This document shows positions 1 to 64,000 of a stretch of 64,000 nucleotides of DNA, piece by piece. Position 1 is the first letter of the stretch. The number at the start of each line of letters is the position of its first letter. Where the stretch lies: assembly GCA_900323505.1 (NCBI GenBank), contig OOIN01000007.1, forward strand, positions 620,001 through 684,000, in the 5' to 3' direction. This DNA comes from Ustilago trichophora. Taxonomy: Eukaryota; Basidiomycota; Ustilaginomycetes; Ustilaginales; Ustilaginaceae. The translations under genes were made by a program, and so were the position numbers. Under the pieces are notes generated by a model. The model made no database searches, was not told where the DNA came from, and saw nothing but the letters and a program-made list of their open reading frames with translations.

Positions 1-9
1 ATACCCAAG

Positions 10-1518
10 ATGACCTATACCAGCAGCGCCAGCAGCTCCTCTGGAACCACCTCTTGCTCTGCGGGGCCTTCCAGCTCTACCTCGCGCAGTCCATCCGCCG
101 AACCCTCCACTTCTGCCCATAAAAAACAACGCCGAATGACACTCGACGACATCCACATCCCCGCCGGCTTCGAGATCGCCAAGCATCTCGGCGAGGAGGG
201 TACCGAATACCCATCCGAAGAGAACATTCAGAAAGCCGCCGAGGTTCTCCAATCCCTCCGCGGTCGAATGCCCGATGGATCCGACGGCCAGGTAGCAGCA
301 TGCGACTACTGTCGTCGTCGAAAGATTCGATGCGATCGTATCAAGCCCACCTGCGGAAGCTGTGTTGCCTCGGGTCGTAAGTGTACCACCGAGGACATGT
401 TGCGTAAGCGCGGGCCACCATCCAAAAAGGAGCGTGCCATCCTCGAGGCCGCCGGCATCATCTTCCGCGGTACTCGACCTCATCGTCGTCGTAGAACCGC
501 CACCACCTCTCTTGGCTCCGGTGCTGCGTCCAAGCAACAGGAGGAAATGCTGCGCAAGGTGAAGGAAGCTGCTGGCACCAGGACCAGAGCCAACTCTACC
601 AACTCTGGCGAACCTACCCTCGTCGTCGACGGCTACGAGGTGGGAAGCAAGAGCTCGTGGATGGAGATGCTCAGCATTGCCACCCAATCGGCGAACCCTT
701 TTGCTGATTCTCCTGCCAGCTCGCCATCCGACATTTCAGCCCAGGACACGTTCCACATTGACGCTGGAGCTTGCGATTACATCTTGCCTGATGATATCGG
801 CGTGACCTCCATTCCGGCTAGAAGTGCAATGGCAAACTTGCACAACACCAACAACAATAGCAGTGCACAGTGGGATAATATGTGGGCGACGTTCGGCGCT
901 GATCTTCGCAACAAGCATGGCCTGAATGGTGAAGTGGTTCCGCAATCAGTGGCTACCCTTGGTGGGGCGATGTCGTTGCCCAATCTGTCCGCTTTTGCCT
1001 GTAACGTTAGCGAGGAGACTAAAGAGGGACTATTTCGCTCTTCACCACTGGCAAGTTTCGATGCAGGAGCACTCGACTGGTCGGCATCCAACATCTCCCC
1101 GGCCCAATACCAGATGCTGTTCCCTGAGGGTGCATCCCAACAGCCTCACAACACCGAGACAACCATCCCAGTCGTCCACGTAGACCCGCAAATGATGGTA
1201 CCACCGGCACACTCGCAAACATCCCAACAGGAACAGCAACAGCAGCCTTTCATCAGCTCCCAATCCAGCATGGCAGCCGAAGCCATCGCCTTCCAATCTG
1301 CCATGGGTCACTTCTTCCCCAAGCTCCCACCCCTCACCACCTCCTTCTCCAACACTTCCTCTTCATCCTCCGCTACCGCAGAGGTCAGCACACCCACAGA
1401 GTTGGACCAATTCATCTCGCTCGGCGAACATCATCTACAGCAACAGCAGCAGCAATCCTCACAACAGCAGCAGCATCATCATCATCTTCATCAACAGCTC
1501 TTCTCGTTAGCTTTCTAA
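10..1518 (+). CDS. Zn2Cys6 fungal transcription factor (5' end possibly cut by window)
   Basis: A 502-residue frame. Around residues 98-125 it holds a binuclear zinc cluster of six cysteines in the spacing CDYCRRRKIRC...C..C......C, the DNA-binding module of fungal Gal4-type regulators. A basic stretch and a KRGPPSKKERAILEAAG segment follow and probably belong to the linker. The rest is Ser/Thr/Asn-rich. The last 60 residues are Gln/His-rich (CAG/CAT runs), typical of an activation region. No fungal-specific middle-homology domain is obvious. The ATG at 10 has a reasonable context (A at -3), but the frame is open to the window edge, so the true start may lie upstream. The role is nuclear sequence-specific regulation; the target genes cannot be told. 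Confidence 0.85.
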   Translation: MTYTSSASSSSGTTSCSAGPSSSTSRSPSAEPSTSAHKKQRRMTLDDIHIPAGFEIAKHLGEEGTEYPSEENIQKAAEVLQSLRGRMPDGSDGQVAACDYCRRRKIRCDRIKPTCGSCVASGRKCTTEDMLRKRGPPSKKERAILEAAGIIFRGTRPHRRRRTATTSLGSGAASKQQEEMLRKVKEAAGTRTRANSTNSGEPTLVVDGYEVGSKSSWMEMLSIATQSANPFADSPASSPSDISAQDTFHIDAGACDYILPDDIGVTSIPARSAMANLHNTNNNSSAQWDNMWATFGADLRNKHGLNGEVVPQSVATLGGAMSLPNLSAFACNVSEETKEGLFRSSPLASFDAGALDWSASNISPAQYQMLFPEGASQQPHNTETTIPVVHVDPQMMVPPAHSQTSQQEQQQQPFISSQSSMAAEAIAFQSAMGHFFPKLPPLTTSFSNTSSSSSATAEVSTPTELDQFISLGEHHLQQQQQQSSQQQQHHHHLHQQLFSLAF

Positions 1519-1850
1519 TTTCATCTCTTCTTTAATCTTGCGTACGCTCTTGTTTCTTAGGGTTAGTGAAACGTTGTATTCTCAGGTTCTCCATCCGACT
1601 CGCCTCGCCACGCATGTGGGAAGGTGATGTCTTGTATGATTAATTCGTTTTTTTGGTCTTCATTTAGTTTTTCTTGGTGGCGCTTAATCTCAGTTACTCT
1701 TTTTGTCTTTTTTTTTCCCATCATTGTGTGAGTAGGTGTGACGATGATTCGGATTGCTGCGAGACCGGGTAGGGTGTGTTGAAAGGTTTTGTGGTTGGAA
1801 GGAGACGCCTACCGAGCGGAAGAGGTGTAGAAGAGGTGGAGCTGGAAGTC
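1519..1850. other. convergent 3' intergenic region
   Basis: Lies between the stop codons of the Zn2Cys6 gene and the KRE6 gene. It is T-rich with a run of eight to nine T near 1711. Nothing coding is supported; it probably holds both 3' untranslated regions. Confidence 0.5.
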
Positions 1851-3849
1851 TCAGCATTCTCCAAGGAATTTGTTCTTCGGCCATCTGTTGTCGTCAGCGA
1901 TCATCAGCGAAGTTCCAGCGTCAGCGATCTTCTACATAGATAGAACATTCTCGGGTGACTGGAGGCGCTACTTACGCATACTTCTCTTGTGGAAAAACGG
2001 TGTAGTTGATATTTGAGTAGACATCGATATGGTCCTGGATGTACTTTGCAGTAGGATGATCGTCCGGATCGCACGTAATTTTATCCTCCTGTCCATCCCT
2101 CTGATAGACTCTAATATAGTCCAACTTCATCACCGCCGGGAAATCTATCTGATTCCAATGAATCTTCTGAAACCCATCCGACAGCGCCAAATTGATAACG
2201 ATACTAACCGGCTCTGTTGGGATCAATCTCTGCCCAATTTCTGTAAACTTGTTCGGACCCAATGCATTCCCGCTCACACTCCAACTCGGTTTGCCATCTA
2301 GGAACCACGTGATGCTCCCCGACCCGTCACCTTTCCAATCGGGATCCCATTTGACGCCCATTTGAACCGGAACTGCACCGGAATGCATGTAGGCGGTATC
2401 GGGAACCTTTGTGATCGCTGATACTGCCTCTTGGTAGATACCGCCGGTGTAAGTGTTAAAGCTAGTGTCTGGAGAGTGGATTTGGGCTACGTCTGGGTTT
2501 TGAGACCAGGAATAATTGGCGTCAAAGGGGGCGATTTGGAATGACTGTGAGGCTGAACCGTGACCGTTGTACACCTGAGTTTCGAAAACGTCGATTTCGG
2601 GCGAAGAACGACCGACGTCATGACGTGGTCCTGGGTGGTCTTCGCCGGGGCAGGTGCAGGCGGAGACACGTTGACCCTCAAGAAAGCTGATCTTGTTATC
2701 TACGCTATCAGAGTATAGGCCATGCGCGTTGATTGCCGCGTTCGGTCCGGTCTTTTGCGGATTGGTCTGATTTGCCAGTGTCCCCACATCGCACTCGTTG
2801 TAGCTGTACGGCCACATGCCTTGCGTAGTCCCCGCGTATCCTGCCCTTCCCAAGTTTCCCAACATCCAAACAGCAGGCCAGAACCCTTCGTCACTATGAC
2901 TTCCCGGTAAGATGACGCTCGTCTCCACATAGCCTCCTTGGAAGCAAAACTTGTTCCAACTCTGCAGCATCCCACTTTGGAAGTTGAGATTGTGAGTCGT
3001 TTTCTCGGTCATCCAGACGTTGAGGAAGCCATCAGTAGTGTTGATCGCCTCGGGAGAATACCATTCGTAATCGCCGGTCACCCAGTAGTGCAAATCGACC
3101 GCCTCCCAAAAAGGATCGTCGCCAGGCCAAAAGGTTCGTCCTTCAGTCTCGAATTCGTCGCTAAAGACGAGATGGAAGGAGGTCCCGTCCACGGGGTTCT
3201 TCCACGAGTGCTGCTTGGCAGGTGTATCCGGGTCTATCAATGCGAATAAGCCGGGAAGGAGGGGCACTTGGCCGCTACCATTCGTCCCGCCAAGGCCGAA
3301 GAATGATGCAGCTTTCCTGTCGAGGTTGTTAACCAGAAAATGACGCAGAATTGGGTAGCCGGCGAAGAGCATCAGCAGTCCACTTGCTAACACAACCAGT
3401 GCGCCCAGGTTGAACAGACCTCTAGTGCTGATACTGCAGCAACCTACAGCCTTGCTGAATATTCCCTGATCACGTTCCACTCCAGGGACGTGAAGCCAAT
3501 CGTCGTCTTCAGGACCACCATTATAGTCGTACAACCAGGCGATGGCATTGGCACGCTGTTTGTTGGCGCGACGCGAATCCTCAGAGGAGTATACAGATGT
3601 GTCGGCAGAGTAGGATGTGGGGTTAGCCACGCCGCGCTGGCCCGCAGATATGCCTCCTGGAGGAAAAGGTTGAGGAGCAGCAAGATGATCAGGTGGGGAC
3701 TGGAGGGGATGGGCGCTGTTCTTAGAGCTGCTGGATTCGCAAGAGTTGTTGGAGGCGAGAGGAGGACGAGGGTAAGAGGGGTTGGTGTTGATCGAGAGAC
3801 CGTCGAGGCGGGCTTTCTCAGCGTCTTGGGCAAAGCTCGGGTTCGCCAT
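1851..3849 (-). CDS. KRE6: KRE6/SKN1 beta-1,6-glucan synthesis protein (two exons)
   Basis: Exon 1 runs 3849..1976 and exon 2 1884..1851; the intron 1975..1885 has GTAAGT and a CAACAG acceptor. The product is about 635 residues. It has a cytosolic Ser/Pro-rich head, one membrane anchor near residues 145-168 and a lumenal GH16-like domain with the catalytic signature EIDVFE near 418-423. This is the layout of the type II membrane proteins needed for cell-wall beta-1,6-glucan. Without splicing the frame stops at TAA inside the donor (1972). Splicing adds AWPKNKFLGEC, and members of this family end in a very similar WPKN...C tail, which supports the exon strongly. The frame stays open to an ATG at 4023, but the ATG at 3849 begins the plausible cytosolic tail and is preferred. 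Function is by family. Confidence 0.88.
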
Positions 3850-4801
3850 CGGGACTGTAGCGCCGTCGCTAGTCAGTGGCTTGTGTTTGGACGTAGGAAT
3901 GATCAGAAGGGATGTCAGAAACGTGGTCAAGAGAGAATATGTGACGATACGGTGCCAACCTCGATTGCTGTGAGAGCTGAGAGGGGATGGTGGCGAGATG
4001 CCGAGAGGGATAACGATTGACAACCTATCATTTCGCCTAGCATCTAAGACGAGTGGGAGTAGGCCTCATCCAGCAGGGTCCCACCCTCTGTTGTAGCAAG
4101 CCCAACACGCCTCCTCTCACTAGACACCACGGAGAACCCACGCCCATTGCGTTTTGCGTCCTTGGCTTGCCACCAAAGGTGGGAGAGTTCTTACGTGAAG
4201 AAAGATATCGAGATGCACTCCATTGCAACACGATACTGAGGTGGAACATGACACATTGTGCTTTCTCTGCTCGTTTGTCGGGAGATGAAATCGCCACAAA
4301 AGCGAGGGTCCAAACCCACTTTTGCAACCCCCTGTCTTTCAAGCCTCTGACATCTAGGGCTTTTCATCTTGAGTTAGAGGAGTGCTCGGTCCCCAGCCGC
4401 TGCATACAGTGCCACAGAAGAGAAGGGGCCCATGCATTGATCCATAGATTCGTGTATAGAACACATTATTTCTTTTACGAACTCAGCCATAACGAGATGA
4501 CCGAGCAGGACAAAGGGAACTCGCAGGATGGAAAAAAAAAGGTTGAGGACCCGATGGAAGTCGCTTCTAGAATGCAGGTATTCTGTGCACTCCTTGCGAG
4601 GATGCGGTGGTTCTGATTTGGCTTCGGAACGATCTCGAGCGAGCGCGGTGCGAAGATGAGACTGTCAAAAAAGTGTGAAGCTGGCGGAGATGATCGGGCG
4701 GAGTTCTTCATGTGTGCTGTGGAATAGGCTCGATTGTGAATGTACGATTCATGCGAGAAGGTACAAGTACATGGATGTTATTGGCGGTCGTGGAAATGGA
4801 G
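3850..4801. other. intergenic region upstream of KRE6
   Basis: It contains the probable promoter and 5' leader of the KRE6 gene and the 3' end of the coiled-coil gene. Short open frames here have no family resemblance. I see no RNA gene or repeat. Confidence 0.4.
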
Positions 4802-5671
4802 TCAATCGTTCCTCGCACGCTTGGTATGGTGTGCCCGGTCCCTCGGATCGATATCGTAGGCTTCGTCGGTCTCGAGCAGCTCGCGTTCGACGCTGGTGGG
4901 TCTTGGTCTCTTGACTGCCGTGGCTGAAGCTGTGGGAGCCAATAGTGGTGTAGACTCCCTGTATCTCGAATGGCCTTCATATCTCGAAGGTGAAGACTGA
5001 GGTTCGTGCGGATGCGACTTTGGCACAGACGGTGGGGACTGAGATGGTCCATGGCGATATGATGCTGCACCCGACGAATCTCTCTGCACTGCACTCTGGG
5101 GTGACCCTTCCGAGGTTGGATACCTTTCTCCTCCCCTTTGTGATCCTGCGCTCACATTCCTTGCTCTTCCTACAGGCGCGACTAGCGCTGGGGGTGGGGA
5201 AGCATACCTCCGATTCACGCCACTGCCAAAAGCTGGATAGCTGGGCTCCGCATATCTGGCCGAATACCCTCTGTACTCCTCGGCGTCTTGATAGCTCCTA
5301 CGCGTGCTCCTGGACTCGTAAGCCTCTCTGTCCCTCTGACTCAATTGTTGCCTTGCTGCGGCCGCAGCAGCCACAGCCGCCGCTGCCTCGCGTTCGAGTT
5401 CTAGTGCACGGTCGCGATGTGACTGCTCGATGTGCGCTCGCTGAGCCCGCTTTGATGCAATTGCGTCCAAGAGGTAGTCGAGTTCCTCGCGAAGCTTTTG
5501 TTGCTTGGCGGCAGCTTTAGCCACATTGGTCTTGAGCTCAGTGTGATCGGTCGAGACGCGGTCGTACTTGTCCTTGGATTTGAGAAAGAGCGACTTGTAG
5601 TCTGCGGAAGGGTTGGCTCCACGTGATTTGCGTGATTGGGGCGCAGCAGAAGTTGTGGCGATATCAGACAT
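4802..5671 (-). CDS. hypothetical coiled-coil protein, possibly INO80F-like
   Basis: A 289-residue single frame. After a short Ser/Lys-rich head, residues about 24-120 form a charged helix-prone stretch (SLFLKSKDKYDRV... QQKLREELDYLLDAI) and then an Ala/Arg/Glu-rich helix. The remainder is low-complexity (Tyr, Ser, Pro, Arg) with basic KRPRP and KRAR segments that could be nuclear localisation signals. The first coiled-coil block recalls the short INO80 subunit F-type domain of fungal chromatin proteins, but this is from memory of the pattern only. It is divergently arranged with TRM2 over a 375-base shared promoter region. Treat the function as unknown. Confidence 0.6.
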   Translation of the reverse strand: MSDIATTSAAPQSRKSRGANPSADYKSLFLKSKDKYDRVSTDHTELKTNVAKAAAKQQKLREELDYLLDAIASKRAQRAHIEQSHRDRALELEREAAAAVAAAAAARQQLSQRDREAYESRSTRRSYQDAEEYRGYSARYAEPSYPAFGSGVNRRYASPPPALVAPVGRARNVSAGSQRGGERYPTSEGSPQSAVQRDSSGAASYRHGPSQSPPSVPKSHPHEPQSSPSRYEGHSRYRESTPLLAPTASATAVKRPRPTSVERELLETDEAYDIDPRDRAHHTKRARND

Positions 5672-6046
5672 TGTTGAGCGTGGAAGCTTGCCTGCAGATG
5701 GTGGATGGACCGGTGTCCTGTAAAGATGGAGTCTCGGTCGAGGAGGATGGTGAGGTGCAGTCGAGAAGATCTAGGATGATGATCAGGGTCTTGAAGAGGC
5801 ATCACACGGATCCGATTATGCGCTATTTAAGGCGGAGTTGTTACATTATAATAAACACACATTTCAAAAGTTCCATAAAGTTTGGCCGAAAGCCGCAAGA
5901 AAATTTCCCATTTCTCCAAAAAAAAGAAGAAAGGTGGAGAGAGAAAGCGCTTGAAAATTGCGAAAAGTTGGTTGGTTGGACAGCTGCTCCTCACCTTTGG
6001 TCGTTCAACATCAAGAGCTTTACCTAGGAACATGCTCATCTGCTAG
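5672..6046. other. bidirectional promoter region
   Basis: A 375-base gap between two divergent starts. It has AT-rich segments near 5835-5925, including an A-run at about 5918-5926. No defined element can be named. Confidence 0.45.
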
Positions 6047-7867
6047 ATGCTCAGGACACTACCATATTACCGACAAGCACTCTCATCTCATTCGTGCTCA
6101 TCGTACTCTTCCTTACTCAGACAGCAGCTCATTGGAACAATTGCGAAATCGAGCCGATCCGCAGGAGCAAAGTTCAGCATGTCAACCGCAGCTTCGTCCT
6201 CCCCTGAGCTGCCACCAGCGAAGCGCATGCGCTCCCGCTCACCAGAACACACTGAGGCCGCCATCAGCACCAACGACACTGCTTCTGCATCCACCTCCAC
6301 CGCTGTGTCCGCACAGGAGAAGCAAGCGCGCAAAGCAGACGCCCGTCGATCCCGCCAAAAGCGCAAGGACTATGCCAAGCAGCTCACCAAAACCGGCCGC
6401 GAACCCATCGAATTCGACATCGAGGATCTGCTCTCCATCCGCAAGGTCACTGACATTCTCTCGGAGGGTCTCGAGTATCAGAACAAATTTGAGCGGGGGA
6501 CTCGGCTTACCTTGGCCATAGACCGTCTCGATGCGCACGGCGATGGACTTGCGATCGCTCCAGAGAGGGATTGGGTCATTGCTGTTCCCCACACTCTGCC
6601 GAGAGAGAAGGTGACGGTAGAGATCACCAGCAACGAGAGGCTTTACTCCAAGGCAAAGCTGGTTGAGGTAATCGAGAAGAGTGAAGCAAGGCAGGATAGC
6701 TTGGTAAAGTGCAAGTACTTTGGCGATTGTGGTGGATGTCAGTACCAGATGATTGACTATGAACAACAGTTGGAGATCAAGCGAGGGGTCGTGGAGAGGG
6801 CATTTGCACGTTTCTCAGGTCTCAACCCGGAGCTGGTTCCAGCAGTGCTGCCAACCATCGCCTCTCCAAACCAGTACAACTACCGTACCAAGCTCACACC
6901 CCATTTCGAGCTGCCCTACGAGCTTCGCAGAGGCAGAAGAACAGGCATTCGCAACAATGCTGGGCAAAACGCACAAGAAAAGCCGCAGTACTCGGTTCCT
7001 ATCGGATTCGACTGTATCGGGACCAAGAAGGTGATGGATATCGAAGAATGCCCCATCGCCACCAAGACCATCAACCGCGCCCTGCCTGCCGCAAAGCAGA
7101 AGGTCAGGGACACTATCGAATCGTTCAAGAACGGCGCCACCATCCTCCTTCGAGATTCGCTGCGCACATATGAGAGCTTTGCCGAGGATCTTCTCGTCAC
7201 CCAGTCACCGTCTGGCAATGGCGAGGTGGAAAAGGAGATCGACACAGAAGCCGTCACGGACCACAAGGCTGCCGTCAAGGAGCGTGTCCTCACAACCAAG
7301 TTCGAGTCCCCCGCAGGCACTTTCTTCCAAAACAACCGCTCCATTCTCCCTAGCCTGCTCGATTACGTCCGCGACGCCATCACTTCCACCTCTTCTTCCA
7401 CCGACTCGTCTCAAGACAAATATCTTGTGGACGCTTATTGCGGATCAGGATTGTTCAGCCTCTGCCTATCCTCTCTATTCCGCGAAGTTTCTGGCGTTGA
7501 GATCTCTTCCGAATCCATCAAGTACGCCACCAAGAATGCCGAGCTAAACGGCATCACCAATGCAAAGTTCCTTGCCGGCAACGCAGAGGACATCTTTGCC
7601 AAGATCCAATACCCTGCCCAACAGACAACAGTCATCATTGATCCGCCTAGGAGAGGATGTGACGAGGAGTTCATCCGACAGCTGGTGAAACTAGCGCCAA
7701 AGCACATCGTTTACGTGTCTTGCAACGTTCACACCCAGGCAAGGGATGTGGGGCAGCTGATCACCAGAGACGCAAGGTACAAGATCAAGAGTGTCAGGGG
7801 TGCCGATCTTTTCCCGCAGACGCATCACGTTGAGGGTGTGGCCGTGCTCGAGCGCGTCGATGCTTAG
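6047..7867 (+). CDS. TRM2: tRNA (uracil-5-)-methyltransferase, Trm2/RumA family
   Basis: 606 residues from the first ATG. It makes m5U54 in the T-loop of tRNAs using S-adenosylmethionine. Visible parts are a basic Ser-rich head, a TRAM-like beta region (residues about 150-215), a four-cysteine segment CKYFGDCGGC near 222, the SAM-binding motif DAYCGSGLFSL, the motif DPPRRGCDEEF and the nucleophile segment YVSCNVHTQARD near residue 557. It ends with HHVEGVAVLER, where the second conserved acid of the catalytic site lies. There are two candidate starts. The ATG at 6047 adds a 44-residue Arg/Ser-rich, acid-free leader resembling a mitochondrial presequence. The ATG at 6179 gives a 562-residue nuclear or cytosolic form. 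Confidence 0.92.
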   Translation: MLRTLPYYRQALSSHSCSSYSSLLRQQLIGTIAKSSRSAGAKFSMSTAASSSPELPPAKRMRSRSPEHTEAAISTNDTASASTSTAVSAQEKQARKADARRSRQKRKDYAKQLTKTGREPIEFDIEDLLSIRKVTDILSEGLEYQNKFERGTRLTLAIDRLDAHGDGLAIAPERDWVIAVPHTLPREKVTVEITSNERLYSKAKLVEVIEKSEARQDSLVKCKYFGDCGGCQYQMIDYEQQLEIKRGVVERAFARFSGLNPELVPAVLPTIASPNQYNYRTKLTPHFELPYELRRGRRTGIRNNAGQNAQEKPQYSVPIGFDCIGTKKVMDIEECPIATKTINRALPAAKQKVRDTIESFKNGATILLRDSLRTYESFAEDLLVTQSPSGNGEVEKEIDTEAVTDHKAAVKERVLTTKFESPAGTFFQNNRSILPSLLDYVRDAITSTSSSTDSSQDKYLVDAYCGSGLFSLCLSSLFREVSGVEISSESIKYATKNAELNGITNAKFLAGNAEDIFAKIQYPAQQTTVIIDPPRRGCDEEFIRQLVKLAPKHIVYVSCNVHTQARDVGQLITRDARYKIKSVRGADLFPQTHHVEGVAVLERVDA

Positions 7868-8191
7868 AGATCTCGTTGATCCATCATATCTTGACAGCAC
7901 TTTGCAATATAGAGACTGAGACGTATCGAAGCTTCCGCTTGTTCCATCACTGGTTCATTCTGCTACATTTGCTTGTTCCCGTGTCTGTGACTGAAGATTG
8001 CGAGACATCATGTCGTCTGCTTGTGCTCGAAGACTCGGAAATCGGAACTCGACATGTGGAGAAGAAGCTACAAAAATTCAACCAAAACTGAAGAAAAAAG
8101 GGTTCGGCTTGGCTTTCTTGGAACTGTCTTCGCCATCATCACCATCACTCGTCGTGCCACTTTTCTCTTCGTACCGGTCTAGAAACACACA
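7868..8191. other. intergenic, tandem genes
   Basis: 324 bases between the TRM2 stop and the next start on the same strand. No gene or RNA is visible; it serves as 3' end plus promoter. Confidence 0.4.
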
Positions 8192-10192
8192 ATGGCATCA
8201 GCACTCAGCCGCTCAGTCAGGCGGTGGGGCGCTGCTGCATCATCCTGCCCGTCGACTACGGGCACATCGTACGCCATCAGACGCAGTCTGTCAGCAAGCA
8301 CTCAACGATTTGACGAGCACAAACCGCCATCTTCATCAGCTTCAGATCACCCCTCCAGCTCTACATCCACTATCAATCAGGATCATCAAAGCTCTCAGGG
8401 CTCCTCCATAAACTGCACCAGTGCAGCTTCGTCAACTTCGAGCTACCAGCCACCCTCCAAGTCTTCCGGAGCATGGCCATTCGATTCTGACACAACTTCC
8501 AACACCGACTCTCCGTCTGATGCGTCCGCCTCGACCTCCACGACAAACCCGTATGCAGGTCTGTTTGACGGCAATGACCCCTTCCCCAAGATCACCGTTC
8601 CCGACCTTGGCACCGCGTCCTCCTTCTCCGAAGCTGCATCTGACAAGGGCTCTTGGCTATCCGATCAGCTCGACTCGCTCACCACCACCCCTCGCGTTCC
8701 ACGAAACATGGGTCGCTCATCTGGGCTCGACCCGAACCAAGCAACACCAGATGGACGTCGGAAACACCCTATCCCTCGTTCGGTCCTCTTTGCAGACTCG
8801 GAGAGAGCACGCCAATCAGACGACTTTCGTCCGCGCAAGCCCTCATCCAACGCCGCACGCAAGAAGTTCGATAGGACCCCGCTGACTCAGCAAGAAGCCA
8901 ATGCATTTATGAGTCTGCTCAATCAGGCACTTGCCGGTACTTCGACGCCCGCATCTGGCGCTTCGCGAGATGAAGGACAGCATACACCTTTTGGTAGTTA
9001 CACTTCGTTGATCAGCAACCCAAAGACGCAGTCGGGTAGTAAAGCGCTTCTCCAGGCTTTTGCCAAGAGGAACAAGCTGAAGCGTTTTGAAGAGGCACGT
9101 GCGCAGCGAGCCAAACGATTTGTCAGGGAAGGTTTGGCAGCCCAGATCGACCCGTTGCAGCTCGAGGCGGGGATCGATGAGGCTAGGGAACAAATTGCCA
9201 TGTGCGAGAATCTGGCCGAGCTAATGGAATGGTCCAAGAGGGAAGTTTGGGGCATCGACCTTTCCAACGCTAGCGCCGGGACTGGTGACTTTGCGGACAT
9301 GCTGTCTTCCACCACTGTCACAACATCGGACCCAGCGGAAGAAGGCAGCAACAAAGCAGGTCCGAAATACGGCAAGGACACACCATACTATGCTTCTGTT
9401 CTCCAGCTGCTCTTTCTCGCCATTCGTGATCGTTATCGAGCCCCACACGTTGCACTATCCATCGCACGCATCACCCGCTCTCTGGGTATCGAGAGCTACG
9501 TCCTCGGCATGACCGGATCCTTGTACAATGAAGTGCTCAAAACTCAGTGGGACTGGCTCGGCGATCTTCAAGGAGTCGTGTCCACCTTACGCCAGGCGCG
9601 CGAAACTGGAATCCTCAGTGCACCTCTCAAGCACTCCCCCTTACCACCATCTCCTTCAGGTACAGGAATCAAACAGACTTTTGCAACCAGCGAAGACGAA
9701 ACGATCCGAGAGACCGTCGATCGCATCGCAAACGAGGTGCGTAAGTATGTCTTGGATCAGCAGATGACGAACGATCCTGAGTTCAAGCGCAAATATCTGT
9801 ACGGGTTGGGCGATAGCGATGCTCAAGATGTACTGGAGGGCGAAGGAGCTGTAATTGCGGAAGGGGGTTGGAAGTTGAGAGTGGGCGAGGTCCAAGATTG
9901 GAGTCACAAGTGGCTGCTGATGAAGGCGGAGGAAGCTTCCAGCTTGGCGGGTCAGCCGTTCAGGTTGCTACAGCGTCAGTCGAGGGGCGGCGGCGATGCG
10001 GCTAGAGTCGGATTCAGATCCGGCGGGGGTGGTGCGAGGTACGCTGGTGGCGGCGGCTTTGCAGACCGCCGATCGACCAGGTCGTATCAAGACGACGGTG
10101 GACACCAGAGTAGGGATAGGAAGGGAGCTCCTCGATACACTTCATCGTACTCTGCGCGCTCGTCACGGGATAGAAGCTTCGACATTCTCTAA
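8192..10192 (+). CDS. Mtf2-like mitochondrial RNA-processing/translation protein
   Basis: 666 residues. The head (MASALSRSVRRWGAAAS...) is rich in Ser/Arg/Ala without acids and looks like a mitochondrial presequence. A long Ser/Thr/Pro-rich stretch follows. From about residue 230 there is a helical region, then a block near 394-470 with YYASVLQLLFLAIRDRY, LGIESYVLGMTGSLYNEVL and DLQGVVSTLRQAR. That block resembles the C-terminal domain of fungal Mtf2/Nam1, which stabilises or helps translate mitochondrial mRNAs. The last 100 residues are Arg/Gly-rich with GGGG and RGG-like segments, unusual for this family and suggestive of RNA contact. The family call rests on the ESYVLG block; a general mitochondrial RNA-binding protein is the alternative. 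Confidence 0.65.
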   Translation: MASALSRSVRRWGAAASSCPSTTGTSYAIRRSLSASTQRFDEHKPPSSSASDHPSSSTSTINQDHQSSQGSSINCTSAASSTSSYQPPSKSSGAWPFDSDTTSNTDSPSDASASTSTTNPYAGLFDGNDPFPKITVPDLGTASSFSEAASDKGSWLSDQLDSLTTTPRVPRNMGRSSGLDPNQATPDGRRKHPIPRSVLFADSERARQSDDFRPRKPSSNAARKKFDRTPLTQQEANAFMSLLNQALAGTSTPASGASRDEGQHTPFGSYTSLISNPKTQSGSKALLQAFAKRNKLKRFEEARAQRAKRFVREGLAAQIDPLQLEAGIDEAREQIAMCENLAELMEWSKREVWGIDLSNASAGTGDFADMLSSTTVTTSDPAEEGSNKAGPKYGKDTPYYASVLQLLFLAIRDRYRAPHVALSIARITRSLGIESYVLGMTGSLYNEVLKTQWDWLGDLQGVVSTLRQARETGILSAPLKHSPLPPSPSGTGIKQTFATSEDETIRETVDRIANEVRKYVLDQQMTNDPEFKRKYLYGLGDSDAQDVLEGEGAVIAEGGWKLRVGEVQDWSHKWLLMKAEEASSLAGQPFRLLQRQSRGGGDAARVGFRSGGGGARYAGGGGFADRRSTRSYQDDGGHQSRDRKGAPRYTSSYSARSSRDRSFDIL

Positions 10193-10445
10193 ATAACATC
10201 GCATGCACGCAATCTCATTCAATTACAGTCCGGTCGGAGAGAAAAGAGGAAGGACAGTAATCAAATTAGCGTGACCCACAAAAGAGTAAAAATGCGAAAG
10301 AACGAAAGCAAAAGGGTCATCTAACTAAAACGAATGACGACAGAATCAATTTGCAGCAGCAGTGACGACAAAAACAAAGAAGACTAAGACGGAGGTTCAG
10401 GACGCAGTCTCGCACCTACAACGCCCTTTGAATCAGAGCAAGTGT

Positions 10446-12728
10446 TTAGTGAATCGAAGCGGCGGTCTTCTCGGCAAAACCAGTAATCTTTTCGACTTTA
10501 CCGGTAAGCTTGGGAGCTTTGACTTTGACGATGCTGTCGAGGCTCTTGGAAACTGCGGCAACGAGGGGAGCGACCTGGGTCTTGACATCACTGGTGATAG
10601 CATCAGAGTGGATGGCGTCTGTGATGAGGACCATTTTTTTGAGCATGTGACCTGCATCTGTGCTCAAAGTGTCGATCGAGTGTTCGAGGAGGATGCTGTC
10701 CACAGCGTTGACTTCACGGCTGTAGAGACCGGTGGCGGTGGTGTACGCATCCCCGACCATGTCGAAGGCGGGCTTGGTGTCGGCGTCTGCGTCAGCGGCG
10801 ACAAGCTCACGCTTGAGCTCGGGAAGGATCTTGGCCAGGTCAAGATCCGAGATGGTTCCCTGGATGGGCTGGAGGAGATCGGATCGCTTGACAACCGAAA
10901 GGATACGCTTCAAGTCGAGGAGGCTGATGTCTCCACCACCAGAGCCGAGGAGTCCATCACCGGCACCGTCGAGGTCGGCAGCGGAGCCACCGTTGGTGTC
11001 AAGCGCGTTGAGGGTTGCATGACCCTCACCGAGAAGATCACCAGATCCACCGCCGGAAAGAGTACTGAGGACTTCACGCTTGATCTTGTCGACAGTGCCT
11101 ACGTGGACGGGGAGCTTCTTGGTGGCGGGACCCACAGTGCCTTTGACAGTGCCGAGGATACCGTCGGTGTCGGCAACGTTCTTAAGAGGAAGGCCGGAGA
11201 GAAGGTCCCTCTTGAGCAGGCTGCCAGTGGTGCCCTCAACAGAGCTGAGGACACCGCCCACAGGCAGGCTCGAAACGACTCTGCCGACAGACAGCCCGCC
11301 GAGCAAATCCCTCTTCGTAGCGGAATGCAGAGCATCCACCTCCTCCTCGCTGAGCATGCTTAGGTCAACGATACTGCGCTTGAGCAGGGTGAGCTTGGCA
11401 ACATCCAGGTTGGCCAGCACAGCTCCGAGCTCGTCATCGTTGAGCAGAGCGCGCTTTGCATTCTCCTCGATAGAGACAAGGTCCGAGTCGGGAAGTGCAG
11501 CAATGTGGGCAAGGCTACGCTTGAGGTTAACGAGCTTGCCAACATCAAGGCCGTCGATAGTTCCCTGAACGTTCTGAAGAAGTTCAGCACGCTTCTCGAG
11601 AGGGGCAACGCCGTGGACAAGCGACATGACGTCGGTCAAGGCAGAAATGTTATCAATCGCCTGGATGGATGAGACGAACGAGGGGACGTCCAGGACGTGC
11701 AGACCTGAGACAAAGGCAGGAACGTCAGCGACGGACTTGAGCGAGTCAAGGAGCTTGACGGAACCGGGAATGGCAACGACGGAGGTGAGTACTTTTTCGA
11801 CGCCTCCGATGCAGAAGACACGGGCGACCGTGTCGAAGCCAAACTTGTGGACGTAATCCACAAGCTTCTGAGCACCGTCAACCTTTGTGATCGAGTCAAG
11901 GCCGCTTGGAGCAGCAGCGACGAGCGAAGAGATGCTCTTGATGTCGGCGAGAGCGGAAACGAACGAGACAGGAGAATCGAGATCCTTCAGTGCCTCAGTA
12001 AGGGGCACAGCAGCGGGGACGGCGACGATCGAGCCGAGCACAGTGTCGACGTTGGCCACCTCGTGGACGGTCTTGATCACATCAGAAATTTTGAGGACCG
12101 AGAGGGCGTCACCCTGGAGCACCGAGTCGGTCTTAAGGCCGCTAAGCAGGCTGACGAGGCCGGTAGCACCGCTGATATTGGCACTGCGGACGAGATCGGT
12201 GACCGTGTTGAGGTCTACAGCCTTGAGCGCGTCCCTGCGGAGCACTGCAAGCTTGGCAACATGACCAGTTTTAGACTTCTTGGCAGTAAGGCTGTGAATG
12301 TCCACCACAGCATCAGCCAGACTGGCCTTGACGCTGCCGAGCAGCTTCTCGGTCTTGACAGCTGCGACCTTCTGGTCTTTGGTTTTGAGGATCGAGTCTG
12401 CTTGCTTGTTGTGTTTCTCAAGGCTGGCAGAGAGGGTGTGGACGATGGAAGCCACGTGCTTGAGGTCGACAGCATCAACGTTGGCGTGGGCAGAATCGTT
12501 GATAGCGCCGAGGTCGAGACCACGCTTGGCAGCGACCGAGACGAGCTGTTTGAGGTTCTTAAGATCGGGGTGAACCTTTGCCTTGGCAGCCTCGAGAGCA
12601 TTGACGTGGATGTTGCCGTTCTTGACGCGAACAAGCTTGTGCTTGGGGTGAGCAGCCGTGTCGACGACGCCGGCGTTGGCGACGGTGATCGCGGCGAGGA
12701 TCAGGAGAAGGGAGGATGAGACACGCAT
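10446..12728 (-). CDS. secreted Lys-Arg-rich repetitive protein (candidate Kex2-processed precursor)
   Basis: 760 residues starting with a clear signal peptide (hydrophobic residues 5-19, likely cleavage after ANA). The rest is a soluble Ala/Val/Leu/Ser/Asp-rich helical protein with a single cysteine (306) and no transmembrane segment. Lys-Arg dibasic sites occur at about 68, 379, 403, 425, 450, 472, 506, 550, 607, 614 and 639, plus Arg-Arg at 164. Several are followed by a similar short context (LKRSLAHI, LKRSIVDL, LKRDLLSG, TKRDLLGG). That is the pattern of fungal precursors cut by the Kex2 protease into several peptides. I recognise no catalytic domain. The product is probably cell-wall associated or an effector/repellent-like secreted protein; its function is unknown. 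Long frames on the opposite strand are codon-bias shadows. Confidence 0.8.
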   Translation of the reverse strand: MRVSSSLLLILAAITVANAGVVDTAAHPKHKLVRVKNGNIHVNALEAAKAKVHPDLKNLKQLVSVAAKRGLDLGAINDSAHANVDAVDLKHVASIVHTLSASLEKHNKQADSILKTKDQKVAAVKTEKLLGSVKASLADAVVDIHSLTAKKSKTGHVAKLAVLRRDALKAVDLNTVTDLVRSANISGATGLVSLLSGLKTDSVLQGDALSVLKISDVIKTVHEVANVDTVLGSIVAVPAAVPLTEALKDLDSPVSFVSALADIKSISSLVAAAPSGLDSITKVDGAQKLVDYVHKFGFDTVARVFCIGGVEKVLTSVVAIPGSVKLLDSLKSVADVPAFVSGLHVLDVPSFVSSIQAIDNISALTDVMSLVHGVAPLEKRAELLQNVQGTIDGLDVGKLVNLKRSLAHIAALPDSDLVSIEENAKRALLNDDELGAVLANLDVAKLTLLKRSIVDLSMLSEEEVDALHSATKRDLLGGLSVGRVVSSLPVGGVLSSVEGTTGSLLKRDLLSGLPLKNVADTDGILGTVKGTVGPATKKLPVHVGTVDKIKREVLSTLSGGGSGDLLGEGHATLNALDTNGGSAADLDGAGDGLLGSGGGDISLLDLKRILSVVKRSDLLQPIQGTISDLDLAKILPELKRELVAADADADTKPAFDMVGDAYTTATGLYSREVNAVDSILLEHSIDTLSTDAGHMLKKMVLITDAIHSDAITSDVKTQVAPLVAAVSKSLDSIVKVKAPKLTGKVEKITGFAEKTAASIH

Positions 12729-14791
12729 CGTGATATCTAGGGGAAAGATTAGAGAGATAACTTAAGAGGGAGGACGTTAAATGGGGGGAATCACAGAAGG
12801 GGATAAGCGTGAGTAGGAGGGTTCCAGGGAATAGAGCAGGTGAAAAGGGGCAAGGGAAGGGGGCAAGAGCACTGGGAAGAGGGGGCAGAAATGGAGTGGA
12901 GTGAGAAAGCTGGAGAGAAAAAGGACGAAAGGAAGGTCGGAGAGGCACGGTATAAGTAGTTCCGTGAGATGGTGCTTGATGGATGCTCCTGTGTCGCCAG
13001 GACACCAAAGCTTCAAACGTCTTTTGAAGTTATCTCTGCTACGAACCTCCCTCGCAGATCCTGCGGCGGAGCAGTGTCTTTGAAGCGTTTTCTCTCAATG
13101 AGCAAGATCACGAAAGTCTCTGATCCGAATCCAACGTAATGGTAGCAAGTCTGCCCCTGTCTGCAAGCACGATACCGAGAAGGCCAAAGGGTCGCACTAG
13201 AAGGAATTAGCTTCGTTCATCTCTGCTTGGCATGCTTTTACTGCCAGCTGCCAGCCGTTGGAAAAAGAGCACAGCGCCATGCGATGCAGACACGCATTCA
13301 CTTGAGCCTCTGAGCCATCTCTTCGTTGCTTCTCAAGAATCGCGCTTATGAGCTACGTCGTGGCTACGCGCTGCCGCATCTGTAGAAGCCCAAAAGACTC
13401 CATTGTGGCGAAAGAGAGCCCGTCAGCATGGGCCTCGAGAGTGACAAGCGAGTGACAGAGTATGCACAAACTCGCGAACACCTTCGTCACACAGTTTAGG
13501 TTGCAACCGTCCACGCATGCAATGCATAGCGACGAAGCGTGTTTTTTCCTGTTCAAGCGACGCATTCTAGCGTTGTGGTTGAGCCTTTGAACATGTGTGT
13601 CGAAAGGGGCCAATCCATTGTTTTGGGCGAAAATAAAAAATTCGCCGACACGCAAAAAAGAGGGTCCTGTGCTCAAGCCGCAGGTCGGCTGTCAACTCTC
13701 GCAGCCTCGGCTCGCGTTCTGGAAGTATAGTGCAGTACATGCTTGCGTGGCGTTTGAAAGATGAAGCGCTACGGGTTGATGTGTGCATGGCGTGTTCTTT
13801 GTGATCCTGATGCTCAACGGAAGAGACACGATTGCTCAAGTGGTAAGGACAGCCAGACCTACCGGAAAGAGAAGGTAGGTGGGGCGAGTTTTGACAGCTG
13901 TCAATATGGATATTGTGGCGTTTGTTACTGTTGATGATCTTTCGGGGAGTGAATCGGCGGATGAAACAGAAAGAGCTTCACCAACAAGCATGCTTTAGGG
14001 TCGCTGCGGACGGAAGCTTAGAAGACAACGACCTCAATCACACCTTTGAGCTCGGCTCACTGCGGATCCGAACGCTTTGGCCCACCGACATGCAGCGCGG
14101 TGTGTATATGGAGAGGCTAAACGAGAGTGCATCATGTGAAAGGAACGGGATTGAGCTGTCGAGAGATACTGTTTTGCGCTGTATGCGCTCCTGTAGCGGA
14201 ATTTCTCCCGAGGCGTACAAGCAGCGCTCAGCACTGTCAAGCAAACTCGTCTGGAAACTCCATCCATACAGTCAAAAGGGGCTTGTGCTGAGCTTAGCTT
14301 GTTCTTTTTTTGGAGCCACAGAATGTGCTAGTCCAGAGAGAAGGCTTAAGCACAGTAGTTACACGATCGAAAGATTCGATGGGATGTGATTGACTTGCAT
14401 TGCATTCCATTGCGAACGGACGAACAAATGAACAAGATATGGTAGGATAAAGAGTGTTTGATGAGAAGAGATTATTTATAAGAAGAGAAACCGGACTCGA
14501 CGGTACCGAAGGAGGGGCAGGAGCGCTCAGCGAGCCAAGGGTAGACTAGCGAGCCATCGACCACCTCCTCCTTCCGATAAGCGCTTGAGCCGCCGAGGAT
14601 TGAGCAAAGCCGCGAGGGTAAAATTGTCCTCGGCCCTTCTGCCAGACCTGATATGGGATGGACACAGTCGGATGCAAAAGAACGCATCGAGAATCGGCTA
14701 GCTGAGGAGTGCAGTGTACGGGAAAATCGGATGGGAAGAGAGAGCAGATTTGAGACATTCAGCGGCTGCCTTTCAGCCAAAAACAAAGGTA
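12729..14791. other. 2 kb intergenic region without a supported gene
   Basis: It holds the promoter of the secreted-protein gene at its left end and the 3' region of the 851-residue gene at its right. Open frames (for example 13913..14389) show no family features, signal peptide or coding-like composition. No tRNA or repeat was found. Confidence 0.4.
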
Positions 14792-17347
14792 TCACACAAC
14801 CTTGGACGAAGCGGCGGCATTGTTACCAAGACCCTCCTGCCATGCCATAATGTCCGGCATGGTGTAGCCGAGCTTGGACGATCTCGACTTGCGTTTGGAT
14901 GATGTCGAGCTCTTTCGAGGACGTCTTGCTGAGTCAGCGATACTATAGGAATGGCCGCCTTGCACCGACACGGTGCCGCCATGATCATTGCTGGCATTTT
15001 GGCTGTCAGATCGTCCATGACCATGCCCGGTCGAGCTTCCTCGCTGCAGCACTTTCTCTCGAAGAAGCAGCAACTCGTCGAGCTGTGCATCGTATCGGCT
15101 CAGATCGGCCCTGTGACGGCCATTTGGATTCGACGGCATGCTGTCCCGTGCACCGGACGTTTGAATATCGCTGCGAGACCGCTGTCGTCGCCCACTCGTT
15201 TCCGCACGCGATGCGCATGATGCGTCCGCCTTACTTGTGTTATTGGCGCGACGTCGCCTTCGAGCTGCATCTGCTCGTCGACCAGAGGGACCTTTGCCGC
15301 TGGAGGAAAGCTCTTCAGAGGAATAGTATGAGCTTCTGTCTCGCGGATGAGGGGCAGAACGTCTCCTTTGATGCGGTCCACTCATCACCAACACCTCTTG
15401 ATCATCGAGGTGAGACTCGGAGTTGAGGATACCTGACTCGCGCAGGAACTCGGTGACAGCCTCATCCTCGCCGAAGATGCGTTGACGCGCCAGTATGGTC
15501 CTTAGGCTCTCACCGGGCGACTCTAGGGCACGAAGGGCAGCTAGACTCGCTTGGACGCCTGTATCCGCATAGGGTGCTCTTTCCACGCTGCCTGAAAGCT
15601 CGTCACTTTGTTGCACGCGCAAAGGAGGCAATTTTTTGGTTCCTGACCGCGACTTTTCGAGCCGCGTCAGCTCTGCGTCTTCGTCTTCGTCGGGTCCGCC
15701 CGGAGACAGGGTTTGGCTGTCGATCGAGCCGTGTGCGTCGTCTCGTGGTTGAGAGAGCGCTCTTCGAAGTACTTGTTTGTCATTCACCGTGAGTTCTGGT
15801 CGAGCCATACCTCGCACAGCACCAAGCATCGAGCTTGACGTGACGACAGCTGCAGACCAGGGTTCTTCGAAGGATGTCCAGCTATCTCTAGGACCAGCAG
15901 GCGAACTGAGAGGAGATTCAAAGATTTGAGGCTGGGACTTGGCCTCGTAGGTTGCTGAAGGCGACAAAGGCGGGCCTTGCTTACTGTTTGCTGCAAAGTG
16001 CCGATTCGATGCGGACTCGATAGCAGCTTCCAGGCTCGGAACAGGAACGGATGGGAAAGGTCGTGGTCCGCCTACTGGAGATGCCTTAGAAAGGCTTGAT
16101 CTTGACGGCCTACGACCGTACATACCGGCGCCTGTGGCGGGCTGATCGGGGCTGTTATGCGTCCACTGCGTTGGAGAGCTTGCAGCAGACACCATTCCCA
16201 TCAACCTCAAGGGCGAGAGCTGCGTATCTAGCGTAGGCAAGCCATCGACAGCACGTTGACCAATGTTTTCCTGGAGGCTATGCCCGTCAGCTGTGACGAA
16301 TGAGTCGGCTCGCGAAGTGTCTCGACGACCGACCGTGGGGTCCAGCGAGTAGCCGCGTGATTGCACAGGAATTGTCGGCAAGGGACGATATTGCCTAACG
16401 CTCGCGTCGCTTGCGGATCTGAACGAGCGCAAAGAACGACTTGCCTCGGTCAACATCGAACCTTGTGCATGAGGAAAGGCCATCCTGCCATGACTTCCAT
16501 CGTGACTCGATGAGGCGCGTGGCGATGAGAGGTCAGGAACCGCGCCAACATGACGCGGTGGCGCCGGTCTCACTTCCACTTCTGGCAAAAGGGATAGCGG
16601 CGAAGTGGCAGCAGGCGACATAAGCTTGACGGGTCGAGTGAGGGAGGTGCCGGCGGGGTAGAAAGATTGGAAGTCGGGATGCTGCTCGTCGATGGGTCCA
16701 CGGACGAAAGACTCGGAACTCAACTTGGGCGCAGCAAGCGACTCGCGGTCTGACAATAGGATCTCCTTGGTGCCAGCATCCGAAATCTCTGAGATCCGTC
16801 GTGACATTGTTGGAGCAGGTGACATTGCAAGGTTACGGAAAGTGTTGTGACCGATGTCTGCGTCGTCGGAGGCGGAAGCCGAAAGAGGCAGGGCCTGTAT
16901 CGACGTTGCGGGACTGACACTGGTTGCCACGGTGGAAGCGGCGTCCATATCCAGGGACGTTCCGACCGTGCTGGTCCTTGCGCCAAGAAATGAGGACTTG
17001 ACCGTATCGCTGCGAGCCAGGCTAGATTCGCTTGATGCCAGGTGCTGCTGCATTTGAGGGTTGCTGGATCCATCGATGAGTTCGACCCAGTTAAGAGCCA
17101 TGTTGGAGTCTGCCGAATCGGACGTGTCCTGTCCCGACATTGTGTGCATTTTACTAGAAGGTCGGCGCGGTGGACGCAGCGGTGGTACTGGAGCTGGAAG
17201 CACAGGTGGTGCTAAAGATGTGAAGGAGCATTGCGATGAGTTGCGGGTACTTGAGCCTCCCATATCAAGCCTTGCCGTGCTTGAAGGGCTGTCGACCGCC
17301 ATTCCGATCACTTGGACCTTGGAGCAAAGAGCTTGCTGTTTCTTCAT
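14792..17347 (-). CDS. hypothetical disordered Ser/Arg-rich protein
   Basis: 851 residues from the first ATG, dominated by Ser, Pro, Arg and Ala, with many SP/TP and RxxS patterns that suggest a phosphorylated scaffold or regulator. Possible ordered parts are residues about 585-660 (LAALRALESPGESLRTILAR... TEFLRESGIL), a basic patch RRADAARRRRRANN, a helix near YDAQLDELLLLREKVL and the C-terminal MPDIMAWQEGLGNNA. No known domain is recognised. Alternative starts at 17302 and 17263 are possible. The ATG at 17347 is directly preceded by TACAG, so it could also begin an internal exon. It is divergent to the eIF4E-like gene. Confidence 0.65.
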   Translation of the reverse strand: MKKQQALCSKVQVIGMAVDSPSSTARLDMGGSSTRNSSQCSFTSLAPPVLPAPVPPLRPPRRPSSKMHTMSGQDTSDSADSNMALNWVELIDGSSNPQMQQHLASSESSLARSDTVKSSFLGARTSTVGTSLDMDAASTVATSVSPATSIQALPLSASASDDADIGHNTFRNLAMSPAPTMSRRISEISDAGTKEILLSDRESLAAPKLSSESFVRGPIDEQHPDFQSFYPAGTSLTRPVKLMSPAATSPLSLLPEVEVRPAPPRHVGAVPDLSSPRASSSHDGSHGRMAFPHAQGSMLTEASRSLRSFRSASDASVRQYRPLPTIPVQSRGYSLDPTVGRRDTSRADSFVTADGHSLQENIGQRAVDGLPTLDTQLSPLRLMGMVSAASSPTQWTHNSPDQPATGAGMYGRRPSRSSLSKASPVGGPRPFPSVPVPSLEAAIESASNRHFAANSKQGPPLSPSATYEAKSQPQIFESPLSSPAGPRDSWTSFEEPWSAAVVTSSSMLGAVRGMARPELTVNDKQVLRRALSQPRDDAHGSIDSQTLSPGGPDEDEDAELTRLEKSRSGTKKLPPLRVQQSDELSGSVERAPYADTGVQASLAALRALESPGESLRTILARQRIFGEDEAVTEFLRESGILNSESHLDDQEVLVMSGPHQRRRSAPHPRDRSSYYSSEELSSSGKGPSGRRADAARRRRRANNTSKADASCASRAETSGRRQRSRSDIQTSGARDSMPSNPNGRHRADLSRYDAQLDELLLLREKVLQRGSSTGHGHGRSDSQNASNDHGGTVSVQGGHSYSIADSARRPRKSSTSSKRKSRSSKLGYTMPDIMAWQEGLGNNAAASSKVV

Positions 17348-18885
17348 CTGTACAGCTCTAGTCGGTGCTGAGGTTTCGACTTGGACTTGGACACGCTCGG
17401 TGCTGAACCATCTGTCCTTCGGAGCCCCTTACCAATGGGTCGGACAATGCTGACAAGATCGAGATGAAGTAGGACACAATCAAGAAACGGTGGCTCAAAG
17501 CAACTTGTCGACAAACTGGAGGGCGATGACAGGCTGAGCTCGAAATCCATCTACGCCAAGCGGCAACGTCAAGGGTGAGATGGCATCGCATCTGTGGTAC
17601 TGTAACTCGAGGAGGATGGATTGTCTTTCAACAGAGAGACGCCAAGGGCGTTAGACAGGAGCTCCCGATGCAAGATGACCATCAATGCCGATCCTAGAAA
17701 TCCGATTGGTTAGTACAAGCGTTGCCGAGGGATTTGGGGCGGTTGTGACATGTCGCTTTGGACGGACAGGGTCCAAGCTGAGTTTCAACCCTTTGCCTGC
17801 TCCTGCATGTTGCGCGTTTCTTGACCTCAACGCTTGCCCCAATATCCAATTTAGCCGCTTGATCCACTCAACTCTGCATGACCAGCTACGGAAGAACCTG
17901 ACGAAGAGCTCGGCTCTAGACTTGGCCATTCTAGGATGTTGTTGCTAGATTTTGTCTTTTGGAATCGTTGTTGGCATCCCGAGTTAAGCTTTGATGTCAA
18001 GCACAGCGACGCCTTGTCAAAACGCGTGCCTTGCAGCCATGCCATCGAGTCTATTTACATGCTCCCACTCGCCAAGCAACCATGCATGCCGATCAGTCTT
18101 GCCTTCTCCAATTTCGCCTTGCTTTCTGCAACAATTGTGCTCCTCTCCATCAAGACAAATGATGGTGGGAAACGTGCCGTCTTGCCACCTCACCGCCTCG
18201 CCGCGCGCAAAACGCATATAGCATTCATGACCATCGACACTTGGACCCTACTGTGCATCGCGCCTCTTGTCGAAGCCATGTCTTGTTGACACTCTTTTGG
18301 TCTTGGCGCCGCACAAGGCAATGATGAAATTATCGAGTATCGCTCAAGGCTGCGTGCACATGCTCAGCCATGCAGCGAGGCGGGACACTCATGATGTCTG
18401 CATCGCTGCCCATTCTCCTCGTCAGCCAGCCGTCCTTTTGTTTACTGTGTTGTGCTCTTCCGGCCGTTGTGATGGCGCTTGCATGACGTTGCGTGGGGAC
18501 CGACAACCCCTGATCTGGCTTGGCCATCCTCTCGACGCTCCTTCCCTTTCAACTGCGCCGCGAGCTTTGTTTTGCCGCAACAGGCTCCTAGCTCCTCGTT
18601 CTCCATCGGACTTGATTTGAAGATCAAGTGCACACGTTTCGGCACAAGGGTCCGTGTCTCGGTCGCTTGCAGATCTGACTGAACAACACCGTTTGCAAAA
18701 AGCTCGGCGGCTTGCATCTGCACCTGCACTTTTCAACCCACCTCCCAACCCGCCAGCGCCTTTGCCTTCATCTTTCACCATCACTTCCCACCTGGACTTC
18801 CAACATTGTTCCAGTGATCCACCCATCTAGCAACTCTCCAGCCTACCTCTAGTCAACGGGTCAAGCTGGACGTGAAAGAATCAAG
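17348..18885. other. 1.5 kb divergent promoter region
   Basis: Between the starts of the 851-residue gene and the eIF4E-like gene. The segment from about 18700 to 18885 is C/T-rich, as in leaders of expressed fungal genes. No RNA gene is recognised. Confidence 0.4.
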
Positions 18886-20844
18886 ATGACTTTGACCAGC
18901 ATGCGGAGGCTTCCTATGCGGATGATCGACCCCCAAAGCCATCAAGACGAGAACACAATGCCCTCCTCTTCTTGCTCAACACAGGCAACTGTTGCTGCTG
19001 CTGCTCCTTGCCCTTCCGGCGTTGGTAAATCGGGTCTTGTACGCTCACCATCTAAGCTGCCTACCCTCAGCGACATTGCTGCGCGGCTCAACCGCGATGG
19101 GGAAGCGTCTACGCCCGGCAATTCGCCCATGAAGCAGATCCCCGGTAACGGCAGTGACGCAGCCAGACCGAGGTTGGAGTTGACCGGAAGGATCACGGGC
19201 TCGCCCAAGCCGCCCCAGCAGGGCGATCGTAAGAGCCCTTTGCTGCCAGCTTCACCATCCAAGCCAAACGAAGTGCAGTCACTGCAATGCTTGTCGCCCA
19301 AGGGGCCCTCGTCAGGCGCATGCTCTCCGACAAAGCGTATGCTCGCCAAAGGACTGCCCAGCCTCGAAGAGATCCGCGATCGTATGTCACGAAAGGGTCT
19401 TGCCGTCTCGAACGACGAGACAAGTCCCAAGTTGAACTCTACACCATCGTCGCCCAACAAGCCTGCCTCGGAAGCCCTCACCAAAACTCCTGAGATTCTT
19501 CAACCAGCCGAGCGAGCTCCAGCACCAGCACCACCAGCAAAGTCGCCCATGGCGGAAGACAAAAAGCCCATGATCAACAAAAATAGCACAGCCAACAAAC
19601 CTGCGTTGAAGTTGACAACCAGCTCGACCGTTGTTCCCAAGCTGAATCATCCACTGCCACCAACGCCCGCCAAGGCGCCTTCGTATCCACTCCAGCATGA
19701 ATGGTCGTTGTTCTTCGACACCCGTTCTGCCGGGCCTTCCACTCCTGGCTTTGCACCCGAGTCCGCAGCAAGCCACGCCCCTCCTACACCCACTCTCACC
19801 ACGTCCTCCTGGGAAGCTAATTTGCGGACCATCGGCTCGTACTCCACCGTCAACACCTTCCTTGGGTGCTTCTCAAAACTGCACCGTCCATCGCAGCTCG
19901 ACCGTCATTCTTCGTACCATGTTTTCAAAGATGGCATCAAGCCGATGTGGGAAGACCCGCGCAATGCCGATGGTGGTAAGTGGACGATTACGTTCCGGCA
20001 GCGAAACCCGGCTTTGGTGGACCGCAGCTGGCTGTGGCTTGTCTTGGGATTGATCGGCGAAGAGATGGATGGTGAGGATGAGACGTGCGGTGCCGTCTGC
20101 AGCGTCAAGCCGCGCGGTGATCGCATTTCGCTCTGGGTGAGGGATCGATCCAATGTTGAGACAGTGAACAAGATCGGCAAGAAGTTGCTGTCGTTGCTCG
20201 AATTGGAGAAGGAGTCAGGAATCGCACTCGAGTTCAGCTCGCATTCAGACAAAGCTGACGAAAAGAAGCAGGAGGGTCTGTTCAGCATCGCCAACCCTAT
20301 TCAGCAGATGGCACGGACGCCCACGATCAGCTCTTTTGGCCCGGCAACAGGACTGCCCAGTGCGGAAGGTGTAAAGCATGCCGCTGCAGCAGCAGCCGGA
20401 AGTCCTTCCATGCTGATGGCCACCAGCCCAACTTCGCCTGGTGGGAAAAGCTTTTCCCGCTCGCCCATTACTGCTGCAAGTCCCAACAGCGAACCATACG
20501 CTAGACTGGGCGGCCAATCAAACCCCAACATGTTTGGCCGCTCACCAGGCAATGCATCCCCATCTAACTTTGGAAGCCTCGGCCAGTCACTAGGTCTAGG
20601 CATCGGAGTGAACACGTCTCCAAGCGTCTCACCTAATCCGAACTTGAGGAGAGACAACGCAAAGAACCCTTTCCAGCAAGGCCTCGGAGAAGGAACAGGA
20701 GGAGCGCTTAGCTGGAGGTCGACCCGCAGCACCAGTCCACAGCGAACACTCACCACGGTCAGCAACAACCGAAATGATCTGCTCAAGATGGGCGCTAGTA
20801 CCGTGGACCGATCCAGAAGCGTTTCCCCTTTCAAGGCGGATTGA
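18886..20844 (+). CDS. eIF4E-family cap-binding protein with long tails (4E-HP-like)
   Basis: 652 residues. The eIF4E core spans about residues 255-455. Residues matching the cap sandwich are present: W309 (in SSWEANLR), W355-E356 (in KPMWEDPRN) and W417 (in RISLWVRD). The tryptophan that in canonical eIF4E follows Phe in the DFW motif and docks eIF4G/4E-BPs is Leu here (F325-L326). This suggests a cap-binding protein that does not use the standard partner, as in translational repressors. About 250 residues before and 195 after the core are Pro/Ser-rich and disordered. Two related segments, LPTLSDIAARLNRDG (59-73) and LPSLEEIRDRMSRKG (157-171), occur in the head. It acts in cytoplasmic mRNA translation or repression. 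Confidence 0.88.
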   Translation: MTLTSMRRLPMRMIDPQSHQDENTMPSSSCSTQATVAAAAPCPSGVGKSGLVRSPSKLPTLSDIAARLNRDGEASTPGNSPMKQIPGNGSDAARPRLELTGRITGSPKPPQQGDRKSPLLPASPSKPNEVQSLQCLSPKGPSSGACSPTKRMLAKGLPSLEEIRDRMSRKGLAVSNDETSPKLNSTPSSPNKPASEALTKTPEILQPAERAPAPAPPAKSPMAEDKKPMINKNSTANKPALKLTTSSTVVPKLNHPLPPTPAKAPSYPLQHEWSLFFDTRSAGPSTPGFAPESAASHAPPTPTLTTSSWEANLRTIGSYSTVNTFLGCFSKLHRPSQLDRHSSYHVFKDGIKPMWEDPRNADGGKWTITFRQRNPALVDRSWLWLVLGLIGEEMDGEDETCGAVCSVKPRGDRISLWVRDRSNVETVNKIGKKLLSLLELEKESGIALEFSSHSDKADEKKQEGLFSIANPIQQMARTPTISSFGPATGLPSAEGVKHAAAAAAGSPSMLMATSPTSPGGKSFSRSPITAASPNSEPYARLGGQSNPNMFGRSPGNASPSNFGSLGQSLGLGIGVNTSPSVSPNPNLRRDNAKNPFQQGLGEGTGGALSWRSTRSTSPQRTLTTVSNNRNDLLKMGASTVDRSRSVSPFKAD

Positions 20845-21069
20845 ACAACGCACTCCAGCCATGTCATTTGCTTCCCGAGCCCACAGTTCAGTTTGAACCT
20901 GCGCTACAGCCCTACTCACTTTTGTACATAACCATATACAGCATAGCACTCGCATACGCACACACTCTCTGTCTCAATCTCTCTCTGTCTCTGATACAAG
21001 CATCATTGCAATTGCAACTAACTTACAAACGATCCATTCAAATATTCTGTCCGCTCTTCTGCTGTATCT

Positions 21070-22149
21070 TCAGATTTTGACAACGAGCTTGCCCGTCGTC
21101 TTCCTGCTCTTGATATCGGCAAAAGCTCTTTTCATGCCCTCCGTAGAGAACTCGTATTCGTCGTGAATGTTGATCTTCACCTGCCCACTCTCTACCAGGT
21201 CAAAGAGTTCCTTTGAGTATCTTTCCCTTTCTTCCCTCGTGGTGACGTAGTTGAAGAGGGTCGGTCTGCAAATTTTAAGATTCTTCGCGGCAAGTTTGAG
21301 CGGGGCGAAGGCTGGAACGGGACCAGAGGCATTCCCAAAGGTTACGATGGTACCCTTTCGGGCAGCAATGGAAAAGTTGCTCTCCCAAGTATCCGCTCCT
21401 ACACCGTCCAAGATTCCATCTACGCCGTGGTTGGAGGTGATGTCGAGGATCGATTTGATGTAAGTCTCTGGGTCTTCTTTGTTGTACAAGAGGGCGTGGG
21501 ATGCACCATGTGCCAGGGCAAGGTCGCATTTTGCTTGAGTGGATGTAACAGCGATGACATTCGCTCCAAATGCTTTACCCATTTGGCACAGTAGCAACCC
21601 GACCCCTCCTGCTGCAGCTGTGACAAGTAGCCAATCGCCCTTTTTGACCGGGTGAGCTTCTTTAAGGATAGTCAGGGCGGTTAGACCTTGGAGGTAGGAA
21701 GCGGCGGCAATTTTTGTATCAATCCCAGCTGGGAGTTTCACCACCCTCTCGGCGGGCAACAGTTGCTTTTGGGTGTAAGATCCTCCACCGTACTGAACGA
21801 CACGATCTCCAGCTTGAAGAAAGTCGACGTCGGGATCAACGCTCTCCACCACACCGGCGGATTCCTGACCAATGATAATGGGACATTGCAAGGGGTAGAG
21901 TCCGCCATAGTGGTACGTATCGATCATATTTACTCCAGCATACTCGTTGCGGATAATGACGTGCTTGGAACCAGGCAAGGTAGGAGCGGGAACAGGGTGA
22001 ACGGAAATCACTTCGGGTCCGCCCTGCTTCTGGATTTGAAGCGCGTTGATGGTCGACATGCTGCGAGTTACGGAGAAGGGCAAGATTTGGGCGGTGGTGA
22101 TAGTGCGGGTGGGAAGATGACGCGCAATCAGGTTGAGTCTGAGGGACAT
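21070..22149 (-). CDS. zeta-crystallin-type NADPH:quinone oxidoreductase
   Basis: 359 residues from the ATG at 22149; 329 from the internal ATG at 22059. It belongs to the medium-chain dehydrogenase superfamily. There is a GroES-like N-terminal half (GVNMIDTYHYGGLYP, GQESAGVVE), then the nucleotide-binding Rossmann motif AAAGGVGLLLCQMGKAFGA and the family end TTGKLVVKI. No structural zinc cysteines are seen, as expected for quinone reductases of the QOR/Zta1 type, which pass electrons from NADPH to quinones. The segment 22149-22060 (MSLRLNLIARHLPTRTI) is Arg-rich and acid-free and may be a mitochondrial presequence, so two forms are possible. The frame extends further up to 22371, but that part is probably leader sequence. 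It is convergent with the eIF4E-like gene, 225 bases away. Confidence 0.9.
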   Translation of the reverse strand: MSLRLNLIARHLPTRTITTAQILPFSVTRSMSTINALQIQKQGGPEVISVHPVPAPTLPGSKHVIIRNEYAGVNMIDTYHYGGLYPLQCPIIIGQESAGVVESVDPDVDFLQAGDRVVQYGGGSYTQKQLLPAERVVKLPAGIDTKIAAASYLQGLTALTILKEAHPVKKGDWLLVTAAAGGVGLLLCQMGKAFGANVIAVTSTQAKCDLALAHGASHALLYNKEDPETYIKSILDITSNHGVDGILDGVGADTWESNFSIAARKGTIVTFGNASGPVPAFAPLKLAAKNLKICRPTLFNYVTTREERERYSKELFDLVESGQVKINIHDEYEFSTEGMKRAFADIKSRKTTGKLVVKI

Positions 22150-22830
22150 CACCGTCGGTTCGCGCAGGAATGTTGATGGAGAAGCAGGGAAAAGGTGTTG
22201 AGAGAGTGGGGAAAAGGTGAAGGGTATATACGGAGGCCAGCTCAGTCGGCTATTCCGTCGGCTATCCAACCAGTCTGCCTGGGGCTCGAAATAAAGCTGT
22301 TCCCCCAGCCTCCGCGGCCGCCTCACGGCCTTGATCCCTGCTCTCACCTTCACACTCACACTTACACACATCGTAATGGATACAAGTCATTGCCTACTGA
22401 CAATGATTCATTTCAGCCACAGTCAAACTCAGAACAATGAGCATGTCTTTCCGCCGGAAGAGGTTGAAAGGAGGAAATAGGGGGAAGCATATTCTTCCAG
22501 GCCTTTATTCCCGGCCGTGCAAGAAAAAAAAGGAAGGGTGGAGCACGCGATTTTGGGTTTGGTGTGTTGCCCCGTGCGCGGCTTCCAGCAATTGTCTCCA
22601 CAACGACTCCACGTCAACGTTACCATTCTGGTCACTCCTCCTCGTAGTCTGTCTGTCTTCGACAAGAGCATCCCATTTCCGTTCAGCAACATTTTGTTTC
22701 GTCTACAACCCACAACACATGAATCGCACTATGAAACGAGCAAAGAATCTTAAATTACGACGAGAATCTTATCAAACGTGGAACAACTTTCGAGGAAACA
22801 CTTGAAGTCATGACAGCGGCGCTTGTACTT
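22150..22830. other. intergenic region
   Basis: About 680 bases: promoter of the quinone oxidoreductase gene and 3' end of the acetyl-CoA synthetase gene. The CA-rich stretch at 22348-22372 lies in the oxidoreductase leader. Nothing else is supported. Confidence 0.4.
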
Positions 22831-25113
22831 TCACTTTTTGTCAAACGCATTGGTCTTCTCCTTGATGTGGTCGATGACCGAAGGGTCAGCCAGACTGGAG
22901 AGATCGCCGAGGTTGTCCGTGTCGTGCGAGGCGCACTTCCTGAGCAGACGACGCATGATCTTGCCAGATCGGGTCTTGGGGAGATCCGAGACGATGATAA
23001 TCTTCTTGGGAGCAGCGAAGGGGCCAATGTTTCTTCGGACCTGGATAACAAGTTCCTTGGTGAGGGCCTCTTCAGAGTCGTAGGAGAACTCGGGCTTGAG
23101 AGTGACGTAGGCGGCGATGGTCTGGCCAGTGACCTCGTCGGGGATACCCACGACGGCGGTTTCGGCAACACCAGGGTGCTGGATGAGGGCAGATTCGATC
23201 TCGGCGGTGGAGAGACGGTGACCAGAGACGTTGATCACGTCATCTACGCGTCCCTTGATCCAGATGTAGCCGTCCTTGTCACGAGCAGCACCGTCACCGG
23301 TGAAGAAGTAGCCCTTGTAGGCACGCATGTAGGTATCAAGGAATCGTTGGTGGTCATTGTACACGGTTCGTGCGACCGAGGGCCATGGCTGACCGATAGC
23401 AAGGACACCTTCGACGTTGTTTCCTTCGAGCACCTTGCCAGAAGTAGGGTCAAGCAGGACGGGCTTAATACCGAAGAAAGGAACGGTGGCGGAACCTGGC
23501 TTGGTCTTGGTGGCGCCGGGAAGTGGAGTGATCATGATTGATCCAGATTCGGTCATCCAGTAGGTGTCGACAATTGCACACTGCTGTCGGCCAACGTTGT
23601 CGTTGTACCAGTGCCAAGCCTCCGGGTTGATGGGCTCTCCGACGGATCCAATGACACGGAGCGTAGAGAGATCGTGCTTCTTGACGTGTTCATCGCCCAA
23701 TCTTCGGAGCAGACGGATCGAGGTAGGCGCCGTGTAGAACTGAGTGAGCTTGTGCGTGTCGACAATCTCCCAGTATCGCGAGGGCGAGGGATAGACGGGA
23801 GTCGACTCGAAGATGAGGGTAGTGACACCATTCATCAGAGGACCGTAGACAATGTACGAGTGACCCGTGATCCAGCCGACATCAGCCATGCAGGCGAATC
23901 GGTCACCCTTGTCGGGGTGCACATCGAAGACGTTGCGCAGAGTCAAGGCGGTACCGAGGAGGTAGCCTGCGGTGGCGTGGACGACACCCTTGGGCTTACC
24001 GGTGGAACCCGAGGTGTAGAGGATGAAGAGAGGGTCCTCGGAGCTGACCGACTCGGGAGGGCAGTAGGCACGCTCACGCGAGCAAGCCTCGTGCCACCAA
24101 ATGTCGCGCTTCTCGTCCACGTTGACTTGGCCACCGGTGCGTTTGACCACAACAACGTGCTCGACCTTGGGGCACTCCTTGAGAGCCGCATCGACGATGC
24201 TCTTGGTGGCAATGGTGCGGCCACCACGCTTGCCCTCATCGGTGGTAATGACGACGCGGGCTCCGCAGTCGTTGGTTCGGTCACGGAGCGAGTCGGCAGA
24301 GAAACCGGCAAAGACGACCGAGTGGATGGCGCCAATACGAGCACAGGCAAGGAGGGCAACCGCGGCCTCAGGAATCATGGGGAGGTAGACAATGACAGTG
24401 TCGCCCTTCTTGACGCCGAGCGACTTGAGCATGTTGGCGGCCTGCGAGACCTGGACGAGGAGCTGCGAGTAGGTGATCTCGTGGTGCTGACCGGGCTCAT
24501 CAGCCTCGTAGATGATGGCAACACGGTCGGGGTACTTGTGGGCCCATCGGTCGACACAATTGTAAGCGGCGTTAAGACGGCCCTCGTTGAACCAGGCAAC
24601 GTCGCCGTTCTCGAATCCACCGGATCGGACCGTCTTGAAGGGAACATCCCAATCAATGAGCTCGTTGGCGATCTGTCAGAGCAAAAGACGCAGGAGGAGG
24701 GAAGCTGGAGAGTCAGAAAACGCTCGTACACAATCGACACAGAGCTCAGCCAAACTTCCGGCAAAGGCACAGCTGACAGTTGCTTGTCGGCTGGTCCGAG
24801 CTTTTTCTCGATACGAGTAGAGCGGACAAGCTGACAGCGGTTTTGCTTAAAGGGCGCCGTTCCGACGACTGTTGGGGATCCTCGCTCAGCCTCGTCGGTC
24901 GTGCCGGAGCGACGGTCGACAGGCAGAGTAGTGGACGCTCCGAAATACTCATTTACGCACCTTTCCAAAGAATTCGTCAGTGTTGTTGATCGACTCGGGG
25001 TAGTCCTTGTCGTACTTCTCAGCGTTGATATGAGGGGCGGGGCGGCCATCCTTACCCAAAAGACGGGAAGGGACGTCGTACGTCTTGACCTCGGGAACCT
25101 CGGCTTCAGCCAT
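22831..25113 (-). CDS. ACS1: acetyl-CoA synthetase (two exons)
   Basis: Exon 1 runs 25113..24961 and exon 2 24672..22831. The 288-base intron has donor GTGCGT and acceptor CTGACAG, phase 0, joining ...DEFFGK to IANELIDWD. The product is 664 residues, the usual length. It activates acetate to acetyl-CoA through acetyl-adenylate. Motifs seen are the phosphate loop [24 protein letters not shown] (acetate-pocket Trp kept; the usual Gln is Met), [19 protein letters not shown] and the C-terminal catalytic lysine segment [13 protein letters not shown]. It works in cytosolic acetate assimilation. The ORF from the inner Met at 24432 misses 131 residues of the conserved N-terminus. The 3 kb gene-free region upstream may contain its regulatory sites. 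Confidence 0.95.
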
Positions 25114-25890
25114 CGTGGCGTTCTGTGCGGATGCTGTGTATTCTAGCTGTGCTGTACGGTGGAGGTAAAAAGACAGGGAGCAGTTCTATCTGTCTGTCTG
25201 ACTGACTGTCTAGCCAAGTGCTGGGCAGAAGATACGCTTGAACCGTTGAAAGTCAGGACGGATACAAGTGTGGTATGTGTGGTGTTCGGAAGCAAGATGA
25301 AGGAACGGCAGCCTGGCTGCAAGAATGGATGTGAAGTCTATATACGTTCCAGCGCTTGGGCCGTCTGGCGGCGAACAGATTTTGATCTGCGGGAAAGCAG
25401 AAGTGCGACTAGCAGGCTAAGTCGTCAGCAGCAAGCGGCAGCGACAGCAGAAACGATCAAGGTCACGCACACTCTTTTGTCGGACTCTGGCTCCACATTT
25501 GGCGGCAGCGGCAGCGGCAGAGACGCGAGATGCCAAGGATATGGCCTCACAATCAACGCCAGCCAGCCAGCCAGTCAGCCACCGAGACGGCGATGAGTGG
25601 AAATGGAGTTACGCTTCAGCAAAAGGCTGTCTCGGCCCATCGGGCAGGCTCCTCCGACCACAAGAGAGACCGAGTGAAAAGTATGACTGGCTGCTTGCCT
25701 GCTGCTGTCACTCCACTAAAAAGGCTGGCCTCTTGTCTTCTGACGGGAATCAAAAGAAAAAGCGCCACGCTCTTGTCACTGAGATGCAGATCGTGGCATT
25801 TACTCTCACTCTTTCTCTCTCATTCTTTCCTGCGTGCGTGCTTATGGGCGTGACCATGTCGGTCTTCGTTTCTCTCACTCTACTCTCGCA

Positions 25891-25915
25891 TACTGTACAG
25901 TACAGTACTGTACAT
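25891..25915. repeat. GTAC inverted repeat in the ACS1 upstream region
   Basis: TGTACAGTAC and its reverse complement GTACTGTACA are separated by one base, a perfect 10+1+10 hyphenated palindrome. The 11-base core CAGTACTGTAC recurs at 26115-26125. It may be a dimeric regulator site; this is inference only. Confidence 0.55.
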
Positions 25916-26114
25916 GTTTGCATTTTTTTTAAAAGATAAAAAATAAAATAAAACTTCGGTGAATCAGTGCGGATGACGGTCAGTGTTGGCCTGAGCGGGG
26001 AAAATCTGAACCCCACGTCCCAAGAGAGTGACGAATCTCATGCTGTAATCCTGGACACCGCTGCACGGCTCAAACAAAGTCGGCGACCTCTGTCTCTCTC
26101 CTCTTCTCCTTGAC

Positions 26115-26130
26115 CAGTACTGTACTGTAC
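26115..26130. repeat. second GTAC palindrome copy
   Basis: The sequence CAGTACTGTACTGTAC shares an 11-base core with the palindrome about 200 bases to its left. Confidence 0.5.
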
Positions 26131-28108
26131 CTATGGTGATCGCGACAGGTGACTGACGACAAATGACCGTCCTAACCTTGGCTCAGACTGTAGACGTTCC
26201 CAATTGACTGGTTTGGTTGATTGATTCCCCGGCAGTGCAGCGCTATGGTGCCGAGATGCGCCTAGCAGCGCAAACACTCTTCAACCCCGCTCGCCGCTCC
26301 AGCCCTTTTCTCTCTTGTTGCTTTTCCGCAATGCTTCCTTCTTAGATCCTTGAGCTCCGCTGTGGGTGGTATTGTATTGCTTGTACTACCAGCCTGCTTC
26401 CACCCCGGATCCCGCTGGCTGGTTCACCGTCAGTTGGAGATGCCCCTCTCTTTCCCCAACAGAGAGCCAATCTGCTCGTCGGCCCAACGCGGGCCTTGCA
26501 GTGTTGCATGACATCCAGCGCAACAATGCCAGTGTCGGTAAGCTTGACCCCATGTTCCACTGAATGCATCGATGTTCTGGGCCGTCTCCGTCCGCTACAG
26601 TCTCCCTTCTTGCTTCTGATCATCGCCCTGTTCTACTGATGCACGAGTTGTGTGGGGTCACGATCACTCTACTGCTTCTTTGTAAGGGTGAATCCTTCAA
26701 AGGTCCCGTCAAAAGCCAAGCAACCTGTCTTTGGCTGTCCATGCCATTGGATGCTGTGCCTTAGCTTGCTCGGCTGTTGTTCAAAACTAAATCAGCGGTC
26801 TCGGCACACGTCACCACAATCAAGTGGAGAAAGACCACCCCGTACGATCACCCTGCTCACATCTCCTCTCGATCTCCAACACACGGCCTATCAACAGAAT
26901 CTTTCGGGGATGTGCCTCACCTCGCAAGCTGAGATTGCCATGAATTGGAACTCGCAGAAACATAAGGTATTGTGGATGCGAGGGGAGGCGTGTTGAGGGA
27001 GAAGCTCTCTTGTTAAAGCCAACATTAAATCCTATTTCGGCTAAACCGTCAAAACGTGGAGTGACGCACAGACATCTCCATCGTCGAAATGCACAGTATG
27101 GTTGGACAGTCCTGTGCAATGCGATTGTGGCTATGGGTCATCGTCGTATGATGTTTGCCTGTGTCTACATTTCAAGATCAGATCGTGTTTCCCAACATGT
27201 TGACATGCACGAGCCCGATCTTGATCTCCTTGGCTCCGAGTGCCTACCGCTGTCTGAGAGGAAAGGCTTTTGCAAACAAGGCTAGATTCTGTGCGTTAGC
27301 GGACACCTACTGTACTTCTCTTCTTCTTGATCTCCGACGGTATCCGCCGCGCAAGCTCGTTGCGGTCACTGCATCCACACAGTCCATGCAACAGCGTGTC
27401 TGAAGCCCGATTCATGCATCATGTGTCTTCTTTCCGGACATTGTCACTGTTTACTACTGTATATTGTTCAATCGCCTCTTGGGCGTGATCACGTCGGGCA
27501 ATCTGCGTGTGTCATCCTCAAGCCTATTTACTGTAGCCGGCTGGAGCATCGGCTAAGAAGACTTGGATATGCACATAGCTGCACTAAGAAGGGGCGTGCT
27601 GGATTGGACTTATGCCAGAGATCTACCGACCAAACAAGTCATGCTTGTTCCACGAAGTTGGCGCTTGAATTCAGTTATAGCCTATGCCGCCAAAATCGGA
27701 TCGCTCGTCGGACAAAGATCCGAAAATTTGTCTGCGTTGATGTCCTCGTGGCTTGCAACAGCTACCTGTCAGATTTCAAAGACTCTTGTTGCTGCCATCA
27801 TCCGATTTGTCACCGCCACATCCGCGTCAAATACATACACAAAGCGCCGTCTAGAGTCTCCTTGACCTTTATCTGCGGGTTGAGCAAGCCAGCAATTCAC
27901 AGTCGAGATCCAAGAAAGTACTAAGAAGTTTGCGGGAGAGCAATCCGTTGAAGCGGCCAAGCGCGGAAGTTCGGAACACGGATAGAATTTCTCGCAGGCA
28001 AACGCGTTTCGCAGGGTCCACGCCAATGCTTCTCGCTGTCATCTTTAGGCTAGATTCCACCCCACCACCTCACATAGGGCCAACTAGCCACCATTGATCG
28101 ACAACAAC

Positions 28109-29989
28109 ATGGACGGCCAAGCAGAAGGCTCTTCACAGCACAGGCGAGTCCTCCTGCCACCTCGCTCCGAGTATCGTTTCGAGCTCGAGCCGCACGAACG
28201 ACTTTCTATCCGACTCGTTCAGAACCGCACGCAGACCGGTGAAGAACCTGATGCAGAGATCTTTGGAGCTGAACTCGTCGGGGGTACACAAGATCGATGG
28301 TATCCCTTCGGAGATGAGGCTAAAGCTGCTGTATCTTCCTGGAGAGGCGCCGAGATCGAGATCGCTGGATCCGCCTCTACAGAATACCTCGCTGACGAAC
28401 CATCCCCAGTCTACACGGCCTATTCCAACCTTCACCTCTACCTCGAGCGCAAACGAATCGAGGCACGACAGTCACTGCGTGCAGATGCCAAGCTACTATC
28501 GACTCTAGCGGGTTCCGTCCTTGACCCGAGCTACATTGCCCCTCGCACAACAGACCAAAGCACCGAGACCGAATCCGATCCCAGCGGCACTGCTGCATCG
28601 ACCGTATACAGACCAGAGGGGCAGGGTCCAAGAGTCATGGTTCTCGGTCCAGAGTCGGCAGGCAAGACGAGTCTGGTCAAGTTCCTCGCCAACTATGCTC
28701 TCCGTTCGCCCGCAGTTGCGAGCTTGGGCAAAGGCGAGGCAGGGAAAGTCGCAGAGAGTCTTCGCACGGGCGGAGATGGAATCATCTACCCCAACATGGA
28801 ACAAAACCTTTCTGAAGAAGCCAAGAAGGCAAAGCGCCAAGAAGAGAAGCGCAGTGATATCACCGGATGGTGGCCAGTCGTAGTCAATCTCGACCCGAGT
28901 GATGGTGCGCCGCCATTGCCGTGTTGTCTCTCCGCCTTGCCGCTTTCACCACTTCCCCTTGCATCGCTGCCTTCGCCCTCTCCAGCTTTCCCCTTCGGAA
29001 CCAACACCAGCACCACAGGAGCCATCCCGCCAGGCACATCCACCGCCCACGGCGTCGCTCCCCTCTCCCTCTGGCTCGGCAAAGAAAATGTGCGCGAGAA
29101 CGAGCGCCATTTCCGCCGCGTCGTCGACTGGCTGGCCGAAGGCGTCGAGCGACGGCTTGCGCGCGATTTCCGCTCGCGCATGTCGGGTCTCCTCATCGAC
29201 ACTCCCGGCGTGATCACCGCAGACGCAAGAACTAAATACGCCTTCATCCAACACTGCGTCAGAGCTTTCAAGATCGATACCGTCGTTGTCCTCGGCCACG
29301 AGAAGCTCAACCTGGAAATGACCAAGATCTTTGGCAACCCCACAGTTGAACCGCTTGAGATTCCAAACTCCCACGGTCAGAAGCTGCCCAGAGTCAATGT
29401 TATCAAGTTGCCCAAGAGCGGTGGTGTGGTAGAGTTGGACGAAATGTACAGAGCCCGTTTGAAGGCGTTGCAGGTCAAGACGTACTTCTATGGCGGGTCG
29501 AGCACTTCCACTGCAAATCAGGAGGGAGGCGTACCAAAAATGGTTCTGCCTGGACATGCTGATCCGTTGGGTGGAGTGCCTTCGCTCAGTCCCTACAGCA
29601 CTACGATTCCCTTTGATTTGTTGGAAATATACAAGGTCGGGCAGGAGAGCCTGGCTCCATCGTCGGCGTTACCCATTGGAGCGTCCCGAACAGTCACAGA
29701 GACCCAGCTGGTCAAGTTGGACCCAACCAACTCGGCTGCGGACCAGACCAGCTTGCTCCACAGCGTACTTGCTCTGATCCAGCCGCCCAGAGGTGGTGGA
29801 GGCGCGGGACAACCAGACTCTTCCACCAACCCAACAGACGATGAAATCATTGGTGCACCCATCTTAGGCTTTGTCCACGTCGCTGACATCGACACGGTCC
29901 GTAAGAAGATCACTGTACTCTCGCCTAGCACCGGAAGGCTCCCATCAAAGACGGCCATCTTGGGTTCTTTGGATTGGCAAGACGTCTAA
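28109..29989 (+). CDS. CLP1: Clp1 mRNA cleavage/polyadenylation factor
   Basis: 626 residues from the ATG at 28109 (context ACAACATGG). Clp1 is part of pre-mRNA cleavage factor IA/II and bridges to Pcf11; relatives are polynucleotide 5'-kinases. The N-terminal beta domain has LPPRSEYRFELEPHERLSIRL and WYPFGDEAKAAVSSWRGAEIEI. The P-loop VLGPESAGKTSLVKFLANY lies near residue 177, followed by GWWPVVVNLDPSDG, GLLIDTPGV and a C-terminal domain ending SLDWQDV. It is longer than the usual 420-450 residues. The extra length comes from Ser/Pro-rich insertions, for example residues about 275-320 and 465-480. Acts in the nucleus. Confidence 0.95.
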   Translation: MDGQAEGSSQHRRVLLPPRSEYRFELEPHERLSIRLVQNRTQTGEEPDAEIFGAELVGGTQDRWYPFGDEAKAAVSSWRGAEIEIAGSASTEYLADEPSPVYTAYSNLHLYLERKRIEARQSLRADAKLLSTLAGSVLDPSYIAPRTTDQSTETESDPSGTAASTVYRPEGQGPRVMVLGPESAGKTSLVKFLANYALRSPAVASLGKGEAGKVAESLRTGGDGIIYPNMEQNLSEEAKKAKRQEEKRSDITGWWPVVVNLDPSDGAPPLPCCLSALPLSPLPLASLPSPSPAFPFGTNTSTTGAIPPGTSTAHGVAPLSLWLGKENVRENERHFRRVVDWLAEGVERRLARDFRSRMSGLLIDTPGVITADARTKYAFIQHCVRAFKIDTVVVLGHEKLNLEMTKIFGNPTVEPLEIPNSHGQKLPRVNVIKLPKSGGVVELDEMYRARLKALQVKTYFYGGSSTSTANQEGGVPKMVLPGHADPLGGVPSLSPYSTTIPFDLLEIYKVGQESLAPSSALPIGASRTVTETQLVKLDPTNSAADQTSLLHSVLALIQPPRGGGGAGQPDSSTNPTDDEIIGAPILGFVHVADIDTVRKKITVLSPSTGRLPSKTAILGSLDWQDV

Positions 29990-30203
29990 TTCCACGGTGC
30001 TCTGTTGTGTACTTTTCAATACTCTAATCGTTCTTTGACAACGCAGCCCGTTCTCCTCTGTTCTCCTCCGTGCTTTGCCTGTGCTGAACAACCATTTGAA
30101 TATGCTGGTAGACATCTCTGTCGATAGAAAGGATGATAGATCAAGAACAAGAGAGAAAGTCCAAAGAAGGCGAAACAAAGTGAAAAAAAAAATCCAAAAG
30201 ATT

Positions 30204-30294
30204 GCGCCGAAGGGGAATCGAACCCCTATCGCCTGCTATCAAGCTTCTATCACTTACTGGAAGGCAAGCATTCTAACCATTAAACTATCGGCGC
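30204..30294 (-). tRNA. tRNA-Gly (UCC) with a 20-base intron
   Basis: Acceptor arms GCGCCGA/TCGGCGC pair perfectly. The T-arm is GGGGTTCGATTCCCC. The anticodon stem CTTGC/GCAGG encloses loop CTTCCA+A with anticodon TCC. A 20-base intron starting GTAAGTGATAG follows position 37. The mature length is 71 bases. A run of ten A on the plus strand at 30183-30192 gives the Pol III T-terminator. Confidence 0.93.
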
Positions 30295-30660
30295 TTGATT
30301 GTGTCTGCTGCAAGAAGCTTTTGTTACATATACACATCGCACTGAATTTTGATTAATCATGCTCTACGATGTTGCTTGGCAGCACCAGACCGTTTGTTCT
30401 AAGCTGTCATACACACATGTAACATGTAAGATTGAAGTCATCATGATCATGGCTATTCTTGGTTTCACACAGTGACACTCATTGCTGCTCAAGAGCCAAG
30501 TCCAGTATATTTGGTCACAGCCACTTTGCCTCAGACAAAACTAGCCTGAATGTCTTTCCAGCTGTGTAGAAGCCAAATGAACTCAAAATATTCAAGAGGA
30601 TTTGAACATTTAATGGGAATCTTGAGTCACCTTTGTAAAATACACTTTGAATGCACTGAC

Positions 30661-31351
30661 TGTTAGGTTCACACCCTAGGCCCCACAGCCTGGCTAGAAA
30701 GCCATGGAATTGTCCACTGTGTCAGGAGCAGCAGATCTCACATGGGGGACACTGCAGGGTAAGCACAATTCCACAGCCATTCAGTCCTTAATAGTTCTCC
30801 CCCCCAAACAAGGAGCCCTCCTTGAGGCCTTCCTTGTTGCATGTATTGCTTAGTTAGCTCATCTAGGCCAACAGAGGTGTTTGCACACCTTCCATGGACT
30901 CTCCTGTTCCATCTGTATTCCACAACCTCTCTGTACCTGAGTTCCCCTTGTCCTGACCATGGCTGCTGGTGGACACTCTCCACAGCAGTTCTTCAAGACC
31001 CTATGGTTCTGACACTTTTATGTCTCTTGCTGCATCTCTCATTGATCCCCAGCTCTGTCCTTTGCATTGCTTGTTGTGCACCAATCACTGGTCTGAACTT
31101 TGCATCTTGTTAAGAGGGCCCTAGGGGTCTAAATACTGTGGAGTAGTCTTACGGCCTAGGACAAGGATGGAGCTTGTGTGAGCGGTGCACACAGCCACTG
31201 TAGGTGGGGAAGGATCTACTAAGACAAGGGACAGGGGTACAGGACCCAGCACCCTGCGCTGGCGCAAGGCCACCTGCGCCCTGCAGCATTCTTGGCCGAG
31301 TGGCACCAGGCACATCAGGCCGCTGAGTGCAACTGTTGGGTTGGCCTAACA
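30661..31351. repeat. possible solo LTR
   Basis: A 691-base segment begins TGTTAGG and ends CCTAACA, a 7-base terminal inverted repeat with TG...CA ends as in Copia-type LTRs. The 5-base flanks (ctgac / ggcag) do not match, so no target duplication supports it. A second TGTTGGG...CCCAACA pair exists at 31334 and 31860, so the boundaries are uncertain. Confidence 0.3.
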
Positions 31352-31748
31352 GGCAGCAGTACCTTCAACAAAGAAGGCCACTCCAGCCTTATCACTTTTG
31401 CCAACAGGGTCCCATCTGAGCCTTAGCTCTTCACTCTTCTTCATCTTCTCTTGTTCCATGAAAATTGTCTCTTCTTACAGTTAAAAGATTTTCTAAGCTT
31501 GGCTTTGCATTCTCTTTGCTCAACAATGAATTGTTTGACTACATTCTTTGTGATTGGTTGTGTGTCTCAATTTGCATGAGAATTGACTCAGTTGTATTAC
31601 TAGAAGAGAGAGTTCCAAGAACTCTTTCAATCTTTCACACTTTCTCCAGACCTGTTTCTTTTTGAGACTGATCCCAATTTTCACCACAACCTTTTTCTGG
31701 GCTGCAAAGCACTGGCTTTGAGGTCAGTGCTTGTGTGATGATGATGGT

Positions 31749-31750
<2 letters not shown>

Positions 31751-31836
<86 letters not shown>
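31751..31836. repeat. (GA)43 microsatellite
   Basis: An uninterrupted 86-base GA run inside the CpG-depleted block. Open frames across it are artefacts of the repeat. Confidence 0.97.
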
Positions 31837-31842
<6 letters not shown>

Positions 31843-32088
31843 CAACAACAAGTCCCAACAGATAGAATGGGTGCACATGCACTTGTTGTCTATGAATTAA
31901 AATGGCAACAGGTTTTGCTGCTGTGAAGATTGAGTGCAAAAATTGTTGCTGAAACAGTCATTTGCCACCTTGTGGATGCAAAAGCTCAACTCCGCCTCGC
32001 AGCTTTTACAGTATATGCAGGCCATTTTCTGAAAAAAGAAAGTGGACCTGGCAAACCCCATTATTCTTTCCGCAAAAGATCAACATGG

Positions 32089-32124
32089 TGGAAGGCAAGC
32101 CTCTTACCTTTGAACTATCGGTGC
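32089..32124 (-). pseudogene. 5' half of a tRNA-Gly-like sequence
   Basis: Read on the minus strand it begins GCACCGATAGTTCAAAGGTA and ends CTTGCCTTCCA. It matches the first 37 bases of the tRNA-Gly at 30204-30294 with few changes. One change, GCG to GCA, fits CpG decay. No matching T-arm or 3' acceptor strand follows, so it is a broken copy. Confidence 0.65.
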
Positions 32125-32352
32125 AAACTTGTTGAAGTTGTCAGCGTTGTGATACATGTACATGTCTTTCCCATGTTGATTGACAAGTAAAAGCACGTCC
32201 CATGGCGATGCTCTGCCATGCATAGACAGACGCAAGAGCGTCTTGCACACTCACAAAAGAGCAATACACGAAAGAGATCAAAGATGGATTGACAGCTGGT
32301 GGTACAGAAGATGAACGTTGATACATGAGCGCAAACTGCGTGATGGTGAGAC

Positions 32353-35300
32353 TTAGTCCTCATACACGCCTGCGACGAGACACAAGTTTCTCGGAGTGAA
32401 ATGTACATCCAACACTGGCGTCCTCTTAGTGTGGAAGGTGGCCACGCAATCCGCGCTAGTGTTGATCAGATCCGCTCCGTTCGTCTGACTTGCTGCTGTT
32501 GCGCTCGCCAGCCCTCCGCTCGCCAATTGTACTGCTGTTGGCGCGCCTCCTCCGCCTCCGACGGCTGTCGCTGCTGCTGCTTGTTGCGCCTCCAACGATC
32601 CTTTTGCGAGAGCCTTTCGCGCGCCTCCAACCGAGCGGACATCCCAGCATCGAACGCTACAATCCTCACTACCGGTGACCAGCAGTGATCCGTCGGCGGA
32701 GAAGTCCATCGAGTAAATGCGCTCACTATGACCCCACATCTTCTTGATCCTTCTTCCGCTTGCCAAGTCCCAGAGAGAAATGGAAACATCGTTGATGTGA
32801 GCTCCTTTCGAGGTCGGGTCGATACCATCGACGCCAGCGAACTGTGATACGGTACCGTTGCCTGCGGCTGCGGAGGCGAGGTAACGGCCATCCGGGCTGA
32901 TCTTGAGACAGGAGATGGGAGATTGGTGCCCCACAAACAGTCGGACACATGCTCCCCGTTGAACATCCCACAATCGACAGCTTCGGTCAGAAGATCCCGT
33001 GGCAAGGTAGAGGCTATTCGGGTGGAAGGTGAGACAGTCGACATCGGATAGATGGGCAGCGTACATGCGCAGCGGATTGACCCGTTCCGTGCTCCACAGC
33101 CGTGCCGTCTTATCTGCAGAGGCCGTGGCGAAGTAGGTGCCGATCGGGCTCCACTTGATGTCCCACACTGGATGCTGGTGGCCCCTGTACGCAACTAGGG
33201 CGCTGTACGTGTCGAGGCTCCACAGCCTAGCCGTCGCGTCTGCAGAGCAACTCAAAAGGTGTCTGGGCGCCGAAGCAGACCCTCCAACAGGATCGAAGTC
33301 TACCCCGTACACAGGGCCCGAATGACCAATCAATCGCCTGGTGGAATACGACTCTGCCTCGCGTTGCCTCGCCAGGGTCCTGCTGTCGCGAATCGAAGAG
33401 AGATTGGGATTGCCGCGAATGCCACGTAGCTTCTCGCCTTTGAGCGACCATACTTGGACGAACGATTCTTCGAAGCCTGCAGCCATGAGCGTAATATCGT
33501 CTGAAAAGGTTGAGCATGTGATGCCGTCGTCTGCGTCGTGAAAGGTGTAAGCGCAGACCGAGGGCAGAGCAGCTACACGGGCAGCGTGAGCTCCTTGCTC
33601 GCCCAGGGTGTTGATGGTAGGGTCGCGTACGCCCGAGCTGAAGGTAGACGATGTGGAAGAGGATCCGTTGAGCAAGGATGGATCGAGACGAATGCGTTTG
33701 CGGGCGTCGCGGATGCGCTGGACCTCGCGTTTGACGTCGACGGTGCGGAAAGTAGGTGCTTGTGGTGGAAGGTCGGTGATGCTAGCTGCAAGCAAGCCGA
33801 CAGAAAAGTCGGGACCATTGGAATTGCTTGGCCTTGTGTCAGCGGCCGCATTAGGTGGAATAATTCCCGGAGCCGAAGCAGGTGGTTCCGACGGACGTGC
33901 TGACGCCGTTCTGGCCCTTGTTGCATCATCCCCATCCTCGGCAGCGTCTGCGGCGGTGGCATCCTGCATAGTTGTATCCCCATCTGGGTCCTGGTTGGCG
34001 TTGCTCGCCTCGCTGGCTTCTTGCACTGCGCCGGCGCCAGCTGTGGCAGAAGCTGATGCCTCGGCATTCTTACTCTTGGCCTCGTCTGCTTGTACTGCAG
34101 CGATGGTCTCTTTCTCGCGGCGCTCTACTTCCTGCAGCTCCTTTTGCACCTCTGTCTCTAGCCTTTCTGTCAAGGGCACGGATGGATGAAGCTTGAGCTG
34201 CGGTCCGGCGGCTTTCGCATTGAACTCGGCGAGTGCATCGCCCTCCGAGACAGCGTTCTTTGCCAACGAAGCGTGGATGCGGCTACGTCCTGCTGTGCCC
34301 GTGGTGACACTGGAGTACGTCGGTCCAGCACCCGTGAGACCAGTTCCCTCTTCCAAGACAGCGGCGTCAATCTGGTACGGCTGAGCAGCAAGCACCTGGA
34401 TGCGACATCGCTCGTTGATAATTTTGAGCATGGCTTCCCGTCCACGCCTTGCGGGTCCCTCTGCTTCTTCCGAGCCGCTCGTCGAGCCCGAGACAGGACC
34501 ACCTCCGTCGGTCAACCAGCCAAGGAGAAGGCTAAAGACGGTATTGGACATCTTGACGACATAGCGTTCGGATCGGAAGCGCTGTGCGAGAGCATCTGAC
34601 TGGATGTGCGACGGAAGAGCAAGCGAACGAATCTGAGAGAGTAGTGCAGTATGGGTCGGGAGGAACGACGGTGCATGTGCAGTGTACAAGGCAGATGCGG
34701 CTGGACCGTGTCCCATGAGCACGAGGTCGAGGAACGAATGGACAAAGAGTGGCAGAAGGATCGGAAGCAGCTCGGGCTGGTAGATATCGAGACTTCCTTG
34801 GCACCAGGATTTGAGCATGGCAAATCCCCTGGCGCGGTCGGTTGGGTCGAGTAGAAGAGCTTGTGTCGCTGCAGCTGAGACATCGCCATCCTCTGCAAAG
34901 GTGAGATCTGCATCCGCGGCTGCATGCTTGTCTTTGGCTGCAGTATCATTACCCTCCTTGTCCTTGTCACCATCCTTGTCGGCAAGCGTTCTCGGCGCAT
35001 TCTTGGCTGCGAGATCCTCAAGGCCAACGGTGGGAGCACGACCAAGCACATCGGCAGCTGCGGCTGCTTGCTCTGCAGTGGCACCAGAAGCCAATGCGTC
35101 GAGCTCAGCCTTGAATGCAGCTTCCACTCGATCGAAACCACGCTTTTGAAGGTATGCAAGCACGGCAGCTGTCATGTCGGGGCTGCTAAACACGCTCCCA
35201 GCCGCAGCTTCGTTTGTGGTCACTGCTGAGCCGGATGCACTGGAAGCATTCGCCACCGGAATTGAAGTATCCTTTCGTGTTTGCGCTGCCGAATCAGAGA

Positions 35301-35382
35301 CTTTTGCTGCTCCTTGTATGCCCTGATCGTGGGCATTGGCCTTCTCATCGGCTGCCGCCGCCGCTGGTGTGGGTGCAGGCAT
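32353..35382 (-). CDS. TAF5: TFIID subunit TAF5 (WD40 repeats)
   Basis: 1009 residues from the ATG at 35382; the frame upstream has only a GTG. TAF5 is a scaffold of TFIID, shared with SAGA in many fungi. A LisH motif lies at about 68-95 (TAAVLAYLQKRGFDRVEAAF). The TAF5 N-terminal helical domain spans about 178-295 (ARGFAMLKSWCQGSLDIYQPEL...VVKMSNTVFSLLLGWL). A long Ala/Ser/Asp-rich linker follows, then WD40 repeats over roughly the last 390 residues (e.g. GHSGPVYGVDFDP, GHQHPVWDIKWSPIGTYFAT, ADKTARLWS, GHQSPISCLKISPDGRYLAS). One loop between repeats carries an insertion (GNGTVSQFAGVDGIDPTSKG). Acts in nuclear Pol II initiation. Confidence 0.95.
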   Translation of the reverse strand: MPAPTPAAAAADEKANAHDQGIQGAAKVSDSAAQTRKDTSIPVANASSASGSAVTTNEAAAGSVFSSPDMTAAVLAYLQKRGFDRVEAAFKAELDALASGATAEQAAAAADVLGRAPTVGLEDLAAKNAPRTLADKDGDKDKEGNDTAAKDKHAAADADLTFAEDGDVSAAATQALLLDPTDRARGFAMLKSWCQGSLDIYQPELLPILLPLFVHSFLDLVLMGHGPAASALYTAHAPSFLPTHTALLSQIRSLALPSHIQSDALAQRFRSERYVVKMSNTVFSLLLGWLTDGGGPVSGSTSGSEEAEGPARRGREAMLKIINERCRIQVLAAQPYQIDAAVLEEGTGLTGAGPTYSSVTTGTAGRSRIHASLAKNAVSEGDALAEFNAKAAGPQLKLHPSVPLTERLETEVQKELQEVERREKETIAAVQADEAKSKNAEASASATAGAGAVQEASEASNANQDPDGDTTMQDATAADAAEDGDDATRARTASARPSEPPASAPGIIPPNAAADTRPSNSNGPDFSVGLLAASITDLPPQAPTFRTVDVKREVQRIRDARKRIRLDPSLLNGSSSTSSTFSSGVRDPTINTLGEQGAHAARVAALPSVCAYTFHDADDGITCSTFSDDITLMAAGFEESFVQVWSLKGEKLRGIRGNPNLSSIRDSRTLARQREAESYSTRRLIGHSGPVYGVDFDPVGGSASAPRHLLSCSADATARLWSLDTYSALVAYRGHQHPVWDIKWSPIGTYFATASADKTARLWSTERVNPLRMYAAHLSDVDCLTFHPNSLYLATGSSDRSCRLWDVQRGACVRLFVGHQSPISCLKISPDGRYLASAAAGNGTVSQFAGVDGIDPTSKGAHINDVSISLWDLASGRRIKKMWGHSERIYSMDFSADGSLLVTGSEDCSVRCWDVRSVGGARKALAKGSLEAQQAAAATAVGGGGGAPTAVQLASGGLASATAASQTNGADLINTSADCVATFHTKRTPVLDVHFTPRNLCLVAGVYED

Positions 35383-36089
35383 CTTGTTGGTACGTCGTGA
35401 CACGATGAGCCCCTTGCGGGTGTAGTGCAGTGCTCTTTGGCCGAGTACGGTGTTGCCAGAGGTTGCTGCTCAGCTGTACCTTGTTGAAGAGTTTGATAGG
35501 TGACGAGGCGAACAAGTGCGAATGGATGGTGGCTGTACGAACAAGGCCAAGGTCAAGGAGGGGAATGGGGGGAGAAGAACGTCCATGCGAACGCGAACCG
35601 CCATCGCGCGGAAGTCGGGGACACACTTTTTTGTGTTCGAAGTGTTACGCCTGAGAACTAACATCTTGATGCAAAATTGTCTCCACAAGAAACTGAAACT
35701 CACTCGGATTTGTGGCTGCAACTTGGCACGGAAAAGGCGTTACGCCCATGTTCCCGACTTGGTTAGCCGCCAAAAGTGTCATGGGCAATGACGTTTTTGA
35801 CGTTTGCTCGAGCTTCGACATATTGCCGTAAAGTTTCCCCTTTCTCTTTCATCATCCTCAAGCTTTGCACCAAAGTTTGTCTTTCATGCCTGCTCATTCT
35901 ACATCTCTCCGCTGATTAGCTGCAACCACCACCATCCTTCTCTCGCCGGACACAATCCGTTCTCCCGAAACCACACTGCCAATGCTCTGATTGGGCTTGT
36001 GAAAAGATTCGACCGACCGATAAGTAGGACAACCTCACAACGAGCCTCGCCGTTTCTCTCATCCTTCAACGTTAACAGTGATTGCAAAA
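35383..36089. other. divergent promoter region of TAF5 and the acyltransferase
   Basis: About 700 bases. There is a pyrimidine-rich leader before the acyltransferase start (35830-36065). No RNA gene or repeat is visible. Confidence 0.4.
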
Positions 36090-38294
36090 ATGTCGACTTC
36101 AGCAAGTCAGCAAGAGACTTCGTCTCCCGCCGCCAAGGTCAAGCATTCCGGCAAGGCTGCCAACGCCGAGACTAGCAAGTCCGTAAAATTCAACGGAGTG
36201 GGAACCAATAGTAGTCCCAGCCTTCAGTCATCGTCTCGTTTCGTCCGCATGAACGGATTGAGCAGCACCAACAGCAATGGCAACGGCCATACCAGCTCTT
36301 CTATCGGAAGTAAGACTTTCTTCCCGCTTTTTCCCGGAGTCGCTTCCGCCCTCGACGAAAGTCCTTGGACTTCGGGTTACAACACGCCAACCCTCGGAGC
36401 TGCTATCCACAACGTTGCAGAGCGTACCGAAGGTGCCCTGCAAAAGATTGCAGAGCAGCGTAAGGGCGGTATTCTGGAACGTATGGCACGCATCACTATC
36501 AGCGTCGCAGACCAGATCGAGCGTCTTCTGCAGTGGGAGATCTTCAGTCGTGTTAACGCTATCGGTGGTATTGACAACATGTGGCTCCTCCTCGACGGTA
36601 TCGACGCCTTCAACCCCGTTTGCACCGCCACCTACACTTTCAAAGAGCCCGCAAAGCTGCAAGACATTAAGGACTCGATGCTTCGTCAGATTGGCCACTT
36701 CCCAAAGTATACACAGAAACTCGCCGATGTTGGCCGCTTCTTCCACGGAACTGTCTTTATCGACGATGAACATTTTGACATTGATCACCATATGCGTGCT
36801 CACACGCTCCCTGGTAAAGCAGGCAAGCGCGAGCTCGAAAGCTTCGCCTCTGACTTTATCGCTCAGGGATGGGACTACTCTCGCCCGCTCTGGGAGGTCG
36901 CAGTGCTCGAAAACTTTGTCGATGAGCAGAGCGGCGCCAAGGGTGCTTGTGTCATTCGCGGACATCACACGTTGGCGGACGGCCAAGGCTTCATCATGAG
37001 CCAACTCTTTGTCACTTCGCTCGGACCCAAGCTCGAGAGCATGATGTCCGAGGGCGCCCAGTTGCTCAGCGACGCCAAGCAGGGCAAAGCGTTACCATCG
37101 CGCATCAACAAGAAACTCGCCAGCCTCGACCGTTATCACGGCACTATCGCACTCCAGCTCGTCATGATGGCGCTTTACTGGATCAGCTGGCTCATCTCTC
37201 TCGTCACCGACCTTGCTGGCTGTGTCACGCTTGCTGTTTCGACCAGCTTCTTTTTCCTCACCACTTTCTGGCGTCAACGCTACGTCACAGCTAGCTACTC
37301 AGGTCCCAGAAAGTATGAAAAAGAGTTTAGCGTTTCCAAATCGATCTCGCTCTCCGACGTCAAAATCGTCTCGAAAGCCTTCTCTGGTGTTCAACCGGGC
37401 ACGCTGCTCGACAAAGTGCAGGGCGGCAAACGATACTCTCGTCCTCTCATTGGCACCCACCTCACTGTCAACGATATTATATGCACCGTCATCGCCGATG
37501 TCATCAACGACGAGCTAGATCGCCAAGCCCACCAACCTGGTGTATTGAATCAGATCCGCCGCTTTTCGCACAAGATCCTTCCCTTACCCATCGGCATCAT
37601 GATCCCCATCTCGATCCGCGAACCTGGTGACTGGTCTCTGCGCAACTTATCTACGGGCGGAATCGCCTACCTGCCCACCACCAAAGGTTTCCCTACTGAC
37701 GTCCACATCCTTCACAAACGTTTGCACACCACTCATCGCCGCCTCAACATCCTCAAAAACTCGCTGCTCCCTAAACTGCTTTTCCATGGGATACAACTTA
37801 CAGGCCAAATCCCAGCCATCTTCCCGATTCCGTTCGGCTTCCTACCCAAACATCGTTTCAACCTCCTGCGCTATCCCTCGGTATGGGTCACCGAGCGCAT
37901 TCTCTCCTCCTTTACTGCCGTTGTCACCAACGTGCCCTGCCCGAGCAAGCATCGAATTGAGCTGGCCGGACAGGAGGTGGTGCGCTGGACCGCCCTGCCT
38001 CCACAAGGCGGTAAAGGAACACTGGCAATCGGAATATGCTCTTACGGCGGAGACTTCAGCATCTCGATCTCGGCAGATAGGGTCGAGGGAAGTGAGGGCG
38101 TAGCAGAAAGATTGACGGACAAGTTTGAACAACGGTGGAAAGAGTACGTCGAGACGAGTCGCGGATTGATCAAGGACACTGGAAGCGAGAGCAAGGACAG
38201 GCCAAAGCGATCCAGTTCTCGCGCGTCAACTTCATCCGAGAAGAAAGTAAAGAGGCGTCGCTCGTCTGCGTCCACTTCCTCTGCTTCCTCTTAG
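36090..38294 (+). CDS. WS/DGAT-type acyltransferase (wax ester synthase/diacylglycerol acyltransferase family)
   Basis: 734 residues from the ATG at 36090 (context CAAAAATGTCG). The acyltransferase active-site motif HHTLADG (HHxxxDG) lies near residue 292, in RGHHTLADGQGF. The C-terminal half has the family's conserved ND block (LTVNDIICTVIADV) and the segment AVVTNVPCPSKH, near the NVPGP signature. A hydrophobic stretch near residues 350-395 (LVMMALYWISWLISLV...) probably forms one or two membrane segments. The family esterifies acyl-CoA to fatty alcohols or diacylglycerol for wax or storage lipid. The substrate here is not known. The Ser-rich head and basic Ser-rich tail (KKVKRRRSS) are extra. 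This family is commonest in actinobacteria and plants, so its fungal spread is worth checking. Confidence 0.88.
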   Translation: MSTSASQQETSSPAAKVKHSGKAANAETSKSVKFNGVGTNSSPSLQSSSRFVRMNGLSSTNSNGNGHTSSSIGSKTFFPLFPGVASALDESPWTSGYNTPTLGAAIHNVAERTEGALQKIAEQRKGGILERMARITISVADQIERLLQWEIFSRVNAIGGIDNMWLLLDGIDAFNPVCTATYTFKEPAKLQDIKDSMLRQIGHFPKYTQKLADVGRFFHGTVFIDDEHFDIDHHMRAHTLPGKAGKRELESFASDFIAQGWDYSRPLWEVAVLENFVDEQSGAKGACVIRGHHTLADGQGFIMSQLFVTSLGPKLESMMSEGAQLLSDAKQGKALPSRINKKLASLDRYHGTIALQLVMMALYWISWLISLVTDLAGCVTLAVSTSFFFLTTFWRQRYVTASYSGPRKYEKEFSVSKSISLSDVKIVSKAFSGVQPGTLLDKVQGGKRYSRPLIGTHLTVNDIICTVIADVINDELDRQAHQPGVLNQIRRFSHKILPLPIGIMIPISIREPGDWSLRNLSTGGIAYLPTTKGFPTDVHILHKRLHTTHRRLNILKNSLLPKLLFHGIQLTGQIPAIFPIPFGFLPKHRFNLLRYPSVWVTERILSSFTAVVTNVPCPSKHRIELAGQEVVRWTALPPQGGKGTLAIGICSYGGDFSISISADRVEGSEGVAERLTDKFEQRWKEYVETSRGLIKDTGSESKDRPKRSSSRASTSSEKKVKRRRSSASTSSASS

Positions 38295-38394
38295 GTCTCC
38301 TCCTCCAACCAGGAAACCTCGCCAAAGAGCAGATAGTCTTACTATTGTAGAGTTAGAAATACAGAGAGATCCATGTCTTATTTCGATTGCAGAA

Positions 38395-39511
38395 TCATGC
38401 TTGAAACTGTGCAGCGGCGAGTATGAGCCGTGCCACGGCCTCAGTGACTGGTTTGTACGCCATCCAGATGTGTCCTCGTTCGACCTTTTCGGTTGATGAG
38501 GACGTGACCGCACGCGTGGTCTGTGAGAGGATGTCGCTCGACAACGAACGAAAGATGGGGAATGCGCTTGGTGTTGTTGTTGTCTGTGAACGTTCGTGTG
38601 AGGCCACAGCAAAGCGTCAGCAAAGACTCGACACATGTCCTCGTGAAAGGAAGAAGTGCACTTACGATAGTCTCATTGACTCCACCGACCGTCAAACCCG
38701 CCAAATCGACACTTGCCAGCTCTCCCCCACCCTCGCTAGAGAATGCGGCAGAAGCGTCGATAACGGCCTTGACTGTTGACCCAATTTGCACTTCCAAGCT
38801 GAACTCTCCTTGCCTGAAGGTGGCAATCCTCGCTTTGATCTGTCTGAGACTTATTCCCGCCGGCAATAGTGCTTTCTCATCTGCTGTTTTGAGATAGCTA
38901 TGCAGTGCGATCAGATACTTTTGCACGGCCTGAGCTGTGGTTGGTGGTAGCAGATCCTGCTGTGCCGGTGTCAGAATCGTGTTGTATGGATTTTGGGACG
39001 GGAGGAAGGCACGCATTTCTTGACTGTCCTTCTTCGCCGCCTCCTTTGCTACATCATTACCGGTCTTGATTGCTGTCGTGTTGGGTCGAGAAGGGACAGG
39101 CGGACCCCAAGAATTGACCTCAAGCACCTTTTCCTGCTCCGAAAAGAGCCGGCGCTTCTTTCTCACCCTCAGCATGCGTGCTTTCTCATCGCCCTCTCGC
39201 ATCAGCTTCTCGGCCAGCGTCAGTGCGCTTCCGATGCTGGAGCCGTCCGAAACGCGGCCGACGAGCTCGCCTGCGACTCGAAAAGCGTGATCTACGTTCG
39301 CTCGGTAGCGCTGCACGCTCTCGCCGGGTACAGAATCCGCAGTAGGGAGGAAAGGGGTAAGGAGGGTGGGAAGCAGGTGGGTGAGGCCGCCGGGGCGGTA
39401 GTCGAGTAAGGGTGTAAGTTGCTGGATTTGGGACAAGGCGATCATTAATTCTGTGCTGTTCGAGTTGCTACCGCTGCCGCTGCTTGCTGCAGAATTTGGA
39501 GTGGACTCCAT
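38395..39511 (-). CDS. hypothetical protein, two exons
   Basis: Exon 1 runs 39511..38666 and exon 2 38583..38395. The 82-base intron has GTAAGT and a TTCACAG acceptor, phase 0. The product is about 344 residues. The unspliced frame would run into a Cys/Leu-rich nonsense tail, whereas exon 2 gives a well-behaved helical end (FRSLSSDILSQTTRAV... TEAVARLILAAAQFQA). The rest has a Ser-rich head, helical segments, a basic RVRKKRRLF patch that could be a nuclear signal, and LTPAQQDLLPPTTAQAVQKYL. No known domain is recognised. The frame is open to an ATG at 39631, but the Glu-containing start at 39511 is preferred. Its 3' end is about 100 bases from that of the acyltransferase gene. Confidence 0.72.
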
Positions 39512-39871
39512 TGCGAAGATGTCCAGTACTAGAACGGAGGGAAATGTAGAGAAGGAAGGTTGCGAGGTGGTGAAAGGTGGAAGGGTCGGCGTAAAAGCTG
39601 ACGAAGAAGTGTGGAGTGCGTTTGTCCGCATCCCGAAATTGAGACGCGCTGCAGCGAGCCTTGTTCGACAGCCATCTTGCCAGGAGCCTTATTGCCTTTT
39701 CATTCTTCGGTGGTGTTTCACAAACATCATCATCTCAATGGACGGAGTCAAGCAATTTTCCTTTCCAGCACCACACTCTGGAGCAGCATACTAGGGTTCA
39801 GATCGTATCAATTCCATTTACGAGCGAATCCGGCGAGTCTATGGAGACATCTAGCAACAAGAAGCAATGAT
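39512..39871. other. intergenic region
   Basis: 360 bases: the upstream region of the hypothetical gene and the 3' end of the phosphatase gene, both on the minus strand. Nothing else is seen. Confidence 0.4.
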
Positions 39872-41800
39872 TCAAGCAGAGGTGGTATTCTTAGCCCAAA
39901 CCTGCTCGGCGTAGAGCGGGTAGATGTCCTGCGTGGTGTACTGATTGTAAGGAGCAACGTCGTCCAGCGAGTAGCTCCTCTCCGTCTGCATGCCGTTGAG
40001 GATCCTGACAACGTTCTTGGCGATAAAGTCGAGGAAGATGACGTCCACCTTGTCATCAGCGGTAACATTGCCAGTGACAGGACTCTGGACGTAGTCTGGC
40101 ACGGATGCATAGGGAATAGCAATGTGCACCGTGTCATCTCCATCACCCGGGCATTCATCTTTGGTGACATAACCGAGAGTTCGCTGTTCCTGTGCTGCCG
40201 CTGCTCTGGCGTCCAGCTTGGCCAAATCTTCGGCAGCAGCGCTGTTGGCAGTGGCAAAGTTGTGCTGGTCCTTCATCCAACGGTTGTAGATGTGCGAGAC
40301 GTGGCCCTGTGCGTAAAGCTCCTCTTCGCTTTCCTTTGTGGACACATCGCGCTTTCGGCTGGTAGCCTGAGCAACTTTGTCGTTGTTGAGCTTGTGAATG
40401 ACCTGGTTGGCGTACTTGTAGGGCACATCCTTGATGTACTGGAAAGCATCGGTGAAAGGGGAAACAATGTACTGGTCGTTCTTGGTGAAAGGTCCAGCGT
40501 AGAGTTCAAAGCGCTGCGATCCGGTGTTGGCAATGATGAGGTTCGGAACGCCCTTGCGGTCTGGATTCGAAGTCGAAATGACAGTGGGGAGCACTTTGTT
40601 GGTCATGAAGTTGATGAGCGATGAAGTGTCGTTGATGGGGACGCGTTGGAGGTAGTAGTCCTGAGGAGCGATACCGTAGACGTGCGAAAGATTCCACGAG
40701 TTGGCCACCTGGTTCATCTCCTTGGTGATCTTCTTACCAAGTGCAGTGTCGAACTTGTGCAGCTTGGAAGCGAGACCAGCGTGGAAGGCGTAGTTGCGTC
40801 GGTTGGCATCGATATACGAGCGGCTGAAGGTGGGTCCGTCTTTGGTGAAGTTCATCGACATCCAACCAACAGTTTCGAGGTAACGGCCGGACTCAATACC
40901 CATCGAGTATTTGTCGTATTGGGTGCAGTCGCGGATATGTGAATGGCCACCGAGGATCATGATGGGCGTGGTGGGATGGACCTTGCGCACGGCGTTGACG
41001 ACGGTGGGAAACTGATCCTTGCGAACAGGCATGTGTCCAGCAATGAGGAAGAGGTCGGGTTCCTCCTTGATAGCCTCAGCAAACCAGGGCTCGAGGACCA
41101 TTTTGGCAGGATCCTGAACAGTGATACCTTTGTCAGCACCAGTGAAGTTGAACAGGACACCGAGTGAGGTGACCTTGCGCCCGTTGTCAGTCTTGAACTT
41201 GACAAACTGCTCGCCAAAGTTGTACGTGACATTGGCACCTCCGCGAGGACCAGCATGGCTGATCTGGACGTTCGAACTGACATAGCGACCGTGCGTCTTG
41301 GGCACAAATTCGGTGAGCGTATTCCAACCAACCTCGTATTTGTACAGCTCGTGGTTGCCGACGGTCAAGAGATCGAAGTCGACTTTGGCGTGGAACTGAT
41401 TCGAGACTTGACCGTCGACCTGACCAGCAGGGAAGCCGTCACTGAGACCAGCACCATCGTGCAGATCGCCCGAGTCAACTAGAAGCAGATCGACGCCTTT
41501 CTTCTTGGCAAGCTTTCGCATGTGTGAAACGAACGAGGCAAAATCTCCCCAATCGCCAGAGTAGTTGGGCTCGGGGTAGCTCTTTTTTTGATGACCTTGA
41601 TACCAACCGTGGACGTCCGTAATCGATAGAACGGCGAGATCACCCCAAATCAACTCACGCAGCAGGGTATCGCCATTGCTGGCCTGCGTCGAGTGGTTGG
41701 GGTTGCGAGGTGCAAGTCCTTGAGCATGATCGATACCGGGGCAAGCAGCTGCAAAACCGGCAAGCACCAATACGGCGGATGCAAAGCCGTTGAGCAACAT
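39872..41800 (-). CDS. secreted calcineurin-like metallophosphatase / 5'-nucleotidase family
   Basis: 642 residues from the ATG at 41800, starting with a signal peptide (MLLNGFASAVLVLAGFAAAC). Metal-binding motifs of the metallophosphoesterase fold appear in order: SITDVHGWYQG, LLLVDSGDLHDGAG, TVGNHELYKYEV and MILGGHSHIRDC. A 5'-nucleotidase-like C-terminal part follows. It is similar to fungal extracellular or vacuolar phosphatases of the yeast YHR202W type. It likely hydrolyses nucleotide or other phosphate esters outside the cytosol; the substrate is not established. Several N-glycosylation sequons are visible. The frame extends to an ATG at 41893 that would put a second hydrophobic stretch in front; the inner start gives a cleaner signal peptide. 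Confidence 0.88.
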   Translation of the reverse strand: MLLNGFASAVLVLAGFAAACPGIDHAQGLAPRNPNHSTQASNGDTLLRELIWGDLAVLSITDVHGWYQGHQKKSYPEPNYSGDWGDFASFVSHMRKLAKKKGVDLLLVDSGDLHDGAGLSDGFPAGQVDGQVSNQFHAKVDFDLLTVGNHELYKYEVGWNTLTEFVPKTHGRYVSSNVQISHAGPRGGANVTYNFGEQFVKFKTDNGRKVTSLGVLFNFTGADKGITVQDPAKMVLEPWFAEAIKEEPDLFLIAGHMPVRKDQFPTVVNAVRKVHPTTPIMILGGHSHIRDCTQYDKYSMGIESGRYLETVGWMSMNFTKDGPTFSRSYIDANRRNYAFHAGLASKLHKFDTALGKKITKEMNQVANSWNLSHVYGIAPQDYYLQRVPINDTSSLINFMTNKVLPTVISTSNPDRKGVPNLIIANTGSQRFELYAGPFTKNDQYIVSPFTDAFQYIKDVPYKYANQVIHKLNNDKVAQATSRKRDVSTKESEEELYAQGHVSHIYNRWMKDQHNFATANSAAAEDLAKLDARAAAAQEQRTLGYVTKDECPGDGDDTVHIAIPYASVPDYVQSPVTGNVTADDKVDVIFLDFIAKNVVRILNGMQTERSYSLDDVAPYNQYTTQDIYPLYAEQVWAKNTTSA

Positions 41801-42480
41801 TCTGTGTGATCTTTTCTGCGAGAGTGTCGATTGGAAAGGTCTCGTGAAGAAAGTGAGGACACAAAGCAGGATGGAAAGAGATGTCGTGTGCAACCTAAAC
41901 CCGGCAGCTTCTTATAATCTACTCATTCTGTCAAAAGGTGGTCAGCGGAAAGACTGCATTCGTTATCGCGGGAAAGGCTAGTTCTGCTGTGGCCTCTTGG
42001 TGGGGGAAAGGCCAGCACGGGCAAAACATGAAAGATGGAAGAAGCTGTTCCGAGTGAGGACGATAGTTTGTTCCTTTTGCGCTAAGCGAAGGTCGACGTG
42101 CATGAAACGTGTTATCTCTCTAACTCAGCGGTAATGCATCCTTAGCTCGCAAGCGACGTTGTCTTGTTCAGAGAGTTGAGCTCGAGGTCACGCCACCGCG
42201 CGCTCTACCGGATGCTCGGAGACGGATCAACCATGCTATCGCCATCTCGAGCTGATAGATAAGGAGCAAAGTAGCACATACATCATCATGGGTTGTTCAT
42301 GAGTATACAAAGACGGATATGGCTCGCCTCCTTTTTCCACAGCACAGGGAAGATAGATAGGGATGTCAAATTTCGAAGACCGAGGGCAGCGGCGACGGTG
42401 CGGCGCGGAGCGGAGAAGGAGACCGGCGGTTGAGCTTCACTCGCAGGAACATGAACGATGTTTCAGCAAACGACACGCAT

Positions 42481-42544
42481 CAAAAACGTGGACCGTTCGA
42501 GAGTGTCAACAGCAAAAACGTGGACCGTCCAAAAGTGTCAACAG
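42481..42544. repeat. tandem duplication of a 32-base unit
   Basis: Two adjacent 32-base units begin CAAAAACGTGGACCGT and end AGTGTCAACAG and agree at 29 positions. Function unknown. Confidence 0.9.
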
Positions 42545-42574
42545 CACAGAACAGGCGGAATGAGTGGCTCGAGG

Positions 42575-42575
<1 letters not shown>

Positions 42576-42620
<45 letters not shown>
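42576..42620. repeat. (TG)17(GA)6 compound microsatellite
   Basis: A pure TG run followed directly by a short GA run. Confidence 0.95.
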
Positions 42621-43327
42621 TTCAACATTGATCTTTCAAGGAGCATACCGAGGCGGTATTGACGCATAAATTCATTCATGGCTGTCCTCAGTTGCTGCAA
42701 ATAGAGCTCAATCGTCTGCGTAAATGTCGATCCTGTGGTCCCAGGTGGTTCAGTGGCGTCAAAGAGAGGCTTTCATCCGCAACGCTGTCTGTCTCCATTT
42801 GTACGTGTCATTCAAGGTCGCACGGGCTCGAGCCAGAATGACGAGCTCGACCCTCATGGACGGATAGAGAGAATCGGCTTTGGTGTCCTTGTTCTTCACT
42901 CGCATCTACGCTAATGTTGCATGCTCTGTAAACAGGGATGCGTTGTCCTGTTTTGGTGAAGCTGATTGCACAAACGCTCCGTTCCACAAGAGGGTTGAGC
43001 GCCCCAAGGCCGACCGGAGACAGCTTGGTCTGCTATTAGACGTCGGACCGATTGCGGTTGCTCTCAGGCTGTACATGTGCTGTGCACTTTGGATAAGCCT
43101 CGCTCTGGCCCATTCTGTCGTGTCGGCTCTGTGGCGGGGTGTAGGTCAACTGCCATGCCAAGATCAAGCGTCGATGAACACGAAAGAGTGTTCGACCTAG
43201 AGCCGGCACGGTTCACGGCTTGGGCATGAGAAGCAAAGTTTTAGATTACTGCCGAGGAATCTAGTGGGTGTAAGTGTCGAAGAAGAAACATAACTCCAAG
43301 TGATATGGAAGGTGTGGATTTTGGGTT

Positions 43328-44544
43328 TTACTTGCTCTCCTGTTCGAGCTTGGTCAAGAACTTTTCCAAATCGAAGGCCGGGTTCTCGGGGTCAGTGACA
43401 ACTGTGAGTGCAAAAGCGATGATTAAGTGACAGAGGAAGAGCGCGGAAGGTCAGTGAATGGCTCAATGGGTAGGTGCTGATGACGGTACATCCGAGCAAC
43501 GGCTGGGCAACAAGAGGATCGGGTGTTCGCTTTCGTTTGGCAGCATTGTCGACTTCGGGTCGGAGCAAAGGTGCGGGAGAGTATCATTGCAACTGAATGA
43601 GGCCTGACTGACTGCCGTCCTTTATCCGCTGCTCCGCGTGTGACTGTCTGCTGGCCACTGGACGAATGGTTGCAGCCCAAAGGATAAAACTGCTAGCGTC
43701 CTCCCGTCACTTCTGAACCGACAACAGGCCTAATGGAACAGGCTGCGTCGCGCTTTAATGCGTTATCCCGTTTACACCTATACCACTCCGCTGCGTTTGC
43801 GAGATCAGAAGCGGCGCTGCTCCTACGACTGGAGGGGCGTTGGAAGGTAGCCGAAAGCTAGCGTGCGCCCAGTGACGAACCGTGATCCGAAGCAGAACCG
43901 AAGCAGTCCGGCGTTGGTGCTAGCGCAACTTCCCGAGACCTTGCGTGTGCGTTGCGCTGTGTTGTGTGCAAATGCTGTCGTAAAATACTTACTACCAGTG
44001 TCGCTCTGCTTGGCTACAAGGCGGTTCTTGTAAGCCTCCTTGGCCTTCTGAATGAGGTGCTCCTTGTGCTTGTATTCGGCATGAGCGGCCTTGACGTCCT
44101 CCTTTGCTTGCAATGTCCTGCGGTGGAGAATGCCGTATCCGATACCACCGACGAGGGCCGAGTAGCGGACCACCTGAAGACATCAACAGGGTCGCGCATA
44201 AGTTTTGAGAGTTGTGAAAGTGCAGGTGTAAGCATTGGCGCAAGGTAGCGTTCATGACGCAGCATGCGAAAGAGACCGAATGTAGTGGATGTGTATGAGA
44301 GCCGGATCATCATGAGAAGCAAGAGGTGGGCGTCAGTATGTTGCAAGTCATGAAAAAGTTGCGAGGGTTGTACGTAGAGAGCAAATGCGATCAAAGGTGG
44401 CAATATAGATGGTAAAAGAGTCTAGTCACGACGGGTGCTGTCAATCCATATTGGTGGGGACGATGCCGATTTCTTCGTCGTTGGCCATCGCTGTCGTGCT
44501 GTCGATGATGCGATACTTACGTTCAAGACTGGAGAGCTCGACAT
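43328..44544 (-). CDS. ATP21: ATP synthase subunit e (three exons)
   Basis: Exons are 44544..44521, 44173..43993 and 43401..43328; introns are 347 and 591 bases with GTAAGT donors and CTTCAG/CTCACAG acceptors. The 92-residue product starts MSSSPVLNVVRYSALVGGIG. Its single membrane helix carries the GxGYG-type dimerisation motif (GGIGYGILHRR). A charged coiled coil (KEDVKAAHAEYKHKEHLIQKAKEAYK) follows, then the tail TDPENPAFDLEKFLTKLEQ. It sits in the inner mitochondrial membrane and supports dimerisation of F1Fo ATP synthase. Intron 2 could also use a donor 3 bases upstream, which would change one residue. The exon order and phases agree (0, 1). Confidence 0.93.
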
Positions 44545-45545
44545 TGTGTATGTGTATGTAAGAGACGGTTTCGAACCAAAATGCGTAGGAGAGACCTAGG
44601 CTGGGAGTGCGGGAAGGAACAACGTGAAACGAGTGCTTGACACGACCGAGAATGTGCCTTTTGTGACGCCAGCGATGGTATGTGACCGAGATTAGGTGTA
44701 GCGATGGTGTGGGGAAGATTCGAAGATACGGACGACGATGGTATCAACCAACAGAGTGTAGAATCATCGGCACATGGAACTGACAGAATTGAGAGCGATG
44801 CGATTTCCAAATCCTCTCTCTGCCCAAAACTTGAGAAACAAGGTCCGCTTCCGGTCCAAGCCTCGACTTGATTTCTTCTAGAGTCCAGAGGTGCAGCCAT
44901 CTTTGAAATTTGTAGTCGTTCGCCTGCTGATCCCGGTAATCTCGGGCGTAGTGACTGGTCTTTGAATGAATACAAACAATAGATTAAGAATTGAGACGAC
45001 GGTGCAGAAACTCTTGCCAAACTTATATTTTTCTAATCATCGCCACAGCAATCAATCAATGTGAGGTTTGTCAAACGAACATGGCCATGACGCGAGTCGG
45101 ACAGCTTCGGACCCTGCGAAGGCCACAAACAACTAAGATGTTAGAGCGTGCCAGACTTATAGAAGAGAAGAGGCCAAAGGCTCGTACTGCAACCGGCTGC
45201 GGCGTCCTCCAATCATAGCTTGCTTCTTCAGTCTCAATCAATGAATTCTCTCATTGTCTCGAGAACTGCTTCCCCTGTCTCGCTGTCTCGATACTCATCT
45301 CTATAACACCGCCATATGATGCTCCCAGTGCGACAAGCTGGAAGCGATTCGAGAATCTGAGACGGGTTCCTTGGCAGAAGAAGAAAGTGATACATTAGCC
45401 TTGATAGAGGAGCATGCAAGTGCCACACATCAGTTGGGCAAAGTGGTAGGAACCCAAGACGAACGGCCACAGTCCATGTGTCTCTGTGAGCTTCTTCCAG
45501 CGGCTCGCTTTCTTCTGATCACCTGAGCCTGGATTTAGCGCCAAT

Positions 45546-45580
<35 letters not shown>

Positions 45581-45901
45581 CGCAGGTAAGGCGAGTCAAG
45601 CTTGAAATAGGAAAAAGCAAGGCAGCAGACGGCCGAGTAGGCAAAATATGCAAGAGCGGGGGAAGAAGAGCAGCAAGAGCAGCAGCAACAGAGCAACAGA
45701 GCAGCAGAAGCGCAGAGGCTCAACCAACCAGCGCCGCCGCGCGAAGAAGCACACACAGCTGGCCACGCCGGCTTTGATTGAATTGGTATCTTGGTCGTCG
45801 TCGTTGTCATTGTCGCTTCTGTTTTCCACCATACTATCTCGTTTCTCTCGTTCGTTCGTTCGGTTTCCGTTCTTCTTCTCCTTTCTACACTTCATTTCAA
45901 A
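44545..45901. other. divergent promoter region ATP21 / NAC beta
   Basis: 1.36 kb between two divergent housekeeping starts. It contains an (AG)14 microsatellite (45549-45576). The NAC leader just upstream of 45902 is T/C-rich. No gene is supported. Confidence 0.4.
45549..45576. repeat. (AG)14 microsatellite
   Basis: An uninterrupted AG run of 28 bases. Confidence 0.95.
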
Positions 45902-47211
45902 ATGGTTCTCAACCAGGAAAAGCTTGCCAAGCTCCAGGCTGCCAGCCGAACCGGTACGTTTCACCCCGTCATTCCACAACATTCAGCAATTTGACCAACT
46001 GGTCTCTCGGATGCTTCATAGGCTCCACAGCAACAAGCCAGAAGAGCAAGCCCCATCACACCAATCTACTAGGTTACCTGCTCACGAATTGCTGACCCTT
46101 GCTTTCCTTCGTGCGCTCACAACTGTCTTCGATTCTCGCTCTTCCCACTTTCGCCGCAACAACTCGACTCTGCTACTTATCAACAACTTGCGCCGTGAAC
46201 CTTCAACGCACACGCACCCTATTTGCGACCTCTCACACGACTCGATGCTTGACTCTGCGAAAACACAGGTGGTAAGGGTACCCCCCGTCGTAAGATGGCC
46301 CCTAAGCCCAAGGGTCCCGGTGGTGAGGACCCCAAGCTTCAGGCTGCTCTTAAGAAGCTCCAGGTGGAGCCCGTCTCTGGTATCGAGGAGGTCAACATGT
46401 TCAAGGAGGATGGTAACGTTCTTCACTTCTCTGCCCCCAAGGGTAAGTTTAACACATGACAACACAGCTACGGACCGTCTCGAGCATATCGCAGTCGCCT
46501 TCCCCGAGGAAATACAAGCAGCTTCAATCAATTCGTGGATAGAACACGAATGACAGAAGGAGCATCTTCAGAACCAGGACATGGAGCACGGAAAAAGAGA
46601 CGCGGAAAGACAAGGGTAGGCTTCAACTTTGGAGCGGACCGATTTCCTCCTGGCTAGATGGCCTGGCCCACAATGTCGACTGCTCGCAGAGACAAAGTCG
46701 CTCTCAGCGAAGAAGGTCTGGTGTTGCTCAGTCATTCTTCGGCACCGCCAATCATGCTGAGTCGGAGCATCCAGCAGCAGGCAAAGATTAGAAAAAAAAA
46801 AACCCCCTCGAGATCCGGAACGATCGCAGAATAGGATTCAGCAAATCGGGTTTACCGACGCTCGAGACGGTGCTTGACGCTCATGCAAACGAAAATGCGA
46901 TTTAGGATGCTAACACTTTTGCTTTGCTCCTGACAGTCCACGGTCTTCCCACTTCCAACACCTTCGCCGTGTACGGCAACGGTGTCGACAAGGAGCTCAC
47001 CGAGCTCGTCCCCGGTATCCTCAACCAGCTCGGCCCTGACTCGCTTGCCTCGCTTCGCAAGCTCGCTGAATCCTACCAGGCTATGAACGCTCAACACGCT
47101 GCCTCGCAAGCCGCTGCCGCTGGCTCCAAAGACGACGACGACGTCCCCGACGTCGTCGAAAACTTTGACGAGGCCGACAAGAAGGAGACCGAGGTTGACA
47201 AGCTCGACTAA
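45902..47211 (+). CDS. EGD1: nascent polypeptide-associated complex subunit beta (three exons)
   Basis: Exons are 45902..45953, 46269..46442 and 46937..47211. The introns of 315 and 494 bases (donors GTACGT, GTAAGT; both phase 1) give a 166-residue protein. It starts [20 protein letters not shown] with the ribosome-binding RRK motif ([13 protein letters not shown]). The NAC domain follows ([22 protein letters not shown], then [14 protein letters not shown] and [28 protein letters not shown]) and the tail is acidic. NAC beta pairs with NAC alpha at the ribosome exit to shield nascent chains. The second intron has a TGCTAAC branch site about 35 bases before its acceptor. Confidence 0.96.
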
Positions 47212-47557
47212 ATGTATTTCCTCCGCCAAACCGCAGCATCATCATCCGACTCGATCCCTACACACCATGATGGTTCGATATGCATCACTTAGTCTTACCT
47301 GTATCGCAGCTTCAGGCTTTGTTACCCTTCATTCGTATCCACTCGAATTGGTCAACACCCCCCAAAAATATCACCAATGTTGTTGTACAAGATCAATTGC
47401 GCGCTCGTTGTGTTATGCCGGTCTGGGTCTCTAGACATTGACTCTGTGCTCTCTTGAATCTTGGAAGCTAGCTGGTCCAGAAGCTCGAGTATTCTATTTG
47501 GGAGGGGCTTCAATCTGCAAAGGCAGTTCCGTCAGCAATCGTTGGTTCTGCCAGGAT
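47212..47557. other. convergent 3' intergenic region
   Basis: 346 bases between convergent NAC beta and GST stop codons; nothing else is seen. Confidence 0.4.
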
Positions 47558-48253
47558 TCAGTCGATCATGGCAAACTTGTGCGTGCCGCCCTTCTGTAAC
47601 ACTCTTTGGTAACTCGGCAGCTTGGCCAAACCTTTCAACCAGGCTACGGTGTTTGGCCAATCCTCCTTCTTCTTTCCCTCGCTCGTGATACCGGTATCCA
47701 TCCAGAAGGTGTATTCTGCGGTGAAGGCACACATGATATCCGCCGCCGTGAGTCTTCCTCCTACCAGATATCCTCCTGCCTTGTCTTTGCTGAGGGCGGA
47801 TTCGAGGAGGTTGAGATTGTTGTGGATGTTGGCGCTCATCTTCTGCTCAATCTTCTTCGCCGTTGTTTCATCAGCGAACCATCGAGGGTAGATTGCTGCC
47901 AGAGAATGAACCATCATTCCCTCACTGAAGGAGATCCAGCTTTCAATATCGCCCCTCTCTTGCCAGTTGGAGGTCGAGCCGAGAAGATCCGTCTTGCCTC
48001 GCTGCGGACCGTAGCGCTCAATAAGGTACTTGACAAGCGCAGCACTTTCGCCGAGTTTAACGTCACCGTCGATGAGGTATGGGGACTTTCCGAGAGGGTT
48101 TCCGGAGTCAGACTTGAGCTCCGGGACAGCTCGTTTGCCTTCAATACGGGCATATTGCTTCAGTTCGTATTGAAGCTCGAGCTCTTCCAAGGCCCATGCG
48201 ACACGGAAGGCTCGTGAGTTTTCGAGAAAGTAGAGGATGCGACGGTCTGTCAT
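47558..48253 (-). CDS. glutathione S-transferase
   Basis: 231 residues, single exon. The N-terminal thioredoxin-like domain has YFLENSRAFRVAWALEELEL, the cis-Pro context GKSPYLIDGD and the glutathione-binding GESAALVKYL. The C-terminal all-helical domain contains GGYLVGGRLTAADIMCAF, the N-capping box of GSTs. It resembles fungal Gtt1-like enzymes that conjugate glutathione to electrophiles or reduce peroxides. The catalytic residue is likely Ser in ENSR rather than Tyr. No organelle signal is seen. A neighbouring stress pathway cannot be inferred from context. Confidence 0.92.
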   Translation of the reverse strand: MTDRRILYFLENSRAFRVAWALEELELQYELKQYARIEGKRAVPELKSDSGNPLGKSPYLIDGDVKLGESAALVKYLIERYGPQRGKTDLLGSTSNWQERGDIESWISFSEGMMVHSLAAIYPRWFADETTAKKIEQKMSANIHNNLNLLESALSKDKAGGYLVGGRLTAADIMCAFTAEYTFWMDTGITSEGKKKEDWPNTVAWLKGLAKLPSYQRVLQKGGTHKFAMID

Positions 48254-49086
48254 CTTGCACGGTGTCGAGGATGGGTGAGAATGGCGGTAGTTGCTAGGCA
48301 GAAGATGCGGACTTGCAAGCGACCAAGATTATAAGGAGTCCAAAACGAGGTCGACGATAGGCAGCTATAACGGACGACGCTTCAGGAAGAACTGGCCCTC
48401 GGCGGAGACCAGCATGTGAGCTTGCGTTGAGGCTGCGGAGTCCAACATAGAGTCGCCGTCTGCTTCAAAGGAAGGTCTCGAGTGCGGGGAACCGTTTTGA
48501 GTCCAGAGACAGAAAAGGCGGGGAGTCGCGTCTTATTTACGGACCAAACTCACACTCGACACTCATATCCAACCTGCTAAGCCTGTTCCGCCCGTCGAAC
48601 TCCTTCCACCGCAGCTGACATCTCACTTGACAGTTCTCAAAAGAACCTCTTCTGTCCACCAGCCCCTGGCCGGGATGCGCACAAACGGGGAAAGGACCGC
48701 ACTCTCAATCTCCCGTTAAGATCGTATCAGATAAGGGCGAGCTGGCGCGATCCAAGCCCTAGAAATCTTTGGCTTTTACTCTTCCCCATCTCTGCCGCCT
48801 TCGGGCAACATGTGCCTCACTGCATCTCTCCACCTGGGACTTTTGAAAGTAAAACGCTTTGCTCCACAGGCTTCTCTGAAGTGCAGACAAGACTGTGCAC
48901 CTTTCGAGATCTGGACTATGCTTAGGAACTGCGGATTATCATCGCTGCCTCGTCGCTCGGCACACTGTGAGCAGATGCCTTACATCATTCATGCTTGCTA
49001 GCATCACAATAAGGAAGGCTCATAGCGCTTTAAGCGATACTCTTCATCCATTTCTTTGCTACAATCTGATGTGATGAAAAAAAAAT
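48254..49086. other. intergenic region
   Basis: About 830 bases upstream of the GST gene and downstream of lumazine synthase. No coding or RNA feature is supported. Confidence 0.4.
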
Positions 49087-49815
49087 TCAAGCGAGCTTGC
49101 CCTCGGCCCATCGGTTGGTCTTGAGAGCCATTCTGTAGCAACGCAAAAGAGACAAGAGGCAAGAGAGAAAAGGTCAGCTTTTTGTATCCTCTACCTTCCG
49201 TCACTCATGCTTGAGGGGGTGGCGTACTTACTCGACAGCAGCGGAACCCCAATCCAAGCCGTGGTTGTGGCCCTTATTGGCGCCTCTACCGACGCCGCTC
49301 CTCTCCAGAGCCTGGTCCTCCGTCAATGCCGTCAAGACACCGAGAATGACTGGCACACCGGTGTCAAGCCCAATACGCATCAATCCGGAACAGCAACTCT
49401 CCGAGATGTACTCAAAGTGCATTGTCGACCCCTTGATAAGGACTCCGATTCCGATCACTGCATCCAATGCTGCCTTGCTAGCCTTGGCGCCGCCCGTCGT
49501 AGTAGGAGTGGCAGGTTTACTGTTGTCGTCGAGAAGCGAAGTGGCGCCCATCAGGTCAGACACATTTGACGAAGCCTGTACCTGAGAAGCGGAAATGAGA
49601 CGGGAGACGCCAAAGGGAAGCTCCCACGAACCCGGGACAGACTCGATGACAATGTTCTCCGGCTTGACACCGGCCTTGGTGATGTTCTCAACGCAGCCCT
49701 TGACCAGAGGGGTGATGCATTCCTCGTTCCATCGTGCGTGAACGATGCCGATACGGAGGTTCTCGGCGCCAGGGAAAGATGTAGGTGCGGGTGCGGGGCC
49801 CTTGATGCTCGCCAT
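49087..49815 (-). CDS. RIB4: 6,7-dimethyl-8-ribityllumazine synthase (two exons)
   Basis: Exon 1 runs 49815..49232 and exon 2 49132..49087; the intron is 99 bases, phase 2, with GTAAGT and CTACAG. The product is 209 residues. It joins the ribityl-pyrimidine to dihydroxybutanone phosphate, the penultimate step of riboflavin synthesis. Motifs are VHARWNEECI, VPGSWELPFGVSRL, GVLIKGSTMHFEYISES, GVPVILGVLTA and the active-site GANKGHNHG. Exon 2 adds MALKTNRWAEGKLA. Without splicing the frame stops at a TAA inside the donor. The linker between residues 76 and 116 is about 28 residues longer than usual and is Ser/Thr/Ala-rich. Confidence 0.95.
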
Positions 49816-50567
49816 TTTGAAAGTTTACAGTTCAAGTGGATAGATGAACAAGCGCCGTAGATAATGAGGCCGTGATTATATAGCTGTCGACGACGGTGAG
49901 CGGATAGTGTCCGTGAATGATTGCGTAAGAAGGCTTGTGATGGAGGCCGAGGCTGTGACGATGAATACGAATCTCAAGTGGACGCCGTCCGTGCATAGCC
50001 AAGCCCAGAATGAGCCGAAGCCACGCGCCGTTCCGCTTTCAGCAGAGTTTCTAAGACTCAAGCCGCGGATTCAGAGCGAAGGTGTTGGATCCAGGTGATC
50101 GAGTTGAGTAAAACGATCGTTGCCCGATCTATCCGCGCTTGCACGGAACTCACTGCTGGATCAGGCACAGTCTGGCTTTTGTTCAACCCATGGTGGCATA
50201 GGAAGAGAAAATGTGTAGCAGTCACAATAGTCTGTTCAACAGCAACAGTGTGGCTGAGTTAAAAGAAGTAGATCAACTCTCGAGCAGTGACAAGTTTGTT
50301 GACCATCACAGTTGCATGGTGCAGGAGTTGTCACTCTTCTTGTTGCTGTACAATATGAATTTAACATCTTTGATTTGGACCGGAACTCGCGACTTGCATC
50401 CCGACTTCAGTAGTGACGGCTTTCTAACCGGTCCTTCTCTGGCAGAGACCGTTGCCCCGTTGCGCTCTGTCCAACAGGCTATCACACCACAGTATCCTCC
50501 CTTAAGCCATCTCGTCACCTCGTCCCGTTTTTCGCATCCGCATCCCACCATCCTCCCACATTCCGAC
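49816..50567. other. divergent promoter region RIB4 / EHD3
   Basis: About 750 bases. The EHD3 frame is open upstream to 50211, but that stretch has no presequence character or family match and is read as leader. Confidence 0.4.
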
Positions 50568-52397
50568 ATGAGGACGTCCAAACTCGTTCGCAGCTCCTCA
50601 TCCCTCCTTGTGCGATCCCAAACCACGACTACCGCCGCTCGTCTCCCCCGCACTGTCCACCCCACTGTAATCTCCAGCATGTCGCACAAGCGCACATCCA
50701 TCGCTACCAGCAGGCTCAATCAGGTCTCTCGTCAATTCTCCTCCTCGCATCCCGCCACCATGTCTGCCTCGACACCCAACCAAGCCTCGAGGGGCGCCTC
50801 TGCTGTAGATGAAAACAAGCTGGTCAAGCTGCTCTCCGAAGGTGGTCTGCGCACCATCTTGCTCAATCGCGAGAAGGCGCTCAACGCGCTGAATCAGGAG
50901 ATGGTCAACCTCATCGAGAAGGCGCTCGACGAGTGTGTGCAGTCCTCCACGTGCAACGTGATTCTCCTTCGTGGCGTCGGTCGTGCTCTCTGCTCCGGTG
51001 GAGACGTGCTCGCTGTTGTCAAAGCTGCCGACTCTGAAGATCCCAAGGTGCGCAACAAAGCCCTCGACTTCTTCCGAACCGAGTTCCAGCTCGACTACAA
51101 GATCGCCAGGCTCGGCGAGACTGCCAACGCACACAGCGCCGGAAAAGGCGCCGAAGACGCACGCACACTCGCCAAGAGCAAGGGTGGAGACTTGAAGAAG
51201 CCCAAGACGTTTGTTTCTGTCATGGACGGCATCACCATGGGTGGAGGTGTCGGTCTCTCGGTCCATGCCCCATTCCGAATCGCTACCGAACGAACGATGT
51301 TCGCTATGCCTGAGACCGGCATTGGGTACTTCCCGGATGTCGGTGTCACTCGCGTGCTCGCACGTCTCGATGGACGTATCGGACAGTACCTCGGCATGAC
51401 GGGCGCCAGGATCAGTGGAGAAGAGGCTTACCTTGTTGGCTTGGCTACTCACTACGTCCCCTCTTCGAGCATCGACTCTATCGCTCATCGTCTGAGCACC
51501 CTCCCTGCTGAGAGCGCACTCAATCCTTCCCTCGTCTCCTCCGCCTTGAGCGAGTTTTCGTCTGACCCCCTCGCCGCCAAAGACATCCTGGACAAGTCTG
51601 CATTCTTTGGCGACCGTCGCATTGCGCTCGACTACGTCTTTGGTCAGCTCTCGTGCGAATCCATCTTCTCCTGTCTCGAGGAGATCTCTTCGGCAAAGGC
51701 CGACAGTCAGGCGGCTGCGGAACTTGCCCAGCTTGGCCTACCCTCCATCACCTCTGAAGTCCAGGCTTGGGCTACTCAAACCCTCAAGGACCTCAAAACC
51801 AAGTCACCACGCGCACTCAAGATCACTCACCAGGCCATCCTTGAAGCAAGAAGGTTCGACGTCGAGGAAGCCTTCCGATTCGACATGCGTCTTGCCACGG
51901 CCTTCTGCGACCTTTCCATCGGCCGAGACTTTTACACGGGTGTAACTCACGTTCTGGAACGGGACCCGGCCACTGGCAAGCGTAGGACTGGTATTGCCGA
52001 CTGGGAACCGGCTTCGCTCGACAAGGTCTCGGACACCACCATCCGTGCTCAATTCTTTAGCGATTTGGAAACCGCCAAGAAGGCCGGGTTGAAGATGGAC
52101 GTTCCGCACCTCTCTGCTATCCCTGAGCCTTTGACCAACAAGGAAGCTCGACAGGCTAGAGACAGCTTGTTGAGGGGCAAAGGACCGCTCAAATGGGAGC
52201 AGAGCCACAACGTGTTTGCTCTTCCCAGTGAGGCTGAGTGCGCGGCTCTGTTGGAAGGAAGCCACCCCGCAGCTGCAGCGGTAAAGCCCGATGCCAGCGA
52301 ACTGGTCGACTGCTTGAAGAGGCACAAGGGAAGTCTGCCCGGTTTGGAATTCAAGGTCTTGGATTGGGTCAAGAGACAGGAAAGGCGACAGGCTTAG
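50568..52397 (+). CDS. EHD3: 3-hydroxyisobutyryl-CoA hydrolase, mitochondrial
   Basis: 609 residues from the ATG at 50568. Its Arg/Ser/Thr-rich, acid-free head (MRTSKLVRSSSSLLVRS...) is a mitochondrial presequence. The crotonase fold shows GVGRALCSGGDVLAVV, the oxyanion-hole segment VSVMDGITMGGGVGLSVHA, the catalytic-region MPETGIGYFPDVG and YLGMTGARISGEEAYLVGLA. This is the HIBCH branch, which hydrolyses 3-hydroxyisobutyryl-CoA in valine breakdown. Yeast Ehd3 is also found on the mitochondrial ribosome. A roughly 30-residue insert (near ETANAHSAGKGAED) and an approximately 100-residue C-terminal extension are visible. An inner ATG at 50761 could make a form without presequence. Confidence 0.93.
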   Translation: MRTSKLVRSSSSLLVRSQTTTTAARLPRTVHPTVISSMSHKRTSIATSRLNQVSRQFSSSHPATMSASTPNQASRGASAVDENKLVKLLSEGGLRTILLNREKALNALNQEMVNLIEKALDECVQSSTCNVILLRGVGRALCSGGDVLAVVKAADSEDPKVRNKALDFFRTEFQLDYKIARLGETANAHSAGKGAEDARTLAKSKGGDLKKPKTFVSVMDGITMGGGVGLSVHAPFRIATERTMFAMPETGIGYFPDVGVTRVLARLDGRIGQYLGMTGARISGEEAYLVGLATHYVPSSSIDSIAHRLSTLPAESALNPSLVSSALSEFSSDPLAAKDILDKSAFFGDRRIALDYVFGQLSCESIFSCLEEISSAKADSQAAAELAQLGLPSITSEVQAWATQTLKDLKTKSPRALKITHQAILEARRFDVEEAFRFDMRLATAFCDLSIGRDFYTGVTHVLERDPATGKRRTGIADWEPASLDKVSDTTIRAQFFSDLETAKKAGLKMDVPHLSAIPEPLTNKEARQARDSLLRGKGPLKWEQSHNVFALPSEAECAALLEGSHPAAAAVKPDASELVDCLKRHKGSLPGLEFKVLDWVKRQERRQA

Positions 52398-53392
52398 ATT
52401 CAACCAAACATCTGTATCGACCCCTCTCAAAAGTTCGACAGCATGCGTTTTGCACAAGGTGACTCAGTCTCGCCTAGGTGTGTGAGTCAGTGTCAGCGGG
52501 ACGCCCGATGTGATGCGACGAGATGAATGATTCGTATGCGGACCCTCCTGAAGGTTCGACAAGAGGGCGTTCCGCCATTCCGGCTAGCTCGACTATGAGC
52601 GTGTAAGAGCCAGATAGAATGTGACGGATGTAATGGAGCTTGTTGGCGCTAGGATCCTGTAGCAATGCGCTTCATGCTCCAACGCGGTGAAATGGTCGAA
52701 AGTATCTCAGTAGGATCACAGCAAGGAATGCAAAAATGAATCAGCTTCGCTCCCGAGGTGTGTCGACAAAATCGGACTAGCGACAAGTCGACTTTCTTTA
52801 CTTCAGCTTCAGTTGTGCAGTACTTGAGTGACCAATTTACTCGTAGCATTCTGAGCCATCGCCTAGAGGCCAAGAGCTCGAGTGCGCTCAGCTCTCCCTT
52901 GCGGCACCTGGATGAGCTCGTACTTTTCATTAAAAAGAACCCCCCAACCATCTCATGGTCCAAAAATGTGCCCCTCACGTTGCAACACACTATGCGCACC
53001 CTCTTCCTCCCTCACAATCATGCTTCTGACAACCTTCGACACTCTTTGCCCTCTACAACTTTGTTGCAATCGAGTGGCGACACCGATCTACAGGCAGGAG
53101 GAGGAGGAGGAGGAGGAGGAGGAGGAGGAGGAGGCGAAATACCGCATCACAACCTCAAACAGAATATTATAAGCATCACCATCGCCAACGATCTCCGAAC
53201 AGCATCAGCATACGCCTCTCACATCAACTTTTAGCTGCAACCAGCATTGTCCGATAAAAGAACCGGGTTCACTGTTCATCCGAACCCTGACCAAGTTCGA
53301 GCTCAAGGGATTGCGGAGGTCCTGCAGGAGGAAATATGTTCTAGAGGAACAACGGACAAAAATAATCTGAAAAAGGCAAAAAAGAAAGCTGT
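52398..53392. other. intergenic region with (AGG)13
   Basis: No gene is supported. It holds the trinucleotide run at 53096-53134 and, at 53378-53383, an A6 tract that serves as the T-terminator of the minus-strand tRNA. Confidence 0.45.
53096..53134. repeat. (AGG)13 microsatellite
   Basis: A pure 39-base AGG run. Confidence 0.95.
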
Positions 53393-53490
53393 GCGTCCGA
53401 GGGGAATCGAACCCCTGTCTCCTGCTAACCGAGTTATTCCGTTTCCAAATAGGTGGAAGGCAGGAATAATGACCATTATACGACAGACGC
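53393..53490 (-). tRNA. tRNA-Gly (UCC) with a 27-base intron
   Basis: Acceptor GCGTCTG/CGGACGC (one G-U), T-arm GGGGTTCGATTCCCC, anticodon stem CCTGC/GCAGG and loop CTTCCA+A with anticodon TCC. A 27-base intron beginning CCTATTTGG follows position 37. The mature length is 71 bases. Confidence 0.92.
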
Positions 53491-55526
53491 TTGGATTGAT
53501 GACAATGACGTCGTGATGTACAACTATATACTGGACGAATGCTTCCATCAAATGCTTTCTTGCTTGCCTTCTGACAAAGTGACCGCTTCCTAGCTGCCCA
53601 ATATTGCCTTGAATAGCTTTTCAATGAGTCGCAAGAACAGATGAGAGCAACATAAGGTCAGACCTTTTGTTTGTGCTACCGATGCTGAAACTGGAACGGG
53701 CAGAAAGAGTATCATAGATGAAGAAGAGGCGATCCATGCTGCCACTCTGAGAGAGTGAGACCACGTCTTGATTTCTGAGAGGTGTGAGCTCGGGCCTCCT
53801 CTTTTGGTGGAAGAATGTGTCGACGCGCGCTGGATTTCACCTTTCTCTTATTCTGAAGGCTGTCAAGTGAGTGGAACGCGTCTTGTTGCGTGTATTTTCT
53901 CTTTTCTGTAGACAAGGAATTCGAATTTGAGAAGAAGCATACGAATTCAATTTTTGGTCAAAGCCCGGAAATTTTTTCAAGTCGAATATGTGATACTGTT
54001 TTTGTGGAATTCAAGTGAAGCGTGTTCCGCACGCAAGAGGTTCAAGGTGATCACTAACCCACCGATAAGAAAAGTCGGATCACTCGATCTTCAATACAAT
54101 TAGTTATTTTGAATTTCCTTCTTTTTGCGTCGAGCGAGCACAGGTTTCAAGGCTGGGTCTGCTCCTGCCTTCTGCGCCCAATGGGCCTCAGCTCAACTGC
54201 CGGTGTGATTCCAAGAGTGTAGTGAGTGACTGTCTCGCACACACGCTGGGATTGCCCCTCTCCTTTGGCATCTCTGGTTGCTGCGCGCTACTGCGTTGAG
54301 CTGTGCTGTGCTGTTCTCCTCGTCTTTTTGACTTGGCCAGATGCTCTGGCCCTTTTTCGTCCGCAAACCACAGCAGAGAGCAGAGAGCAACAGCGAGAAA
54401 TTGCTGAGCAGGGCCTCCTCGCCATCGCATCCGACTCGAGTCTGTCGCTGGTCTTGCCTCCGCCAACGTTGGCCTCACCACACCATCATCTCTCCCACCC
54501 AGCTGCGTCTGTTCTCGCTCCATCCACGCTCAGCTGCGGCTACGTCCATCACACCACATCATTGCAGCTTTCGTCTCGTCTCTGTCTCGATTTAACTTCA
54601 ACGTCACTCGGTCACGCGGTCAGATTTGGGTCGTTCCTGTTCTCCTTTGTCTACGATCCTGCTCACACGACAACGGCGATCACCGAATCGACTGCACTCG
54701 TGTTCTCCCCATAGCGGCATTTCGGTATCTCACCTATCCGTCCTTCGCGCTCACTCGATCGGACGCATTGCTTTTACCCTGAGAATTTTTCTCTGCCACC
54801 TTTGACATCGGCCTCTTGCATATCGCCGGTCAATAGCGCATCTTTGCTACCAAGCGCACTTCTCAGCAGTCCCATCGCCTTAGTCCTACACTCGGACTTC
54901 GGCTTTACAGGCGTTCAGCTCATCACATAAAGCAAGCTCCAAGCTTCTTCCTTTCTCTGTAAGTGTTTATTCTTCAATTTCGATCCATCTTAGGATCCCA
55001 GCAGCGCAGATTTTGGTGAACAGCAGGCACCGCTTCTCTGGCAACTCAGGAGTTTGTCAGCTTAGCATGGCTTCGATGCCTCGCGCAGCGGATGCAAAGC
55101 AGAAGCAGTAGGAAATCGCAGTAGCAACCAGTGCCTCATACGCTCGCACGCGTATGCTCGATGATCACCCCGCCACTGTGTCGAGTCGGAGCATGCAGTT
55201 TGGAGGATAGATTGCATTCTTGTGCGACGATCCGCCATCAAGCGGTGCAAGAGATCCATCAATCTGGCGATTCGGTATGGGTGGCTTTTTATGTGCGAAC
55301 TGCAAAGCCCATATCCGCGATGCCCCGACCGATTACATGATCAAAGAACTGACGATCTTGTCTCCTACCTCTCTTCTGTCCGCATCCATCACACTTCAAC
55401 GCGTTTGGATCTCCCGAAACCACGGTACTTTGTGCATGCATTCAACGCTCTCGCCTTTCTACTCCACTTGCGGCCTTGCATCACCATTCGATCCTACACT
55501 CCTCAGGCCGCCTATCTTTTAGCACA
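53491..55526. other. 2 kb upstream region of the PP1 gene
   Basis: No ORF here has family support (54226..54714 is judged leader or spacer). AT-rich around 53920-54125. A C/T-rich stretch from 54440 suggests a long 5' leader. Confidence 0.4.
54959..55522 (+). other. candidate 5'-leader intron of the PP1 gene
   Basis: A strong donor CTGTAAGTG at 54959 and an acceptor CTATCTTTTAG ending at 55522 sit four bases before the ATG at 55527. Splicing would remove several upstream ATGs. No transcript evidence is available. Confidence 0.35.
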
Positions 55527-56522
55527 ATGGCTGACAACACTACCCCCGAGGTAGATCTCGATAATGTCATCGACCGTCTTCTCGAGGTGCGCGGCTCGCG
55601 TCCCGGAAAGCCTGTCCACCTTGAAGAGTACGAGATCAAGTACCTTTGCTTGAAGGCAAGGGACATCTTCATCAACCAGCCCATCCTTCTCGAGCTTGAA
55701 GCCCCCATCAAGATTTGTGGTGACATCCACGGTCAATATTACGACTTGTTACGTTTGTTTGAATACGGTGGCTTCCCACCCGAGGCCAACTACCTCTTCC
55801 TCGGAGACTATGTCGATCGTGGCAAGCAGTCGCTCGAGACCATCTGCCTTCTCCTCGCGTATAAGATCAAATACCCCGAGAACTTCTTCATCCTTCGTGG
55901 CAACCACGAGTGCGCATCCATCAACCGAATCTATGGCTTCTACGACGAGTGCAAGCGCCGCTTCAACATCAAGCTCTGGAAGACATTTACCGACTGCTTC
56001 AACTGCCTTCCCATCGCCGCCATCATTGACGAGAAGATCTTTACCATGCACGGTGGCCTTTCGCCCGACCTGCAGAGCATGGAGCAGATCCGTCGTGTGA
56101 TGCGACCCACCGACGTGCCAGACACCGGTTTGCTCTGCGACTTGCTCTGGTCGGATCCTGACAAGGACATTTCTGGATGGTCAGAAAACGATCGCGGTGT
56201 CTCGTTCACTTTCGGCCCAGATGTCGTTTCTCGGTTCTTGCAAAAACACGACATGGATCTCATTTGCCGAGCGCATCAGGTCGTGGAGGATGGTTACGAG
56301 TTCTTTGCCAAGCGACAGCTTGTCACCTTGTTCTCGGCGCCCAACTACTGTGGAGAGTTTGACAATGCGGGCGCAATGATGAGCGTCGACGAGACGCTTC
56401 TTTGTTCCTTCCAGATCCTCAAGCCAGCGGAGAAGAAGCAAAAGTACGCATACGGTGGTATCAACATGGGCCGTCCCGTCACACCTCCCAGGAAGCAGAA
56501 GAAGAAGTCGGATGGCAAGTGA
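55527..56522 (+). CDS. GLC7: Ser/Thr protein phosphatase PP1 catalytic subunit
   Basis: 331 residues from the ATG at 55527 (context CACAATGGC). All PPP metal and catalytic motifs are present: [30 protein letters not shown] and [29 protein letters not shown] is the loop that binds inhibitors. The tail carries RPVTPPRK with a Cdk-type site at Thr319. PP1 dephosphorylates many targets in mitosis, glycogen control and transcription through regulatory subunits. The length and sequence are typical of the highly conserved family. The tail KQKKKSDGK is short and basic. Confidence 0.98.
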
Positions 56523-57443
56523 GTGGGCTCAACGCTCCAGCTCGGGGCTTGGGTGCAAGGGTGGCCGTCAGCTCGGGAACAAGGATTGTGGCTCGGCGGA
56601 GGGCAAAGAGCAATCGGCTGGGCTTCACTGGTATGCCAGCAGGCAGCAACATTCTTGGCAGCGGTGCGATTCGGATCAACTACAGCTCAGCAATTTGTCT
56701 CGCTTTCTCCTGGATTTTTCCTTCTTGCTCCGGCGCTCAGTCGTGATGTACAACAAGCAACGTTCTCGGGTCACTCCAGCGTCATTTGTCATATGAGGAG
56801 CGTGCGGCCTAGCAGTACCAAATTCACACAACACTCGCAGCTCGATGATACTGCTCTCCATTTGCACCAATCGACGTTAGTAGTTTGACTTCTTGCCTCT
56901 CTTATGGTCTCGCGCAGTCAACATTCAGGGGAAAGCGCCTTTAGCAACCCTTGTCATGCGGCAATATTGTGCGTCTCCATCCATGTCTTCGTCGCCTGCC
57001 GCAGCCCTCATTGATGCTGCGTGCCTGCTACAGCCCTCTCTCCGCCGTCATAACACTGCCACCCCTTCCCCCTCCTTCCCTCGTTCATGCCAGCCGTCCT
57101 TTCCTCTTCACTTCATTGGCCGTCACCATCTCCCTCCTTTCTCTGTGTTGTTTTTGTTTTCCTTCTCCACCATTTTTTGTTTTCTCTTCGATACGATGCA
57201 AATGTGAATCATGTCCCCTTCTGGCCTTGTTGTATGCCTTTACGAGCGTGTGCGGTTCTATCCCCTCATTGTGAGCGACTCTAGATCCAAATGTGGCGCA
57301 AACGAAGTCGATCTAAACGGACATGACTCGAGCACAACCAGAGCAAACACACGCTCAAAACAACTGGGTTAAGCAGATGAACTGGATGCATTGTGACGTG
57401 ACATAGTATAAAAGATGTGCAGGGGTTGCAAGAATGAGTGGAT
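56523..57443. other. convergent 3' intergenic region
   Basis: 920 bases between the convergent PP1 and kinase stops; T/C-rich around 57060-57190. No gene is supported. Confidence 0.4.
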
Positions 57444-60400
57444 TTATTTGCTGCCGTTGGTAGCGGCACGATCGCGCACATACCCAGCCGCCTGGTTTGC
57501 GACCTTTGGACCCAGACCAGGGCCCAAACCAGCCTTATTCTCGTGAGCACTCGAACCGATTTTGCCCCAACCTGGAGCATTGGATTCAACATTCTGCTGC
57601 CAACGGCTGATCAAGCTGCTTACACCTTTGAATCTGTCCTCTTCCCCTCCTCGTCCTGCATTTGCTGCGGTTGTGTCGTCATTTTGAGAGCAAGACTCGT
57701 CGAGAGGGTCTGGAGAGGAGGAGGAAGAGGTGCGTTTGTGCAGGGAGGTGGAGGCGGCGGGGAGTGCAGAGTTTTTGATAACGCCTCCTTTGGAGGCGGC
57801 TGCACTGAGGGCTGCCTCGCGCTCCCAGGGTTTCATGGCAGAGGGGGAGGCGAGAGAGGCACCGCGAAGATGGGTGCTTTTGTTAGGGCGGATGGGGGTG
57901 GGCCGTTTGGGTTGGATGATGACTGGTTCGGCTTGCTGTGGTTCGGGTTTAGATTGAGATTGGCGCGCGGACATCATGTTGCTGCGAGGTCGAATGACTT
58001 CCGTAGAAGCAGCGTTGGTGGTGGGGGATGGATCGAGTGAGAATGAGCCGAATTTATCCTTAATCGTTTCGACAGGGCTAGAAGGGGACGCTGGGGATGT
58101 AGCCACGTCCACCAACTGCTTGGACGATGCAGGCGCGGGTTGGGGATTCCACCTCGAAGCAATGGACACAGAAGGCTTGCTGTTGCTGTACGAAGGCGAA
58201 GCAGGACCAATGGAAGGAGGAGAAGATTTCTGCTCTGCGACGCTATCCTGTGTGCTGTTGCTCCTCGAAATGGACAGCTTAGCAGCACCCGCCTGGAGCT
58301 CAGGCTTGGGAAGCGCATTCATCTCTTCTTCATCTTCTTCGTCCCATGCGGGCGCCTTGACTTTGGCAACCGATGGCATCGGCGGGCTCTCCTCCACCTC
58401 CTCCCTGTCCTCCTTTTTCACTACAGGAGCAGCATCGACAGAAGGCTCGGTCTCAGGCTCGTCCGCCGGGCCCCGTAAGAGAGCCTCAAGCTGATCCTGC
58501 GCCTGCCTCGCCGCCTCATCCAGCTGCTCTGCCGCTGTAGCGTCTGTTATCGGCGACACAAGCTCAGCAGCAGGTGACTTGACCTGGCCGTTGATCGACG
58601 AGCTCGACATCAATCTTTCTGCCGCTGTAGGAGAATCAACGGCGTCCACTAGCCAAGAGGGGGCTTTGACACGGCCTGGAGTAATGCGTGGTCGCTCAGG
58701 TTTAGGTGTCTTACCATTGACACCGTCCTCATCCTGCATCTGGGTAGTTGTTGCGGCAGTGCGAGAGGTGAAAGAAGACAACCGATCGGCAGACAAACGA
58801 GGCGGAAGGGTCGGCCGTTGCGCCACAGCTTCTTCGGGCTGTGCCGGCTCGTCTTCGTCTGAAGAAGCTTCGTAGAGGTCGAGCTCTTTCCCTGCATCAT
58901 TTGGTGCTTCTCGTGTGGACACAGTGGAAGGTGCCTGCGATCGAGAAGCGTACATTTTTGCATCTTTCTCTTTATAAGCCTTTTCAGGCTCTTCATCGGA
59001 AACGTCGCCTGTGAGCCAATCTTTCGAGGCGGGAGACTTCTTGACTGAAGTTTGCGGTTCAGACTCTCCAGCATCGCGATCGTGTGCAATGATGGAAGGT
59101 TGCCATCGCTTGGAGACGCTCCCCGAACGGGCCTTGTTGTCACTGGCGGAAAAAGCAGAGATGGTGGCGGATTTGCTGAGCGCTGGTACTCTACCCGAGC
59201 TGAGACGTTGGGGCTCAAAGGGTCGCTCGAATCTTCCAGCCATTGCGCCGACGCTGGCGCGGTTGGCAAGGCCGGGGACGTTGACCTGACCGCCGGAGCT
59301 GGAAGGCAGGCTGGAAGGGGCAGACACTGGAGCAATTGCACTTGGCGGGCCGGGCGCAGGTGCTGATGCGGGAGAGGCGTACCTCGCATCCAGATCCTCC
59401 AGGCTAGGGAAACGGTCAGTGAGCTCATCACGAGATGTTCCGCTCTTCTGAGCAACAGGTGCATCTTTTAGCGGTGGAGGTAGAGGCGACGCAGCGGGGC
59501 TGGGGGCGACGCTGAACCCTGGCAAAGCTGGACTATGGCGTAGTGGTGATAGAGCTGGCGAGGGGGCATTGGAGTCAGACGCACGGAGGAAGTTCTTGTC
59601 GATAGGTCGGTCGGAAGCTTTGCCAGCAGGCTCGCCACTGAGAGCTGGAGAAACGGATGGCGGACTTGGTCGCTTGGGCAGAACAGGCGGGCTTTCCTTG
59701 CTCGTCGCTGCAGGAGCGAACGAATCGCCAAAGCCCTCGATCATCGGTCCCGTCTTTACAGCTGCCGGTTTAGAAACGGGCACACTCCAAGTCGGTGCGC
59801 TCTTCTGCGGAGCTTCGGGTGACTTGGGCGCGGGAGAGATGCTCTTGGCCGCATTCTCTTCAAGCTTCTGGACGGGCGAGTCGGCAGTTCCTGCAGAGGC
59901 CTTGTTGGGTCTACCACGACGCATGGGGGTGATGCTCTGTTTTTGCAGCTCAAGCTCGCGTGCTTCGGCTTGCTCGAGCTCCTTTTTGGAGGGACCCATG
60001 GAGATGAGGTTTGCATCGATGCCTCCGGTCGGCTTGGGCCTGTCTTGCAGCAGAGAAGCTTCGGTGTTCGAGGACAGCTTCGTGCTGCTGACAAGAGTAG
60101 GTAGGGGAGCAGCAATCTTGCCACTGGCTGCTGCTGATGCGTAATGGAGCGCAGCTTGAGGTGGTCGCGTGCCGAGGATCTGGTGGACATTGATGATGAC
60201 CTGATCGATAGTCGGGCGATCAGTGCTCTGCTCCTTGAGCATGGAATGGATGAGCTGCTTGAGGCGATCCGAGTAGACGGGTTGAGGAGGAATGCGATAC
60301 TGGACATTCAAGATCGCCAAGGGGCCGCCTCCATTTTCTTCAAAAGGAGTAGTGTAGTAGCAGAGCTTGTAGAGCAGAACACCGAGGGCCCAGATGTCGG

Positions 60401-61313
60401 CCTTCTCGTCAATGACACGGCGCTGGTAGACGTCGACCATCTCGGGAGCTCGGTACTGCAAGGTCGTGTGCTTATTGAGGTCGGCCTCGACTTTTTTGAC
60501 TTCATCCATGCTCTTTGCAGGTTTGCGAGAGAGGACGGGTGCAGCTGAGCCGAAATCGCAGAGCTTGAAGGTGGCTTTGAGGTTGGAAGAGGTGGAACGG
60601 GAGCCTGGAATGGTGCCAGGATCGGTGGAGGGTGCCATGAGGATGTTTTCTACCTTCAAATCACGATGCATGAGAGGCGGGTCGAGGTGGTGCATGACGG
60701 CTACACCGGCACAGACGTCGCCAAAGATCTTGAGTACCTCTTCCTCGCGGAGTCGATCGCGCAAGCGTGCATTCATGAGGCTGATGATTCCACCACCTGA
60801 GCAATACTCCATGAGGATGAAGATCTCGTAGCCGCCGCCTTGTAATGCTGTAGCGGAGGCTTCAATGAAATGGACAATATTGGCCTGGTTGCGGAGGAGC
60901 TTGTGCACCTCAACTTCTCTTCGAACATCTGCGAGTGCTGCTTTGTCGGGCACGGCCATTCTTTTGAGGACGTGGACGGTTTCGCCTCGTTCCGCCGTTG
61001 CACTGCCTGCCATAGAGGCGCCGATGACGCCGGTGACAGAGGAAGGCATGGGGATGGGCTGCGAAGTTGTGACGAGGTAGACATGAGCAAAGCCACCTTC
61101 AGATAGATAACGCTTGACGGTGACGGTGATGTTGCCAACCTTGACCCTGGTGCCTGGTGCGAGAGTGCCTTTGTAGGGTTGCTGATAGGCGCCACCCACG
61201 GACGGCATGGGTGGTTGCTGCTGCGGTGCATATCCGGGCTGGGGTGCATAGCTACGCTGTGCTGCGGCTTGCGAGTTCATGTGGGCTGGGTAAGCCTGGC
61301 CATATTGCGACAT
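57444..61313 (-). CDS. Ark/Prk (NAK) family Ser/Thr protein kinase
   Basis: 1289 residues, single exon. A Gln/Pro-rich head (about 1-45) precedes a kinase domain at about 60-385. It shows the glycine-rich loop LSEGGFAHVYLV, the ATP lysine in VHVLKRMAVP, HRDLKVENIL, DFGSAAP and YRAPEMVDVYQRRVIDEKAD. The extended activation-segment helix is typical of the numb-associated/Ark1-Prk1-Akl1 group. These kinases phosphorylate endocytic coat adaptors and regulate actin patches. The remaining 900 residues are disordered and Ser/Pro-rich, with acidic EEDEEE-like and basic patches that probably bind adaptors. A GWGKIGSSAHENKAG segment near the C-terminus looks conserved. Confidence 0.93.
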   Translation of the reverse strand: MSQYGQAYPAHMNSQAAAQRSYAPQPGYAPQQQPPMPSVGGAYQQPYKGTLAPGTRVKVGNITVTVKRYLSEGGFAHVYLVTTSQPIPMPSSVTGVIGASMAGSATAERGETVHVLKRMAVPDKAALADVRREVEVHKLLRNQANIVHFIEASATALQGGGYEIFILMEYCSGGGIISLMNARLRDRLREEEVLKIFGDVCAGVAVMHHLDPPLMHRDLKVENILMAPSTDPGTIPGSRSTSSNLKATFKLCDFGSAAPVLSRKPAKSMDEVKKVEADLNKHTTLQYRAPEMVDVYQRRVIDEKADIWALGVLLYKLCYYTTPFEENGGGPLAILNVQYRIPPQPVYSDRLKQLIHSMLKEQSTDRPTIDQVIINVHQILGTRPPQAALHYASAAASGKIAAPLPTLVSSTKLSSNTEASLLQDRPKPTGGIDANLISMGPSKKELEQAEARELELQKQSITPMRRGRPNKASAGTADSPVQKLEENAAKSISPAPKSPEAPQKSAPTWSVPVSKPAAVKTGPMIEGFGDSFAPAATSKESPPVLPKRPSPPSVSPALSGEPAGKASDRPIDKNFLRASDSNAPSPALSPLRHSPALPGFSVAPSPAASPLPPPLKDAPVAQKSGTSRDELTDRFPSLEDLDARYASPASAPAPGPPSAIAPVSAPSSLPSSSGGQVNVPGLANRASVGAMAGRFERPFEPQRLSSGRVPALSKSATISAFSASDNKARSGSVSKRWQPSIIAHDRDAGESEPQTSVKKSPASKDWLTGDVSDEEPEKAYKEKDAKMYASRSQAPSTVSTREAPNDAGKELDLYEASSDEDEPAQPEEAVAQRPTLPPRLSADRLSSFTSRTAATTTQMQDEDGVNGKTPKPERPRITPGRVKAPSWLVDAVDSPTAAERLMSSSSINGQVKSPAAELVSPITDATAAEQLDEAARQAQDQLEALLRGPADEPETEPSVDAAPVVKKEDREEVEESPPMPSVAKVKAPAWDEEDEEEMNALPKPELQAGAAKLSISRSNSTQDSVAEQKSSPPSIGPASPSYSNSKPSVSIASRWNPQPAPASSKQLVDVATSPASPSSPVETIKDKFGSFSLDPSPTTNAASTEVIRPRSNMMSARQSQSKPEPQQAEPVIIQPKRPTPIRPNKSTHLRGASLASPSAMKPWEREAALSAAASKGGVIKNSALPAASTSLHKRTSSSSSPDPLDESCSQNDDTTAANAGRGGEEDRFKGVSSLISRWQQNVESNAPGWGKIGSSAHENKAGLGPGLGPKVANQAAGYVRDRAATNGSK

Positions 61314-61824
61314 GGTCGTGCCCGCAACTGCGGTGTTGAAGGCCGAGGCGATGCCGGTAAGCTTTCAATGATGTGTTGTGCGTCCAGGTCGTGAGGTTGT
61401 GGTGATGGTCCGAGCAGCCCGATCGTTCATATGCTCTTTTGCGACGATGCCGTGGAGCTTGAAGAGGAAAGCAGGGCTGAGTACTGTAAGGCGTGGAGTT
61501 TGGTGAGAGTGTCGAGCTCGGCAAGATTGTAGTTGAGAGTGGCTCGTGTGTCTTTGCGAGTGAAGTGTGGTCTTGGATGTCATCACACTGTGCGACACTG
61601 GTGACACTGTGATTCCTGCTGCAAAGAGGGGCACAAGGCTGTGGTGTGTGTGTGGTCCGTGTGCTTTGTCCGTGTTGCTCTGTTCCTGTTTCTGTTGTGA
61701 CACTCGACAACGCCACGAAGCAAACACGGTCTAACAATGCTCATCAGACGGAAAGGCGCACCATCTTGAGCAAAAGTTTCAAGAGATTTAGATATATTGT
61801 AAACGAGCAAACCATGTCACGTGA
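61314..61824. other. intergenic region upstream of the kinase
   Basis: About 510 bases with TG-rich stretches; the kinase promoter on the minus strand. Nothing else is seen. Confidence 0.4.
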
Positions 61825-61925
61825 GCATTGATAGTGTAGGGGTATCATGAGTCGTTGCCACTCATCGCCTGCATAAGGCGTGACTACCGATTCGACTCGA
61901 CCGGGGTTCGAGTCCCCGTCAATGC
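61825..61925 (+). tRNA. tRNA-Gly (GCC) with a 31-base intron
   Basis: Acceptor GCATTGA/TCAATGC, T-arm CGGGGTTCGAGTCCCCG, anticodon stem AGTCG/CGACT and loop TTGCCA+T with anticodon GCC. A 31-base intron starting CTCATCGCC follows position 37. The mature length is 70 bases. T5 and T6 runs follow within 20 bases. Confidence 0.9.
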
Positions 61926-62305
61926 ATTCCTTTTTGCAATTTTTTGGCCACAGACAGCAACTCGTTCTTTTTGTTCGTTCTGCTTGTCTAAATGATGCCG
62001 AATTCTGCTTTTGGCGGTCTGGTGAAGCGTGCTGAGGTCCTATGATGTGTTATGTTGTAGGGTGAATTTGGTCTGACGAGGCGGAAGAAAGTGAATAACC
62101 TTTGAATTAGTGGACATTGGTTGGCCAGTTTTACAGTGGACCCAGATCACGTAGGCTTTCTTTCTCTTTCTCTACTTTTTAGGAAGACTTGACACACAGG
62201 GCTACAGATCGCTACCACGTACGGAAGGCGAGGAGAAATGGTGGGTATGTTTGGTTTTCATCAAAGAGGTTTGGATGTATCTTCATGGAGTGGTGGGATG
62301 AGCGA
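61926..62305. other. intergenic region
   Basis: About 380 bases between the tRNA and the last HUB1 exon; AT-rich, nothing else supported. Confidence 0.4.
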
Positions 62306-63271
62306 TTAGTGCATCTCGAAGGAGAACCCCTAACCCAAGTCGATTTTTTTTCGGGCGCCCCAGAGCAAGAACAAAAGTTGCATCATTAGCAATTGTACAA
62401 TCACCCCCAACAAGACGAAGAAAGGAAAAGGGGAGGGGGGAGTAGTGAAGACTTACATCGGCAATCTCGTAATCAGCCAGTGTGATGTGGTCTTTATAGA
62501 CGGTATACCATTTCTTGAGGATGATCTGGCAGGTGCAAGTGCGACCGCCGACAAAGACATTTCAGAGAACAGGACGGGGCAAGAGGGAGTTAGGGGTGGT
62601 TAGCATATTTTGTCTGGTCTACACGGCTGGGCTTTGACTTGATTCCGATGTCGTTGCTGGTGCTGCGCCGATAAAATTTGGTTAGGCGCTGGTTGTTCTC
62701 GGTTCGGTTTGGTCTGATTTGGTTTGGCTTGATTTTGGGTGGTCTCCTATCAGGTGGGTAATGCTGGCGGCCTGCTTCTCTCGCCTTTTTGTTATTGGCG
62801 GGGTCAGATGCTTGCGCGGAGCGTGCTGCATGCTAGTGCTAGATGCGCCGAGTCGATTGTTTGCATAGTGGCTGCGATATCGTGATGATGCAGCGTAGGG
62901 AGGCTGAGATCCAGGTATAAAAGTTGGAGCAGAAGACTTGTGTAGACGTACCTTCTGAGGCGGTGTTCCAGTCTGAGCAGCAATAAGCTTTTTCAGATCT
63001 CCGATCGTGTCTTCTGGGGAGCATTTGACTCTGACTGATGTACGCTCCCAGAAGTTCGCAATGTAGGACAGATGAAAAGGGACGGAAGAATAGAGTCAGT
63101 AATGTCAAAGTAGCAATGTCGCGACAACAAATAATGGGGAGCGTATCTTGTATGCTGGGAGTTAGGAAGGGGTAAAGGGGTCGGAAAACAAGGATGGAGG
63201 AGGTAGGCGGTGAAAGCATGCGTACCTTTACGACCCAGCCTGTCATTTGCGAGAACTTCGATCATCGGCAT
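62306..63271 (-). CDS. HUB1: ubiquitin-like splicing modifier HUB1/UBL5 (four exons)
   Basis: Exons are 63271..63226, 63034..62952, 62525..62457 and 62329..62306. Introns are 191, 426 and 127 bases, with donors GTACGC, GTACGT and GTAAGT and phases 1, 0 and 0. The 73-residue product starts [20 protein letters not shown] (or at the second Met, 63265), contains [15 protein letters not shown] and [20 protein letters not shown], and ends DGFSFEMH. Hub1 is a non-conjugated ubiquitin-like protein that binds the spliceosome (Snu66, Prp5) and affects splice-site choice. The last exon has only seven codons plus stop. Its end replaces the double Tyr typical of the family with His-stop, so the terminal exon is the least certain part. 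Confidence 0.85.
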
Positions 63272-63491
63272 TCTGGCAGCGTTGTCGATCTGAGAATGAA
63301 GTTCTTTATTTCGTTCAATGGAGCTTCTCTTTGCTTCGTAGTTCCGGCCGGTCGTCCTTACTGATCAGATAAGCGTTGTCGATGGGGGATGTTGGACGTC
63401 GAGAAACAAAAGTGTTGGAAAAGTGTTGGACCCTAAAAATCCTCCACTTATCCGTCTTCCGGAACTTCGCTCTTGGCCAAAAAGCAAAAAA

Positions 63492-63596
63492 GTGGAAGGT
63501 GGGAATCGAACCCACGACCTCAAGATTTTTATGGCGCCATTCTTTCAGATGAAAGATATGTTGCAATCTCACGCCAAACCACTAAGCCTCTCCCAC
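63492..63596 (-). tRNA. tRNA-Cys (GCA) with a 34-base intron
   Basis: Acceptor GTGGGAG/CTTCCAC (one G-U), T-arm GTGGGTTCGATTCCCAC, anticodon stem TGAGA/TCTTG with wobble pairs and loop TTGCAA+A with anticodon GCA. A 34-base intron beginning CATATCTTTC follows position 37. The mature length is 71 bases. T6 lies directly downstream on the minus strand (63491-63486). Confidence 0.85.
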
Positions 63597-63830
63597 CGCT
63601 TGCCACTTTCGGCTCTAGATAGTGATTATATTCACGTCAAAATGGACAAGGGTGCCAGGTAGCAATGACGCGCGTCAGATGCAGGTGTAGATTATGGAGC
63701 GATAAGAGGATTAAATGTGAAGTGTCACTTTTTTGGTTTGTTCGTCATAGCTGATCTTGGCTTTGTCTGCTATCACCACGATTACCACTACCATCATCAC
63801 CCTCTGTCGCTTTGTCAACTGTTGCCAACA

Positions 63831-64000
63831 TGGTAAGTCCAACCTCAACCCTAGCAGCCTTTTTCTAGGCTTCCGCGCTGACTCTAGTCTCAAATTATGG
63901 CCCGACAGACGGACTCCCAATCATCAACACAACACATCTCGATCGACCCTAGCACAACTACAAAACCACGTTCTCTCTCCAACTCGCCCTTATCCCCAGA
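63831..64000 (+). CDS. possible start of a split gene, cut by the window edge
   Basis: The ATG at 63831 sits after a C/T- and CAA-rich leader (CTGTTGCCAAC) and is directly followed by GTAAGT (63834). This would be an exon 1 that holds only the start codon, as seen in some ribosomal-protein genes of basidiomycetes. No downstream exon can be identified before 64000, so the product is unknown. Confidence 0.3.

Follow-up and report, generated by a model that had tools for sequence, protein, structure and literature searches.

A CpG-free intergenic block between the CLP1 and TAF5 genes in a Ustilago trichophora assembly: probable repeat relics around a decayed solo LTR

Genes and features at the locus

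The window, i.e. the whole stretch of 64,000 nucleotides that was analysed (GCA_900323505.1, contig OOIN01000007.1, positions 620,001 to 684,000), contains an intergenic block flanked on the left by the CLP1 gene (28094-29989), whose product has three Clp1 Pfam domains over the cut-off and CLP1 proteins as its PDB matches, and on the right by the TAF5 gene (32353-35403, minus strand), whose product is 95% identical to a Ustilago trichophora protein over 1009 aa. The features between these two genes are given below, where L with three digits denotes a fetched region of the assembly and C with a number a contig of the same assembly.

30203-30294, minus strand: tRNA gene with an intron, beside the block (Rfam RF00005, 58.3 bits; no named anticodon by ARAGORN)
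30392-31107, no strand: CpG-free block A, older repeat relics (0 CpG; TpG 1.62 and CpA 1.61 of expectation in 30393-31106)
30396-30610, minus strand: possible, weak Tc1/mariner-like end (58% alignment to L014 beside a DDE_3 frame)
30774-31014, no strand: unclassified repeat common to L009, L013 and L016 (73-77% identity to the window piece)
31108-31351, plus strand: decayed solo LTR of 244 nt with all 7 CpGs of the block (ends TGTTA...TAACA; CpG observed/expected 0.34)
31352-31992, no strand: CpG-free block B with a GA microsatellite near 31750-31840 (0 CpG in the counted parts 31351-31750 and 31841-31992; CpG-free run to 31992)
32083-32132, minus strand: truncated second copy of the tRNA 5' half, TAF5 side (86% over 44 nt, 32089-32132, to C6)

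The intact gene at 30203-30294 is presumably a tRNA-Gly, and the truncated copy shares a 23-nt repeat with it at 83% identity. Comparison of window positions 32034-32132 with L054 (1306-1461) showed that the tRNA gene on the TAF5 side, intact on C6, lacks its 3' half in the window, with the intact copy lying on the CLP1 side. At Rfam's own thresholds the window contains three tRNAs in total, and those at 53392-53490 and 63491-63596 (-) were missed by ARAGORN, probably owing to introns. A tRNA-associated hot spot of insertion was considered and rejected, as a CpG-free run of more than 250 nt was present only here among 30 fetched loci of the 60 listed tRNA matches.

CpG depletion of the block

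The original prediction described two stretches without CpG, 30393-31151 and 31323-31992, with abundant TG and CA, and both observations hold. No CpG-free run in the window is longer than those at 30392-31151 (760 nt) and 31322-31992 (671 nt), and the next in length reaches 136 nt. Within the 1600 bases of 30393-31992, 86.3 CpG are expected from the base composition and 7 are present, all of them at 31152-31321 between the two runs and inside the LTR, whose limits were set one base further left in this count, to no effect on the outcome. When the block was subjected to 2000 mononucleotide shuffles, the longest CpG-free run had a mean of 86 nt and never exceeded 218 nt. In the CpG-free parts, with the GA microsatellite excluded, TpG and CpA reach 1.57-1.62 times the expected frequency, as compared to 1.14 and 1.16 elsewhere in the window, and this excess is the mark of lost CpG. 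The TpA dinucleotide is not raised (0.53 and 0.28 in the two CpG-free blocks versus 0.50 elsewhere in the window).

A composite of repeat relics

A search of the assembly with 30393-31992 returned at least 14 matches, of which one is the block and 13 are pieces spread over eight further regions, match counts of this search being lower bounds. In all eight, about 10 kb around the match contains a CpG-free run of 273-917 nt, and so the several genomic copies anticipated by the original prediction exist as dispersed copies of parts of the block, every one in CpG-poor surroundings. Since the matching pieces vary from region to region, the block is a composite of relics. Hence the earlier view of a decayed element stands in so far as degenerate repeat relics are present, but what lies here is not one element, as a solo LTR is enclosed by several relics.

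The assignment of individual relics differs in strength. The alignment of 30396-30610 to L014 scores 48, as compared to 27 +- 3 for 15 shuffles, and the DDE_3 match in L014 (E=4.9e-4) lies below the Pfam cut-off, while the three window frames around 30420-30703 contain no Pfam transposase. For block B, the one match is a weak one of 31840-31992 to L016, with no clear second copy, and no continuation of the left-hand element past the LTR was seen at 31351-31740 upon testing against the eight regions. A Pfam scan for coding relics in ten pieces of CpG-poor regions, taken from open frames of at least 70 aa, gave the L014 DDE_3 match as the sole informative one.

Some further features of the CpG-poor islands were observed. 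Cys/His-rich open frames are present in L016 (5375-6711, plus strand) and L012 (1064-1951, minus strand) and have no Pfam match over the cut-off; a protein search with the 296-aa L012 frame found no database relative at E<=1e-5. A 950-nt stretch common to L010 (5249-6197) and L012 (3654-4608) has a CpG observed/expected ratio of 0.92 and adjoins CpG-poor DNA in the same islands, and it may be either a younger nested element or something protected; the one frame scanned from it (L012 3447-3920) gave no Pfam family.

The solo LTR between the two CpG-free runs

The segment 31108-31351 is common to L010, L011, L012, L014 and L015, and a 319-base query from L012 retrieved six regions of the assembly, L012 itself and the window among them. 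Among the copies examined, the four that have both ends (window, L010, L011 and L012) all show inverted TG...CA ends, and target duplications of 5 bp flank two of the three two-ended sister copies (AAGAT in L010, AAGTG in L012), with none at the window LTR or at L011. A SINE reading of this segment, suggested by a GGCCGAGTGG stretch that we take to resemble a tRNA A-box, was dropped, as the copies have LTR ends and two carry the 5-bp duplications.

Across five copies or part-copies of the LTR, CpG observed/expected ranges from 0.34 to 0.46, and it is these copies that supply the more CpG-rich relatives which the original prediction had looked for. Because all 7 CpGs of the block lie inside the LTR, it probably arrived after the rest of the block. 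The LTR would have inserted into an already CpG-poor relic and would now be part-way through its own decay, an order suggested by CpG content, where a CpG-richer start would look alike.

C-to-T changes at CpG in repeats and in genes

The proportion of C changed to T at CpG versus other C was determined in four repeat pairs, with no piece used twice, and amounted to 0.29/0.09, 0.54/0.16, 0.89/0.15 and 0.20/0.07. Three of the four pairs give p<0.006, and the first (0.29/0.09), to which the window LTR belongs, falls short of significance (p=0.059). The homologues of the flanking genes have values of 0.12/0.08 for TAF5 and 0.13/0.08 for CLP1. Differences between repeat copies are thus concentrated at CpG, as had been foreseen, except that the oldest pieces, i.e. 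the older element compared in four pairs, retain one CpG site, and for this reason the CpG-to-TpG step is not visible in the block itself.

DNA methyltransferase genes

A search of the assembly for PF00145 gave six matches in four genes, and the presence of DNA methyltransferase genes, named in the original prediction as something that would add weight, was thereby borne out for two enzyme types with two copies each, DNMT1-like on C38 and C32 and DNMT5-like on C24 and C19. Over 680 aa, the C38 gene shares 99.4% identity with a U. trichophora protein annotated as related to cytosine-specific methyltransferase, whose best matches are DNMT1 chains (E 5.6e-54). For the C32 gene, the identity is 93% with an unnamed protein, across 690 aa, and 81% with the U. 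trichophora DNMT. Relatives of the DNMT1-like protein among the matches listed come from Sporisorium reilianum, Melanopsichium pennsylvanicum, Kalmanozyma brasiliensis, U. hordei and Testicularia cyperi. PDB 7r76_A is matched by the first 1073 aa of the C24 product and the first 1093 aa of the C19 product (E 3.4e-218 and 2.9e-217); this entry is named DNA repair protein Rad8, and we take it to be the Cryptococcus DNMT5.

A probable graveyard of methylated transposable elements

Taken together, the composition of the block, its other copies, the LTR anatomy of the sister copies, the CpG-specific excess of C-to-T changes in repeat pairs and the enzyme genes point to an intergenic graveyard of dead transposable elements, in which CpG would have decayed to TpG and CpA through methylation (rough probability 0.75, as judged from sequence). 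Old fragments of elements would have landed between CLP1 and TAF5 and the CpG cytosines in them would be, or would formerly have been, methylated by the DNMT1-like and DNMT5-like enzymes of the host, with conversion to TpG and CpA until none remained. An LTR retrotransposon may later have inserted into this relic, collapsed to a solo LTR and begun to lose its own CpGs. Such a later insertion with CpG loss still under way would account for the LTR being the sole CpG-bearing stretch inside the block. Between the two causes left open by the original prediction, methylation or repeat-induced mutation, the CpG-specific C-to-T changes and the enzyme genes favour methylation-linked decay of repeats, and RIP of the CpA type finds no support.

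The alternative that survives best is a RIP-like mutator aimed at repeats with a TpCpG preference, as in Microbotryum and other Pucciniomycotina, which would have driven the depletion and made the decay of methyl-cytosine secondary. Its context preference was addressed in 28 alignments of at least 300 nt kept with duplicate loci left out, namely four repeat pairs and 24 controls, which align homologous sequence in the surroundings of tRNA, methyltransferase, TAF5 and CLP1 genes, for the most part from one subgenome with the other (see below). In the L010/L012 pair, TpCpG is changed at 14/32 sites versus 8/82 for other CpG (p=1.1e-4); the corresponding values for the copia elements L063/L064 are 7/36 versus 16/262 (p=0.012). 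The pooled controls have 232/1611 versus 522/3266 (p=0.15; lowest single p 0.085), with totals of 3118 transitions and 2179 transversions and 869 at CpG. A separate count over five repeat pairs gave 27/74 versus 38/368 (p=1.6e-7). A TpCpG preference is hence seen in two less-decayed repeat pairs and not in the 24 controls, which is the one possibly new point. No report of such a preference in Ustilaginaceae was found in the literature on RIP in smuts and on TpCpG, as covered in part, with most subscription papers outside the coverage.

The same reading is further favoured by the strong excess of transitions among copia elements. The L063/L064 pair, with frames of 1358 aa that are 98.8% identical, differs by 35 transitions, 25 of them at CpG, and 5 transversions, and the L067/L068 pair (723 nt; CpG observed/expected 0.88-0.89) by 17 transitions and no transversion. 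Several observations weigh against it. Just two repeat pairs are informative, since the other two of the four (1/1 versus 2/11, and 4/4 versus 10/10) say nothing on context; only 5/17 of the transitions in L067/L068 are of the CpG type; coding constraint may shape the copia differences; and the elements are not destroyed, as 11/18 RVT_2 matches lie in open stop-free frames of at least 700 aa. In total, the copia and gypsy copies of the assembly are represented by 18 RVT_2 and 42 rve matches. Nor is there an enrichment of TTG where depletion is complete (1.01 and 1.14 versus 1.17 in the rest of the window), as expected if all CpG contexts end up lost. As the driver of the depletion, a mutator of this kind appears rather unlikely.

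As a broader proposal, of modest probability, a TpCpG-biased C-to-T mutator directed at repeats might operate in Ustilaginaceae that kept DNMT1 and DNMT5; the CpG-free islands would then be what it finally leaves behind, and nested insertions like the LTR would form a clock of its action. If such a mutator is real, the signature of Pucciniomycotina extends to Ustilaginomycotina, in which Horns et al. reportedly found no such hypermutation in 2012.

It is very improbable that the block is a CpG-poor single-copy sequence, functional or derived from a CpG-poor donor, rather than a repeat relic. Block B, without a clear second copy, would fit such an origin, but neither finding that the original prediction had set against itself, a conserved single-copy sequence of equally low CpG or a gene transcript of this composition, was seen in the sequence data, and block A and the LTR have copies elsewhere; moreover, the block is missing beside TAF5 in the other subgenome and its TpG/CpA excess marks lost CpG. 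Least credible of all is RIP of the Neurospora type, acting at CpA through a RID enzyme, which likewise leaves C-to-T decay of repeats, but CpA was not the target in the repeat pairs (6/58 changed in L014/L015 versus 16/18 for CpG), TpA is low with TA/AT at 0.61 and 0.42 in the CpG-free blocks versus 0.54 in the rest of the window, and all four PF00145 genes read as DNMT1-like or DNMT5-like.

Relation to known systems

CpG-poor repeats, read as possible RIP, are described for Ustilago hordei and U. bromivora, and less markedly for Melanopsichium pennsylvanicum, in the accessible part of PMC5106213, citing Laurie et al. 2012. The block, as one more case of grass-smut repeats without CpG, is a further instance of these published CpG-poor repeats and is ordinary in itself. 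Going by that part of the source, the published figure is a genome-wide average over repeats, whereas here one block is resolved into relics and a CpG-bearing solo LTR and the change is shown at CpG, not at CpA.

Outside the smuts, the sections available of PMC4352252 report that Microbotryum, Melampsora and Puccinia combine CpG-type C-to-T decay with a Masc2-like DNMT1, a likeness that extends to the CpG signature and to a DNMT1 gene other than RID; unlike those fungi, the present assembly represents another subphylum and has a DNMT5-like gene as well. RIP-like hypermutation at TpCpG in Pucciniomycotina, as presented in the accessible portion of PMC5381629, shares with the present data the TpCpG preference (here in two repeat pairs) and the strong transition bias, but here the copies are few and no CpG context is left in the blocks where depletion is complete. 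Neurospora RIP, going by its description in the same sections of PMC4352252, has in common the C-to-T decay of repeats and differs in that the change here is at CpG rather than CpA and long open retrotransposon frames remain.

Ustilago maydis is without DNA methyltransferase genes according to the consulted passages of two reviews, one of which quotes low 5mC by HPLC, and on that account it cannot show the effects of methylation on smut transposons. In the present assembly, the two kinds of enzyme occur alongside transposons that differ in how far their CpG loss has gone, and pairs of homologous genes can serve as internal controls. This makes the cause of CpG loss in smuts, decay of methyl-cytosine versus a TpCpG mutator, directly testable.

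Two subgenomes and changes in gene order

The assembly, of 38.8 Mb, resembles two subgenomes, with the contig pairs C6/C7, C32/C38 and C19/C24. Identity to U. trichophora is 100% for TAF5 of C6 and 99.4% for the DNMT of C38, as compared to 95% for TAF5 of C7 and 81% for the DNMT of C32; by these values, the assembly could stem from a hybrid, from a diploid or from a mixed culture, and of the two subgenomes the window appears to lie on the one other than U. trichophora. Between the subgenomes, the TAF5 sides share about 91% identity. On C6, the tRNA is 47 bases from the start of the TAF5-side homology, and hence the block is absent there. Either a gain or a loss of the block followed the divergence of the two subgenomes, or the block is a mark of the rearranged gene order.

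Gene order in the window differs from that of C6:863288-902310, the window regions concerned being 29991-32203, 50145-50380 and about 51.0-53.7 kb. Window 32203-37327 is in forward orientation from C6:876948, while three segments are inverted, namely 53688-61000 (C6:863288-870597), 50358-51000 (C6:897150-897779) and 27971-29991 (C6:898789-900810). In the window, two of the junctions coincide with CpG-poor patches, namely the block and 50145-50380, the latter with CpG-free runs of 136 and 99 nt.
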